Notes under the pieces: generated by a model
The model's database searches: none
Told to the model about the DNA's origin: nothing
The model's input: only the letters and a program-made list of their open reading frames with translations
Part shown: positions 1-64,000 of the stretch, piece after piece
Layout: every line of letters begins with the position of its first letter
Position numbering within the stretch: position 1 is the stretch's first letter
Position numbers and translations under genes: made by a program
DNA from: Bryoerythrophyllum caledonicum
Lineage: Eukaryota > Streptophyta > Bryopsida > Pottiales > Pottiaceae
NCBI GenBank assembly: GCA_963971425.1
Contig: OZ020521.1
Span: forward strand, 6,713,519 to 6,777,518
Length of the DNA: 64,000 nucleotides
Direction of reading: 5' to 3'

Positions 1-1
1 G

Positions 2-1138
2 CAACAAAGAACACAACCCACATCATTAAACAAAGTACGAGCTCACGCAAATATAAATGGCAACAAAAAAACTGACGAACTAGCCAAACAAGGTAGAGAC
101 AAAGATTACCACAATGCAGCCCTAATACATGAATTTGCACATTCTACACCATATTACTTTCAGAGAGACTGGTGGCATTCTATGGACGAAACCCCAGATA
201 AAGGCCCTATAAGATTCCTTGAAAAGCATATTATTAAATATGACAAAGAACATAACTTAACAGACATTGCAACAAATTTCTCCAATATAAATAAATGGAT
301 AAGTAACACTGACATTGACGATAAACTATCCAATGAATTTTGGACTAATAAACAGGTAACAGACTCCCAAAAAACATGCCTCCTAAAACTCAGACATGGT
401 CAATATATGGGCAATGCTAGAAAACAACTATTTTTTGGCAGAGAATTATATCCATCAATCACATGCTCAATACGCAACTCCCAAGATCCAGACACATGGT
501 TACATGTACTGCTAAAATGCAAGCAACACCATATACATGCGCTTAGAACAAAAAGACACAATAAAGCAGTTTGGGAAATTAAAAAACTACTAGTCTCATA
601 AAAAAATTCAAGATGTTATACCCTCATGAATGCAGGCACATATAATGATAAACCACCAGAGAATACAGTCCCTCCATGGCTATTACCATGTACATGCATA
701 CAACAAAGATGCCAATGTAATGCACGACTAAAACCAAACCTACTATGCATAAAAGGACTACCCTACCAATCAAACCCCCCTACATCTCCCAACATCAATT
801 TAAAGGTACAATTTATAGAATTCACATACTGTAATGACAGATTCTCACCAGATACCATTGAGAGAAAGATAGAAAAATACCAACCTCTCATCAATGATAT
901 TATCAACAAAGGTTGGATAGTTGAACCACTAATAGTAATTATAGCAAGTGCCAGAGCATCTACATACATCCCTCCTATGAAAATCCTAAAAACCAAACTC
1001 AAAATACCAAAGAAACTTATAAAAAATACATTTAGAGAAATAAACACAATTGCTATACACCATACCATGTCCATAATATTACACAAAAGAAAAATAGAAA
1101 GCGGAGAGCCACTACCAACAGACGTACAACCACCATAA
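2..1138 (+). pseudogene. LINE E: ORF2 C-terminal part (RNase H tail, zinc knuckle, C-terminal domain)
   Basis: This is the 3' end of a LINE ORF2 whose 5' part lies before the window. The frame opening at base 2 reads the last RNase H block (VRAHANINGNKKTDELAK), equivalent to the ANIDGNEQADKLA block of elements B and C. It continues into the TPDKGPIRFL segment, the TWLHVLLKC knuckle and the C-terminal domain (FIEFTYCNDRFSP), ending at TAA 1136-1138. Two lesions are visible. An in-frame TAA at 599-601 replaces a Tyr codon of the relatives (KLITSYN there, LLVS-stop here). The second Cys of the knuckle (CPIC in B and C) is Arg. RNase H would normally remove the RNA template strand during reverse transcription. 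The copy is more diverged from B and C than they are from each other, so it is older or from another subfamily. Confidence 0.9.
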
Positions 1139-1585
1139 ATCCAACTATTCAAAAAAGTAGTGAAATATAACCACCTTTATTTATAATAGTAACCTTGTCA
1201 CAATATAGGGGCCCAAGTTGATGGAATTTCTTGCCCCTCTAGCTCGATAGCACCAGATGATCGTAACGATGCTCAAATGAGAACAACGGGAACCGAACCC
1301 AGACCACCGCTACAACACAACCATGTATTTTTCAAACAACCTGGCAATGTCAACAATGTGACGACCAACAAAACCAACCTTCTACTTTTATACAACAGAA
1401 TACACCCCAAACAATCACTTTACAGTGAATGGTTCTTGGTTTCTGTTATACAGTGTCCACCCTAAGAAGGATTAGTAGTCCTATACCACTGTTGTTATGT
1501 CCTGTAGGCATATCATCAAGGGTAGGTCGAACGAACACTATATTCACGCCAACCCATAGGGTCTGGTGTTCTTCTTCTTCTTCTT
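1139..1585 (+). mobile_element. LINE E 3' UTR ending in a (TTC)n tail
   Basis: The sequence after the ORF2 stop aligns with the 3' UTRs of B and C in reverse complement: a GGTTTCTG...GTGTCYACCC block, then GAACGAACACT, then ATTCACGCC. It ends in TTC repeats at 1569-1585, which mark the true 3' terminus. The stem-loop before the tail is degenerate here (around 1546-1568). There is no poly(A) tract. The next base starts element D. Confidence 0.8.
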
Positions 1586-1586
1586 G

Positions 1587-1994
1587 ACCGCCTAGGCCTC
1601 CAGCCTCTCGTGAGTGTGGATAGTGGATCTGTGGGATGTGTGGGAAGGCTACCCGTGTTTGTTTGACTTCTCGGGCTTCATTTTCTTTAAGGCCTCTGGT
1701 CACCATGTCCTCAATAGTTTCCTCATTAAAGAGCTCTTCAAGTCCCTCCTCCGCTGGTAGGTCTTCCATCACTTGGAAACCTAGCCAAAATTTAAAGCAA
1801 CTAATGTCAGGTGTGGTGATGAGTGCCATACATTTTTTTCCCGTGTCATTTTGGATGTTTTTGCTCTTCTTGCTGCTCCCGGGTTCTTCTTCGATTCTCC
1901 TTGAGCCTTTCTCTTTCGGGGCTGTGACTTTCTTTACAACCAACTCGTCAACATCCATCTCTTCATTGAACATAATGCTTCTTCTGCTACTCAT
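1587..1994 (-). pseudogene. LINE D: ORF1 N-terminal fragment
   Basis: This minus-strand frame starts with an ATG (MSSRRSIMFNEEMDVDEL) matching the ORF1 start of element C (MSSRRGIIFDEAMDVDD). It continues through a Lys/Ser-rich stretch (SSKKSKN), the family hallmark FKFWLGFQ, DMVTRG and FPHIPQIHYP. Homology ends at 1586, where the (TTC)n end of plus-strand element E begins. The rest of D presumably lies left of the window beyond E. Beyond 1586 the frame runs as a Glu string into E and is an artefact. The function of ORF1 is unknown; by position it is the RNA-binding or chaperone partner of ORF2. Confidence 0.85.
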
Positions 1995-2828
1995 TTTAAG
2001 GCGGCCCTTATGATGTGGAAATTTTTGAAAGAAAGGTTCGAAGTGACTTACTTGGGCTCCTGTGGGAGCGTTGATGTAGACTGGTGGGGAATTGAGGTGG
2101 TCTTTGCCCTCAATGGTCGTGTCTTCTCTGGCGGCTGGGTGCGATGATGAGAATTGGCTTTTTGTGGCAGCGTCGTTGAGGCAGATTCTTTGGGGGAGCC
2201 GTTGCTTGGCCTTCTTGCTCTTGTTTCTGTACGTCTTTTCCTTGCGTGCTGTCCTCGGCTGCGTACTCTGTTTGGCTTTCCTTCTCTTGTTTCGACGCGG
2301 TGTTGTCTGGTGCGCTGCTCTGGTCTTTTTGCACTACGGTGTTGCCTGGCGCGTAGCCCTGTTCTCTTTGCACTGCAGTGTTGCCTGGCACACTACCCTG
2401 GTTACTTTGTATTGCTTGTCCGCCCTGTACGCGCTCCTCTTCAGTATACGGGGCGCTCCTCTAAGTTTCGACTTTGTTGTGTGCACGTCTTCCTTTTTGC
2501 TCGCTCTTCTGCACTTTGTCTTTGTCATGCGCAAGGTCTGAAGCTCTTTTCTGCACCACGTCCTCGGCCTGTTAGTGACTTCTAGATCCGTCGTTTTTCT
2601 GCTCTTCGTCTTCGTCTTGTATGCCTGCTCCTTTCTCTTGCTCTTGTTTGTCTTGAGTGTGTTCTTTGGTGTCTTTCCTTCAGCTGTGGATATCTGAGCG
2701 ATGCTTCTCGTCTTTGGCTTCGTGTCAGTCTTGTGTTCGGGGAAGACTTATATGGTATGAATTTCGTCCTCGGCTGAGGCGAACTTGCCTCCTTGGTCTT
2801 TCTTCAGTTTACTCCAATTTAGGTCCTT

Positions 2829-2875
2829 CTGCACATTTAAAAGGTTAGGGAGAGTTTTGTGAGTCGTAGGCTTAC
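2829..2875 (-). other. Possible 47-nt intron in the leader of D
   Basis: In the LINE sense strand an ATAG|GTAAGC donor is followed by a CTAAC branch-point-like sequence (2844-2848) and an ATGTGCAG acceptor. It resembles similar units in B and C. No transcript evidence is available, and it is short for a plant intron. Confidence 0.35.
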
Positions 2876-3165
2876 CTATGGTATCTTGATAATCTTGGTT
2901 ATGTATGTGGATGTATCGTCTTGCTGGTGTTTCTTCTTGTGTGTGTTGAGCCGCTCTTCGTTTCGGTGTTGATGTCGGAGGTTGACAGTGGGTCTGCGAA
3001 GCTTAGTTGCTTTTCGGTGTTGATGGCGGAGGGTTGAGAAAGTCTAGTTGTGGTTTGGAGACCCAGGTTCTATGTTGGTATTGTTTGGTTGGGGTTCGTC
3101 GTCTTGGGGTTGAGGGTCTGGAGTGGTTTACGTTTGTCTGTGGAGACCAGCAGCGTGTTCGGGGG

Positions 3166-3570
3166 CGAGGGTTGTTCAACTTCGTTCTCTGGGAGGGTGG
3201 ATCGTGAACCAGGCTAGGGGGGCAAGCAGTGTACTCGGGAGGTCCGTTCTCTGGGAGGGTGGGTCGTGAACCAGGCTGGGGGGAAGTAGTGTACTCGGGG
3301 GGGTCGTTCTCTAGGAGGGTGGGTTGTGAACCAGGCTGGGGGGGGCAAGCAGTGTACTCGGGGGGTGAGGGCTGTCCGGCTTCTGTTCCTGAGGCAGTAG
3401 TGTTTGCGGGGGGCGAGGGTTGTCCGGCTTCTGATCTTGGGGGGGTGGATTTTGATCTAGGTCTGTGAAGATCCGTAGTGAGCTGGGCGGCGAAGGCAGT
3501 CCACCGGCGATTCTTGGGCCGACCGTGTGTACATGGTGCGAGGGCTGTCCAATTTCGGGTCCTGGAGGGT
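3166..3570. repeat. GC-rich tandem array in the leader of D
   Basis: Units of about 60-62 bp start at 3186, 3248 and 3308, each with TCTCTGGGAGGGTGG, GTGAACCAGGCT and GTGTACTCGGG. A second motif, GAGGGYTGTCCGGCTTC, recurs near 3166, 3368, 3415 and 3540. Runs of six to seven G on the plus strand (C-rich in the sense of the LINE) could form quadruplexes. Confidence 0.8.
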
Positions 3571-3874
3571 TGGGTCTTGATCCAAGGAGGTTGTAGTCGA
3601 GTCTGTGTATGCTCGGGTTCTTCTTGTCAGGTAACTTGGGTCCAGGCCGTGTGGTCTTGGTGTCTTGGTCGGGTCCAGTTGGAGAGGGTCAATCTTGTCT
3701 TCTCTCCGGTGGTGTGTCGATTATGGTTGTTATGTTGATCTTGATGAGTCCGGGTTAGGTGTTGTCCAGTCTTGAATTCTTGTCTTGTTTGCACCTTCGT
3801 AAAACCTCCGCCTATATTAAACTTGCAGCCGCGCCTTTTGGGGTTGTCGATATATTTGATTCTACCTGAATTTC

Positions 3875-3888
3875 TCCAGCGCTTCCGC
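3875..3888 (-). promoter_or_regulatory. Conserved leader motif GCGGAAGCGCTGGA (D)
   Basis: This exact 14-nt motif occurs in the leaders of three LINE copies (here, 18504-18517 in F, 44497-44510 in B), always on the sense strand. The surrounding leader sequence is otherwise only weakly similar. The function is unknown; a promoter or RNA element is possible. Confidence 0.5.
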
Positions 3889-4548
3889 ACACAATGTGAT
3901 ATTGCCAATATTTTTAACCTAGTGTTGTGTATTGTGCATCTATTGTATGTGCTGTGTTGCCTAAGGAATCTAATAAGCAATGAACTTCTAAGGAATGAGT
4001 GCAGTTGCGAGCAAATGGATATGATGCAAGGAACATAAATGAATCTAATGCAAATATTGGGAGAGAGAGAAATGCTTATCACAAGTGTTGTTGATGAGGC
4101 TTGAGTGACGCAGCTACCGTTGGGCAACTCTATCTTGTGTGGATCTTCAATGTCGAATGTTGCTTGTGTGGATTGGGGAGGTAGAGCGACTGCTGGAGGA
4201 TGCAGATCTAGACTGCGGGGGTCAGATCTGGGGGGATTCGCCACTAAGAGGTATAGATGAAGGCTTAAATCTAAGCTCCAACATTGGTATCCCCACTTTC
4301 AGCAACTTACCACCTCAGATCTAGCTCATCTATCCACTCTTTGTAAACGTATCAACACAGATTTTAATAAAAAGCCCTGTCCAACTACTTCCAACTCTCA
4401 TGCAGCCTTACAACACTCCAGACTAGTCTCAGCTCCACCACAAACGAGGGCTCCACAGCAACTCCAGCCACTTGTTGTTGTTCGAATGTTAGGGTTCTGA
4501 GACTGAGTCCCTCCACTCCCCTCACCACAAATCTCGGAGCTCTACTCT

Positions 4549-4837
4549 TCCATTGCGGACTATCGGAAATTTAGGTGTTAATGAAGATTTTAAAGGAGTT
4601 TTAAGTTTGCATACCATCTAGATTTTGTGCTTGGCTTTTAAATATTGGCTACTACATAATATAGTGTGGACCAAAGTAATTTGAATTTCTACACTAATTG
4701 AAAATTTACATGCAATTGTTGAGTGGTATATACTTGCTTGAAAACAAATATCCAATGAAAACTTGACATGCATGTGTTTGATGTAAATTAGTATAGGTAG
4801 TCCACATCAATTATGAATCTCCATGCCTCGTAGGCTT
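4549..4837. other. Intergenic, nothing recognised
   Basis: AT-rich DNA upstream of D. I see no coding region, repeat end or RNA gene. Confidence 0.5.
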
Positions 4838-5641
4838 TAACCCTTTACCGCCTAGGGATGTTTTTGGAAAAACCAAGAATTGTTGCTTTTTTTCTTCTTT
4901 GAACCGGATTTGATGGAAATACAATGACTAAAATTAATATCTAACCTTACAAAATTGAACGTAATCCATGATCTAAACTTTGGGGAAATTTTGCACAACA
5001 ACCAACGGCTCATGGAATAGATTATAGTGTTTAAAGTTATCGTATGTTGGTAGTGAAAACTGTGGAATTTGGAGGGTGTACTACTTTAACCATCAATAGA
5101 TTCTTGCAAGAATTTTTTTTACTTTGAATTAGAGCAGTTCACATGTGCACTAGGTTTATAGCTTTGCATTGACATATCATATGTGAAGAAAATATTTATA
5201 CACAATTTTTGGTGATTTTTTCTTTTTTCTACTTGATTGTATACAAAAATGTTCCAACCTTATACAAATCAAAACCAAAGTTTTGTATGTGAGGAGAGAG
5301 ATCAACAATCACAAAACAATGAAGAATGTCTTAAAGACAAAGTTCAATCAAAATTTAAGACCAAAATCAATGTGCATGTGTGTGAAATACAACATAGTAT
5401 GTGGCATGGTATTCACTATATTCTAGTGTATTTGGTGTATTTTGTGTTGTATTCCTAGCTTTTCCAAGAGTTCTATAAATCCAAATCATGATCTGATTGT
5501 TGGAGAGTGTTCGTGTAATGAGTGCGCAAATCTAAACCTCGTATCTTGAAGCCTATTTCGTCATGGATTTCATGCAAATTTGGTTTTGCACCTCTGGAGT
5601 CCCATTATGGCTTCTTAGGCACTAAAGGATTACAGGGTTAA
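4838..5641. repeat. Possible inverted-repeat element with TTAACCCTTTA ends
   Basis: The left end reads TTAACCCTTTACCGCCTAGG. The right end in reverse complement reads TTAACCCTGTAATCCTTTAGT. Similar ends (TTAACCCTTTAACGACAAAGG) occur near 10028, 10312, 20005 and 20990. The interior is AT-rich without a credible protein; the 73-codon frame at 5237-5458 has no recognisable features. No clear target-site duplication. Confidence 0.35.
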
Positions 5642-6248
5642 GTGAATGAAACAAACAGACATTATATTCATGTCGTACTCCTTCGAAGACCAAAGTTCAT
5701 CTTCCTTTCTATCTTGCATTCCATTTTCTCAAATATCTAGTCCCTGCTAGCAAGTGGCAACGCAATTCCCATCCTTTGTGGAAACAACCTTTGTTTCATA
5801 TTGATACGAACATCTCTATTGCATCGATCCGTTTCCCTTACAATGCTCATCACAAAACTACAGTAAAAAAGAATGTAGTGCTACAGTAAGCAGACGCACA
5901 TGACGACCATATGGGGCTTCATCTCCCAGATATGGTCCCTAAAAGTCCGGGTTGGGCTCTTCATGCCCACACTAGTTTCACGGTAAAATCCAATGTGGTT
6001 CCTAACCAAACCATTTGGTTACCCTCTACTGATTTACCTTTTCAGCCAAATTATTACCACAACATTCCCATAGCGTTCCCGATTAGTTTCCATGTTGTTC
6101 CCCAGAGTTCCCCCAACATTTCCTTCCGTTCCAAAGGCGTTCCCGTGTTCCCAATGCGTTTACACTGGGAACCAATTTATACTCTTAAAAATTTACCTTT
6201 TGTTTAGTGGGGCCCATCACCAATCGTTGGGGCGCCAACGGGCCTAGG
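5642..6248. other. Intergenic, nothing recognised
   Basis: No coding region, RNA gene or element end that I can support. Small open frames here are unremarkable. Confidence 0.4.
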
Positions 6249-6249
6249 G

Positions 6250-6485
6250 CAAATTGACCCCCTCATTCGTACTTACCCGAGGGGGCCAGAAGGTGGTGGG
6301 GCCAAACTTGGCCCCTATTTTGTTTTTGGATGGGGCCCTATTTACAACTAGGAAGGGCCCTCCACGGTAAACAATGGCCGTGGACCCCACATTTGTCCAA
6401 TAAAATCCAAAAAAAATCCAAAAAAATCCTCTAGACCCCCCAAAGTAAGAGGTCCAGAAAGAGGACCCCATGCAATGAAGACGGG
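6250..6485. mobile_element. Truncated MITE, same family as 21046-21323
   Basis: The interior matches the MITE at 21046-21323: GGTGGTGGGGCCAAAC, GGCCCCTATTTTGTTTTTGG, ACAATGGCCGT, the AAAATCC tract and CCCCATGCAAT. The terminal GGACAGGATATCC inverted repeats are eroded, so the boundaries are approximate. Confidence 0.6.
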
Positions 6486-7473
6486 GTCATATCGCCCATC
6501 ATCTTTTTACATGGAATCCCGCTGTCCCGTGCTTACTCAGCATGAGAAGCGAGCCCTTTTCAAGTCTTTTAAATTCCTCCTTTGCTCCGCATGGAAGATT
6601 CTGGGGCCAAGATTGGGAGTCAGTAATGATTGATATTGACTGACTTATGATTAGGTTCTTTGGCGAAATATCTGTAATTACGACTATACTCGGTGAGTAG
6701 TGTCCAAGTACAGCACTGAAAGTTTGCCTCTAATAGAGTTTTCCTGAAAGTGCTTCCGGAATGGGCAAGTCAGGAGGAATATGGTGCCAGAGAGTATGAG
6801 ATGTATACATTCTAACCTTGTTAATATCACACCCTCCGTTTCACCCAAAAGTGTGATATTATCAAGGTGTGACAATTTTGATAATATAACATTTGGCAAT
6901 TTTAGGCAAAATGTGATACTATAAAAAAAAATCCAAAAAAAATCCAATAAAAAGTTAGAAAAATAAATAAAACAACAAACTATCATACACTTGGTTTTCC
7001 AACTTGAATAAATCACCAATAGATGCCATAACTCACAAAAACCAAAGAAATTAATCACTTTTAGTTAGTGACATCCATATTAGGACATAACAAGCTAGTA
7101 AATTCATTGAGACCTAACATAAATTATTTATCTCACCTCATGTGAAATAATCATTGAGACATAGCAGGTGACAAGGTGTAACGTATATAAATTATGTTAG
7201 GTCTCAGGTTTAGCACTCGCTCCTCCAGCAAGTCTCAATTATAAAAATATGGTACACTCTAGAAGGAGCGGCTTCTTCTTCATATGAATTTCTGTTTGTT
7301 AAAACTCTGTAGGAAATTCTGGATTAGAGCCTAAGCTAACAACGCATATAATTCTTCATGGTGACCCACCGCTTAGGCCCATTTCTACCTCAAAGGCCTT
7401 CATAGCAATCGACAATCACAACCCGAGCTAATCAATCCACCACTGCAGTAATGTACCACCCTAAAGATCACAC

Positions 7474-8052
7474 ATGATTCCTACACCTAGTAACAATTTG
7501 TTAGCAATTTACAAATTTAGGGGCCGTTGTAGTACCAGGAAAAAATTGCTACTCCCACATGAGCTGAATTGTAACTCAAGTCGTTGGGGGTGTGTAGCAG
7601 GTCGCTGCAGCAAATGGGTCGCTGCTTTGTTTCGGAAAACCAACAATCGGTTCGCAGTGATCCAGGGGCTTTACAACAAAGGCACCTCGGAAACCAGAGG
7701 AAAGAAGGTTCTGGATTCTCTTAACAAAGACATCTGTAGGTCCCAGAACAACATTGAGATTTACTCTGATTGCTACGCGTTGCCAGAAGCCATGATTGAG
7801 ATGATGATTCAACCCAACGACTTGATCGCATCCTCCACACTCCAACGACTTGCGACCCAACCTGCGGACTTATCACAACCCCACCTTTACAATCGGGCAC
7901 AGCTTGTAGATACCCTCGGGACAATGCCACCGCAAGGAAACTCTCAGGAAAACGGCCGCCGCAAGGAAACCCTCATATTCTCCAGAGTCATGTTGGTTCG
8001 AGCTCGAAACCCTCGCACTTCCCAGAACTCTCGTCCTCACCAATATCTATGA
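7474..8052 (+). CDS. Unrecognised open frame, possible captured gene fragment
   Basis: This 192-codon frame starts at ATG 7474. I do not recognise it. The middle third (about residues 40-125: WVAALFRKTNNRFAVIQGLY through YALPEAMIEMMIQPNDLIAS) has a mixed, protein-like composition, whereas both ends look like translated noncoding DNA. It lies inside an inverted-repeat element, so a captured exon is one possibility and chance is another. There is no recognisable promoter, intron or homologue elsewhere in the window. Confidence 0.2.
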   Translation: MIPTPSNNLLAIYKFRGRCSTRKKLLLPHELNCNSSRWGCVAGRCSKWVAALFRKTNNRFAVIQGLYNKGTSETRGKKVLDSLNKDICRSQNNIEIYSDCYALPEAMIEMMIQPNDLIASSTLQRLATQPADLSQPHLYNRAQLVDTLGTMPPQGNSQENGRRKETLIFSRVMLVRARNPRTSQNSRPHQYL

Positions 8053-8344
8053 TTTGCCCACATTTTTCATCCACAAATTACCCTCACTTGTACATACAGT
8101 ACAACATTCCGACAAGATAGGACATCATCTATGCTTATTCATCCATCCATTTTTTATATTGTCACACTTACACTACAGAGTTTGAAAAAAAAATGTGATA
8201 TTATGAAGGGTGATAGTGATATTAACAAGGGAGTTTTACACTACAAACATCCGTTTCAAGGTTTTGGGTGACAATATCAAGGTGTTCTATTAACAAGTGT
8301 GATATTATCAAGGTTAGACAGTAAACGGGAAAAAAAAAAGCATG

Positions 8345-8850
8345 AGAAAATTTCATATCGCCTTTTTCTGCACCAATGAAATGCCTTGCTATCAATGTTC
8401 TTGGGCCCTACCCCATGCAAGCTAAAGCTCCCCCATAGTACCCTAAGTTCTCACAGGCTTGACCAATAGTTCCCGCAAACCTTTCCCAAGGCAAGATACC
8501 ATGTGCATGTGGTCCCAGTTACTAACATAAGACCTTAAGATCTGGGGTACCTATCTAGTGTATTTTGGTGACTTTCAGGAAAACTCAAATTTGTTAGTAG
8601 AGTTTTGTTGAAAGTAAAGGATCTTTCACCACGAATCTTAGGGTCTTATGTTAGTAACTGGGACCACATGCACATGGTGACTTGGCTTGAGAAAGGTGTG
8701 GGGAACCACCAGTCAACCTTTTGGGAACTTGGGGTACTATGGGGGAGCTTTAGTTTGTTTGGGGTAGGACCCAAGAGCATTGATTGTTGTGCATCTCATT
8801 GGTGTAGAAAAATGGAGTATGAGATTTTTGGACGTCTATTCTTGTGCATC
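8345..8850. repeat. Long foldback (inverted repeat, about 200-bp arms)
   Basis: The left arm (about 8345-8546) is the reverse complement of the right arm (about 8634-8850) at roughly 80% by eye. Shared blocks include CTAAAGCTCCCCCATAGTACC, CCATGTGCATGTGGTCCC and AGTTACTAACATAAGACC. The spacer of about 90 nt contains two back-to-back element ends (ACTTTCAGGAAAACTC at 8569-8584 and GAGTTTTGTTGAAAGT at 8598-8613). A transcript would fold into a long imperfect hairpin. A partial direct repeat of the inner right arm follows at about 8938-9015. Confidence 0.75.
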
Positions 8851-9013
8851 AAAAAGTTTCGTCTTGAGTGGCATTATATTCCTATTGGCTTTCCTCTTCA
8901 GGGTGCACTTTCAGGAAAAATCTAATATCCAATTTTATTGTGTAGTATTAAGTTTTCTTGAAAGCGAATGATCTTTCACCCCAAATTTTAGGGTCTTATG
9001 TTAGTAAATGGGA

Positions 9014-9015
<2 letters not shown>

Positions 9016-9062
<47 letters not shown>
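9016..9062. repeat. (AT)n microsatellite
   Basis: About 23 uninterrupted AT units abut the truncated direct repeat of the foldback arm. Confidence 0.95.
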
Positions 9063-9066
<4 letters not shown>

Positions 9067-9079
9067 TAAATCTTTTTGT

Positions 9080-10010
9080 GAGTACAATTTTTTCTTAAAT
9101 CAGACATTTAATGCAAAAGTTATGCCATCTTAAAGCAAAACTTCTCAAGAGCGAGCACGTCGGGCAACTCCAAAAACTTTTGCTAGGACAATCTATTGAA
9201 TGTGATATTTTCAATACTAGCAACTAAAATTTCTTCTGTCCATATTATCAATAAAAATTCTTTGTTATTATTATAAAAAAATAGCATATTAATCCAAATC
9301 AAACATTATCACACATCCTCACACATTGTTAGGCAAGGTAACAAAAAAAGTTCTTCTTTTCTATATAAGAACTAGAGATCTTAGATTTTTATATTTATTT
9401 GTTTTTCCTACTACAAGATGTGGTGTAAACATTCGTATTGACAGTTTGGATTCTTATTCTAAAATATAATTAGTTCACAAAAAAATAAAACGTGAATTGG
9501 CAATTTTGAACCTCCACTCCTTGCACAAGTATTTTGAATATGCTACACTCTTTCTCTACCTCTAAAAATTGGTGTACAAGTAACTAACATCATGTTCAAC
9601 ATGTTGGTAATGAATTTAGTCCTTGTGTAGTGAAAAAAATTGATACCAAGTGAAGTCAAAGTCTGTTGATCCAGTCAACGCATGGAAGAAAATGAACCAT
9701 TTTCTGTATTTCATACACTATAGTATTTCAATCCGTGGGGTCAAAGTTTATGAATTTTTGTGAGTATGTTACTAAGTGAGTTGTGATTGAGCACCTATGG
9801 TTAAAGTTGGAAATAATCTTTTTTGTTGCCTTCCACACTCATTGCATTAGAATCAATAATTTTGAAGGGTTTTTGGTAGGAAATTGTCAGTGAAATTCAA
9901 TGGTTAAGGTTGCAATGGATTTTGATTACTTTGTATTAAAAAAATCAAAGTTTAAAATAAGAATAACTCCATTTCTAATGCAAGCACCCCAAAGTGCTTG
10001 GTCGAATTTA
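9080..10010. repeat. Interspersed repeat, inverted copy of about 20250-20890
   Basis: Many blocks are the reverse complement of 20250-20890: TCTATTGAATGTGA, AATAGCATATTAATCCAA, CACACATTG.. GGCAAGGTA, TTTTTAGAGGTAGAG (opposite strand here) and the GTCAAAGT..TTGATCC block. No coding region. The copies seem old, with many indels. Confidence 0.65.
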
Positions 10011-10025
10011 ATCGGTGTCGTTTCA

Positions 10026-10315
10026 CTTAACCCTTTAACGACAAAGGAACCGGAATGTGGTCGATAAGACTAGTCTTCGGGGAGCCATGGCTGATTATCA
10101 TCTTGGATTGATTTGCACTTGTCGGAGTGGTTGTGCACTATGCTTTCTTCCACCTAATCCATCTTTTTGATCTCCAATCGTTTAAGGCAAGAACAAACTA
10201 CAATGGAAAATGTGAACAATGAGTTGTATTCCTTGTGTAGATTCTGTTGAGCAGAATCTATTAAATTGTAAGAATTTCAGGGTGGTGTGCAAGGCTTTGT
10301 CGTGAAAAGGTTAAT
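10026..10315. repeat. Possible small inverted-repeat element
   Basis: The ends TTAACCCTTTAACGACAAAGG (left) and, in reverse complement, TTAACCTTTTCACGACAAAGC (right) pair, with TTCACTT-like sequence at both flanks. The boundaries are tentative. Confidence 0.35.
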
Positions 10316-10588
10316 TCACTTGCAACTGGGACGGTCGTATTTCCGTACCTCTTGCACTGGAATTCACTTTCATGTAAATTTAAAATAAAAATTAAATAAT
10401 ATCTATTAAAAATGAATTATTGATATACTAACAGCCTCTATAAATATCAGTTATTGTCCAATAAATCATGGAGACAATGGCAAGCAGAGGGTGCAATTAG
10501 ATGATAACCTAGGTGCCGGACTGCAATTGGCATTAGGTGCATGGTGACCCGCCTGCACGCGAAAGGACAAAAGTGAGCCTCCAACCCA

Positions 10589-10858
10589 CGGATCTCCCTA
10601 TTTACCTTGGTCGAGCGTTGCAACAAGCCTTAGCCTTAGGTGGGTCCATTTTTATGTCCTTTTAACTTTCGGGGCTCTAGAGACTTATTTAGGAAAAAGA
10701 ATTGGCCAAATTTGGCCGAAATTTCCCTTGGAGGCCCCCCGTGATAAAAAAGGGCCTCCCTCCAACATAAAAACAGGGGCTAGTTTTGTCCCTACCCTCC
10801 TCCACCCTCTAAAGCCTAAGGCTTCCTGCAACGCTCAACCGGGTATTTAGGCAAATCC
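10589..10858. mobile_element. Mutator-like MITE, family 2, copy 1
   Basis: A 270-bp noncoding element with inverted ends GGATCTCCCTATTTACCTTG and, in reverse complement, GGATTTGCCTAAATACCCGG, both continuing into a TYGAGCGTTGC block. It is flanked by CCAACCCAC (10581-10589) and CCAACCCAT (10859-10867), an 8-9-bp target-site duplication, which is typical of Mutator-type transposition (hAT if 8 bp). Confidence 0.75.
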
Positions 10859-10953
10859 CCAACCCATAGTGGTTGGGCTTCTCCAATGCCCCACATCCAG
10901 AGCTAATTCTAAGGCTTTGCTGGTTGAGCTATACGAAGTCCAAAGACCAGAAT

Positions 10954-11470
10954 GGATTCGCCTAAATATCCCGGTCGAGCATTGTTTGTAAGGGTGGGGG
11001 AGGGTAGGGACAAAATTGGCCCCTATTTTATGTTGTAGGGGGCCCCTGTTTGATCATATTTGGGCCAAGGAGGGCATATTGAGGCCGCACGCCCCAAATT
11101 TGTCAAAAAAAAAATCCAAAAAAGCCTCTAGAGCCCTGAAAGCCAAAAGGTTAGAAAAATGGGCGTGGACAGGATATCCCCCAAGCTCGGACTTACCTGA
11201 GGTGAGCCCCGTCTTAATTGCATGGGCTCATTTTTCTGGCCCTCCCATTTTTGGGGGGCTCAGAGGTTTTTTTTGGATTTTCTTCTACGCCTACGGCTTA
11301 AGTTTAATCTTGTAGACCCCCTCTTGCTAAATTTAGGGCCCCATCCGAAAACAAAAACCCTCCTCCACCTGGTAAGTCCGAGTATGGGGATATCCTGTCA
11401 AATGGAGAAAAATGGACCATCCAAGGCTGAGGCTTGGAGCAACGCTAGACCAGGGTGAATAGGGAGATCC
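10954..11470. mobile_element. Mutator-like MITE, family 2, copy 2 (carries a nested MITE)
   Basis: The ends GGATTCGCCTAAATATCCCG and, in reverse complement, GGATCTCCCTATTCACCCTG pair. The flanks GACCAGAAT (10945-10953) and GACCAGATT (11471-11479) are a 9-bp duplication with one mismatch. It is inverted relative to copy 1 and 95 bp away. Another MITE is inserted inside (11162-11405). Confidence 0.75.
11162..11405. mobile_element. Mutator-like MITE, family 1, nested copy
   Basis: The left end GGCGTGGACAGGATATCCCC with GGACTTACC and the right end GGTAAGTCCGAGTATGGGG with ATATCCTGTC are inverted copies. The duplication AGAAAAATG is at 11153-11161 and 11406-11414 (9 bp, extendable to 10), so this insertion postdates the surrounding family 2 element. 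Confidence 0.8.
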
Positions 11471-11479
11471 GACCAGATT

Positions 11480-12014
11480 CTGAACCCATGACGCTCGTCG
11501 GGCCGTGTCGGTGGTATTAATTTCTGCATGAGTGGGACATAGAGCCGTCCCACGAGGCAGGCTCCGCATCCACGCCAAAGGTACTTGTGGTTGTTGACAT
11601 GGTGTTTTAAAACAGCAGCAGCTGGCCTGGTTATGCTCTCTGGCCCCGAGCCTCGTCAGCAGCCTCCGCGGGTCCACAGTGCTTTTCATGATGCCATAAA
11701 TGGGGGTTGTCGTTATAGCAGCCCACCCCTGAGCTTCCTGCCAAACTTCTTACCTGCTTCCTACACATTGCCCACGAGTGATGGCAGTGCACCGACATGT
11801 AAAGCCTCATAGCCACGACAACTGGTTCTATGTGTTTTTCTGGTCAAAGCGTAGCCTGAGGACTCTACACCGTCAGTGTACGGTACCCTCATATAACTAT
11901 ACGTACTTGCAAATTGTGTACAATAGGGGCCGCCTCGTGGTGTGTGGCGGGGACGGTAGGAAGGTTCCTATCTGGGGAGTCTCTGGGCCTGCTCCTTGCC
12001 TCCGGCCTTGCCTC
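11480..12014. other. Intergenic, nothing recognised
   Basis: Moderately GC-rich DNA with overlapping short open frames on both strands, none with recognisable protein features. Confidence 0.4.
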
Positions 12015-12017
12015 TAA

Positions 12018-13064
12018 GGACCAGTTTATACTTGGGGCTGGATTGAGGGCTAGTCCGACCTCTCCAAGTTTCAACCTATAGGGTCTTTCAATCTCTCAAA
12101 ATCCAACCCAAGAGCTTTATACTTGGGGCCACCCGGAACCACATTTCATCCTACATGTCGTCTTAGGTGGCATGGTTTTGGTGCCAAACCATCCGACCCC
12201 AAGGGAGCAATCGGGACGAGATTTAGGGTGGCCCAAACTCCCATCTAGGGCCAGATTTGATTCCTCCGTTGGATTCTTCAAATCGCTATCGTTAATTTAA
12301 AAAATATACATTTTATGATTTATTTTTTATTTTTATTTTGAAAAGATAATTTTTTGAAATTTTATTTTTGAAATTTAAAATTTATTTATTTTTTAAATTT
12401 TTTATTTACTTGTTTATTTATTATTTTGTTGTTTTTTTTGTTTTTTATTTGTTATTTTTCATTTTTTATTTTTGTTTTTTGTTTTTTATTTTTATTTTGA
12501 AAAAGTAAGAATACTCCTTCTTTTTGGATATGCACCCAAAAAAAGGGATTTGGTCAAATAAAGTAAATAATACTCTTTTTTACAATAGTCAAAATAGGAA
12601 GAGGAATTTAAAGTTGCATACATATGAAAAAAAACTCTTTTATTTTTGACCTATCAAAAATAAGAGAAAAAGTTGAATACAAAATTATGAAAATAGAAAA
12701 AATACTCGTATTTATTTTGAAATTTTAAATGTAGTAAGGAAAGAAAACAAATAGAGTAAATATGTTAAACCTATTTTTCTTTAAACTAAGAAAGCAACAA
12801 AGACAAAGGCTTGACATATGTGCTTCTATAATTTTTAGTTGAGCCTTATGAAAATCTAAGACACTTAAAAATTGGAAATTTAGCCCTAGAATCCGGCCCC
12901 AACACCTTACATTGACTAGGGCCAAGATGATGACTTTGAAATCCGGCCCTAGAATCCGGCCTCGATGCTTTACATTATTCGGGGCCGGATGGAAGAATTG
13001 GGGCCGGATTGAAGGCAAATCCGGCCGACCTTCCATCCGACCCATGCCTAATGTAAACTGGCCC
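12018..13064. mobile_element. PIF/Harbinger-like non-autonomous element
   Basis: The ends GGACCAGTTTATACTTGGGG and, in reverse complement, GGGCCAGTTTACATTAGGCA pair, with subterminal GGGGCCGGATTGAAGG-type repeats. The element is flanked by TAA on both sides (12015-12017, 13065-13067). GGSCMRGTTT ends with a TWA duplication are the PIF/Harbinger (Tourist) signature. The 1,047-bp interior is very AT-rich (12290-12720) and has no transposase. Confidence 0.75.
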
Positions 13065-13075
13065 TAAGATGACAC

Positions 13076-13130
13076 GTCGGGCATTACATGGAACTAGGCT
13101 ATAAGGGCAAAACCCCATGTAATGCCCGAC
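13076..13130. repeat. Perfect 16-bp stem hairpin
   Basis: GTCGGGCATTACATGG (13076-13091) and CCATGTAATGCCCGAC (13115-13130) pair perfectly around a 23-nt loop. A diverged direct copy of the left arm region occurs near 13424-13460. It could be the end of another inverted-repeat element. Confidence 0.7.
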
Positions 13131-14010
13131 CCAAAATTATCACTGTAGCTTCCCTACTTGCAAAATGTAGGGCCACTTCCATGTGTCACACCCAACGTGA
13201 CACTTCAACCTAAAATGAAGTAGGGGGGTAAACTTGGAGTCGGCCTTAATGTGTAAAGTGACTCTGACACAATCCATGACGCTCTGATTACTATGTAGGG
13301 AAGAAGGGGAGGTTGACACGCTTGAAAAGAGGCTCCACCATCCCCGAGATCATGAGCTACACTCGACCTTGCTTTTTCCGGGTAGGGTGAGAAGCTGGCT
13401 ATATGGAAGTGACCTAACCCCATCAGAGATGACGGATCGGACATTCAATGGAACCAAGTTCTAAATAGGCGCATATGCTAGTTGGATTTCGATCCCCATC
13501 TGGTCCTTGGAATCCCTGATTGGGAAATGGATGTTCATCCCCATGAACTAAAGAGGGTTCAGGTAGTACGCATGCTTTCTAGGAGGGCCTCCGGCTTTGC
13601 TCCAACAATCAGCTGCCAATGAGGCAATGGCCCTAGAGGTCCTCCCCGCTTATATTTCATTGATCCCCTCGCCTGATTTTTACCACATCTGTTGAAGATA
13701 TTGACCACATTCAATTTTCACTTCTATATTCAAGTCGATATTGATGATAGAGAGTTGGTGGTAGAGAGCCAATAGGGCTTGCTCCAGCCTTGCTTTGAAA
13801 AGATTGCAAAAGGTTCTTTAAAGAGCTCCATTCGTCGTGAGAACTAGTGGAGATGATTTAATTGTACCTTTGCAAATTATGTACCATACTCTCACAAAAA
13901 GGAAACGTAGGTAAGAAATAATTAAGTATACTTATGTGAGGGGTACTCTGTAGTATGTAGTGCGTATCCATTATTATTAGTTACATCCACACAAGCTGCT
14001 ATATTGGCAA
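13131..14010. other. Intergenic, nothing recognised
   Basis: No coding region or RNA gene that I can support; short open frames only. Confidence 0.4.
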
Positions 14011-14054
14011 CTTGCAGCAAAATTCCGTCGAGTGAGAGAAGATTTTGCTGCAAG
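14011..14054. repeat. 13-bp stem hairpin
   Basis: CTTGCAGCAAAAT and ATTTTGCTGCAAG pair perfectly around an 18-nt loop. There is no oligo-T run as expected of a Pol III terminator. Function unknown. Confidence 0.6.
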
Positions 14055-15428
14055 GTTATGAACCCACAAAGACTTGAACGTGTAACCACATGATTGTATA
14101 CAATAGTGTGGATCCATTATTGATGTGGATCACCTGTTGCAGTTTGTAGAGACAGTATCCCTTCGGAATGCATCCAATCGTCACTAAGTGCTTCCAAAGT
14201 AACCGCTCCGGTTTCGTTCCCACAGAGACCTAATGTTCTTTTCCAAATACTCCGAATTACTAAACTTATCACAGCAATTCGTTTATAAGTTAGCTATAAT
14301 CTTTACTTACGTAGGGTAGATCCGGATCCTTCCGGAGTCCGGATTTTGTTCAACGGTTTCCGAAAAGTAGTTTCCGGAAGTCTAGAGGGTAGTTTGATTT
14401 GTCTCTGTTTCTCTTCAGAGAGTCTCCTGGAGTTTTTCAGCGAGTGGCCGGAGCCCACTGATCCTGTTTTGTATAAGTGGCTGGATTTTCCACTGCCCTG
14501 TGACTTAAAGTGGCTAGGCACCCACTCTCCGGAACTTATAGTGACCGAACACCACTCTTCCTACGCTGCTAACTAGTGATTTGATTGCTGCTGCTAGACT
14601 TAGATTCTCACGACAACCGGAAGGCCTTCCGGATGCGGTCACACAAAGACAAGTCCGGACTACAACGACATTCCGGTAAGTAAGGCTACGATTCTCCGGA
14701 GGAAGGCTACCATTTGCGATGGGGTACTTGGTCTAGATTAACGTATCAGGCTTTTTCCTATCTTGGGGGAAAATTCCGGCCTTGACCGGAATCTAGTTTA
14801 AAATGGATTTTTCCGTAATCTAGAGATTACCAGGAACACCTCAAGCAGTTCATCTCTTCCCCTCCTGGCTACTTCCGGACCGTGGAGTCTACTAGGCACA
14901 CCTCTGCAATAGCCCCCCAGCTCTCCCAGGCAATCTCCCGACACAAATCCGGACCACTTTCCCTCTAGCAAAAACGATTGTATCACTCCACTGCGGAAGA
15001 ATACTACGCAACCACACACACAAGAATGGATCCGTCGCTCACGAAGTTCCACACATCACACCACAAGTACAAGATAGCAAGTCTAAGTACAAAAGGGCAG
15101 CGTATATTTCCAGGTGAGAAGAACAAGATCAAAAGGTTTTTTCCAAAACCTCTCTCCTAAGTACTAACTAAGTCCCTGCTAAACTTAGCCTTCCTCCTAG
15201 CTATCCTACGGAAAGTCCGCTACATCTTATCTAGATGATCCGAGAAATCTGGAAAGGTCCCAGATCGGATCGCAAATCCTAAAATCTCGGAATAGTTCCG
15301 GCTCCGGAATTCCACTTCTAACTAGAAAACTGGCAGTCGATTCCGTCAGCAGCCGGGTGCACTTGGGGCCCCATCGTTAATCATTGCTGATCCGAAATCT
15401 AAATAGAAAAAAACTAAACCTAACTAAT

Positions 15429-17434
15429 CTAAGTCGGAGTACCTGGTCCCCGGTTTCTCCCACTCCTGCAGAAGGGGGAGATGTCCACTGGAGTTTGTTG
15501 TTTACCCTTCGCCTTCTTCAATGTCGCGGGGGAAAGGTTGGTCTTCCGTGTGGATGGTCCGGCCGCTGGAGAAATCCTTGCCACCGGAGTTCTGGAGGCT
15601 GGCGGTGGAGGCGGATGTTCCGGTGAACCTTCCGGAATAGGAGGCGCTGGTGGTTCCGTCTCGGAAGCTGACCGAGTCTCCCGGACCAAGTCTATGTAGC
15701 TTCCGGACGGACTCCTTGGTCCGGGCGCCAATCTCCGGGATACGGACTTTGGTGGTGCCGGGAGGTCCCCTTCCGCGGGAGGATCTGGCAGACGCATGTT
15801 AGGTGGCGACAACAGATCCGGAAGCTTCTTCAGGATCTCACTCGTACTCGGGTTGGGAGGTAAGATACCCTCCGTCGGGGTCTGAGGTAATGGGGTGTCG
15901 AGAGACTCCGGATTCGCTGAGGTACCCGGAGCTGGAGTTGTCTTGGTCGGTGGTTCCGGAGGGGCCGTGGTCCGTTCCGAGGTTGTGGCTCCTTCCGGTA
16001 CTGGTGCTGCTGGGCCTTCTGGAAGCACCTGGGTGATGTTGTCAACTAGGAGCTTCATCTGCCCCTAGGTCCGCCCCATCTTCTCCGCTTGATCTACGAG
16101 AAATCGAATGATGTTGGTCCGGGTCACCTTCTTCTCCTTCTCCACTAGTTCGGTGAAGAGTTGACTCCGATTGACTACATTAATCGGCACCTCCAGAGCA
16201 TGCCGGACCTCCGTCAGAGCAGCTGCGGAGGCATTGGCCTTTTCCTCCGCTAGTTTCCAGCCCATCACCGCCAGAGCTGCTTTATGAAGGTAGTGCTTTA
16301 CCTTCTTCCCATCTCCGTGTTGGCCTTGTACATGTAGGAGATTTGGAGATGCAGCACCTTCATGTCCGTCTCCTTGCTCCGGAGTTCCTCTACCCTAGTG
16401 ATGACGTCTTCCAGCCGGTCGACGTCCAGACTTCGGAAGATTTGCTCTACGCTGGTAGTGATGATGTAGTTGGTCTCCTTAAGCAGCCCAACTCTCCAGC
16501 CGATTTCGCGTGTGAGCTCGTCCATCTGCTTGAGCTGACCCTTGGAGTCCTCCCGGTCAACCTTCCTCTTCTTCCGGCTGGTTTCCGCTGAGGGTCCGGA
16601 CTCGTCTTCTCCGGACGATGCGGATAAGTTGCGGGTCTCCGGACCCTCCGGCACTGGCTCCTTCCCCCTAGGTCTCTTCAGAGTCCTTCGGCCTTCCGGA
16701 GTGCCTATGCTTGTTGCTTCCGGCACAGGCTCCTTCCCTCCGGATTCTTCCTCCTCCGACTCGTCACCTCCGTATTTCTGGAAGTTGAGAATTTCGTCGT
16801 ACTGCCTGACCTCCGCCGGAGTTAGCTACTGGTGGTGACAGTAGAGGTGCACCACATATGAGGCCAGAGGTGTTGCCGATTTCTTCACCTTCTGGAGATT
16901 GGCCACAAGACGGCTGATCATCTCGGCCATGAGCGTACCCCAGTCTACGACTATCTTCCCCCGGAGCGCTTCGAGGAAAGTGCAGGCCCACTTTGCCACC
17001 ACATGTCTCGGCTTTTTTGGATGGAAGACAGGGTTTAAAAATCCTAGCACGAGCTGGGCATCTTGGTGCCGAAGGTCCTGCAGGTTGTAGCCATCCTTCG
17101 GGTCCACTGGTCCTTCGAATTCGTCCGTCACGAACTCGTCCCCCCGTTCCACCACCTTCGTACGGCTGGCCCGGAAGTCGTATGCCTGAGACCATTCCGG
17201 AACTCCCCATTCCTGGACGTAGACCTCCTCCTAGATGCCCCAGGCAACTTCGAGCAAACCCTCGCACCCCATCGTCTTCAGGCTCTCTTTCAGCAGACTA
17301 TACTCGTCCGGGTCTGTTGGGATGTCTGGTATAATGCGGGTCAAGGGAGGGAGCGCAACGGCCGGCTCTTCGTCTCTCCAGCGGTGCCCATCTCTATCAG
17401 TCCGCTTCTTCTTGGCCATGGGGACCGTCTTCAT
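15429..17434 (-). pseudogene. Broken minus-strand gene, gag-like or hypothetical
   Basis: From ATG 17434 (MKTVPMAKKKRTDRDGH) a single frame reads to about 16300, crossing TAG at 17231-17233 and 16826-16828. A frameshift near 16300 then moves to the frame that continues through TAG 16065-16067 to 15429. The protein would have a basic start, a globular region (FLNPVFHPKKPRHVVAKWAC, WGTLMAEMISRLVANLQKVK), an acidic Ser/Glu stretch, a basic KRPRGKE/SRKKRKV segment that could be a nuclear signal, a helical charged region (LTEVRHALEV, ELVEKEKKV) and a Pro-rich tail. I do not recognise the family. The layout would suit a retroelement gag or a lineage-specific nuclear protein. All three in-frame stops are TAG, discussed separately. 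Confidence 0.55.
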
Positions 17435-17575
17435 CGAATAGACCTAATTCCTTACTTTCCCTCGATGTTGTCCATGCACACACCGTACTCATACAAACCC
17501 TCCCTAACGGACGCACGTCCGTTCTAACCGTCTAAGCTTTCAACCCTAACAGCAATCGGTTAGAGAACCAAAAGA

Positions 17576-17586
17576 GTGAGAGAGAG

Positions 17587-17657
<71 letters not shown>

Positions 17658-17709
17658 TAGAGAGAGAGAGAGATAGAGAGAGAGAGATAGAGAGAGAGAG
17701 AAAGAGAGA
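17576..17709. repeat. (GA)n microsatellite
   Basis: About 130 bp of nearly pure GA repeats lie upstream (in the minus sense) of the broken gene. Long open frames here are repeat artefacts. Confidence 0.95.
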
Positions 17710-18045
17710 GAACTGGAGCAAAACCTCAGCACGTGGAGACGAAGTGAAAAGAAAGAGTTTCCCTCCAAACCTAGCCTTTTGTAGTCTGGCCGTTAGTACG
17801 GCTCATCATGACAATTGATGGTGACCGCTCCGGCTGACGGTTCCGGATAACAGACTGACCCGGAATTCCGTTAATTACTCCGGCTCCGCGTTTAGCAGCT
17901 TTAGGCTCAATTAGGGTTTGTAGTCAAGTCCATCCGGCTTTATTCTTATATGAAGACTACAGGCTGTATTCTAGCACGAACTATCGTAACTAATTAACTA
18001 ATTTTTTTTTGTTTTGGCCGGAATTTAAGATTAACTTCCGGCACC

Positions 18046-19640
18046 ATGTGGAAACGGAGTCCCACACTTTTCCTGACTCCTTGTTGCGTCTACTGCACGT
18101 TGTGCTTCTCGCCTGCGATGTTCGTTCTTTTCGGAGGGGCACGCTTCTCTTTTGTCTTTTCTGCCTGCTCCAAGAGGTCCGCTCGCAAGGGAGGGCGGTT
18201 CACTGGGTGGATGCTGGTTTCTTGTGCGCCTGCTATGTTCATCTTGAGATCGTCGCTTATCTGCCTGGCTGCTGGAGGTATTGGAGAGCTTCTGCCTGGC
18301 AATGGGCTGGTGCTTGGTGCCGGGGGCGTGTTGTCTTCGGTCGATGAAGAGTGTTGCTCGAGAGGGGTGCCTCTCTCCTCGTTGATAGCGGCGAAATATA
18401 TCTCCATGTTGTAGGTCCGTGTATGCGTGCGGTTTTCTTCTCTTCTTAGAGTTGTGAGTGTCATTGAGCAAGATTATGCCGTCATGAGTCCTGGGCGGAT
18501 TTCTCCAGCGCTTCCGCTCTTGGGAGTGACTTGTATCTGGTATATTTACTGTACGCTCACTAAATTTGTTAATTTTTTTCTTGCATATTTATGTGTGCTA
18601 TCTACGTGAGTGTTCAAGTAGTTATTAAGAGTGGGAATGCAATGTATTAAAACAGGACAAGGTTTGGAAGAGGAGCAAGCCTGGTAGTTGGTCTTCGTGT
18701 GGAGCGTGCTGGCCCTGTTCCTTGGCCTCATTTTGCTCATGTTGTAGTCTGTACTACTTGCATGTGGAAGGTGATGCCTTGAAGTTGATCTTTTGTAAGG
18801 TTGTATGTAGGGATTCGTTGGCTAGAGACCGTTTCTTCGGTTCTTGTTTCAGATTCTGCAAGGGTCCCATAACGCTTCCACGAGGTGCGAGATTTCACGC
18901 TTTTGATGTAATGTATGTATTGGTTAAGTGGTGTTATTCTATTTTCTAATTCTTCTAGTGGGGTGCGTGTGATGTTGGATTTCCTTTCTAATTCGTTGTG
19001 TCGTGAGGTGTGGTGACAAACAGTGTGTGGAGAGTGTGAGTAGTGGTAAAGACAGCAACTGTAGAGAAAAAACGAAGTGAGACAAAGTAGAGTGGTTAGG
19101 TTTAGAGTGAGCATGATTTTGGTGTTTTCCTTGCTCTTCAGCTCTGTCGCAGGGGTGGATCTCGCTTGGTGCGATAATATGCTTGCTCCGTATGCGCTTG
19201 TTGTCTCCTCTACAGTTCCCCTGTGACTCCGGCGGAGCAGGTTGGCGGAGTAGATTTGGGGAGTCTCGAGCTGGCTCCGGCGGGGCAGGTTGACGGAGCA
19301 GATCTGGGAAGTCTCGAGCTCGGTCCGGCGTCTTACTAGTAGGGAGTGTTGTGTCTATCTGTTTGCAAGTGATGTGCGTGATTGTGCGCGGTGGGTCTAG
19401 TGTTGTGCCTATTTTGTTTGTCTTTGCTATCGAACTTCTAGTATAGCCCAGCTGCGCTAGATCTGTTTCGTCTACCACTGTGATATTTTCTAAGGTTTCT
19501 AGGGAGTAGGGGAAGGAGGAGTGGGTAGATCTGAACCACCTTAATCTAGCTATCGAGATTGGATCTGGCTAATATGTGTGCGCAGTGAGTACAATGGTGA
19601 TAGATCTTGATAGCCAACACATAGGTTCCCTTACTTTTTA
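18046..19640 (-). mobile_element. LINE F 5' leader fragment
   Basis: The motif GCGGAAGCGCTGGA (18504-18517), a GTGATGCCTTG-type block near 18768 and the repeated AGATCT blocks near 19530-19610 match the leaders of D and B, read on the minus strand. The GAGCTCCG terminus is missing and no ORF1 follows at the left, where the TTCCGG-rich block begins. The open frames in this region are low-complexity. Confidence 0.55.
18504..18517 (-). promoter_or_regulatory. Conserved leader motif GCGGAAGCGCTGGA (F)
   Basis: Identical 14-nt match to the motifs in D and B, same strand relative to the LINE. Confidence 0.5.
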
Positions 19641-19999
19641 GTGTACCTCTAATGATCTCCTCACAATGTGTTCACCTAGCGCCTAACTCAACACAAATCT
19701 GAATCTTTTTTGTCCATTCAACACATGGTTGTTTCAGCATCCTTCATACACAAAAAAAACACTACAAAGGAGAGGACATTCACCAAGCCCAGCACCTCTT
19801 GACAACTCTGATGCATGTTTTTGCAACTAACTCCTCACCCCCCCTCACCTGAAAACGTGGAGCGTTTTAGCTATTCATTTTCGTCCCCCCATTAACAAAC
19901 TTGAAGGCACCATGTGTGAATGGGAGAAATATTTGATGAAATGTTTTGTCTGAACAGAAACTTTCTCAATTTCTTTAGGAGTGACATTCTTCATATTTT

Positions 20000-20995
20000 T
20001 CAGCGTTGACCCTTTAAGGGCGAGGCCAAAGCAACCATGGGCAGAATCTACAAAGGTCGTGGATTATGCTAACTGTCATGTTGGCAACCAATACATTGTA
20101 CCCATGGTCACTCTGGCCTCGTCCTTAACCTCTAAAGGCCCAAGGCATTTTCACACCAAAAGCACTTCAAAACTCCTTGTTCTAGTGCAATGAGTAAGTT
20201 GGAAAACAAAAACTTATACTTTTACCTCTAACCCTAGGATCTAAATTAAAGCTTATTAAATGATGTCCTCACAAATTTCAGAAACTTTGACTGCACGTAT
20301 TGAAAGATTATAGTGTTTGAAGTAGAGAAAACGGTTCATTTCTTCCCCGTGTTGAGTGGATCAACAAACTTTGACTTCACTTGGGGTCAAATTTTTGCAC
20401 TACACAAGTCTAAATCCATTGTAACCATTGTGTTGAGCATGATGTAAGATCCATGTACACCAATTTTTAGAGGTAGAGGAAGGGTGTAGCATACTCAAAA
20501 CAAATGTGCAAAGAGTGGAGGTTCAATGACACCACATATTGTTGTGGAAAAAATAAAAAGTAAAAAAATATGAAGATCTCTAAGTTTTATGTGGAAAGGA
20601 AGAGGTTTTTTGGTACCTTGCCCGACAATGTGTGACCATGTGTGAAAATGTTCGACTTGGATTAATATGCTATTTTTCACTAAAGACAAGAACTTTTTTT
20701 GACGATTTGAAATTAAATAATATTATTTGCTAGTATTGAAAATCTCACATTCAATAGAGTGTTCTAGCAAAGATGGTGCCCAACAATCCTGCTCTCCCGG
20801 TTTGAAATTCAAAATCCTATAACTCTTTCAAAAAATGTGGGATTAAGGAAAAAATTGTTATCCTACTAAGACTTTAGTAATGCGCATTTACAATAAAAAT
20901 TTCAAAGAGGAATGTTAGAAATTGACAGCATAGGAACCTTATCAAACCTTCAAATTGGCATTTTATAACACTTGCTCCTTTAGGGGTTAAAGGGT
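20000..20995. repeat. Interspersed repeat, inverted copy of 9080-10010
   Basis: Starts near TTGACCCTTTAAGGGCGAGG and ends near AGGGGTTAAAGGGTTAAAG, so its ends are roughly inverted TTAACCCTTTA sequences. The interior is the reverse complement of 9080-10010 with many indels. No coding capacity. Confidence 0.55.
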
Positions 20996-21045
20996 TAAAG
21001 CAGAACAATTTTTCTCCCTTTGTGGACACAAGAATGTTTTCTAGC

Positions 21046-21323
21046 GATTTGACAGGATATCCCCCACGCTCCGACTTACCGCGTGGGACCACAAGGTGGT
21101 GGGGCCAAACCTGGCCCCTATTTTGTTTTTGGATGGGCCCCTATTTATAGCAAGGTAGGGTCATAGAAGGTAAACAATGGCCGTAGGTCCCAAATTTGTC
21201 CCCAAAATTTAAAAAAAAAGCCTTTGGACCCCCCAAAATAAGAGGGCTAGAAAAATGGCCCCATGCAATTAAGATGTGGCCCACCTCGGGTAAGTCCCAG
21301 CGTGGGGATATCCTGTCCACGCC
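21046..21323. mobile_element. Mutator-like MITE, family 1, best copy
   Basis: A 278-bp element with inverted ends GACAGGATATCCCCCACGCT (left) and, in reverse complement, GGCGTGGACAGGATATCCCC (right), both followed by GACTTACC. It is flanked by GTTTTCTAGC at 21036-21045 and 21324-21333, a perfect 10-bp target-site duplication. The 9-10-bp duplication points to Mutator-type transposition. Noncoding. Confidence 0.85.
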
Positions 21324-21333
21324 GTTTTCTAGC

Positions 21334-22056
21334 ACATGCAAGTTCATGTGCAAGTTCATACAGTAAAGTTGGAATGATTTACTAGAAGGATTCTTCACTT
21401 TGGTTAACTTTTGGCAACCTTTACAGTTCATTGAAGTACTCCCAAGGTTCTTCTTTCTCATACTTTATATCTCAGAAGGTTGGATCTGCTGTTTTCCAAT
21501 GAAAATTTGTTGTTTGCCACTGCAATTTTGTTGTTCTGATCCGTTTCAAGAATGGGCCAATAGGCTCCCACAATGCCATGCCTTGCAACTTTGGATTGTT
21601 CCCATGCCGCCTCCCATACGTGAGCAACCTTTTTCTTGTTATTTGAACAAATTTGATTACGTACAGACCCAACGAATGGCCATATACTGACTTTTTGAAC
21701 TTTACAATGGGTATCAGGCTGTTAAAGTTTGTTAAAAATAAATATTACAATCTGCAAAGTTCAAAAGTTAAGAATCACAGTCAGCTCCCTTTACAAGATC
21801 ATCTGTTACAACAACCATTTCATTATAATAGTCTGCTTGGGTCCATAACAAATATTTGCTCTCTAGAGCAATAGTATGCTAGTAACATCAACATCTATCA
21901 AGTTGAAAGGCATCCTCCATGACATCCATTGCACGTAACTACCATAATCAACCATGTGCACTATAGTGGGCGCTCCAGATATTAGCCACTCTTTATAGCA
22001 AGCAAATTTTTGGTAAAACAAACTAGAGCTGACTACAGATGTTTTAGAGATTTCAT
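21334..22056. other. Intergenic, nothing recognised
   Basis: AT-rich DNA. Short frames on both strands lack recognisable features. Confidence 0.4.
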
Positions 22057-22496
22057 TAGAGTTTTCCTGAAAGTACCTAGTATGGCTACCTTGGATTAAA
22101 TCCAACATACTTAATTTTATTAGTTGGCCTGAATGTTGCCTCCAAAAATTTAAGATGCAAAAAGGTTGGGTTACGAGGTGATTTAGGGTGCAGCCATGAA
22201 TGGAGGAGACTATATGGTGATGTAGAAATCATGCACATATGCATGTGGAACCTAGGTTTAGGAGCCTGGATGGAGCTATGTAAACATTGTAGTCTATTCA
22301 AGGAATGCCAGCCTATGGACCATGAAATATGCAAGGTGGTATTTCTCACCCTCTAAATATTTCTATTTTAAAATCTCACCGTACTTTTGTGATTAGAAAA
22401 GGACACAAGGTCCTTTAAAAAAAGGTGCTACAGTGGGTCTTTTTGGCCGACATAAGGTGGTCACCCTCTAAAAATCAAACTTCCAGGAAAACTCTA
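22057..22496. mobile_element. TA-flanked MITE (440 bp)
   Basis: The ends TAGAGTTTTCCTGAAAGT (22057-22074) and, in reverse complement, TAGAGTTTTCCTGGAAGT (22479-22496) are 18-bp inverted repeats with one mismatch. The outer TA probably is the duplicated target, as in Tc1/mariner (Stowaway-type) MITEs. The ends match those of the element at 6736-8922. Noncoding. Confidence 0.65.
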
Positions 22497-24120
22497 TTGA
22501 CTATATTAATTCCAAAATATTGTGGACCATATCTCTTCCAAATGATTAAACTAATTGAAAACCACTCGCTATTCTCAAACGATCAACAAAAATTCACCTT
22601 CATTATTTTCACTTAAAAATACATAAAATTTTAAGATTTTTTATTTTTTATTTTTTTTATAATTTTTTTTTGGTTTGAGATAAGCCATAATAATTCTATT
22701 GAGCGTTTGGATTTTAAACCCAACAATTATTTCTCTATTTAAAAAAATAAAATTGCTTTCCTATGTAAAGGGTCACTTTCTACACCCCTAGTCATTGCAA
22801 GTCCATTTTTTAAAATCCTAAACACCTCCATTACTTGTGATGTTTGGCAAGAAATGACCTAACACAAGGTACAATATGAATCTTTAAAATTTATGCAATG
22901 AGTTATGATAATATGCCATTATCTTGAATCAAAGTACGTTGATCATGTCCACGCAGGGAAAGAAAAACTACATTGCACTCTTCAAATGCATGTATATTAC
23001 AATTGGTGCAATCAAAGTTTACAAAATGTTTTGAGTGTGTTCTTGTAGTAGTTGACTTGAAAATCCTACAATTAAAACTAGTAAAAAGTTGTTTTGAATA
23101 GACTTGCAACGTCTCAACTTTGAGGTGCAATTTTTAGGTGGTTTCAATACAACACCGTCTCCGTACTCTAGGGATTAGGAGTTGAATATAGTCTCATTGT
23201 AATTGATGGTGTACCATTCTTATTGGGAAAAAAATGCATAGAAAACTTGTTCCAAATAATTAGGGGGATTTCACACATGGACCATGGTACCAAGGTACCA
23301 AGTGCTACTAGCAAATTGATTGGTCTAGAGCCTCAAAATCGGCCTCGGTTGGGACCTTGGAGTTCCACACTTGGAGCAAGGGACGAGAGGTCATGGGCAT
23401 CTAAAATGTCTACATGGCACCACTTTTTGAAGGTTTTGGCGCCAAGAGTTTGGTCCTTCGAGGGAAGTTTGGGTTTCTGTTCTTATTCAAATCAAACTCT
23501 TGCCGAGGTGCCAAATGTCATTTTCCCATTGAAATAATATGATTTGACAAGATCTCAACCGCTAGATCAAAACAATAACATATTTTACCCTGAACTTTTT
23601 TATCCAAAATTTGTACCTATATTTTTTACTCAACCATTTTACCTGAGATTTTTACCTGAAAGTTTTTATTTGAATTTTCACTTGAATTTTTTTAATTGAA
23701 TTTTTCATTGTTGTAGCTTGTATTGGAATTTGTTGTGTAATGAGCATTTTGACCATTTTCTAAACTTCTTTTATCAAAGATGTGTTCCCTTGTGGACTCC
23801 ATGGCTAGAAAATTTGAAAGAAGAAAATTTCATAAAAATAAGACCCTTAACTGTAAAGGACCATTTCTACCTGTAGGGTACAAATCGATATTGGGCAAGT
23901 TCCTAGAAGTCCATTTTTTGGAGATAAATTTTTGAAGCTTTTAATGAGAATAGGAAAACATGTCATCTTTGCAAGGACTTTTTTTTTGGTTGGACTTATA
24001 GAAAAAAGTTATGGTGCTTCAATCATAAAATGCTCAACTCTTTTGGCAGTTGGGCAAGTTACTATAGAGATGAATAGTGCTATTGTAGAGACTAGTGGGA
24101 CGATCGTGTGGAGGGGAGAA
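22497..24120. other. Intergenic, nothing recognised
   Basis: AT-rich, including a T-rich tract near 22640-22680. I see no gene, RNA or element end. Confidence 0.45.
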
Positions 24121-26448
24121 TGAGTGAGTGAGCTCCGTTTTTCCTGGTGAGGGAGGTGGGGACTTAGCCTGGGACTGCAGAACTGCGTGCAATAGGAGTT
24201 GGCTGGCCCTATTGTGAGCCCTCGTAGTAAGCAGATCTGTGGTAGTTTGGAGAGATTTTAGATGCAAAACATATGTTGGATGGCTCAACACCAGATCTGA
24301 GGAGGGTAGTTTGTAGTTGACCTAAGAAGGTACAGATCTGTGCAAGTATGCTCTGAAGCGGGGAACTTAGTGTTGGGGACGGATCTGCAACCACTTAGTC
24401 TCAACAGAAAACAACCCATCCTAGATCTGGAGCACCGGGACCAGATCTGAATTCCTCCTCTCCAAGTCTCCCCTTCCTCACACAGGATCTCAAGTATCAA
24501 GATTGCACGAAGGCATCTCCCAGCACTGCTGCTAAGCAGCTCCAACGCACCATTACAGGCTACCCCTCACCCTTCTAGTACATACAATCTCTTGTTATTA
24601 TGATCTGATTTTATTACCACATTATGCAATCGTGTATGCAAATCTGTGTGCTTTATTAAAAAACTTAGTTGTAACAGCAACAGAGCTGCCTTCCAAAGAT
24701 GTGAAGCAGCTGCTACTATCAACACACCGCGAAGCACACCACGCACACCAGCTGCAGCTCCCAAGTCGTGGAGTTCATCACGCACGACATCAGCTGCCGC
24801 TCCCAAGTCGTGGAGTTCATCACGCATGACATCAGATCTGCGCAAGCAACAAGGAACATCAACTCTACCGGATCCAGGTACGCCTCTTGCCAATCTACAT
24901 TCTCATTTCCGTTTATGTTCAATTAGCAAGTCCACCCTTAGCACAAAAACCTCCACCTCTCTCCCACTTACCATCATCATTATAACCTCCCCTCAGAATC
25001 TTCCAGTAGTGCCTGATAAACCAAACCCCAACCAGACAGCAACCCCCGCAAAACCTCCCTGTAGACCCCCCCCGTAGCACTGTAAAACCCACAGAAAAAA
25101 ACCCGTGAGAAAAAAAGATAGAGAGGAATGCACGTACCTGAGCCAAACAAAAACCTACCGCGCAGAACCTCTAGGAAGAACCTCCCTGCAACAGATTAGA
25201 TTCCTCGCGGAGACTCCCCGCAAAACTACCCTACAGCACCCCCAAACCCTAGCAGAGCTTTCCCCCAGAATCCCCTCACGCCCACCCCCACAGACACACC
25301 GCCCCAAAACCCTAACCTGCTCAGCCTACAGAAGCGGTTTTCCCCCACAGAGATACAACAGATCCTCCCTCCCCCTCCCGACTGCCCAACCCTATCTATC
25401 CTCTCCCCAGATCTTTAACGCCCTCCCTCCTGATCACGACCCCCCGACCTCGTTCGTAGACCTCCCCGCAGAGATACAACGGACTCCCTCCCTTCTCCCT
25501 GATCCTGACCCCCCGACCTTGCTCCCCAGCCTTCCAATAGAGACGAAGCAGACCTCCCCAGACTCCCCGACCTCGCTCTCAGACTCCCTCGCAGAAACGG
25601 TGCAAACTACCTCCCTTCCTCTAGATCCAGACCCCCCAACATTGACTGCGGACCTCGTAGAAACACAAAGAATCCCCACCCTCCCTCCTGATCCCAACCC
25701 CTCGACATTGCCCCCCCACCCCGACTCACCCATAGACACACAGCAGACTCCCCCCCTCCCCTCCGACTTCCCCCCACCGACTCTATCGACTATCCCCCCG
25801 ATCTCGACTTCACACCCCAACCCCCCAGCAACATCACAACAAACCACCCTCCTCAATCCCATCCCAGCAACGCAGTTAATCACCCCGGACTGTCCCTCTT
25901 CACCCCTACTTCACAACCCGCAGGCCTCCTTCTCCCCTTGCCCCTCTCCCCTCCTCCCCGCAGCAACTCAGCAGCTCACCCCAGACTTCCCCTCTCCACC
26001 CCCACCTAGCAACTTTCAGACCTCACTCTTCCCCCGCTCCTCTCCTCTCCTCCCCCTCGCAGCGTCTCAACAGGCCACCCCAGACTACCCCTCTCCACCC
26101 CCGCCTCATAACCCTCAGGCCTCCTTCTCCCTATGCCCCCCTCCTCTACTCTCTCAACAAGATCCACGTCCCCTCCCACACTTCCCCTCCCAGCCTTCAA
26201 CCAACAGACCCCTCACAGGTACCGTACGACGCAGACTTACAACCCCCCACTTAGAACCCGCAAAACTCACCTGCGACACCACAAACCTCGCTTGCGACCC
26301 CCCTACTCCCTACAACGACCCCCCAAAGTGCCCCAACGACCTTCCGAAGTGCTCCAACAACCCCCCTAAGTGCTATAACGACCCCTCAAGCTGCCACTAC
26401 GACCTCCCACACAGCCCCAGAGATCCCCCAACTTGCTTTAGCCCAGCC
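24121..26448 (+). mobile_element. LINE A 5' leader with Pro-rich open frame
   Basis: The leader carries AGATCT-rich blocks like B, C and D (24230-24460), a duplicated 45-bp unit near 24760-24830, and a splice-donor-like CCAG|GTACGC at about 24877. From 25105 to 26448 the frame of ORF1 stays open upstream of the homologous start and encodes a Pro/Ser/Thr-rich string with periodic DPPT/PLPP repeats, ending with Cys-containing repeats (NDPPKC, NDLPKC, NNPPKC). Whether this is translated as an N-terminal extension is unclear. The other LINEs begin ORF1 at the position equivalent to 26449. Confidence 0.6.
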
Positions 26449-28068
26449 ATGACAGGGAATTCCAGGAGGACTAGCTACAGCAACGAAGACATGGAGGGCG
26501 TGGAAGAAAGTCCCATTAGAGCACCACAGAAGGGCACAGCAGAAGCCAGCAGCCACAAGAAGAGCAAAATCTCGCTCACAAATAAAGGTAAGCCACTCCA
26601 AGAACCAGAATTTGCGAAGTTTAAATTTTGGTTAGGTTTTCAAGACATGGAGACATTAGCGGTGGAAGACGGTGCCGAAGAATTGTATAGCGGCGAATCC
26701 ATAGAGGACATGGTCACACGGGGTATGAAGGCGGATGAGGCTATAGAGGTATGCAACGCAAGGGTGGCCTTCCCCCGAATCCCACAACTACTCTACCCTA
26801 TGGCAACAAGCGATGGAACGGGCCAACATTTCAACATCACCCAGGTTCCCTTTGACATAGAAACTTGTGAGAATTCTGGCCTCTCCCTTGACTTTCACAT
26901 TGCCATCTTCTTTGAAACACCTAAAAACCCACTCATGCATGATGTAGTAAAAAAAATGGTTGAAGAGAGACTTAAGAAAATGGACATTGCACTAGGAGTG
27001 GACCTCATTGATCCAATCGCCATACAATGCTTAAGTATTAAGAATGGGAAAACCAAAGGGGTTTGGGCCGGAAACATTAAGTTGCATCTCCTTAAACCAA
27101 AGATTGATGGACTAATGCTACTCAAGGGCCTTAGGCCCTTTATTCTAACCATCGATGATGAATGTGTAGTTGGGAAAGTGTGCAAGTCTTACCATGGTAT
27201 TGCCAAAGGATCTAACCTTTCCGTGAAGATCAAGTGTGACACTTTGATAGGAGTATCCGCTCAAGTACTCTTTAAGGAGATACTTGACAATAGCTTCCAC
27301 CGCGGCCACAAGTTTGAGATTTCGGGCGTCCAAAAAGGGAAGGGTGATTCACACGCCTTTGTTATTGCTACCACTCCTCAACAAATGAAGAAGATACTAG
27401 CACATCACATCACCATGCGAAGTGAAGTCTTGCAAGCAAGACAAGTCCTTGACACCAAAGGACCAAAAGGTATTTTCGAAACTAAGTCTAGAAAGGATGC
27501 TCTAACACTCACCTTATCTCCTCTTCCTATCCGCTTAGACCTTGCAAACACTACCCATGCTATATACAAAGTCATGGGAGGTACTAATGTTCGATCTATT
27601 TGGTTCCACCGGGACAATGGCACTCACCACAATGGTAGTGCCAATGTCCTTTGTGCTAACCCCATAGTATATAGGACTTTTGTAAAGAAGACTCACGAAA
27701 TTGGAGGAAGCTTTGTGGACTTCGCACCACATAGAAGGAGCCTAGAGGGGGTGGAACCTCCTACCGCCGAACAAGTAAAAGAGTTCGGGTTTGAAGACAT
27801 CAACACCGCAATTGTCAACACCATCACCACATTCAACATGCAAGAGAAGAATGAGGCCATCACCAAGAAGGACATAGTGGAGTTATTGGAGGAGAACAAC
27901 AAGAAACTAAGGCAAGAGAACAAGGAGTACACCGACAAACTACATGACGAATTGAAGACACAAATGGAGTGCATCCAAGAATCAATGCTAGCCACCCTCC
28001 AAAGTATGCAAGCATTCACGGGAAGAGTCAACAATGCAAGAATTGAAGAAAACCGGCCAAACATGTGA
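26449..28068 (+). CDS. LINE A ORF1 (539 aa, intact)
   Basis: I chose ATG 26449 (MTGNSRRTSYSNEDMEG) because it aligns with the ORF1 starts of B, C and D; the frame stays open further upstream. Landmarks in order are SSHKKSKIS, FKFWLGFQDMETL (about residue 60), SIEDMVTRG, FPRIPQLLYPM, QHFNITQVPFDI, DFHIAIFFE, DLIDPIAIQC, KGVWAGNIKLHLLKP, LLKGLRPFIL, VGKVCKSYH, ALTLTLSPLP, IWFHRDNG and FAPHRRSLEGVEPP. The C-terminus (about 470-530) is a charged heptad-like helix (VELLEENNKKLRQENKEYTDKL) likely to be a coiled coil. No zinc knuckle or RRM is obvious. By position it is the LINE RNA-binding protein, and the coiled coil suggests multimers; this is inference. The stop TGA overlaps the ORF2 frame. Confidence 0.85.
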   Translation: MTGNSRRTSYSNEDMEGVEESPIRAPQKGTAEASSHKKSKISLTNKGKPLQEPEFAKFKFWLGFQDMETLAVEDGAEELYSGESIEDMVTRGMKADEAIEVCNARVAFPRIPQLLYPMATSDGTGQHFNITQVPFDIETCENSGLSLDFHIAIFFETPKNPLMHDVVKKMVEERLKKMDIALGVDLIDPIAIQCLSIKNGKTKGVWAGNIKLHLLKPKIDGLMLLKGLRPFILTIDDECVVGKVCKSYHGIAKGSNLSVKIKCDTLIGVSAQVLFKEILDNSFHRGHKFEISGVQKGKGDSHAFVIATTPQQMKKILAHHITMRSEVLQARQVLDTKGPKGIFETKSRKDALTLTLSPLPIRLDLANTTHAIYKVMGGTNVRSIWFHRDNGTHHNGSANVLCANPIVYRTFVKKTHEIGGSFVDFAPHRRSLEGVEPPTAEQVKEFGFEDINTAIVNTITTFNMQEKNEAITKKDIVELLEENNKKLRQENKEYTDKLHDELKTQMECIQESMLATLQSMQAFTGRVNNARIEENRPNM

Positions 28069-28469
28069 GCTCCAAGGACCACATAGCAAAAAATATCCAT
28101 TCCATAGTTTACTACAAAATACGATACGGAGTAGAGTATTTATATAGAAATATAGTCATATACATAATAGTATACAAGTATATAAATACAAAATTAGTAC
28201 ACCGGACAAAAAACCATACACAATACATACACCTTACTAGAACATATAGAATGCACCGTATATGGAACTATACAAAATACAAATATTGTATTCAATGCTA
28301 TATTCAATACAAATACTATACCGAACACCTCAAAGACTATACTCAATACTATACCAAAAATCATTGTACACTACATAAAATAAAACACACCTTTAACAAA
28401 AGAATACATCGTAAATTTTACACAAAACTTGAATTATTACTATACTATACGGCATTTAGTACAAAACAT

Positions 28470-28900
28470 AACACAAATACTAGTACAAATACTGGTACAT
28501 ACGCTGCCACGTATACTAGTACATCTATTGGTTTAAATACTAATACAAACGCTAATACATATACTGATACGTATACTGGCACATACGTTGGCACATATAC
28601 TAGTACGTATACTGGTACGTATACTGGTACGTATACCGATACGTATATCGATACGTATACTTATACTTATACTTATATATATATGTATACTGATATGTAT
28701 ACTTGTACATATACTTATATGTATACTAATATGTACATAGACAAGCATACTGAAACGAATACTCATACCAATACTAATACAAACATAAATTTTTTTAAAA
28801 TCGATACAAACACTAATACGAACACTAATACAAATACCGATACAAATAATATCACAAATATTGATTCGAATATAGATACAAATACCAAAACAAATTCTAA
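28470..28900. repeat. Degenerate hexanucleotide array in ORF2 of A
   Basis: Period about 6 (ACTNGTACGTAT and AATACNAATAC types), encoding Thr/Tyr then Thr/Asn alternations. Similar arrays occur in B (37370-37580, 38400-38560, 39430-39640) and A (46100-46230). Antisense open frames here are shadows. Confidence 0.8.
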
Positions 28901-29285
28901 AGCACATACAAAACCAAATAAAACTGCACATACACACACATATACAAAGATAACCATACACCATCAGAGAAATACACACATATACACACACACATACAAT
29001 CAAATAAACAAAAAATTAAATACCAAGACTGCATACAAAAACAAAAAATTCCGAAACAAAACAAAAAAAACCACCTACTACAAAATACTAATATTAATTA
29101 GAGGGGACAAAAACAAATATACTCAAAATCATAAATCAAGCAACAAACTCCAAAATCACAAAATAAAAGAAAGGACAAACACAAAATGTAAGAAAAATCT
29201 TAAACCTAGTAAAGAAGCAAAAAATACAAAGAGAAATAAAAAATTTAGAGCTTACATGAAATACATACGGAAAACAAAGATTAGA

Positions 29286-29297
29286 AATGATTCAAAA
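29286..29297 (+). repeat. Target-site duplication of B, left copy
   Basis: AATGATTCAAAA, identical to 45227-45238. Both copies read N-D-S-K in the ORF2 frame of A, so the two halves join in phase. Confidence 0.85.
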
Positions 29298-29549
29298 GAA
29301 GAAGAAGAAGAACACCGGTTCCCGAAGGGAACCGGCGTGAATAAAGTGTTTGTTCGTTCCATTGCTAAGACCATGCCCACCGGACAAGGAATTAGCGAAC
29401 TGGAACTACTTCCCCCTTTCGAGGGTAGACACTATGTAACGAGTAGCCAGAAACCAATCAACAACGACCAACCACGACCAAACTAACTAAACAACAAAAA
29501 GCAAAACCAAACAGGCAGCCAATCAGGAAGAGATAGAGTGGCTAAGTTC
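29298..29549 (-). mobile_element. LINE B 3' UTR
   Basis: About 250 bp, nearly identical to the C 3' UTR (49494-49735). It ends in a stem-loop and TTC repeats (sense strand). There is no AATAAA near the end and no poly(A). Confidence 0.85.
29313..29339 (-). terminator. 3'-terminal stem-loop of LINE B
   Basis: CACCGGTTCCC and GGGAACCGGCGTG pair around a 3-nt loop, with one A/C mismatch near the base. It sits directly before the (TTC)n tail. Such 3' stem-loops act as reverse-transcriptase recognition sites in some LINEs; that role here is inferred. Confidence 0.75.
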
Positions 29550-32500
29550 CTAAGGGGGGTCTTGCCTATCGGGGAGGACTTGGTTGTTTTCGATTTTGCG
29601 TTTATGCAATAAAATAGACATGGCATGTTGAATAGCGATGGTGTTGATATTTTTAAAGGTAGTTTTAATTGTATCAATGGGTATCTTGAAGGTATCTTTG
29701 AGAGTTTTCATAGATGGGATAAAGGTGGTGGCACGAGCGCCGGATGTGATAACAATAAGGGGGTCTACCTTCCAACCGAGGGCAATGATGTCGTCTATGA
29801 GGGGTTGGTATTTATCTATTTTGTTTTGTATTGTTTCCGGGGAGAATCTATCGTTGCAATATGTAAATTCGATGAATTGAATGGTGTAGTCTTGGTTGAT
29901 GTTCTCGGGTGGTGGGTCGTTGTATGGTAAACCTTTGACACAAAGAATGTCCGGTTTGAGCCTAGCGTTGCAATGACATCTTTGGGTCATACATGAGCAT
30001 GGAAGTAGCCATGGGGGGACCGTGTTTTCTTGTGGATTGCTATTAAAAGTGCCGGCGTTCATAAGTATGAAACATCTCGATTTGTTGTAGGAGGTGATTA
30101 GTTTTCGGACTTCCCATACCGCTTTGTTATGTCTTTTAACGATTAGGGAGTGTATGTGGTGGTTTTGGCATTTGAGTAGCACATGAAGCCATGTGTCGGG
30201 GTCCGTGGAGGGGCATATGGGGCATGTTATGGATGGGAATCTTTCTATTCCAAAGAAGAGTTGTTTGCGAGCGTTTCCCATGTACTGACCCGTACGGAAT
30301 TTAATGAGGCACGTTATTTGTGAGTCTGAGATGATGGGGTTTTTCCAAAAGTTTGTAGAGAGTTCATTGTCTATGTCGTTATTGTTAGTCCATTTTTCTA
30401 TGTTAGGAATATTTTCTGAGATTGTATCCAGGTTGTTGTAGAGGTCTTGTTTTTTGAGATATTTGCCCAGAAATCTAATTGGGCCTTTGTCGGGGGTATC
30501 TTCTTTGGAAGGCCAATCTTCTTTTTGAAAGTAGTATGGGGTGGCATGAGCATGTTCGTGAAGGTCTTTGGCGTTTTTGTGTGTTTTTTCTCGGCCTTCT
30601 TTTGCAAGTTTGTCTGCTTGTTCGTTGCCATCAATGTTGGCATGGGCTCTGACTTTGTGAAGGGTTGTGATTTGTGTACGTTTTTGTAACATTTGTACCA
30701 TTGATGTTAGTATGGTTTGGTCGGGGTGACTGTTGTGAAGGGTTGGGTGTGTTATTTGAGTGTTTAGTAGGTAGAGTGCATTTATACAATCGGTGAATAT
30801 ATGTGCAGGTTCATTTTTGTATTTTGTTGTGATGATTTGTAGTGTTTTGTGAATGGCCATGAGTTCTGCTCTGAGGATATTTTGTAGTCCATGGAGTCTT
30901 TTGGCTAGTTTAATTTCTTTGGTAGAATTATATATGCCATAGCCAGCTTTTTCTCTTCGCCAAGAGCCCGGGCTAATTTGTTCCGGTGGTTTAAAGGAGC
31001 CGTCGGTGTAATAACTGTATGCGGGGTTAAATTTTAGTGTGGTATGAGTTGGGTAGTCTGGGAGAGGGGGAGGTATGACGGAGTAGTTTAATATGTTGTT
31101 GTCATAGTTTAATTTTGACCATTTTTTACTTTTGTTTACGGGGGTTTGTATGGGTGTTGGTGGGGCCGGTTTTGTGGATGGTCGTTGTATGTCTAGATTG
31201 TCTGTTATGGAGGTAAGTTCCGCAAGTTGTTCTAGGGAGCCCACGTTTTGATTTTGATGATGGACGCATAGTATTTGTAATGTAGATGGCTCTATTCGGG
31301 GTTTTTTTAGCTCGGGTGGGATATTAGGTTCTTCGTATGGTATTGTGTCTGCTTCGAATAATGCAATGATGTGGGAATCTGGGAATGGGTTTGAATGTTG
31401 GTTGTTGTTTTGGTACCAATTGTTGTTCGGTGTGACGATGATTGTTTTTGTGTTATTTGGATCGTTTTTGGCGGCAAGTCTAGCCCAATGTATGGCTTGT
31501 TCTATGTCTTTCTCGTTGTGGGGGTGAGCTATTCCATTTCCGATCCATTTGTGTTCAAAGGCCTTGCCTAGGGATCCAAATATTTTGTCTCTTTCGTACG
31601 GTGAGTAGAATTTATTTAGTTTGGTAGAACATGTGATCGGGGAGGAAAAGTATGAGTGTTCGATGTTAAAGGATGATATTAGTGAGTCTAAAATGGGGGT
31701 GGGTATTGTGTATTGCGCATTTTTGAGGGGGTCAGTTTTTGGTATTCGATATTTATATCTTTGGTAAAGCCATATTAGTTCGGTTTCAAAGGGTTGGGTT
31801 GTTGGTTCAATGTTTGTAGGGGATTGTAATTTTGTATGATATTGGTTCCATAACCATTGGAGCCGGGTAATGGGTATGGTGTGTAAATGTCTGCCGTTTT
31901 CTTCGTATAGATGTGCTTGATTGTTATCTATTTGAATTGTGTTTGAGGATGTAAGGATATCATTTTCGGGGTTGCATTCTGTTGTGTAGATGTTTAAGAG
32001 TGGGATAATTATGGGTGGCGTTACGGACCTTGAGTCTGAGAATTGTTCTTGTGGATGGTGGGCAAGGATGATATCTGAGTATATTTTGTTTTGGATCTTT
32101 TGGTAGTATTGTTTTAATTTTTCAGTGTTATGTGTGGAGGTATTGGTGTCATGCCGTGGAAAAAGGTCTCTTTGTGGGAGCCATTTATTGTATGTATTAT
32201 CATTGTGTTGCCATTGGCATAGATATTTTGTGTAGGTATTTTGTATGTTATTTGTGTCTATGTGTTGGATATGTTTATGGTTTATGATATTATTAATGGG
32301 GTATGTGGTAGGGTTTTTGGGGATGTATGTTGGGGGGCGGGGGTGGTATGCACGTGGAGGGTTAGGGGGATTGGTTTGTGTGGGAATATTTCTTGGGATG
32401 ATGTTATTGTTGAGGGTGATGAATGGATCTTTAAGTGTATGAGAGTATGGGTGTATGTTGCAAGGAGTATGACAAATAGTGGAGCATGTTATGTGGCAAA

Positions 32501-33455
32501 ATAGTTGTTTAGCAACACTTAGGGCACTCTTTATTAGTTTAGATGGGGTGAAGTGGTAGGTTTTGAAGTCCTCATTGTTCATGATGTGTGTACCGTTAGG
32601 TAAGGTAATTTGGTTTAGTTCAAAAATATTTTTTGAAAGGAGTTTTTGTAGAAGCTTTTGGGAGAATTGGGCATTGAGTGTGTTATGATTTAATGTTTCT
32701 TGGCGCCATAGTATTTCTAGTGTTGTAGGATTAGTGAGGAAGTTCGGGAGCGTACTTTTAAGGTGGGCTTTAGCTATATGTTTTAATAAGAAGAATGTTC
32801 GTGTTATTGGTGATCTTATGCAGTCACTTTTTTTAATTCTCGGTATGTTTTCAGCGCCACCATATTGGGCAAGGACATAGTGAGTTAATCCATTATATAT
32901 TTTCCCAAGTCTTCCTTTATCGTTTAGAGCATTTTGCAGTTGTTCGCCTATACATCGGAGGTATGCGTTTTTGAGGGAGAAAGCTTCAAGTCCAAATAGG
33001 TTATGTGGTAGTTGGGTTATTGCGTTTGACATACATTTTGGTAGTCCACATATGGTTTTTTGTATGGCTATTATTTTTTTATCATGTTTTTTGATAGCTG
33101 GCATAGAGTATGGTACACCGTAGAAGCTATATGCCACACCTGGGCGTAGTACGGTATCAACCATTTTTATTTTTTGTTTCATGGTGGCTGGGCATGTTGT
33201 TAGTTCTTTGCATTGTTTGATGAGCTTTGTGGTTGTAGTGTGGATTTGGATTTTCCATTTTAGTGAGGGAACAAGATTTGTACCTAGGTATATGTATGGT
33301 TCGTTTTGGTGTAGTATAGGGATTGGTTGGTTGCGGTAGTTGATATTAGAGGTTTGCATTAGGGCTTTGAAAGTGGTAGGGTTCAATTTAGATTTGTTTG
33401 GGCATCCGGTAGCGGCACATTTTGGAACTCCCACATCCATGCCAGCCCATTTACA
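29550..33455 (-). pseudogene. LINE B ORF2: RT thumb, RNase H, zinc knuckle, C-terminal domain
   Basis: The frame starts directly after a nonsense codon (TAA 33456-33458, a Tyr codon in A and C) and runs about 1,300 codons to the ORF2 stop. It contains the end of the RT (WAGMDVGVPKCAATGC, then the connection region), RNase H with YYTDGSF, RAELMAIHK, FTDCINAL and NEQADKLA (the D-E-D-D set), the CPIC..TWLHVLLKC knuckle and the C-terminal FIEFTYCNDRFSPETI domain. RNase H is characteristic of only some LINE clades. The region is about 98% identical by eye to C 49736-53300. Confidence 0.85.
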
Positions 33456-33850
33456 TTATCTATCAATTTTGTTTAGTTGTATTTGGATTGATTTGATTTT
33501 GTTAGTTATGGTGGCTAGGTCATCTGCGTATGCGGCCGAGTTTATTGTGACTTGTGATGTGCCGAAAGTATATCCATTATTGCCTCTTTCTAGCCATCTA
33601 AGTAGTGGTTCTAAAAATATAATAAATAGGTATGGGCTGAGGGTGTCCCCTTGTATAGTTCCTCTTTGGATGGGTATAGGTTTTGTTTTCCCAAAGTGTT
33701 CGCCGATATAGCAAGTAGATGATTGGGAATAGATGTTTCCAACAAGTGTAGTTGCCTCTTTTGGGTAGCCAAGGTCTGACATTATTGCTAGAAGTCTGGC
33801 ATGATCAATTGAGCCAAAGGCATTTTTGAAGTCCACGTATAGTATGTATA
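33456..33850 (-). pseudogene. LINE B ORF2: RT palm
   Basis: This segment carries the catalytic core: VDFKNAFGSIDH, RGTIQGDTLSPYLF and AAYADDLA (the YADD box). A 2-bp loss near 33850 (GATATACAT where A has GATATATACAT) shifts the frame from the upstream part, and TAA 33456-33458 ends it. The catalytic residues themselves are present. Confidence 0.85.
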
Positions 33851-36235
33851 TCTTGGTTAGTAAATTTTGCGTCTTCTAATGCGGCTATTATAGTTTGTAT
33901 TTGCCGTGCGGTACTTCTCTCTGCTCTAAATCCTTCTTGACTATCATGTAGGATTTTGAATTTTTCGCCGTATGAGGATAGTATGTGGGTGAGTGTACTG
34001 GTAAAAAGCTTATATATTGTGTTAGCTAGTGCAATTGGTCTATGATTGGGTAGCATGGATGGATCGCCTTTTTTGTATAGTAGAATTGTTGCACTTGTTT
34101 TCCATGAATTTGGTATTTGTTTTTGTTTATAGCAGTGAGAAAAGAATAGGAATAGTAGTTTATGAAATCTTGGAGGCATGTTTTTGAGTATTGAGTTTGG
34201 TATGCGGTCTGGGCCTGGGGCTTTATTATTTCCAAGATTTTGGAGGCATGTGTCGTATGTGGCTCTGTTGAGGTATTTATGTAGTGGAATTTCTGGTTCG
34301 CCCCGTTTGTCAAGGGTATATCCGTCCAGGTCGTGCCAAGGATATTGGCGTATTGCACATGTGCATTCTATTGTATGTTGTGGCTGGTAATTACATGTTG
34401 GTACTGTTGGTCTATTGGTTTTTGTTTGTTGGTTGAATATTTCATTCGCAATGTCTTCGGGGCTAGTTAGAATATTATTATATTGATCTTTGATACAATC
34501 CATTGGTGGGGATTCAAGGTTTTTGAAGACTTTTTTGTTAATTTTTTTGGGGCTGATTTCGTATAGTTGTCTGTATTTTGAGATGGATTTTTTAATGTTT
34601 TCATTTGTGTATTGTGTGATTATTTTCCGAGCTTGTATGTTGGCATTTTTTGCAATTATCGCGATATCTTTTATCCATGTATCATGGGGAAGGTCCGGAG
34701 GCGGCGGGGTAGGGATTTGGATGTGTTGTATATTTAGTAGTTCGTTGTGTATGGGGTGGTTACGCCATTGAGGGTTGTTTTTTACAATTCTAATGGTTTT
34801 ACGTATGGTATGGTATGTGGTTAAGTGTTGTTTCCAAGTTTTAGAAAGTTTGCGGGATAGATACCCGCCTTGTTGAGAGGTTCTGTTCGTCATTTGGGGT
34901 ATTGGGTGTGCTCTACAAGTTTGTTCTAGTGTATCAGAGATTTTATTGATGAGTTTGTCTAGAGAGTGGCATGCTTCTTGCCATTGTGCTTGTGTTAATT
35001 GACTATTGGTTTCAAGAGTGTTTATGAGGGAGTCTATTTGTACGGTGTTTTCTTCGAAGAATTTTGTGTTGAATTTTTCTATGCTGGTTTTTGGGATGGG
35101 GTTGAGTATGCGTATAGTGTCTTTGTTTGGGATTGTAGGAGTTCTACTAATTAGTGTGTTATTTGGGATGTGTAATTGTACGGGTGAGTGGTCCGAATTG
35201 AGAATAGTATCTTTGTTTGTTGTGGAGGTGTATTGTGTGTTGTTGTTTGTATTTATATAGAAACCATCTATTAGACTCCAATCACTATAATTGTAGCCAC
35301 CTTGTCTAGGGAATTGTGTATCGGTATTGATGTAAGTAAAGTTTAAGTTTTCTGTGAAGCGGCGCCATTGGTAATCAATGTTTTGAGGGGGGGTGTGATG
35401 GTTTCCATTTTGGCGGCCAATTAGCGCTATGTCTCTATTGAAGTCTCCACATAATAGGTATGTATGATTGGGATGATTATTAATATGGGTTGTAATAGTG
35501 TTTTGTATATCTAAGAGAAATCTAGTATCTTCGGGATGGGATGGCATATACATGTGAAAGATTAACCACGGTTGTAGTGGGTGATTAGTGATTTTAATTA
35601 TTTGAATGTATGGTGATATGTGCATTGGGGTAGGGATTTTGTTGATGTTGCCGGGGAATGTATATTTTTTGTGTATTAATGTAAGGAGGCCACCGCGGCC
35701 CGGTGTGTATGGTCTCCTTTGTTGCATGCATCTTGTAAGTGCATGTGTATTGTTAAAGATGAGTTTATAGTCTTGAAATATATGTTGTATATATTTTGTA
35801 GATTTTGTGGCGGTTAGTTTTGTTTCTTGTATAACTATAAGAGCCGGTGGTGTGTCTATGTTTGCGGCTAGAGTTTGCAAGCTAGGAAGGGCAGTGTTTA
35901 GTGAGGAGGCATTCCATGTGATTATGTATGTATTTTCTTGATTTGATCTACTGTTTTGATTTTGAGGAGGAATGTAGGGAAGAGGTGGGGGTGGGTGGGT
36001 GTATTCTGGTATAGGGTCTAGACATTTTAGTGATTCACTTATGAGGTTGTTAGGGAGGTAAGGGAATTTTAGTTTTATTATATCATTTGAGGGTGGTATT
36101 TCTTGACTATGTAAGAAGTCGTATAGTCTTTTATGTATTGAGTTCTCATGGTTTATAATATTTTGGTTGTCTACTAGGAATTCATTATAGGGGTGTGGAG
36201 TGTAAATGTGTCGTTCTGGTGGGTTTTGTAAGGTT
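33840..36235 (-). pseudogene. LINE B ORF2: APE-type endonuclease and RT fingers
   Basis: The endonuclease motifs in order are ITWNASSLN, VIQETKL, LLCGDFNRD, SLIDGFYIN and NSDHSPVQLH, the N-E-D-N-D-H pattern of apurinic-type LINE endonucleases that nick the target DNA. A linker follows, then the RT start: NNKAPGPDRIPNSILK, HRPIALANTIYKL, SQEGFRAERSTARQI. The frame is open upstream of the first ATG (35880) to about 36236, where a 1-nt deletion separates it from the 2A-containing segment. Confidence 0.85.
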
Positions 36236-36569
36236 AGTAGGTTTGTAGGAGTGTATTAGTCCATGTAATTGTGTTCCAATTTTGTGGATTTAGAAGTTGG
36301 TTACATTCATCTATATTTGGATGAGTAGTGATTATTAGTGCATATAAGATGTGGGGTGGTGGATGCGTATTTTTTTGTTGTATGTATTGGGCAATGTTTG
36401 GGTGGGAAGTGTTGTGTATGTGGTGTAATGTATGTGTGTTTTTTAGAAATGGTGCGAAGGATTTTGCAATGTGTTCATATTCTGGTTGGAGTTTTATGGT
36501 ATTAGGTATAAAGTAGATTTTGGCATTTTTCTTATGTGATGTAGGATGTCTTTTTAGTATATTGGGCAT

Positions 36570-36599
36570 GGGTCCCGGGTTGGTTTCAATGTCTCCTCC
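36570..36599 (-). other. 2A-like motif GGDIETNPGP (B, canonical)
   Basis: Encodes LLLLLGGDIETNPGP-M, fitting the D-(V/I)-E-x-N-P-G-P consensus. Just upstream of the endonuclease. Confidence 0.85.
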
Positions 36600-37079
36600 T
36601 AGAAGTAATAGAAGTTTGTGGTATATGTGTTTAGTGGTGTATTTTAAAGGCTTTGTTGTGTTATTAATGACTTGTTGGTTTGGGGGTAGGTGGATGTTTG
36701 TATTTTGTGTGTGAGTTGTGGGTTTATTTATTTTTATAGTAGGTGTAGTTGTTTTCGTCTTTAGTTTATTTTTTGTCCATGTGTTTTTTGTGGTTGTTTT
36801 TATTTTAGTAGTGTATGGATGTATGTATGATTGGTTGTATTTTATCTTGGTTGTTTTTGTCCGTGTGCATATGTAACTATTATGTTTAAGACTATTTGTA
36901 TGTGGATTTATGTTGGTTTTTAAAGTGGCTTTTAAGTCCTTTTTTTCATATGCGGTGTTATTATATACTTTGTGGTTTGTACAATTGTTTGTTTTGGTGT
37001 TCGTATTAGTATTTGGTATGAAATATGTTTCGGTATTCTTTTTGTGCGAAGCGGGGTGTCTTTTTAATATGTTCGGCGT

Positions 37080-37109
37080 GGGTCTTGGGTTAGTCTCCAT
37101 GTCTCCTCC
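37080..37109 (-). other. Damaged 2A-like motif GGDMETNPRP (B)
   Basis: Matches the canonical site except Gly to Arg (AGA for GGA) and Ile to Met. Followed by TPNILKRHP, the same downstream block as the canonical site. Confidence 0.8.
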
Positions 37110-37649
37110 AATTAATATTAGTAGTTTGTAGTAGATGGGTTTTTTGTTTTGTTTTAGAAATTTTTGTTTTTGAATGTGACTTTGGTATTTGTGTTTTTTT
37201 GATTGTATGTGTTTGTCTTTGTATGTGTGTATGTATATGTATGCGTTTCGTTGATGGTGTATGGTTGTCTTTGTGTGTGTGTATGTAGTTTTATGTGGTA
37301 TTATATTAGTATTCTTTTTTATGTTTGTATTAGTGTATGTTACGGTTTTTGTCTTGGTATTTGTATCAGTATCATTGTTAGTGTTTGTGTTAGTATTCGT
37401 ATGAGTACACGTACCACTATTTGTATTGATATTTGCATTTGTATAAGTATAAGTATAAGTATTTATACCAGTATGCGTATCAGTATACGTACTAGTATTT
37501 GTATAAGTATATTTATAAGTATACTCATCGATGTATGTATCAGTATAAGTATCAGTATACATATCGGTATATGTACCCGTATATTGAAATAATGAGTTTT
37601 CTAAAAGATTTCTTTCTAAACATATTTTGTCTAAAACTATGATTTCTAA

Positions 37650-38440
37650 AAACAGATTGATATTTATTTCGATCTGATTCGTATATATTCTTACTTTAAT
37701 TAGAATTTCTATTTTTAGTAAATCTATTTTTTGCACCTCCGGCGCCCCCCCGGCCGGCGAGACATGAATCCCACCTCCTATTTTAATACTTCTACATACT
37801 CTCAACACATTTCTACTACTTAATCGCAAACTCTCCTCATCTTTATATATAATAATTTTAATATTACTATTAACTTTCCATTTATCCCTGTAGTTTATAT
37901 TCCAATTTCTATTTTTTGTCTGTACTCTTTTATTATTACTATCTTCTCTATTTATTTTTACTTTGAAATTTTTGTTTCTCATTACAAGTTTGGTTAATTT
38001 TCCATCCGTTATTTTTGAATTTCTTATGAAGCTTAATCTATTTTTAGATCTGTTATTTATAGCTGTATTCTTCCTATTTGTATTCTTATTATTTTTTATT
38101 CCCATTACTAATTTGGTGCATTTTCCATCCCTTATTTTTGAGTTTCTGATTAAGCATAATCTATTTTTAGTACTGTTGTTTATAGCTATAGTCTTCCTAT
38201 TTGTATTCTTATTATATTTGATTCTCATTACTATTTTGGTGTATTTTTCATCTCTTATTTTTGAATTTCTTAGGAAGCATATTCTATTTTTAGTACTGTT
38301 GTTTATAGCTATATCCGTCCTATTTGTTTTCTTATTATTTCTTATTCCACTTACTAATTTGGTGAATTTTCCATCCCTTATTCTTGAATTTCTTAGGGTG
38401 CATATTCTTGTCTCGGTGTTTGTATCAATATCTTTGTTAG
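37650..38440 (-). repeat. About 126-bp tandem coding repeats in ORF2 of B
   Basis: Four diverged units encode KNRxCFLRNSKIRDGKxTKLVMxI followed by NKxTNRKxxAINN. They are followed (toward 37650) by a conserved block, NWNINYRDKWKVNSN, YKDEESLRLSSRN and QKIDLLKIEIL. A related block occurs at 38590-39030 in B and at 45590-46080 in A, so the module predates the split. Confidence 0.7.
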
Positions 38441-40034
38441 TATTCGTGTTATAATTCGTACTAGTATACGTACTAGTATTCATATTGGTATTTGTATTAG
38501 TGTAAGTATCAGTATTTGTATTAGTATATGCAACAGTATACATATATGTATATGTACAGGTATATGGATATTTATACAGATGCGTACAAGTGTACATAAA
38601 ATATATACTCATATGTATTTTAATCAGATTCGTATATATTTTTTCTTTTATTATAATTTCTATTTTTAGTAATTCTATTTTTGGCGCCTGCTGCACCCTC
38701 CCGGCGACCCAAACAGATATTCTCGCTTCAATTTTTTTACTCCTACGGAGTCTTAACAAATTTCTACTCTTTAATCCCAAACTCTTCTCATCTTTATATA
38801 TATCAAGTTTACTTTTACTATTTACTTTTCCTTTAACCTTATAATTTGTATTCCAAATTCTATTTTTAGTATGTATTGTTTTGTTTTTAGTATCTTTTCT
38901 GCTTATTTTTAATCTACGAGTTCTGTTTCTCATTACTAATTTGTATAATTTTGCATCCTTTACTTTTGCATTTATTAGGAAGCATATTCTATTTTTAGTA
39001 TTGTTGTTTGTTGCTATGATCTTTTTATTTGTATTCTTTTGATAATGGTTTTCTACCTTACCCTTTATTTCCTTCTTACATATCCTCTCCGATTTTGTTC
39101 TTTTATTTTTTATATTACTTGCTCTATTTGAAACCTTTGAAATTTTATAAATATCTATCATCTTCCTATTTAATTTATAATATCTCTTTATACTCTCTTT
39201 GATTTTGCTATTGTCCCCTCCAATTAATATAAGTACTTTGTAGTAGGTGGGTTTTTTGTTTTGTTTCGAGGTTTTTTGTTTTAGTATGTGGTATTTAATT
39301 TTTTGTTTATTTGTTTGTATGTATTTGCCTTTGTATGTGTGTGTGTATATGTGAGTATATATGTGTGTATTTCTTTGATGGTGTATGGTTATCTTTGTAT
39401 ATGTGTGTGTATGTGCAGTTTTATTTGGTTTTGTATGTGCTTTAGAATTTGTTTTGGTATTTGTAAATATATTCGTATCAATATTTGTGATATTGGATTT
39501 ATCAATGTTTGTACTAGTGTTCGTATTAGTATTTGTATTGGTTTTTTTATTCGTGTTTGTATTAGTATTTGAATCAGTACATGTACTAGTATATGTGGCT
39601 GTGTATGTACCAATATTTGTACTAGTATTTGTGTTATATTTTGTACTAAATGCCGTATAGTATAGTAATAATTCAAGTTTTGTGTATAATTTACGATGTA
39701 TTCTTTTGTTGAAGGTGTGTATTATTTTATGTAGATTACAATAATTTTTTGTATAGTATTGAGTGTAGTCTTTGATGTATTTGGTATAGTATTTGTATTG
39801 AATATAGTATTGCATCCAATATTTGTATTTTTTATAGTTCCATATAGGGTGTATTCTATATATTCTAGTAAGGTTATTGTATTCATTGTAAAGTACGTGG
39901 GAGGTATTTACGATGGGATCGTATGTTTTTGTAAGATGTTGGTATTTTGGTTGAAATTTTATGGTGCTTGGAATAAAGTACATTTGTTCTCTTTTTTTGT
40001 GTGCTGAGGAATGATTGTGTAGTATATTTGGTAT

Positions 40035-40061
40035 AGGTCCTGGAATTTGTTCGATGTCTCC
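40035..40061 (-). other. Variant 2A-like motif CGDIEQIPGP (B)
   Basis: Asn is replaced by Ile within the otherwise conserved core. It is preceded by a five-Leu run and followed by PNIL and YFIPSTIKFQP. Confidence 0.75.
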
Positions 40062-40885
40062 ACATAAAAGTAGGAGAAGGATTTTATCAATATTTTCCTT
40101 TGGGGGTTTTTTAATAGTTCTTTCTTTTTGATGTCGGAGTAATATTTTATTCATAAGTAAGCTATGCTTTTGTAAGTGTGTTAGTGTTAGAAGTATTTTA
40201 GCGAGTTTTTGTGGATATTCTTTAAGAGTTGAATTTTTGTGTGTGTTTTTTAGAGGTGTTTTTATGTATGTGTTTTTGTAGATGTGTGTGTTTTTTGTTT
40301 TTTCTTGTGTGTGTGGGGAGTTATGTATTCTGTTTGTCTGTGTGTGTATTAGATTTTGTTGTGTTTGGTGTGTGGATGTTTGTGTGTGCACAACGTGAGT
40401 AGTGTTGTGTGCTGTTGTGTGTTTTGTGTTGTTGGGAGGTTTGTTGGTATCTTTTTTGGTTATAATGTTGTTGGTAGTGGGTAGTTTTTGAGTGTGAATG
40501 TTGTTATATGTGTTGAAGGATGGTTCTTGTTTGGAGTATGTATTTTTGATGTATGAGATCTTCGTACTTGTACTTGTACATACGTCAGTTTTTTGTGTTT
40601 TGTATTTGTATTGAGTAGAGTGTCTAATACAATTGTATACCATGTATATATTGGTATTTCTATGTACGTACATAGTGTACGTGGTACGGTAGTAAATTTT
40701 TCTATACTGTATTCTATGGTGGAGGTGGGGGTAGATGTAGAGTGTAGTGGAGGTATAGTAGAGTAGAGATATTAGTGGTGGTATGTTTGGCGAGGTAGTG
40801 TAGTAGTCTATACTATATTGTATTCTATAGTAGAGTAGGGATATGAGGGAAGATCTACGTTGTAGTGCCTTGAGATCTTTGGGGT

Positions 40886-42535
40886 CTACGGGTTTGGCTG
40901 TGGGTTCTCTAGTCTTGGTTTCTTCATGCGACTATTGACGTCCTTCAACGATGAGAGAACAAGGGTCAAGTTGTCCTCAAGGTTTAGTAGTTTTTCTGCC
41001 AATTCTTCGTGTCTCTGATCAACATAGTCTCTAGTTTCTTGATGTAGCTTTTTGTTGCTCACTTCCACCGCTTTCTCCACAATGTCTACAATGTCTGCCT
41101 TGGAGAGGTTGTTGGAGGGTCCTTCTTGCAATTTGAAGGTTTCCACCGTATTAATAATGGCGGTGTTGATATCCCCGAAGCCAAAAGACTTGATCAATTC
41201 TTCGGATGGAGGTTCCACTCCATTCAGGCTTCGACGGTGTGGAGCGTATTCCACATAGTTCCCTCCCATCATAAGAGTTTTGCCCACAAATTGTTTATAA
41301 ACAATAGGGTTGGTGCAATGCACATTTACACTCCCATTGTGACGGTTGTTAACTTCTTTGTGAAACCAAATGGTGTTCACATTAGTAACTCCCATAATCT
41401 TATGAATCTCACCGCTAACATCCATGGTACTCATGCGTAGGGGGAGTGGGGATAGAGTCAATGTCAATGCGTCTTTTCTTGCCTTAGCCTCTAGTGTATT
41501 GCTCCCAGCGGGTTTGGTGTGCTTGACTTGTATGATCTCTTGTTGTGTAGTGACTTGGTGGAGTTGAATCTTGGTTGCCTGTTGAGGTGTGGTGGCAATA
41601 ATAAATGCATGCGTGTCTTCAATATACTTGTGCACCCCTGTAACCTCAAATTCTTGTCCTCGTTTGAAGCTGTTAAGTAAAATGTCCTTGAAAAGGGCAT
41701 GAGCCGAGGTCCCCTTCAATGTGTCACTTTTTATTTTCACCGATAAATTAGTGTTACGTGAGATGTTGTGGTATGTCTTGCATACCTTGCCAATAACGTC
41801 ATGCCCATCAATGTTGAGGATAAAATATCTTAGGCCTTTGAGTAGCATAATTCCATCCATCTCGGGCTTGAGTAGGTGGAGCTTAATGATGCCAGCCCAT
41901 ACGCCTTTTTTGCCCCCTTGCTTAAGACTTAGACAATGGATAGCTATTGGGTCTATCAAGTCGGTCCCAAGTGGTATGCCCATTTTCTCCAATCTTTTGG
42001 TTGCCATGTCTTTCACTTCACCATGCATGAGTGGGGATGAGGGGAGTTCAAAATTGATAGCAACGTGGAAGTCATGTGACATACCTGTATCATTGTTGAT
42101 GGTGATGTCAAATGGGAGTTGAGTAATATTATAGTGTTGCCCCACTATTCCCCTCCTAGACATTGGATAGAGCTCCTGTGGCACATATGGGAAAGACATC
42201 CTTGCTTTGCTAGCCTCTTCCGCTTCATCCACCTTAAAGCCTCTTGAGATCAAGTCTTCCACCAATTCCCCGCTATAACGCTCCATATTGCCTTCTTCCA
42301 TGGCAAGGGCTTCCATAGCTTGGAACCCTAGCCAAAACTTGAAGTTAGAGAGAATAGGAGTTGTGAAAGAAGACATACCTTCTTCTTCGGGAGAGCATCT
42401 CATCTTCTTATTACTGTTGATATCTTCTCCATGGTTTTTGTCCATAATCTCCTTGTAAGTCATCTCCTTCTCCAACGGTGCTTCTATATCCATAATATCG
42501 CCAAGCTCCAAGTTCCTCCTAGCGCTCCCAGCCAT
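40886..42535 (-). CDS. LINE B ORF1 (549 aa, intact)
   Basis: The start MAGSARRNLELGDIMD at 42535 follows an AG acceptor-like site by a few bases. It has the same landmarks as ORF1 of A: SNFKFWLGFQAMEALA, FPYVPQELYPM, GQHYNITQLPFDI, DFHVAINFE, DLIDPIAIHC, KGVWAGIIKLHLLKP, IGKVCKTYH, ALTLTLSPLPLRM, IWFHKEVNNRHNGS, YAPHRRSLNGVEPP and a C-terminal charged coiled-coil-like tail (VSNKKLHQETRDYVDQRHEEL). Identity with C ORF1 is only about 60% by eye, although the 3' parts of the two elements are almost identical. The end reads CCA AAC CCG TAG, and the ORF2 frame runs across it at -1. Role inferred as an RNA-binding LINE protein. Confidence 0.85.
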   Translation of the reverse strand: MAGSARRNLELGDIMDIEAPLEKEMTYKEIMDKNHGEDINSNKKMRCSPEEEGMSSFTTPILSNFKFWLGFQAMEALAMEEGNMERYSGELVEDLISRGFKVDEAEEASKARMSFPYVPQELYPMSRRGIVGQHYNITQLPFDITINNDTGMSHDFHVAINFELPSSPLMHGEVKDMATKRLEKMGIPLGTDLIDPIAIHCLSLKQGGKKGVWAGIIKLHLLKPEMDGIMLLKGLRYFILNIDGHDVIGKVCKTYHNISRNTNLSVKIKSDTLKGTSAHALFKDILLNSFKRGQEFEVTGVHKYIEDTHAFIIATTPQQATKIQLHQVTTQQEIIQVKHTKPAGSNTLEAKARKDALTLTLSPLPLRMSTMDVSGEIHKIMGVTNVNTIWFHKEVNNRHNGSVNVHCTNPIVYKQFVGKTLMMGGNYVEYAPHRRSLNGVEPPSEELIKSFGFGDINTAIINTVETFKLQEGPSNNLSKADIVDIVEKAVEVSNKKLHQETRDYVDQRHEELAEKLLNLEDNLTLVLSSLKDVNSRMKKPRLENPQPNP

Positions 42536-42542
42536 GGTTGTA

Positions 42543-42574
42543 CTGAAACAAGAGAGTTGGTTAGAGGGACTTAC
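42543..42574 (-). other. Possible 32-nt intron before ORF1 of B
   Basis: AAGAG|GTAAGTCCC, CTAAC, then a pyrimidine tract and TTGTTTCAG|T. Every splice element is present, but the length is far below usual plant introns. Confidence 0.35.
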
Positions 42575-42649
42575 CTCTTGGTCTTCTTGTCGTAAGTGGC
42601 GCTTGGCTGCTCCTCGAGGCCTGCCTTTGGTTGATGTAACTTGGGGTTC

Positions 42650-42676
42650 CTGTAGATACAGAGAGATGGGGCTTAC
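42650..42676 (-). other. Possible 27-nt intron in the leader of B
   Basis: ACATAG|GTAAGCCCC, then TCTCTCTGTATCTACAG|G. Donor and acceptor fit the consensus, with no clear branch point. Confidence 0.3.
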
Positions 42677-44213
42677 CTATGTATTCGTTGGAGTTGGGGA
42701 AGCAAGGTTTCTTTTCTCTACTCTCTCCTCCTGTCTTATGCTTGGTTGTGTTCTGTTCCTTGAGCGTGTTGTCTCTCTTGTTGAAGTCACTTGAGGTTGT
42801 TTCTTGCTACGTTTTGAGTTGATTTTTTCTGCATCACCCCACACTTTGCTTTTGCCCAATATCACCCAGTCCATATCATTTTTGTCGAGGAGAAAGCTTA
42901 CCTTGAATGCGCAAAAAAGACGCTGTTGAAGAAGTGGAGGGCGCTTTGTTTCGGCACCGACTAGTTTCGCCTTGTTAATGGAAGTTGGAGGGTCGCTGGA
43001 GGGAGTTGGGAGGTTGCTACTGTAGGTTCTGGGGGCTCTAATGGGAAGTGGTGGGTCGCTATGGGGTAGAGGTAGGTCGCTGTGGAGTATTGGAGTGTCG
43101 CTGGAATGGGTGGGGAGGTCGCAGTGGGGTATGTGAGGGTCGCTAGAGGGGGTAGGAAGGTCGCAAACGGGGGTTCCTGGGTCGCTGTCTAGAACTCCAT
43201 AGGTCGCAAGTGCAGTTAAGAAGGTCGCAGGGAGGGTTTTCTCAGTCGCTGCGGCGGGGAGTAATTTTGTCTGCGGGGCGTCTTCTCTTCTGTTCCAGCC
43301 TGTGATGTGGGAGGCTGGCTTTAGGGCGGGACAGGGAGGGTTTAGTATGAGTGAGAGGGGGTTTATTGAGTGAGGGGAGGGAGTATGAAAAGGGAAGAGG
43401 GACAAAGTCAAGTGGGAAGTGGGGGAGAGTGAGAGTGACAGGGTCGGGGGAGGACTATAGAGGAGGGAGAAAGACAGCGTAGGAGAGAGGGAGAGGGTCG
43501 AAGTCGTAGGAGAGAGGGAGAGAGTCGAAGTCCGACAGGGATTCGGAGAGAGGAAGAGAGTCAAAGTCTGGGAGGGGTTCGGAGGGAGTGGGATGGACAG
43601 AGTCGGGGAGAGCAAGAGGGTCAGAATGTGTGAGGGGTTTGGGGAGAGGCAGAGGGGCAGATTCGGGAATGCGCTGCAGTTGTGGATTCGTGAGGGTTCA
43701 GAGGCTCGTGAGGGTTCAGAGGTTTTGTGTGTTTCTATAGGGACTCGGTTGAGAATGATTCGTGTCGGGGTGATGAGATCAGAGGTTTGCGAGGGGTGGG
43801 AAATAGGGGCTGTGGGGGAGGCGAGGGGGACTGTTGGTATTAAGAGGATGCTGTTGCAGATCAGGGAGATGGTTGGGGTAAGATTAATGCGGGTCGGGAT
43901 GCTAAGATCGGGGGTTTGCGAAATGAGGGAAGGGAGGGCTGTGGGAGAAATTAGGAGGATTACTGGGATTGGGAAGGTGTTGCTGTGGTGCAGGAAGGAG
44001 GCTGGGGTGGGATTGATGTGAGTCGAGGTGGTGAGATCGGAGGTTTGTGGGGGAAGAGAAGAGAGGGCTGTGGAGTAAGAGAGGAGGATTACCGGGTTTG
44101 GGGGGGTGTTGCTGTGGTACAGGGAGGAGGGAGACGAGAAGTGGTTGTAGAAGGGGGGGGAGATGCTGCAGGTTGTGGGGGAGAGGGGGCACCTGTTGCG
44201 GGGGGGGAGGGGG

Positions 44214-44260
44214 CTATGGAGGGGATTACGAAAAGACGAGGGTTTAGCGATAGTACTCAC
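44214..44260 (-). other. Possible 47-nt intron in the leader of B
   Basis: CTCAG|GTGAGT, GCTAAAC, then TCCATAG. Consensus-like but unsupported by transcripts. Confidence 0.25.
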
Positions 44261-44496
44261 CTGAGTTAATCTTGTTCTTGTTTGTCCACGTTCGTGTTGA
44301 CCTTGCCAATGTACTACGATTGCGTGTCTGCTGTTCTTTGGTCGCAAATCTCCTTCAAGTTGCTTGCCTTTGATGTTGATGCTTTGTGCTGTTGTGCTTG
44401 TGCTGCAGGTTGCTTGTGGGTGCGCGTGGAGTAGCTCCGATTTGGTGTTGTAGGGTTGCAGATTCTTCGTAGTTAGATCTAGATCTAAGAAAAAAA

Positions 44497-44510
44497 TCCA
44501 GCGCTTCCGC
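44497..44510 (-). promoter_or_regulatory. Conserved leader motif GCGGAAGCGCTGGA (B)
   Basis: Exact 14-nt match to D and F. Confidence 0.5.
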
Positions 44511-45226
44511 GTGCAGTTTTGAGGTAGATCTTCGAGACTTGTTATGATGAACTCCACTTCAGAGGTTGTTCTGTAGTGCTGAACTTCTGATCTGATATAC
44601 AGCTCTCTCAAGCAAGTGATGTCAGAATTGTTGTGTAAAGTGTATATGTGCTTAGCAAAACATGGTGACAGTGTGTGTTTAACAGTGGTGAAGCAAGGAA
44701 AGGACAGAAAAGTGTAAGGGAGGTAAGAGGTAGCCTGATGTGGAGCGATGTTGATGCCTTGCGGCGACGGTGGGGCGGTCTTGTCGTCAATCTTGTTTGC
44801 TTGTGCACCTGGGTCGGGGAGGAGGAGGGAGTATGTGGAAGATAGCAGATTCCGTTAACCTATTCTCCGATCTGGGATTGAGTGACCTTGCGGGTAAGAC
44901 TGAAACGACCAGATCTGTGCTCCAACACGGGTGTCCCTAGCTTCAGATTCCTCACCGCAAGATCTTGCCACCAACTCTCCACCCTCAATCCACTAGCCCC
45001 AGATCTAAAGTTTTTTGAGCCTTGTCAACACACATATTCTGCGTTCCACACCTAACCACATGCCAACCACTAAGACTCACGCAGGCTCAATCAACAGGGC
45101 CAGCCACCTCCTGCTGTGCGTGATCTAGGGTTTGCAACTAAGTCCCTCTCCTCTCCCCTCACCAGGAAATGCGGAGCTCTACTCAGTGTTCATCGTGTCG
45201 CCAAAAATGGATACCACAAAGTGGCC

Positions 45227-45238
45227 AATGATTCAAAA
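45227..45238 (+). repeat. Target-site duplication of B, right copy
   Basis: AATGATTCAAAA, the partner of 29286-29297. A sequence resumes here. Confidence 0.85.
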
Positions 45239-46239
45239 CAAATAACATATAACAAAAAAGGAAACAATAATAACAAAAATAATAATGGAAATATTGAAAT
45301 AAAGATAAAGAAGGGTAGAAGAGAATGTAAACCCAAGAATGTAAATCAGAAGAGAAGGAAAGTAAAAATGGCTAAAAAAAGGAAAATCACGGAGAGTAAA
45401 AAAATATATTATAAATTAAATAGGAAGAAGATAGATATTTATAAAATATCAAAGGTCTCAAATAGAGCAAGTAATATTAAAAATAAAAAAGAAAAATCGG
45501 GGAGGATATATAAGAAGAAAATAACGGGTAAGATAGAAAACCATTATCATAAGAAAACATATAATAAGAACATAGCAACAAACAATAGTACTAAAAATAG
45601 AAAATACTTCCTAAGGAATTCAAAAATAAGGGATGGAAAATCCACCAAATTAGTTATGGGAATTAATTATATTAAGAATACAAATATTAAGAACATAGTT
45701 AGAAAATTCAGTACTAAAAATAGAATATGCTTTCTAAGAAATGCAAAAATAAGGGATGGAAAATTAATTAAACATGTAATGAGAAACAAAAATTTCGGAA
45801 TAAAAATAAATAGAGATGGTAGTAATAATAAAATAGTACTGACAAAAAATAGAAATTGGAATATAAATTATAGGGATGAAAGGAAAGTGAATAGTAACAT
45901 TAAAATTGATATATATAAAGATGAGAGTAGAAATTTGTTGAGAGTATGTAGAATAATAAAAGTAGAAGCGAAAATTTTTGTCCCGCAGGCCGGGGGGGCG
46001 CCAAAGGAGCCAAAAATAGAATTACTAAAAATAGAAATTCTAACGAAAGTAAAAATATATACGAATCTTATTGAAATAAATATCAATATATTTTTTCTGT
46101 ATACTGTAACGTATCTGTATAAATATCTGTATACTTGTACGTATACAGATACGTATACGGTTACGTATACTAATACAAATACTGATACTTACACTAATAC
46201 CAATATGAATAATAGTACGTATACTAGTATGAATCCCAA

Positions 46240-46960
46240 TACATACATACACACATACAGAAACAAATACATACAATCAATAAAACACCAAAGTCACATA
46301 CAAAAACAAAATAACTTTAAGCAAAACAAAAAACCCACCTATCACAAAACACTAATATTAAATATGAATACCAATATAAAACCAAATACAATTACATACG
46401 CACACCCGTATACAAAAACAACCACACAACATCAAAAAAATACATACACACACAATTACAAAGAGAAATACATTCAATCAAATAAACAAAAAATAGAATA
46501 CCAAAGCCATGTAATTCTAAAACAAAACAAAAAATCCATCTACTACAAAACACTAGTACTAAATATGAAAACCAATATAAAACCACACACAACCACATAT
46601 TCACACCCATATACAAAGACAACCACACAACATCAAAAAAACACATACATATACACATACAAAGAAGAATACAATATACAAAAAATAAAATACCAAAGCC
46701 ACATACAAGAACAAAAAATCTTAAAACAAAACAAAAAATCCACCTACTACAAAACACTAAATATGAATACCAATATAAAACCTACATATACACACCCATA
46801 TACAAAGACAATCACACAACATCAAAAAAACACATACATACACACATACAAAGACAAAGACACACAATCAAATAAACAAAAAATAAAATACCAAAACCAC
46901 ATACATAACCAAAAAATTCCAAAACAAAACAAAAAACACATCTATTATAAAATTCTAACA
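46240..46960 (+). repeat. Tandem repeat with decayed 2A cores (about 4 units)
   Basis: Units of roughly 170-200 bp with shared CACCCATATACAAAGACAAC, CACAACATCAAAAAAA and AAACAAAACAAAAAA blocks. Each ends in sequence aligning to LLILIGGDxETNPGP but reading LxLNMxTNIKP. Confidence 0.75.
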
Positions 46961-46981
46961 CTAATCCCCCCAAACAAATAA

Positions 46982-49493
46982 GACCCTAATAACATAACTA
47001 AGCCAAAAAAAATTATTATTATTAGTATACAAAAAATAAAAACTCTAAGAAACAACCCTAAACATACATATCACAAACTCCTACTACTTCTAGGAGGAGA
47101 CATTGAAACCAACCCCGGACCCATGCCAAATATACTAAAAAGACACCCTACGTCACATAAGAAAAATGCCAAAATATACTTCATACCTAATACCATAAAA
47201 CTACAACCGGAATACGGACACATTGCAAAACCCTTTGCACCTTTTTTAAAAAACACACATACATTACACCATACACATAACACTACACACCCAAACGTTG
47301 CCCAATACATACAAAAAAAAAGTACGCACCCACCACCTCACATTCTATATGCACTAATAACCACTACACACCCAAACATAGACAAATGTAACCATATCTT
47401 AAATCCACAAAATTTGAACACAATTACATGGACCAATACACTTCTACAAAATCTACTAAACTTACAAAATCCACCAGAACGACACATTTACACTCCACAC
47501 CCTTATACTAAATTCCTAGTAGACAACCAAAATATTATAAACCATGAGAACTCAATACATAAAAAATTATACGACTTCTTACATAGTCAAGAAATACCAC
47601 CCTCAAATGATACAATAAAACAAAAATTCCCTTACCTCCCTAACAACCTCATAAATGAATCACTAAAATGTCTAGACCCTATACCAGAGTACACCCACCC
47701 ACCCACACCTCTTCCCTACATCCCTCCTCAAAATCAAAACATTAGATCAAACCAAGAAAAAACATACATAATCACATGGAATGCCTCCTCACTAAACACT
47801 GCCCTTCCGAGTTTACAAACCCTAGTCACAAACACAGACACACCACCAGCCCTCATAGTGATACAAGAAACAAAGCTAACCGCCACAAAATCTACAAAAT
47901 ATATACAAAATATATTTCAAGACTATAAACTCATCTTTAACAATACACATGCACTTACAAGATGCATACAACAAAGGAGACCATACACACCGGGCCGTGG
48001 TGGCCTCCTTACATTAATACACAAAAAATATACATTCCCAGGCAACATCAACAAAATCCCTACCCCAATGCACATATCACCATACATTCAAATAATCAAA
48101 ATCACTAATCACCCACTACAACCGTGGTTAATCTTTCACATGTATATGCCATCCCACCCCGAAGATACTAGATTTCTCTTAGATATACAAAACACTATTA
48201 CAACCCATATTAATAATCATCCCAATCATACATACCTATTATGTGGAGACTTCAATAGAGACATAGCGCTAATTGGCCGCCAAAATGGAAACCATCACAC
48301 CCCCCCTCAAAACATTGATTACCAATGGCGCCGCTTCACAGAAAACTTAAACTTCACTTACATCAATACCGATACACAATTTTCTAGACAAGGTGGCTAC
48401 AATTATAGTGATTGGAGTCTAATAGATGGATTCTATATAAATACAAACAATAATACACAATGCACCTCCACAACAAACAAAGATATTATTCTCAACTCGG
48501 ACCACTCACCCATACAATTGCACATCCCAAATAACACACTAATTAGTAGAACTCCTACAATCCCAAACAAAGACACTATACGCATACTCAACCCCATCCC
48601 AAAAATCAACATAGAAAAATTCAACACAAAATTCTTCGAAGAAAACTCCGTACAAATAGACTCCCTCATAAACACTCTTGAAAACAATAGTCAATTAACA
48701 CAAGCACAATGGCAAGAAGCATGCCACACCCTTGACAAAATCATCAATAAAATCTCAGATACACTAGAACAAACTTGTAGAGCACACCCAATACCCCAAA
48801 TGACAAACAGAACCTCTCAACAAGGCGGGTATCTACCCCGCAAACTTTCTAAAACTTGGAAACAACACTTAACCACATACCATACCATACGTAAAACCAT
48901 TAGAATTGTAAAAAACAACCCTCAATGGCGTAACCACCCCATACACAACGAACTACTTACTATACAACACATCCAAATCCCTACCCCGCCGCCTCCGGAC
49001 CTTCCCCACGATACATGGATAAAAGATATCGCGATAATTGCAAAAAATGCCAACATACAAGCCCGGAAAATAATCACAAAATACACAAAAGAAAACATTA
49101 AAAAAGCCATCTCAAAATACAGACAACTATACGAAATCAGCCCCAAAAAAATTAACAAAAAAGTCTTCAAAAACCTTGAATCCCCACCAATGGATTGTAT
49201 CAAAGATCAATATAATAATATTCTAACTAGCCCCGAAGACATTGCGAATGAAATATTCAACCAACAAACAAAAACCAATAGACCAACAGTACCAACATGT
49301 AATTACCAGCCACAACATACAATAGAATGCACATGTGCAATACGCCAATACCCTTGGCACGACCTGGACGGATATACCCTTGACAAACGGGGCGAACCAG
49401 AAATTCCACTACATAAATACCTCAACAGAGCCACATACGACACATGCCTTCAAAATCTTGGAAATAATAAAGCCCCAGGCCCAGACGGCAAAA
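46982..49493 (+). pseudogene. LINE A ORF2: 2A motif, endonuclease, RT start (cut by C)
   Basis: The frame opens after the TAA and reaches LLLLLGGDIETNPGP at 47078-47122. The conserved PNILKRHPTSHKKNAKIYFIPNT block follows, then a linker and an endonuclease with ITWNASSLN, VIQETKL, LLCGDFNRD, SLIDGFYIN and NSDHSPIQLH. The RT begins with NNKAPGPDG, where element C interrupts it (about 49490). It is nearly identical (about 98% by eye) to the endonuclease of B, more so than C is. Residues after the break that come from C are not part of the gene. Confidence 0.85.
47093..47122 (+). other. 2A-like motif GGDIETNPGP (A, canonical)
   Basis: GGA GGA GAC ATT GAA ACC AAC CCC GGA CCC, then ATG. Preceded by a five-Leu run. 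Fits the 2A consensus fully. Confidence 0.88.
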
Positions 49494-49735
49494 GAAGAAG
49501 AACGCCGGTTCCCGAAGGGAACCGGCGTGAATAAAGTGTCTGTTCGTTCCATTGCTAAGACCATGCCCACCGGACAAGGAATTAGCAAACTGGAACTACT
49601 TCCCCCTTTCGAGGGTAGACACTATGTAACGAGTAGCCAGAAACCAACCAACAACGACCAACCACGATCAAACTAAACAACAAAAAGCAAAACCAAACAG
49701 GCAGCCAATCAGGGAGAGACAGAGTGGCGAAGTTC
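49494..49735 (-). mobile_element. LINE C 3' UTR
   Basis: About 240 bp, nearly identical to the 3' UTR of B, ending in a stem-loop and TTC repeats in the sense strand. Confidence 0.85.
49502..49528 (-). terminator. 3'-terminal stem-loop of LINE C (12-bp perfect stem)
   Basis: ACGCCGGTTCCC and GGGAACCGGCGT pair perfectly around a 3-nt loop; B has one A in place of G. It lies directly before the (TTC)n tail, so it is the likely reverse-transcriptase start structure. Confidence 0.8.
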
Positions 49736-52525
49736 CTAAGGGGGGTCTTGCCTATCAGGGAGGACTTGGTTGTTTTCGATTTTGCGTTTATGTAGTAAAA
49801 TAGACATGGCATGTTGAATAGCGATGGTGTTGATATTTTTAAAGGTAGTTTTAATTGTATCAATGGGTATCTTGAAGGTATCTTCGAGAGTTTTCATAGA
49901 TGGGATAAAGGTGGTGGCACGAGCGCCGGATGTGATAACAATAAGGGGGTCTACCTTCCATCCAATGGCAATGATGTCGTCAATGAGGGGTTGATATTTG
50001 TCTATTTTGTTTTGTATTGTTTCCGGAGAAAATCTATCGTTGCAATATGTGAATTCAATGAATTGAATGGTGTAGTCTTGGTTGATGTTCTCGGGTGGTG
50101 GGTCGTTGTATGGTAAACCTTTGACACAAAGAATGTCCGGTTTGAGCCTAGCGTTGCAATGACATCTTTGGGTCATACATGAGCATGGAAGTAGCCATGG
50201 GGGGACCGTGTTTTCTTGTGGATTGCTATTAAAAGTGCCGGCGTTCATAAGTATGAAACATCTCGATTTATTGTAGGAGGTGATTAGTTTTCGGACTTCC
50301 CATACCGCTTTGTTATGTCTATTAACGATTAGGGAGTGTATGTGGTGGTTTTGGCATTTGAGTAGCACATGAAGCCATGTGTCGGGGTCCGTGGAGGGGC
50401 ATATGGGGCATGTTATGGATGGGAATCTTTCTATTCCAAAGAAGAGTTGTTTGCGAGCGTTTCCCATGTACTGACCCGTACGGAATTTGATGAGGCACGT
50501 TATTTGTGAGTCTGAGATGATGGGGTTTTTCCAAAAGTTTGTAGAGAGTTCATTGTCTATGTCATTATTGTTAGTCCATTTTTCTATGTTAGGAATATTT
50601 TCTGAGATTGTGTCCAGGTTGTTGTAGAGGTCTTGTTTTTTGAGATATTTGCCCAGAAATCTAATTGGGCCTTTATCAGGGGTATCTTCTTTGGAAGGCC
50701 AATCTTCTTTTTGAAAGTAGTATGGGGTGGCATGAGCATGTTCGTGAGGGTCTTTGGCGTTTTTGTGTGTTTTTTCTCGGCCTTCTTTTGCAAGTTTGTC
50801 TGCTTGTTCGTTGCCATCAATGTTGGCATGGGCTCTGACTTTGTGAAGGGTTGTGATTTGTGTACGTTTTTGTAACATTTGTACCATTGATGTTAGTATG
50901 GTTTGGTCGGGGTGACTGTTGTGAAGGGTTGGGTGTGTTATTTGAGTGTTTAGTAGGTAGAGTGCATTTATACAATCGGTGAATATATGTGCAGGTTCAT
51001 TTTTGTATTTTGTTGTGATGATTTGTAGTGTTTTGTGAATGGCCATGAGTTCTGCTCTGAGGATATTTTGTAGTCCATGGAGTCTTTTGGCTAGTTTAAT
51101 TTCTTTAGTAGAATTATATATGCCATAGCCAGCTTTTTCTCTTCGCCAAGAGCCCGGGCTAATTTGTTCCGGTGGTTTAAAGGAGCCGTCGGTGTAATAA
51201 CTGTATGCGGGGTTAAATTTTGGTGTGGTATGAGCTGGGTAGTTTGGGAGAGGGGGAGGTATGACGGAGTAGTTTAATGTGTTGTTGTCATAGTTTAATT
51301 TTGACCATTTTTTACTTTTGTTTACGGGGGTTTGTATGGGTGTTGGTGGGGCCGGTTTTGTGTATGGTCGTTGTATGTCTAGATTGTCTGTTATGGAGGT
51401 AAGTTCCGCAAGTTGTTCTAGGGAGCCCACGTTTTGATTTTGATGATGGACGCATAGTATTTGTAATGTAGATGGCTCTATTCGGGGTTTTTTTAGCTCG
51501 GGTGGGATATTAGGTTCTTCGTATGGTATTGTGTCTGCTTCGAATAATGCAATGATGTGGGAATCTGGGAATGGGTTTGAATGTTGGTTGTTGTTTTGGT
51601 ACCAATTGTTGTTCGGTGTGACGATGATTGTTTTTGTGTTATTTGGATCGTTTTTGGCGGCAAGTCTAGCCCAATGTATGGCTTGTTCTATGTCTTTCTC
51701 GTTGTGGGGGTGAGCTATTCCATTTCCGATCCATTTGTGTTCAAAGGCCTTGCCTAGGGATCCAAATATTTTGTCTCTTTCATACGGTGAGTAGAATTTA
51801 TTTAGTTTGGTAGGACATGTGATTGGGGAGGAAAAGTATGAGTGTTCGATGTTAAAGGATGATATTAGTGAATCTAAAATGGGGGTGGGTATTGTGTATT
51901 GCGCATTTTTGAGGGGGTCAGTTTTTGGTATTCGATATTTATATCTTTGGTAAAGCCATATTAGTTCGGTTTCAAAGGGTTGGGTTGTTGGTTCAATGTT
52001 TGTAGGGGATTGTAATTTTGTATGATATTGGTTCCATAACCATTGGAGCCGGGTAATGGGTATGGTGTGTAAATGTCGGCCGTTTTCTTCGTATAGATGT
52101 GCTTGATTGTTATCTATTTGAATTGTGTTTGAGGATGTAAGGATATCATTTTCGGGGTTGCATTCTGTTGTGTAGATGTTTAAGAGTGGGATAATTATGG
52201 GTGGTGTTACGGACCTTGAGTCTGAGGATTGTTCTTGTGGATGGTGGGCAAGGATGATATCTGAGTATATTTTGTTTTGGATCTTTTGGTAGTATTGTTT
52301 TAATTTTTCAGTGTTATGTGTGGAGGTATTGGTGTCATGCCGTGGAAAAAGGTCTCTTTGAGGGAGCCATTTATTGTATGTATTATCATTGTGTTGCCAT
52401 TGGCATAGGTATTTTGTGTAGGTATTTTGTATGTTATTTGTGTCTGTGTGTTGGATATGTTTATGGTTTATGATATTATTAATGGGATATGTGGTAGGGT
52501 TTTTGGGGATGTATGTTGGGGGTGG
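49736..52525 (-). pseudogene. LINE C ORF2: linker, RNase H, knuckle, C-terminal domain
   Basis: This continues in frame after a 1-nt deletion in a C run near 52520 and runs to the ORF2 stop at 49736. RNase H residues are intact (YYTDGSF, RAELMAIHK, FTDCINAL, NEQADKLA), as are the CPIC..TWLHVLLKC knuckle and FIEFTYCNDRFSPETI. Nearly every residue equals B, so the two copies inserted recently or share a recent source for this part. Confidence 0.85.
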
Positions 52526-54267
52526 GGGTGGTATCTATGTGGAGGGTTAGGGGGATTGGTTGGTGTGGGAATATTTCTTGGGATGATGTTATTGTTGAGG
52601 GTGATGAATGGATCTTTAAGTGTATGAGAGTATGGATGTATGTTGCAAGGAGTATGACATATAGTGGGGCATGTTATGTGGCAAAATAGTTGTTTAGCAA
52701 CACTTAGGGCACTCTTTATTAGTTTAGATGGGGTGAAGTGGTAGGTTTTGAAGTCCTCATTGTTCATGATGTGTGTACCGTTAGGTAAGGTAATTTGGTT
52801 TAGTTCAAAAATATTTTTTGAGAGGAGTTTTTGTAGAAGCTTTTGGGAGAGTTGGGCATTGAGTGTGTTATGATTTAATGTTTCTTGGCGCCATAGTATT
52901 TCTAGTGTTGTAGGATTAGTGAGGAAGTTCGGGAGCGTACTTTTAAGGTGGGCTTTAGCTATATGTTTTAATAAGAAGAATGTCCGTGTTATTGGTGATC
53001 TTATGCAGTCACTTTTTTTAATTCTCGGTATGTTTTCAGCGCCACCATATTGGGCAAGGACATAGTGAGTTAATCCATTATATATTTTCCCAAGTCTTCC
53101 TTTATCGTTTAAAGCATTTTGCAGTTGTTCGCCTATACATCGGAGGTATGCGTTTTTTAGGGAGAAAGCTTCAAGTCCAAATAGGTTATGTGGTAGTTGG
53201 GTTATTGCATTTGACATACATTTTGGTAGTCCACATATGGTTTTTTGTATGGCTATTATTTTTTTATCAAGTTTTTTGATAGCTGGCATAGAGTATGGTA
53301 CACCGTAGAAACTGTATGCCACACTTGGGCGTAGTACGGTATCAACCATTTTTATTTTTTGTTTCATGGTGGTTGGGCATGTTGTTAGTTCTTTGCATTG
53401 TTTGATGAGTTTTGTGGTTGTAGCGTGGATTTGGATTTTCCATTTTAGTGAAGGGACAAGATTTATACCTAGGTATATGTATGGCTCATTTTGATGTAGT
53501 GTGGGGATTGGTTGATTGCGGTAATTAATGTTAGAGGCTTGTATTAGGGCTTTGAAAGTGGTAGGGTTTAATTTGGATTTGTTTGGGCATCCGGTAGCGG
53601 CACATTTTGGAACACCTACGTCCATACCAGCCCATTTACAATATCTAACAATTTTATTGAGTTGTATTTGTACATGTTTGATTTTGTTAGTTATGACGGC
53701 GAGGTCATCTGCGTATGCGGCAGAGTTTATTGTGACTTGTGATGTGCCAAACGTGTATCCGTTGTTGCCTCGTTCTAGCCATCTAAGTAGTGGTTCTAAG
53801 AATATAATGAATAAATATGGGCTAAGGGTGTCTCCTTGTATGGTTCCTCTTTCTATAGGTATGGGTTTTGTTTTCCCAAAGTGTTCACCAATATATTGAG
53901 TGGATGACTGGTCGTAGATGTTTCCTACAAGTGTGATGGCATCTTTTGGGTAGCCAAGGTCTATCATTATTGCTAGAAGTCGGGCATGGTCTATTGAACC
54001 AAAGGCATTTTTAAAATCAACATATAATATGTATATATCTTGGTTAGTGAATTTTGCGTCTTCTAGTGCAGCTATTATAGTTTGTATTTGTCGAGCGGTG
54101 CTTCTCTCTGCTCTAAATCCTTCTTGGCTATCATGTAGGATTTTGAATTTTTCGCCGTATGAGGATAGTATAAAGGTGAGTGTACTAGTGAAGAATTTGT
54201 ATATTGTGTTAGCTAGTGCAATTGGTCTATGGTTGGGTAGTATAGATGGGTCACCTTTTTTGTATAG
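52468..54267 (-). pseudogene. LINE C ORF2: reverse transcriptase
   Basis: This is the frame after the TGA at 54268-54270 (a Leu codon in B: SATILLYKKGD). It contains HRPIALANTIYKF, SQEGFRAERSTARQI, VDFKNAFGSIDH, RGTIQGDTLSPYLF, SAAYADDLA and the thumb region. The first ATG is at 53967 but the frame is open upstream to the TGA. It ends by frameshift near 52520. Confidence 0.85.
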
Positions 54268-56134
54268 TCATATTGTTGCACTTGATTTCCATGAGGTCGG
54301 TATTTGTTTTTGTTTATAACAGTGAGAGAAAAATAGGAATAATAATTTATGAAATTTTGGAGGCATGTTTTTGAGTATTGAGTTTGGTATGCGGTCTGGG
54401 CCTGGGGCTTTGTTGTTACCAAGATTTTGAAGGCATGTGTCGTATGTGGCTCTATTAAGGTATTGATGTAGTGGGATTTCTGGTTCACCTCTTTTCTCCA
54501 GGGTATATCCATCAAGGTCATGCCATGGATATTGGCGTACTGCACATGTACATTTATTATGATGTTGTAGTTGGTAGTTGCATGTTGGTACTGTTGGTCT
54601 ATTGGTTTTTGTTTGTTGGTTGAATATTTCATTCGCAATGTCTTCTGGGCTAGTTAAAATATTGTTAAATTGATCTGTGATACAATCTAGTGGTGGGGAT
54701 TCTAGATTCTTAAAGACTCTTCTATTGATTTTTTTAGGACTTATTTCATATATTTGTCTATATTTTGAGATGGCTTTTTTAACGTTATCTTTGGTGTGTT
54801 TTGAAGTTATTTTTCTGGCTTGTATGTTGGTGTTTTTTGCAATTAATGCGATATCTTTTATCCATGTATCATGGGGCATATCCGGGGGCGGTGGGGTGGG
54901 AATTTGGCTATTTTGTAGAGTTAGTAGTTCATTACATATGGGGTGGTTGCGCCATTGGGAATTATTTTTTACAAGTCTTATAGTTTTTCGTATAACATGG
55001 TATATAGTAAGATGTTGTTTCCAAGTTTTAGAGAGTTTTCGTGGTAGATATCCTCCTTGTTGAGATATTCTGTTTGTTAATTGGGGTATTGGGTGTGCTC
55101 TACAAGTTTGTTCTAGTGTGTTGGAGATTTCTTTGGTGAGTGTGTCTAGGGTTACACATGCTTCTTGCCATTGTACTCGTGATAGTTGGTTGTTATTCTC
55201 AAGAGTATTTATGAGGGAGTCTATTAGTGTGGATTGTTCTTCAAAGAATTTTGTATTGAATTTTTCTAAGTTATCTTTTGGAATGGGGTTGAGTATGCGT
55301 ATAGTGTCATTGTTTAGTGTTGTGGGAGTTCTATTAATTAAAGTGTTATTTGGTATGTGTAGATGTATAGGTGAGTGGTCCGAGTTTAGAATAATATCTT
55401 TGTTTGTTGTAGAAGTGTATTGTGTATTATTGTTGGCATTTATATAGAATCCGTCTATTAGACTCCAATCACTATAATTATAGCCCCCTTGTCTAGAGAA
55501 TTGTGTGTCGGTTTTGATGTAATTGAAGTTTAGGTTTTCGGTGAATTGGCGCCATTGGTGGTCTATGATTTGAGGAGGGGTGTTATGATTTCCATTGTGG
55601 CGCCCAATTAATGCTATGTCTCTATTGAAATCACCACATAGTACATATGTGTGGTTTGGGTTGTTATTTATTTGAGTTGTGATAGTGTTTTGTATGTCAT
55701 TGATAAATCTAGTATCTTCGGGGTGAGATGGCATATACATATGAAGGACTAGCCATGGTTGTAGTGGATAGTTAGTGATTTTGATTATTTGCAGGTAAGG
55801 AGATATGTGCACAGGGGTAGGGATTTTCTTGATGTTGCCCGGGAAAGCATATTTTTTATGTATTAGTGTAAGGAGACCTCCACGGCCCGGTGTGTATGGT
55901 CTCCTTTGTTGGATACATCTTGTGAGTGCATGTGTATTGTTGAAAATGAGTTTATAGTCTTGGAATATATTTTGTATGTATTTTGTGGATTTTGTGGCGG
56001 ATAGTTTTGTTTCTTGTATAACTATAATGGCTGGCGGTGTGTTCGTATATGTAACCAGAGTTTGTAAGCTAGGAAGGGCGGTGTTTAGAGAAGAGGCATT
56101 CCATGTGATTATATATGTATTTTCATGATTTGGG
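54268..56134 (-). pseudogene. LINE C ORF2: endonuclease and RT fingers
   Basis: The frame is open from about 56110 (IITWNASSLNTALP, VIQETKLSATKS) through LCGDFNRD, SLIDGFYIN and NSDHSPIHLH to NNKAPGPDRIPNSILK, then stops at TGA 54268-54270. It is about 85-88% identical to the endonucleases of A and B by eye, clearly less than the 3' part. A frameshift near 56135 separates it from the 2A-bearing N-terminus. Confidence 0.8.
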
Positions 56135-56758
56135 TTATTGTTTTGGTTTTGTGGATGTAGGTAAGGGGGTGGGGGGGGGTGGGTGGGTGTATTCTGGTAT
56201 TTGGTCGAGACATTTTAGTGATTCAATAATTAGATTGTTGGGAAGGTATGGAAATTTTTGTTTTATAGTATCTTGTGATGGTGGTGTACGATGATTGTGT
56301 ATGAAATCATAAAGTTCTTTATGTATTGATGTTTTATGGTTTATAATGTTTTGGTTATTTTCAATGAATGATATATAAGGGTGTGGGGTGTTAATGTGTC
56401 TTTCGGGAGAGTTATGTAGGTTAGCAAGGGAGTTTAGTAGTGCATTAGTCCATTGAGTTATGTTTGGATTTTGTTGATTTAATATGAGGTTACATTCGTC
56501 TATGTGTGGGTGGATTGTAGTTACTATAGCGTATAGGATATGTGGTGAGGGATGTTCGTTTTGTTGTTGTATATATTGGATAATGTGTGGGTGTGTGTTG
56601 GCGTATGATAGGTGTAGTGTATGTGTGGAGTTTAGTAAAGGTGCAAATGATTGGGCAATATGTCTATATTCCGGTTGTAATTTTATTGTGTTTGGTATGA
56701 AATATATTTTGGCATTCTTTTTGTGTTGTATTGGGTGTCTTTTTAGTACGTTTGGCAT

Positions 56759-56788
56759 AGGTCCTGGGTTGGTTTCTATGTCTCCTCC
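56759..56788 (-). other. 2A-like motif GGDIETNPGP (C, canonical)
   Basis: Encodes ILGGDIETNPGP-M next to the endonuclease. Fits the consensus. Confidence 0.85.
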
Positions 56789-58030
56789 AAGTATTAGTAG
56801 TAGTTTATAGTGTGGTGGTTTGTTATTATGTTTAATGGTTGTATGTTTTTTTGTTTGTCTAATATATTGTTTTGTTTTGTTTTTGATTTTTCCCTTGTAT
56901 TGAAGAATGTGAGTATTATGTTTTCTTTCTTTTAAGTGGGTTTCCCTTGTATTGATTTTCTTAGGTTTATTTTTTTGTTTTGGTTTATTGTTTTGTATGT
57001 TATTTTTGTTAATTAGTTTGGTGTTTGTTTTTGTACTTTGGTTTGTGTTATTCTTGATATGTATATATTGACTTGTATTTTTGCATCTTTTTTCATATGT
57101 GGTGGGTGTTGTGTTGGTGTGTGTGTGCGTATTGTAGGTAGTATTTATATTTGTGTATATATATGTATTTATATGTATTTTTTGATAGTTTTTATTTGTA
57201 TGTGTTTTGGTAATTGTTTTAGTATATGTATTTGGAAATAGTCTTTGTATGTGTTTTGTGGATTTTGTGGCCGAGACTTTTGTTTCTTGTATAACTATGA
57301 GTGCCGGTGGTGTGTTAGTGTGGGTAACTATGTTTTGTAGGCTTGGGAGTGCGGTGTTAAGGGATGAAGCGTTCCCTGTTATTTTGTTTGTGTTGTTGTT
57401 GTTTGTATGTGGGTTGTGGTTTTGTGATGAAATGTGATGTGTCGTTGGGGGTGGGTGTGTATATTCTGGGAAGGGATTTAGGCATTTTAGTGATCCGTTT
57501 ATCTTTGTGTCTGGAAGGTAGGGAAATTTTTGTTTTATCATGTCATTTGGTGGGGGTGTGTTTTGGTTATGTATAAAGTCATATATCTTTTTGTTTTTTG
57601 ATGTGTTGTGATTTATGGTGTTTAGGTTAGCTTCCATGAATGTTGTGTAAGGGTGTGGAGTGTTAATGTTTCTTTCGGGTGGGTTTTGTAAGTTTGATAG
57701 GGTTTGTAATAGTGTGTTAGTCCATGTGGTTGTGTTTGGGTTTTGTAATTCTATCAGTCGGTTACTTTTGTCAGGTTTGGGGTGAATGGTAATTACTATG
57801 GCGTATAGTATATGTGTTGATGGGTGCGTATTTTTTTGTTGTGTATACTGGGCAACGTTTGGGTGTGTTGAGTTATGTACTTGGTGTGGGGCGTGTGTGG
57901 TATTGAGGAGGGGTGCAATTGTTCTAGTAATATGTTTGTATTCTGGTTGTAGTTTTATGGTGTTTGGTATAAAGTAGTTTTTGGCGTTTATCTTATGTAT
58001 TCTGGGGTGTCTTTTTAGTACTTTGGGCAT

Positions 58031-58060
58031 GGGTCCTAGGTTGTTTTCTATGTCTTTGCT
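58031..58060 (-). other. Decayed 2A-like motif SKDIENNLGP (C)
   Basis: GG to SK before the core, T to N, and Pro to Leu (NLGP for NPGP). The context otherwise matches the canonical sites. Confidence 0.75.
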
Positions 58061-58265
58061 AAGTATTAGTAAGCCTTTATAGTGTAAGGGTTTTATATGT
58101 TGTTTTACTATTTTTGGTTTATATGTGTATTTTGGATAATCTTTTGTTTTTATGTTTTTGGTTTTGGTGTTTTTGTTCATGTTTGTTTGTAAGTTTTTGT
58201 TTATGGGTTTTTTTGGTGATTTGTTTATGTTAGTGATTTTAAGTGTTATATTTGGGTGTGTGTTA

Positions 58266-58268
<3 letters not shown>

Positions 58269-58306
<38 letters not shown>

Positions 58307-58309
58307 TTG
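58269..58309. repeat. (TTA)n microsatellite in ORF2 of C
   Basis: About 13 TTA/ATT units; the sense strand encodes an Asn run. Confidence 0.95.
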
Positions 58310-58399
58310 GTTTTTTTGGACTTGTTTATATGTGTTTTTATGATATCTCTTTTTATTTGTCTTTGAGGTTGTATTTGTGTGGATTTTGTTGTTATTATT

Positions 58400-58945
58400 A
58401 TTATTTTTTAGTATGTGGGTGTGTGGGTATTTGTGTGTGTATGTATGTATTATGTGTGTGTTTGAGTTTATGTGTGTGTATTTGGTTGTGTAGATGTCTT
58501 TGTATGGGTGGATGTTTATGTACTTTTTGGACTTGTTGTGTATTTTTATGTAGATGTGTGGGTATGTGATTCTTTGTATGTTTGTTTTGATGTGTTTGAG
58601 TGTGTGTATGTATGTGAGTTTATATGTGGTTATATTTGTTGGTGTATGTGAGTGTTTGTTTATGGGTGGGGCGTGTGATTGTATGTGTATGCGTTTCCGT
58701 GTTTTTATACGTGTGTATGTGGGTGTGTCTACGTATGTGTGTGTATCTTTTTGTTTATTTGTATTTGTGTGGGTGTGTGTATGTGTGGTTGTTTGTATGT
58801 ATGTATGTATGTATCTTTGTATATCTATAAGTGTGTGTATGAATATATGTATGTGTGTATATGTGTATACATGTGTGTATGTGTGTATGTATATGTGTGT
58901 ATATGTATTTATGTGTGTATTAGTATGTGTCTTGGGCCATGTGTG
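58400..58945. repeat. TGTATG-rich low-complexity region in C
   Basis: GTGTGTATGT-type repeats; the sense strand encodes THTYIHTYTH. All plus-strand frames here are shadows. Confidence 0.85.
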
Positions 58946-59088
58946 TAATATACAATGATTGTATTGAGTATAGTGAGTAGTACAGTATTGGTATAACGTA
59001 TTTTTGTACTTGTATAGCTCTAGTACTTGATGTAGAGTATTGTAGCTAATGGTATGGTAAATATGTATTACCGTGTGGTCTATTGTCT

Positions 59089-60732
59089 TCACATGTTTGG
59101 CGGTGTGTCTTCAATTTGTCTTGGTTTTACTCTTCCTTTGATGGCTTTCATGGCTTCGATGGTGGCTTGCATGGAGTTTTGAATGCTCTCCATTTGTGCA
59201 ACAAGTTCTTCGTGGAGCTTATCCGTGTATTCTCTATTCTCAATCCTCATCTTCTTGTTGTTCTCTTCCAATGCATCTTCTAGGTCCTTCTTCGTGACGT
59301 TGGTGTTGGTGGAGGTGGGGGTGTCTTGTATCTTGAATGTCGCAACGGTGTTGACCATGGCGGTGTTGATGTCATTGAACCCAAAACCCTCCACTTGTTC
59401 TTGGGTTGGAGGATCTACTCCTTCTAAACTCCTTCGGTGTGGGGCAAAGTCCACGTGATTCTCACCAATTTTGATTGTCTTCTTCACAAACTTCCTATAC
59501 ACGATAGGGTTAGAACATTCCACATTTGCACTCCCATTATGCCTTTCACCATTCTCTTTGTGGAACCATATGTTCTTGGTGTTGTCAATTCCTAGAACTT
59601 TGTGGATAGCATTAGTGGTATCAACAATACTCATGAGAATAGGCAATGGGGATAAGGTGAGAGTGAGGGCATCCTTTTTTGCCTTTGCTTCGGGTGTCAT
59701 ACGGCCCCCGGTGAAGGTTTTCTTCGCTTGAAGGACTTCGTGTTGGGTTGTAACGTGTTGGAGTTGGATCTTCAAGGCTTGTTGCGGGGTGGTGGTGGAG
59801 ACGAAGGCGTAGGGATCACTTGTAACCTTTTGCACACCGGTGATTTCGAATTCTTGACCTCGGTTGAAACTATTGTGGAGGATGTCCACAAAAAGTTGGT
59901 GTGCCGGGATACCTGCCAAGGAGTCACTTCTAATGCGCACGGAGAGGTTAGTAGAGTTAGCCGTATGATGGTATGTTTTGCATACCTTACCAATGATCTT
60001 GTGATTATCTAACACAAGTATGAAAGGCCTAAGGCCTTTGAGCAACATGAGACCATCCGTGTCGGGGTTGAGTAGGTGTAGTTTAAACATACCCGTCCAT
60101 ACTCCCTTTTGACCCCCTCTTTTTACGCTATGACATTGAATGTAGATTGGGTCAATTAAGTTCGTGCCTAGTTTGATGTCCATTTGTTCTAGTCTTCTAG
60201 TTATTATTTTGTATACATCATCATGCAACATAAGGTTGGTGGGGGGTTCGAAAAAGATCGCAATATGAAAGTCCAAGGCCAAACCTGTGGCCTCGTTGAT
60301 CTTGATGTCTTGTGGGATTTGAGTGATGTTGTAGTGTTGCTCTTGTGCTCCTCTCCTCTTGCATGGGTATAGGAGTTGGGGGATGCGCGGGAATGCCTCA
60401 CTAGCCTCCATTGCTTCTTCCGCTTCGTTGGCTTTGAAACCTCTGGCCATCTTGTCTTCTGTGGTTTCATCGCTCGTAGGGGCTTCCACTCCTTCTTCTA
60501 CCGCAATGCGCTCCATGACTTCAAATCCTAGCCATAGATTTAGGTCTGAAATTAGTGGTAGTGGTTTAGTGGACTTACCTTTGTCTTCTTGGGTGTTCTT
60601 ACTCTTCTTGCTGCTGCCGGTCTCTTCCATATTTTTCCTCGAACCTTTCTCTTTTGGGGCAGCTACTTTATGCAACGTCACATCGTCCACATCCATTGCC
60701 TCATCAAATATGATGCCTCTTCTGCTACTCAT
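59089..60732 (-). CDS. LINE C ORF1 (547 aa, intact)
   Basis: I chose ATG 60732 (MSSRRGIIFDEAMDVDD) because it matches D; the frame is open upstream to 61023. Landmarks are SSKKSKNTQEDKGK, LNLWLGFEVMERI, FPRIPQLLYP, QHYNITQIPQDI, DFHIAIFFE, NLIDPIYIQC, KGVWTGMFKLHLL, LLKGLRPFIL, IGKVCKTYH, ALTLTLSPLPILM, IWFHKENGERHNGS and FAPHRRSLEGVDPP. A coiled-coil-like tail follows (LEDALEENNKKMRIENREYTDKL). It ends in CCA AAC ATG TGA, with the ORF2 frame overlapping at -1. An intron-like GTAAGT...TTTCAG of 33 nt lies inside (60546-60578) but is in frame when retained. Inferred LINE RNA-binding protein. Confidence 0.85.
   Translation of the reverse strand: MSSRRGIIFDEAMDVDDVTLHKVAAPKEKGSRKNMEETGSSKKSKNTQEDKGKSTKPLPLISDLNLWLGFEVMERIAVEEGVEAPTSDETTEDKMARGFKANEAEEAMEASEAFPRIPQLLYPCKRRGAQEQHYNITQIPQDIKINEATGLALDFHIAIFFEPPTNLMLHDDVYKIITRRLEQMDIKLGTNLIDPIYIQCHSVKRGGQKGVWTGMFKLHLLNPDTDGLMLLKGLRPFILVLDNHKIIGKVCKTYHHTANSTNLSVRIRSDSLAGIPAHQLFVDILHNSFNRGQEFEITGVQKVTSDPYAFVSTTTPQQALKIQLQHVTTQHEVLQAKKTFTGGRMTPEAKAKKDALTLTLSPLPILMSIVDTTNAIHKVLGIDNTKNIWFHKENGERHNGSANVECSNPIVYRKFVKKTIKIGENHVDFAPHRRSLEGVDPPTQEQVEGFGFNDINTAMVNTVATFKIQDTPTSTNTNVTKKDLEDALEENNKKMRIENREYTDKLHEELVAQMESIQNSMQATIEAMKAIKGRVKPRQIEDTPPNM
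60546..60578 (-). other. Possible 33-nt intron inside ORF1 of C
   Basis: ACAAAG|GTAAGTCC and CTAATTTCAG|A. It is a multiple of 3, so ORF1 reads with or without it. A has GTAAGCC at the same place. Confidence 0.3.
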
Positions 60733-63437
60733 GATTAGATTATGCTTTGGATTTAAAAGGATTTGAATGAGAGTGAAGGGACTTACCTGGAGTCGTGAAG
60801 GAGGGTCGATGTGTACTTGATGTGACTTGATGTGATCTACAGCACATGCATGTTGCTCGTCTTTGGCGGCCTTGTATGATGGCTTGAGCTGTCTGCACCA
60901 ATCGTGAGTTATAAAGTGGGTTGCTTGGGTTGGGGTGAGACTTACCTTTCTCCCTACGAGGGCCTCCCTTTCGCTTGCTGTCTTCAGACTCTCTTCTCGC
61001 TTCGAGGATCTTGTTCTTCTCACTGGGGAGCTCTCGCCTTTCTCCTTCTTACCCCCTGCGAGGGCTTCCTCCTTGTCTTCTGTTCGCGGGCTCGCGTTTC
61101 TCCCGGGGCCCTGCTGCTCTTCTCGCTGTTTTCCTTGCTCTTCTTCTCTCTGTGATCTTCGCGTCCTCTGCCTTTGCTCTTCTTGTGAGGGTCCTTCTTT
61201 CTCTTGCTGTCGTCACGTCCTCCGCCTTCGCTCTTCTTGGGAGGGTCCTTCCTACACTTGCTGCCGTCAGTCTGTGGCTTCTCCTTAGTGGCCTTGTTCT
61301 CCGTATCAATGTTCTTGTGTCGTCCTCCTTCTCTGTCCCTACGAGGGCCTCCCTTTCACCTGCCGCCTTGAAATATTCGTCTTGCTTCAGCAGCCCTTCT
61401 TTGCGCGTTGGAGTTTCCTTCGCGTCTTCCGATCCTTGACCTGCAACTTTTGTTAGTGTTTCTGACCTGTTGTTTGCCTGGTTGCGTCTCGGGTTGTTGT
61501 CCTGCTGTCCTTCTCGCGGGCGTGAATTCTTGTGTGTCGATATTGTGTGGTCGCTGCTCCTGCGTCTTCTTGCAGTTTCTTGTATTTCTGTACTTCGGCG
61601 GAATTGTTGTTTGTGCCCCTCGTCTGAGGGTGTCCAATCTCCGGTTGCCTTTGTACTTGTGTCTCTTGCTCCTGTAGATTGCTGGTTAGTAACGGTGTTA
61701 GATGTATACTTACCTTTGTATTCTTGGTTTCTTCGGTTGAGTATGTAGTCCTCTTGTGTTTCTTGTATTGGTTGATGTAAATCTTCTGTTTTCGTGCGAT
61801 GTCGATGATGAGGGGCGGTGGAGCAGTTGTCCTGTTCGCCTGTCGGGGGGGCAGTTCTCTGTGAGTTGTTGGAGGGTGCCTTCGGTTCGATTGTTGGTGT
61901 CGTGTGTCGTGTGTCGTGTGTCGTTGGTGTCGTGTGTCGAGGGGGCCTGTCTTGTTGTGTTGAGTAGGGTCTCTGTCTTCGTGCTTGAATTTTAGGTCTT
62001 GGGCTGGTGTAGCTCGGAAGTTGGAGTTGATGGTTCCGGGTGTGGAGTCGCTGGGTTTGGGTTACCTGGAGGAGGTTGAGGTTTTGATCTTGGGCTGTGC
62101 GCTCTTGTCTTCTGGAGGAGGTCACTTCGTGGTCTTGTGCGGCTGGGCCTCGAAGGGGGTTACTGTTGTGGTCGCGTCTGCTGTAGTCGAGTCTGTAGAA
62201 GTGGGTTTGCGTTTGTGTGGTACTCCTGGTTTTCTGGTAGTTGTCGCCTTGTCTTCCCTTCACCTGTGCATGTCTGTAGCGGCAGTTGTATGCTTCTTTG
62301 GTGCTAGGTCTGAGGCTTCGGTGTTGTTGATTCTTCAATGTCTGGTGTCTTCTATGTCGTAGAGTCTTGTTTAGTTTTCTTGAGTGCTCTGTTAGGGTCA
62401 CTCCTCCTATATTAAATCCGTCGCGCCTGTTAAGGGTGTCGATATATTCGTAAGTAATAATAATTACTTGTGTCTTCCTTTGGTCTTCTGCAGCAGCCCT
62501 TGTGGTTCTGACTTGAGTTTCGGCCCTTGTCTTGTGCTTGTTTTGATGTTGTGTACTCTTCCTTGTGCAGGTGCGGTTGGATCTGTGGCATGTGAACCAA
62601 GAAGTACCACAGACAATATGGAGGGAACAATAGAGATTGGGGAGAGGGTGGTAGAATGTGACCTGTAATCTGGTGTAGCTTTGTATGGACTTCGTGCTAC
62701 CACTCCATACTTGTAAATCTTGAAATACTGCAAAGTTAATACTAAGTGGGGTAGGGTTTGAGCAATATTGGGCTAAGTGAGAGCTTACATGGGTGTGTGT
62801 GCTTTGTATGCCTGGTGTCTTTGACTTGTCTTGTTTGAGTTCCTTTGCTTGGTGCAGTCCGGTCTTCTTCTTCTGTTGTGTAGTTCTGAAGGCACAATCT
62901 AAGCAAGTATTGCAGTCTCTTGTAATGATAAGAATTTCTATAGATGCTGAAATGTAAAAGCAAATGAATGAGAAGAGTTTAGGTATAGCCTGTAGAGGTG
63001 GCTGATCGTTGCTGGCCTGCGGTGTAGTGGTGTTCTTGACAGCAATCTTGAATTGTTGAGTGTGTGGATCTTGCGAGAGGAGAGTTAATGGGGGTTTTCT
63101 GCAGATCTAAGCTTCCTAGTCTAGATCCGGGTGGCTAGAGTTTGTGAGTGATGTAGTAAGTAAGATCTATGCACCAACACTAAGCAACAGCTCGCTATCA
63201 GGATGCACTTTCTACATAGATCTCGACTATACTCCCTCATTCAGCAGCTCACACCCTCCAGATCTCGACGTTTGAGCCTATTCCAACAACTATCTGCATC
63301 TTGGGAAAACCCCCTCTCCTAGATCTAAGACATACAAGGGCTCCCACCGAGTTCAGCCACTTCTCGATGCTTGCAGTCTTCTCCCTAGGAGCTAAGTCCC
63401 ACCTCTCCCTCACCACAAATCTCGGAGCTCCTTACTC
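60733..63437 (-). mobile_element. LINE C 5' leader
   Basis: Donor-like AG|GTAAGT sites occur near 60783, 60946 and 61713. A tandem array (about 57-bp units, GAGGGTCCTTC, 61150-61280), a GTCGTGT repeat (61890-61940), the TTTAATATAGG block near 62407 and AGATCT-rich blocks (63100-63330) follow, up to the GAGCTCCG terminus. Long open frames (for example 61049-62401) encode Arg/Thr/Gln-rich low complexity and are not convincing proteins. The leader differs from B but shares blocks with D. Confidence 0.65.
61672..61713 (-). other. Possible 42-nt intron in the leader of C (TACTAAC branch point)
   Basis: ACAAAG|GTAAGTAT, a perfect TACTAAC (61685-61691), then CAATCTACAG|G. The best-formed intron-like unit in the window. 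Confidence 0.45.
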
Positions 63438-63448
63438 AGCCATCTTTT

Positions 63449-64000
63449 GATATATACATACTATACGTGGACTTCAAAAATGCCTTTGGCTCAATTGACC
63501 ATGCTCAACTTCTAGCAATAATGATGGACCTTGGCTACCCAAAAGATGCAACTACACTTGTTGGAAACATCTATTCTAAATCATCTACATGTTATACCGG
63601 TGAACACTTTGGGAAAACAAAACCTATACCCATCCAAAGAGGAACTATACAAGGGGATACCCTAAGCCCATACCTATTCATTATATTTCTAGAACCACTA
63701 CTTAGATGGCTAGAAAGAGGCAATTACGGGTACACTTTTGGCACATCACAAGTCATAATAAACTCTGTTGCATACGCGGATGACCTAGCCACCATAACTA
63801 ATAAAATCAAATCAATCCAAATACAACTAAACAAAATTGATAGATATTGTAAATGGGCCGGTATGGACGTAGGTGTCCCAAAATGTGCCGCTACCGGATG
63901 CCCAAACAAATCCAAATTGAACCCTACCACTTTCAAAGCCCTAATGCAAGCCTCGAATATCAATTACCGCAACCAACCGATCCCCATACTACACCAAAAT
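63449..64000 (+). pseudogene. LINE A ORF2: RT palm, continued to window end
   Basis: After C the A sequence resumes with DIYILYVDFKNAFGSIDHAQL, RGTIQGDTLSPYLF, SVAYADDLA and WAGMDVGVPKCAATGC, open to the last base. The 120 or so residues between NNKAPGPD (ending at 49490) and this point in B and C are absent from A, so the RT fingers were lost at the insertion of C. Confidence 0.85.

Follow-up and report, generated by a model that had tools for sequence, protein, structure and literature searches.

To our knowledge, the known 2A-bearing non-LTR retrotransposons carry a single 2A site each. In the APE-type elements of this kind described by Heras 2006 and Odon 2013 (L1Tc and the sea urchin elements), the 2A core lies in frame with the endonuclease-reverse transcriptase (EN-RT), as it does in the LINE copies analyzed here. 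Unlike in those elements, however, the 2A here comes after a leader of up to ~1450 codons that in turn follows a separate ORF1, and the module is reiterated. The original prediction that no LINE with serial 2A modules had been described agrees with our literature search, which found none, the main LINE-2A papers lying outside its coverage.

The window, which is the whole analyzed stretch of 64,000 nucleotides from Bryoerythrophyllum caledonicum, contains LINE copies A, B and C. The features of copy B are as follows.

29298..45226, minus strand: full-length LINE copy B, 15,929 bp, with a 12-bp target duplication
40886..42676, minus strand: ORF1 of B, 596 aa
36594..40931, minus strand: leader of B, stop-free, 1446 codons, preceding the last 2A core
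33805..36255, minus strand: endonuclease part of ORF2 of B (PF03372/PF14529)
29550..33455, minus strand: C-terminal part of ORF2 of B, with PCIF1_WW (PF12237) and RNase H (PF00075) matches

The 12-bp target duplication, AATGATTCAAAA, was found at 29286-29297 and 45227-45238, and another copy (L009, at C2:24.6 Mb) is 99.66% identical to B across 10 kb. The PF03372/PF14529 and RNase H matches in the window, together with the target duplication, identify an APE-type LINE; the reverse transcriptase PF00078 was seen only in precomputed domains of relatives, and a PDB search gave three weak exonuclease III matches. No paper connecting PCIF1 with a non-LTR retrotransposon was found in the literature search. 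ORF1 of B gave no match in a Pfam search, its frame extends upstream (42677-44854) past one stop codon, and ORF1 homologues are present at 15 of the 20 fetched 10-kb loci. The leader of B (~1450 codons) stands between ORF1 and the EN-RT, and the endonuclease part is in a frame different from that of the leader, B being a broken copy.

All four 2A-like motifs that had been predicted in B are contained in a single stop-to-stop frame of 1565 aa (36234-40931, minus strand), and a PNIL...YFIPxT block follows three of the four. To delimit the modules, we used a profile seeded mostly with modules of other proteins chosen for NPGP, along with the final module from each of B, C and locus L013.

39882..40118, minus strand: module 1, core DIEQIPGP, decayed (profile E 4e-27)
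39210..39464, minus strand: incomplete module ending GGDN(SKIK) (profile match to model positions 1-79 of 91)
37008..37166, minus strand: penultimate module, core DMETNPRP, decayed (profile E 5e-15)
36393..36653, minus strand: last module, core DIETNPGP at 36570-36593, the sole intact one of B (profile E 2e-35)

The octamer of CGDIEQIPGP lies at 40035-40058, that of GGDMETNPRP at 37080-37103 and that of GGDIETNPGP at 36570-36593. Since GGDNSKIK retains no more than the front part of a module (KPTYYKVLILIGGD) and runs into unrelated sequence beyond it, the predicted four sites become three modules plus an incomplete one, and the reiteration of 2A and PNIL block holds for the three profile-supported full modules. 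A chance origin of the motifs was ruled out by shuffling the B frame, in which neither [DGCN][VI]xxNPGP nor at least four [GC]GD occurred (0/5000 for both patterns). A hydrophobic run and then GGD precede the 2A core. The 2A/StopGo core (D/G/C/N)(V/I)ExNPGP is present in the last module (DIETNPGP) of B, A and C and is absent from the upstream modules of B, where IPGP and NPRP alter positions described as near-invariant among known 2A sites (PMC12846837). As predicted, then, only the site next to the endonuclease of B retains the consensus, and judging from the motifs it is the only module of B that still looks able to work.

The junction between ORF1 and the leader was compared among ten ORF1 lineages. 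In the 44 of 45 pairs that could be aligned, these ORF1s share 32-73% identity, which makes them far more divergent than the stretch from the leader end into ORF2. From about 1.8 kb ahead in the leader (or the start of the leader alignment) to 2.8 kb into ORF2, the compared copies share about 90-97% identity; copy C shows 83% in the same comparison, from -23 only.

40892..40898, minus strand: GCCAAAC, a candidate site for -1 recoding where ORF1 of B ends

In all ten lineages, GYCAAAC stands 0-1 codon ahead of the ORF1 stop, and over the 600 nt past that stop the -1 frame has no stops, the other two frames having 4-20. The -1 frame opens merely 13-19 nt before the ORF1 stop in five of the ten. 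In 13 of the 17 copies that have an ORF1, the leader is already open ahead of the ORF1 stop, using the -1 frame in 12 and the other one in L010; in the remaining four (L009, L016, L021 and L026) it opens 281-1486 nt past the stop. The frames at the ORF1 end are arranged as at a -1 entry site. GYCAAAC matches only the A-site half of the slippery X_XXY_YYZ and is no canonical heptamer, and the sequence that follows shows unremarkable folding (z values span -2.8 to +0.8, a single one of the ten being under -2), so the junction lacks the canonical -1 frameshift cassette of heptamer plus downstream structure.

The best explanation, and in our judgment a probable one, is that of a disposable leader insulated by StopGo. 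Ribosomes finishing ORF1 would enter the -1 frame at GYCAAAC beside the ORF1 stop and translate the long low-complexity leader up to the EN-proximal 2A, which, as its conserved motif suggests, would close the leader chain and start a free endonuclease-RT-RNase H protein. Because everything upstream of this 2A would be shed, an element could tolerate the joining of another element at its 5' side, or a duplication within itself, as long as the frame was kept, and each such event would add a leader-2A cassette. Older sites upstream would usually be lost through G-to-R, N-to-I or P-to-L changes, because only the last site would be needed.

A doubtful but possible variant of this explanation, whose probability overlaps with it, differs only in the entry step: termination at the ORF1 stop would be coupled to reinitiation at a non-AUG codon beside it. 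According to PMC5972666, SART1 uses reinitiation coupled to the stop and LINE-1 has been proposed to do so, and a common motif at the stop with neither a canonical slip site nor strong structure would suit it. Against this, the -1 frame contains no AUG within 300 nt in three of the ten lineages and the codon overlapping the ORF1 stop varies; coupling through a stop-start AUG was rejected, as no AUG is common to the lineages. We favor a frameshift as the likelier entry into the leader.

Multi-module copies elsewhere in the genome exclude B as an isolated rearrangement. At least two modules were found at all eight best-match loci (L001 being B itself, and L008 and L009 marking one place) and at all 20 10-kb loci selected for long frames, each of the latter having a single intact D(V/I)ExNPGP core, in counts from the best 150 of ~3700 candidates. 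The context of the penultimate module with AGN in place of the Gly codon has 162 exact matches genome-wide; the first 100 listed places include 37 penultimate matches, of which 32 stand ~510 nt ahead of an NPGP module. A pattern count of penultimate modules with NPGP gave 0, with a pattern too narrow to detect L022. As to other genes of the 437-Mb assembly, one COX1 contains four TGA codons in frame, and a second COX1 lacks TGA but is broken into pieces.

These copies bear on another reading, advanced in the original prediction, in which a working chain of serial 2A sites would free several short proteins before the enzymes and so set dosage; such a chain might also make accessory peptides. 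For B and most copies it is unsupported, because no second intact D(V/I)ExNPGP core was found in any of the 20 long loci, B or C; likewise, the window copies and the long loci hold a single such core each. Upstream cores read NPRP, IPGP or NLGP, or are MNTNIKP-like in copy A. L017-L019 have in addition a third site, the NPGP variant ELEINPGP. In L022 the pattern is reversed, with an intact upstream DIEINPGP and a last core, DIETNLGP, one base from NPGP, so that the element from which it derives may have carried two intact sites; a search with the L022 form gave 2 matches, the DIEINPGP module thus having a second copy. L022 hints at a two-site stage, and L031 was also weighed for the chain. Judged by these cores, most of the row in this host appears to be fossil, decayed sites preceding a single live one.

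Among relatives, 53 of the 57 cores next to the endonuclease retain NPGP. Three NPGP modules are present in P0105 and two each in P0033, P0045 and P0099, so that these four carry at least two intact NPGP cores in one frame, and the intact sites may release extra peptides. The EN-proximal core is DIQPNPGP in five relatives, which was counted for the chain, and histidine at position 14, which DIHPNPGP has, is reported as a tested active variant (PMC12846837). The chain is kept alive by these four relatives and by L022; with at least two modules in only 4 of the 34 relatives having at least 150 aa upstream, we consider it unlikely overall. As for relatives in viral contigs, none of 59 pattern matches was confirmed. 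The predicted origin by tandem duplication accounts for part of the reiteration; the five upstream modules of the four multi-module relatives gain 23-54 bits when the profile of another LINE family is used, and in copy C a 2A with the beginning of an endonuclease has been joined in.

25078..29297, plus strand: copy A, ORF1 and first leader part, with its -1 junction at 28065; B is inserted here
45227..49534, plus strand: copy A continued, with four decayed modules at 46163-46969
56582..56845, minus strand: EN-proximal module of copy C, core DIETNPGP at 56759-56782
57234..58120, minus strand: upstream module of copy C (dead core DIENNLGP), pre-endonuclease region and endonuclease start

Copy A has a stop at 46979, followed by an intact DIETNPGP (47099-47122). 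In copy C, the upstream module match lies at 57857-58120, and 58054-57234 aligns over 828 nt with 74% identity to positions 0 to +826 past the last 2A of L019 and L013. The offset of 1272 nt equals 424 codons, so the joined-in segment keeps the frame, and the region shares one frame with a second leader. We tentatively suggest that a group of LINEs produces its enzymes by serial recoding, in which a -1 event at GYCAAAC would be followed by StopGo beyond the long disposable leader. StopGo would render the 5' half freely exchangeable among LINE families, cassettes would stack, and in some members two or three sites would fire and free additional peptides; as a whole this seems doubtful.

It is very improbable that the leader is untranslated, a bulky spacer or promoter-like repeats with ORF2 made by internal initiation near the last 2A. 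The leader is of low complexity with 123-nt repeat units and fast turnover among subfamilies, and its frame differs from that of ORF1, as this reading would have it. However, leaders are kept stop-free: that of B has 0 in-frame stops where 114 would be expected and the other two frames contain 104 and 146. The leaders of 15 copies likewise have 0 stops over 776-1446 codons; the expectation there is 43-114, and their other frames contain 41-131 and 57-148. In nine subfamily representatives, broken copies left out, dN/dS was 0.30 for the penultimate module, 0.37 for the inter-module part, which thus favors synonymous changes, and 0.25 for ORF2; it was 0.52 for the last-2A stretch, where changes are few, and 0.65 for the earlier leader, where alignments are uncertain. 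Moreover, a 2A right behind a start site would release nothing. Least probable of all is that hydrophobic run and 2A form a dual signal sequence, as in the sea-urchin SpNLR 2A serving as both (PMC4981915). The run does precede the core in every module, but the modules are internal, in B hundreds of residues from the frame start, rather than N-terminal.

2A sequences in LINEs were already known; in these elements they are apparently reiterated by 5' joins, stages of decay adjoin one another, and relatives carry intact double and triple sites. Under the disposable-leader explanation, these elements would be a natural experiment on the need for 2A, in which the 5' half could change or grow without harming the enzymes, and the shared -1 junction makes the mode of LINE ORF2 translation directly testable in them. 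As in the ORF1-ORF2 coupling discussed for SART1 and LINE-1 in PMC5972666, ORF2 would be made past the ORF1 stop on one RNA; unlike there, no overlapping stop-start AUG is present, and GYCAAAC is shared at a -1 frame often AUG-less for hundreds of bases. The cardiovirus pairing of StopGo with an adjacent -1 frameshift site (PMC5009743) likewise combines two recoding types per RNA, in the reverse order and without the kilobases that separate the sites here, where the frameshift is putative. Unlike the picornaviruses with multiple 2A(NPGP) in PMC11512398, this is a retrotransposon whose sites have, in the host of the window, mostly decayed but for one; in both, several NPGP sites can occupy one frame and their number varies among close relatives, with inter-site tracts of about 50-150 aa in the picornaviruses and 44-159 aa in the LINE relatives.

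LINE copy B is inserted within the leader, the long stop-free stretch between ORF1 and the endonuclease-reverse transcriptase ORF2, of copy A (+).
29298-45226, - strand: LINE copy B, 15,929 bp, flanked by 12-bp target duplications
36234-40931, - strand: leader and ORF2 start of copy B, in a single frame
The original prediction placed four 2A motifs in this frame. All four are real and beyond chance: three are complete modules, each made up of a hydrophobic run, a 2A core and PNIL...YFIPxT, with the cores DIEQIPGP, DMETNPRP and DIETNPGP, and the remaining one is a truncated module. It was also right that the consensus is kept solely at the endonuclease-adjacent site, the DIETNPGP core. According to PMC12846837, core positions 16-19 are almost exclusively N-P-G-P, so that among the modules of copy B activity is predicted for the last one only; rare active variants have H at position 16 or M/W at position 19. 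Copy A carries four decayed modules, a stop codon and then an intact module, and in copy C a single frame runs through a dead 2A, a sequence reaching into an endonuclease, another leader and finally an intact 2A.

Copy B is young, as judged from its 99.66% identity across 10 kb with L009, a locus at 24.6 Mb on contig C2. It is broken by a single stop codon in the ORF1 frame at 42677, by a shift of the ORF2 frame near 36234-36255 and by a second ORF2 interruption between 33455 and 33805. Parts of ORF2 matched the profiles of APE endonuclease, RNase H and PCIF1_WW. The last (PF12237), a profile of a cap m6Am methyltransferase family, matched ahead of RNase H with E about 1e-10 (29550-33455 and 49736-52534, both -), and our literature search found no paper joining PCIF1 with a non-LTR retrotransposon. 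The 3' ends of copies B (29313-29337) and C (49503-49527) form a hairpin, CGCCGGTTCCCTTCGGGAACCGGYG on the element strand, which is perfect in C, contains one G-U in B and is followed by TTC repeats and no poly(A). Short antisense pieces resembling this hairpin/TTC tail by eye were present in the leaders of loci L013 and L020.

In the host genome, we scored the best 150 of 3684 candidates from a protein search. In the eight best-hit loci, picked regardless of frame length (L001-L008; L001 is copy B, L008 the place of L009), the penultimate module was always in frame with the last one, with the core NPRP in five and NPRS, NPRL and NPKP in one each. The last core was DIETNPGP in 8/8, where the query included the last module and was thus biased against variation. 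All of the twenty 10-kb loci selected for long open frames (L009-L028) carried at least two modules, with DIETNPGP as the last core in 19 and NPRP as the penultimate core in 19. With at least two modules in both sets, copy B is not an isolated exception. The modules are reiterated, the endonuclease-proximal core is conserved and, among the copies examined, the majority of upstream cores have decayed. A 35-nt pattern spanning both module contexts had 411 exact genome matches, and its reversed control had none. The penultimate context with AGN replacing the Gly codon gave 162 matches; among 100 listed, AGT occurred in one and AGA (NPRP) in all others. Among the first 100 listed of the 411 matches, 37 were of the AGN type; in 32 of these an NPGP module followed at a distance of 494-517 nt, the spacing being exactly 510 nt, or 170 codons, in 28, and three of the other four spacings were not multiples of three. 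As a side observation, the assembly holds two different COX1 genes, on contigs C282 and C267/C893, one form with four in-frame TGA and the other in several pieces without TGA and adjoining a reverse-transcriptase-like frame; a symbiont or contaminant is possible.

The leader is kept open. In 15 of 23 long copies (L016, L022, L024-L028 and A left out), its frame had no stops in 776-1446 codons, an absence partly selected for as these were drawn from long-frame copies; the other two frames had 41-131 and 57-148 stops, and 43-114 were expected from a first-order Markov estimate. Pooled, non-independent pairs of nine representatives gave dN/dS of 0.30 for the penultimate module, 0.37 for the inter-module part, 0.25 for ORF2, 0.52 for the last-2A stretch and 0.65 for the earlier leader. 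Judged from these sequences, the leader is probably translated, and we speculate that its length may also reduce ORF2 dosage. The unbroken leader frame of L023 includes a tract of ~330 residues that is first poly-Q and then PQ-rich (viewed in L023; L024 and L025 are near-identical), and the first ~450 residues of the L012 leader include an in-frame proline-rich stretch, by eye like the ORF1 N-terminal part, with no recognised ORF1 end.

The leader stands in the -1 frame relative to ORF1. It opens upstream of the ORF1 stop in 13/17 copies with recognisable ORF1, 12 in the -1 frame and L010 in the other, although the L010 sisters L013 and L014 have -1 leaders; in the remaining four it opens 281-1486 nt past the stop. 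We compared ten ORF1 lineages, one copy each (pairwise identity 32-73%, 44/45 pairs aligned). Over 600 nt past the ORF1 stop, the -1 frame had no stops in 10/10 and the other two frames had 4-20; in L021 and L026 the -1 frame breaks beyond this stretch. GYCAAAC lies 0-1 codon before the ORF1 stop in all ten. In five, the closest preceding stop in the -1 frame starts 16-22 nt ahead of the ORF1 stop, leaving a window of 13-19 nt. The -1 translation starts (A/V)K(H/L/P), and the residue that follows is V in eight. An ATG in the -1 frame within 300 nt is absent in 3/10. Ribosomes would enter the leader in the -1 frame, and skipping would occur at the last 2A site. GYCAAAC does not fit the canonical slippery heptamer, and the junctions of the ten lineages showed no strong structure; therefore, a -1 frameshift and non-AUG reinitiation at the ORF1 end are both candidates.

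The exception among L009-L028 was L022, with DIEINPGP upstream and DIETNLGP as the last core. Because the lost proline is a C-to-T change at CpG, it looks like a late mutation, and the L022 source may have had two intact sites. The penultimate module in this form had one further exact genome copy.
L031, C6:2865200-2868700: older DIEINPGP module with its own ORF2-like start, then a younger last-type module in another frame
Upstream of DIEINPGP, L031 is 92-97% identical to the L022 leader; after it, ~1.5 kb aligning at 72% to the L022 ORF2 start replaces the usual inter-module part, and the second module, DIETNPGP, follows in a different frame. L031 is a possible intermediate, and the penultimate module of present-day copies may formerly have been the endonuclease-proximal site of an older subfamily; alternatively, L031 may be an older copy carrying an inserted 5'-truncated newer copy. 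Joins between elements may come from template switching or recombination, and would be tolerated because the leader is predicted to be shed.

Three protein searches of a database mixing genomes and metagenomes gave 112 relatives. The endonuclease-proximal NPGP was kept in 53/57 whose core the module profile covers (earlier count 46/49), where strongly decayed cores may be missed as seed modules were picked by NPGP. At least 150 residues lay upstream in 34, and four of these proteins had at least two modules, every one NPGP.
P0033: two NPGP modules, 159 aa apart
P0045: two NPGP modules, 140 aa apart
P0099: two NPGP modules, 44 aa apart
P0105: three modules, DIQTNPGP, DIHTNPGP and DIHPNPGP, 85 and 128 aa apart
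In P0098, a decayed DIQTNLGP precedes a live core by 44 aa. The stacks of the four proteins with at least two modules resemble 5' captures out of a different LINE family, because their five upstream modules scored 23-54 bits higher with a second-family profile (nine endonuclease-proximal modules, including those of P0080 and P0069) than with the profile for their own last-module type (39 modules). This latter profile gave the higher scores for the upstream modules of copies B and C. Each protein rests on one contig, and the sequence differences between stacked modules argue against assembly duplication. The leaders of P0043, P0100, P0101 and P0102 have a reiterated block, SAYRPRHK...ALPNLFTTTKF, with no 2A behind the upstream copy.

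Our literature searches, in a collection without the main LINE-2A papers, turned up no description of LINEs with serial 2A sites, which is weak evidence of novelty. Citations of 2A in LINEs occur in PMC11512398 and PMC4981915, the former of which describes picornaviruses that carry multiple 2A sites.
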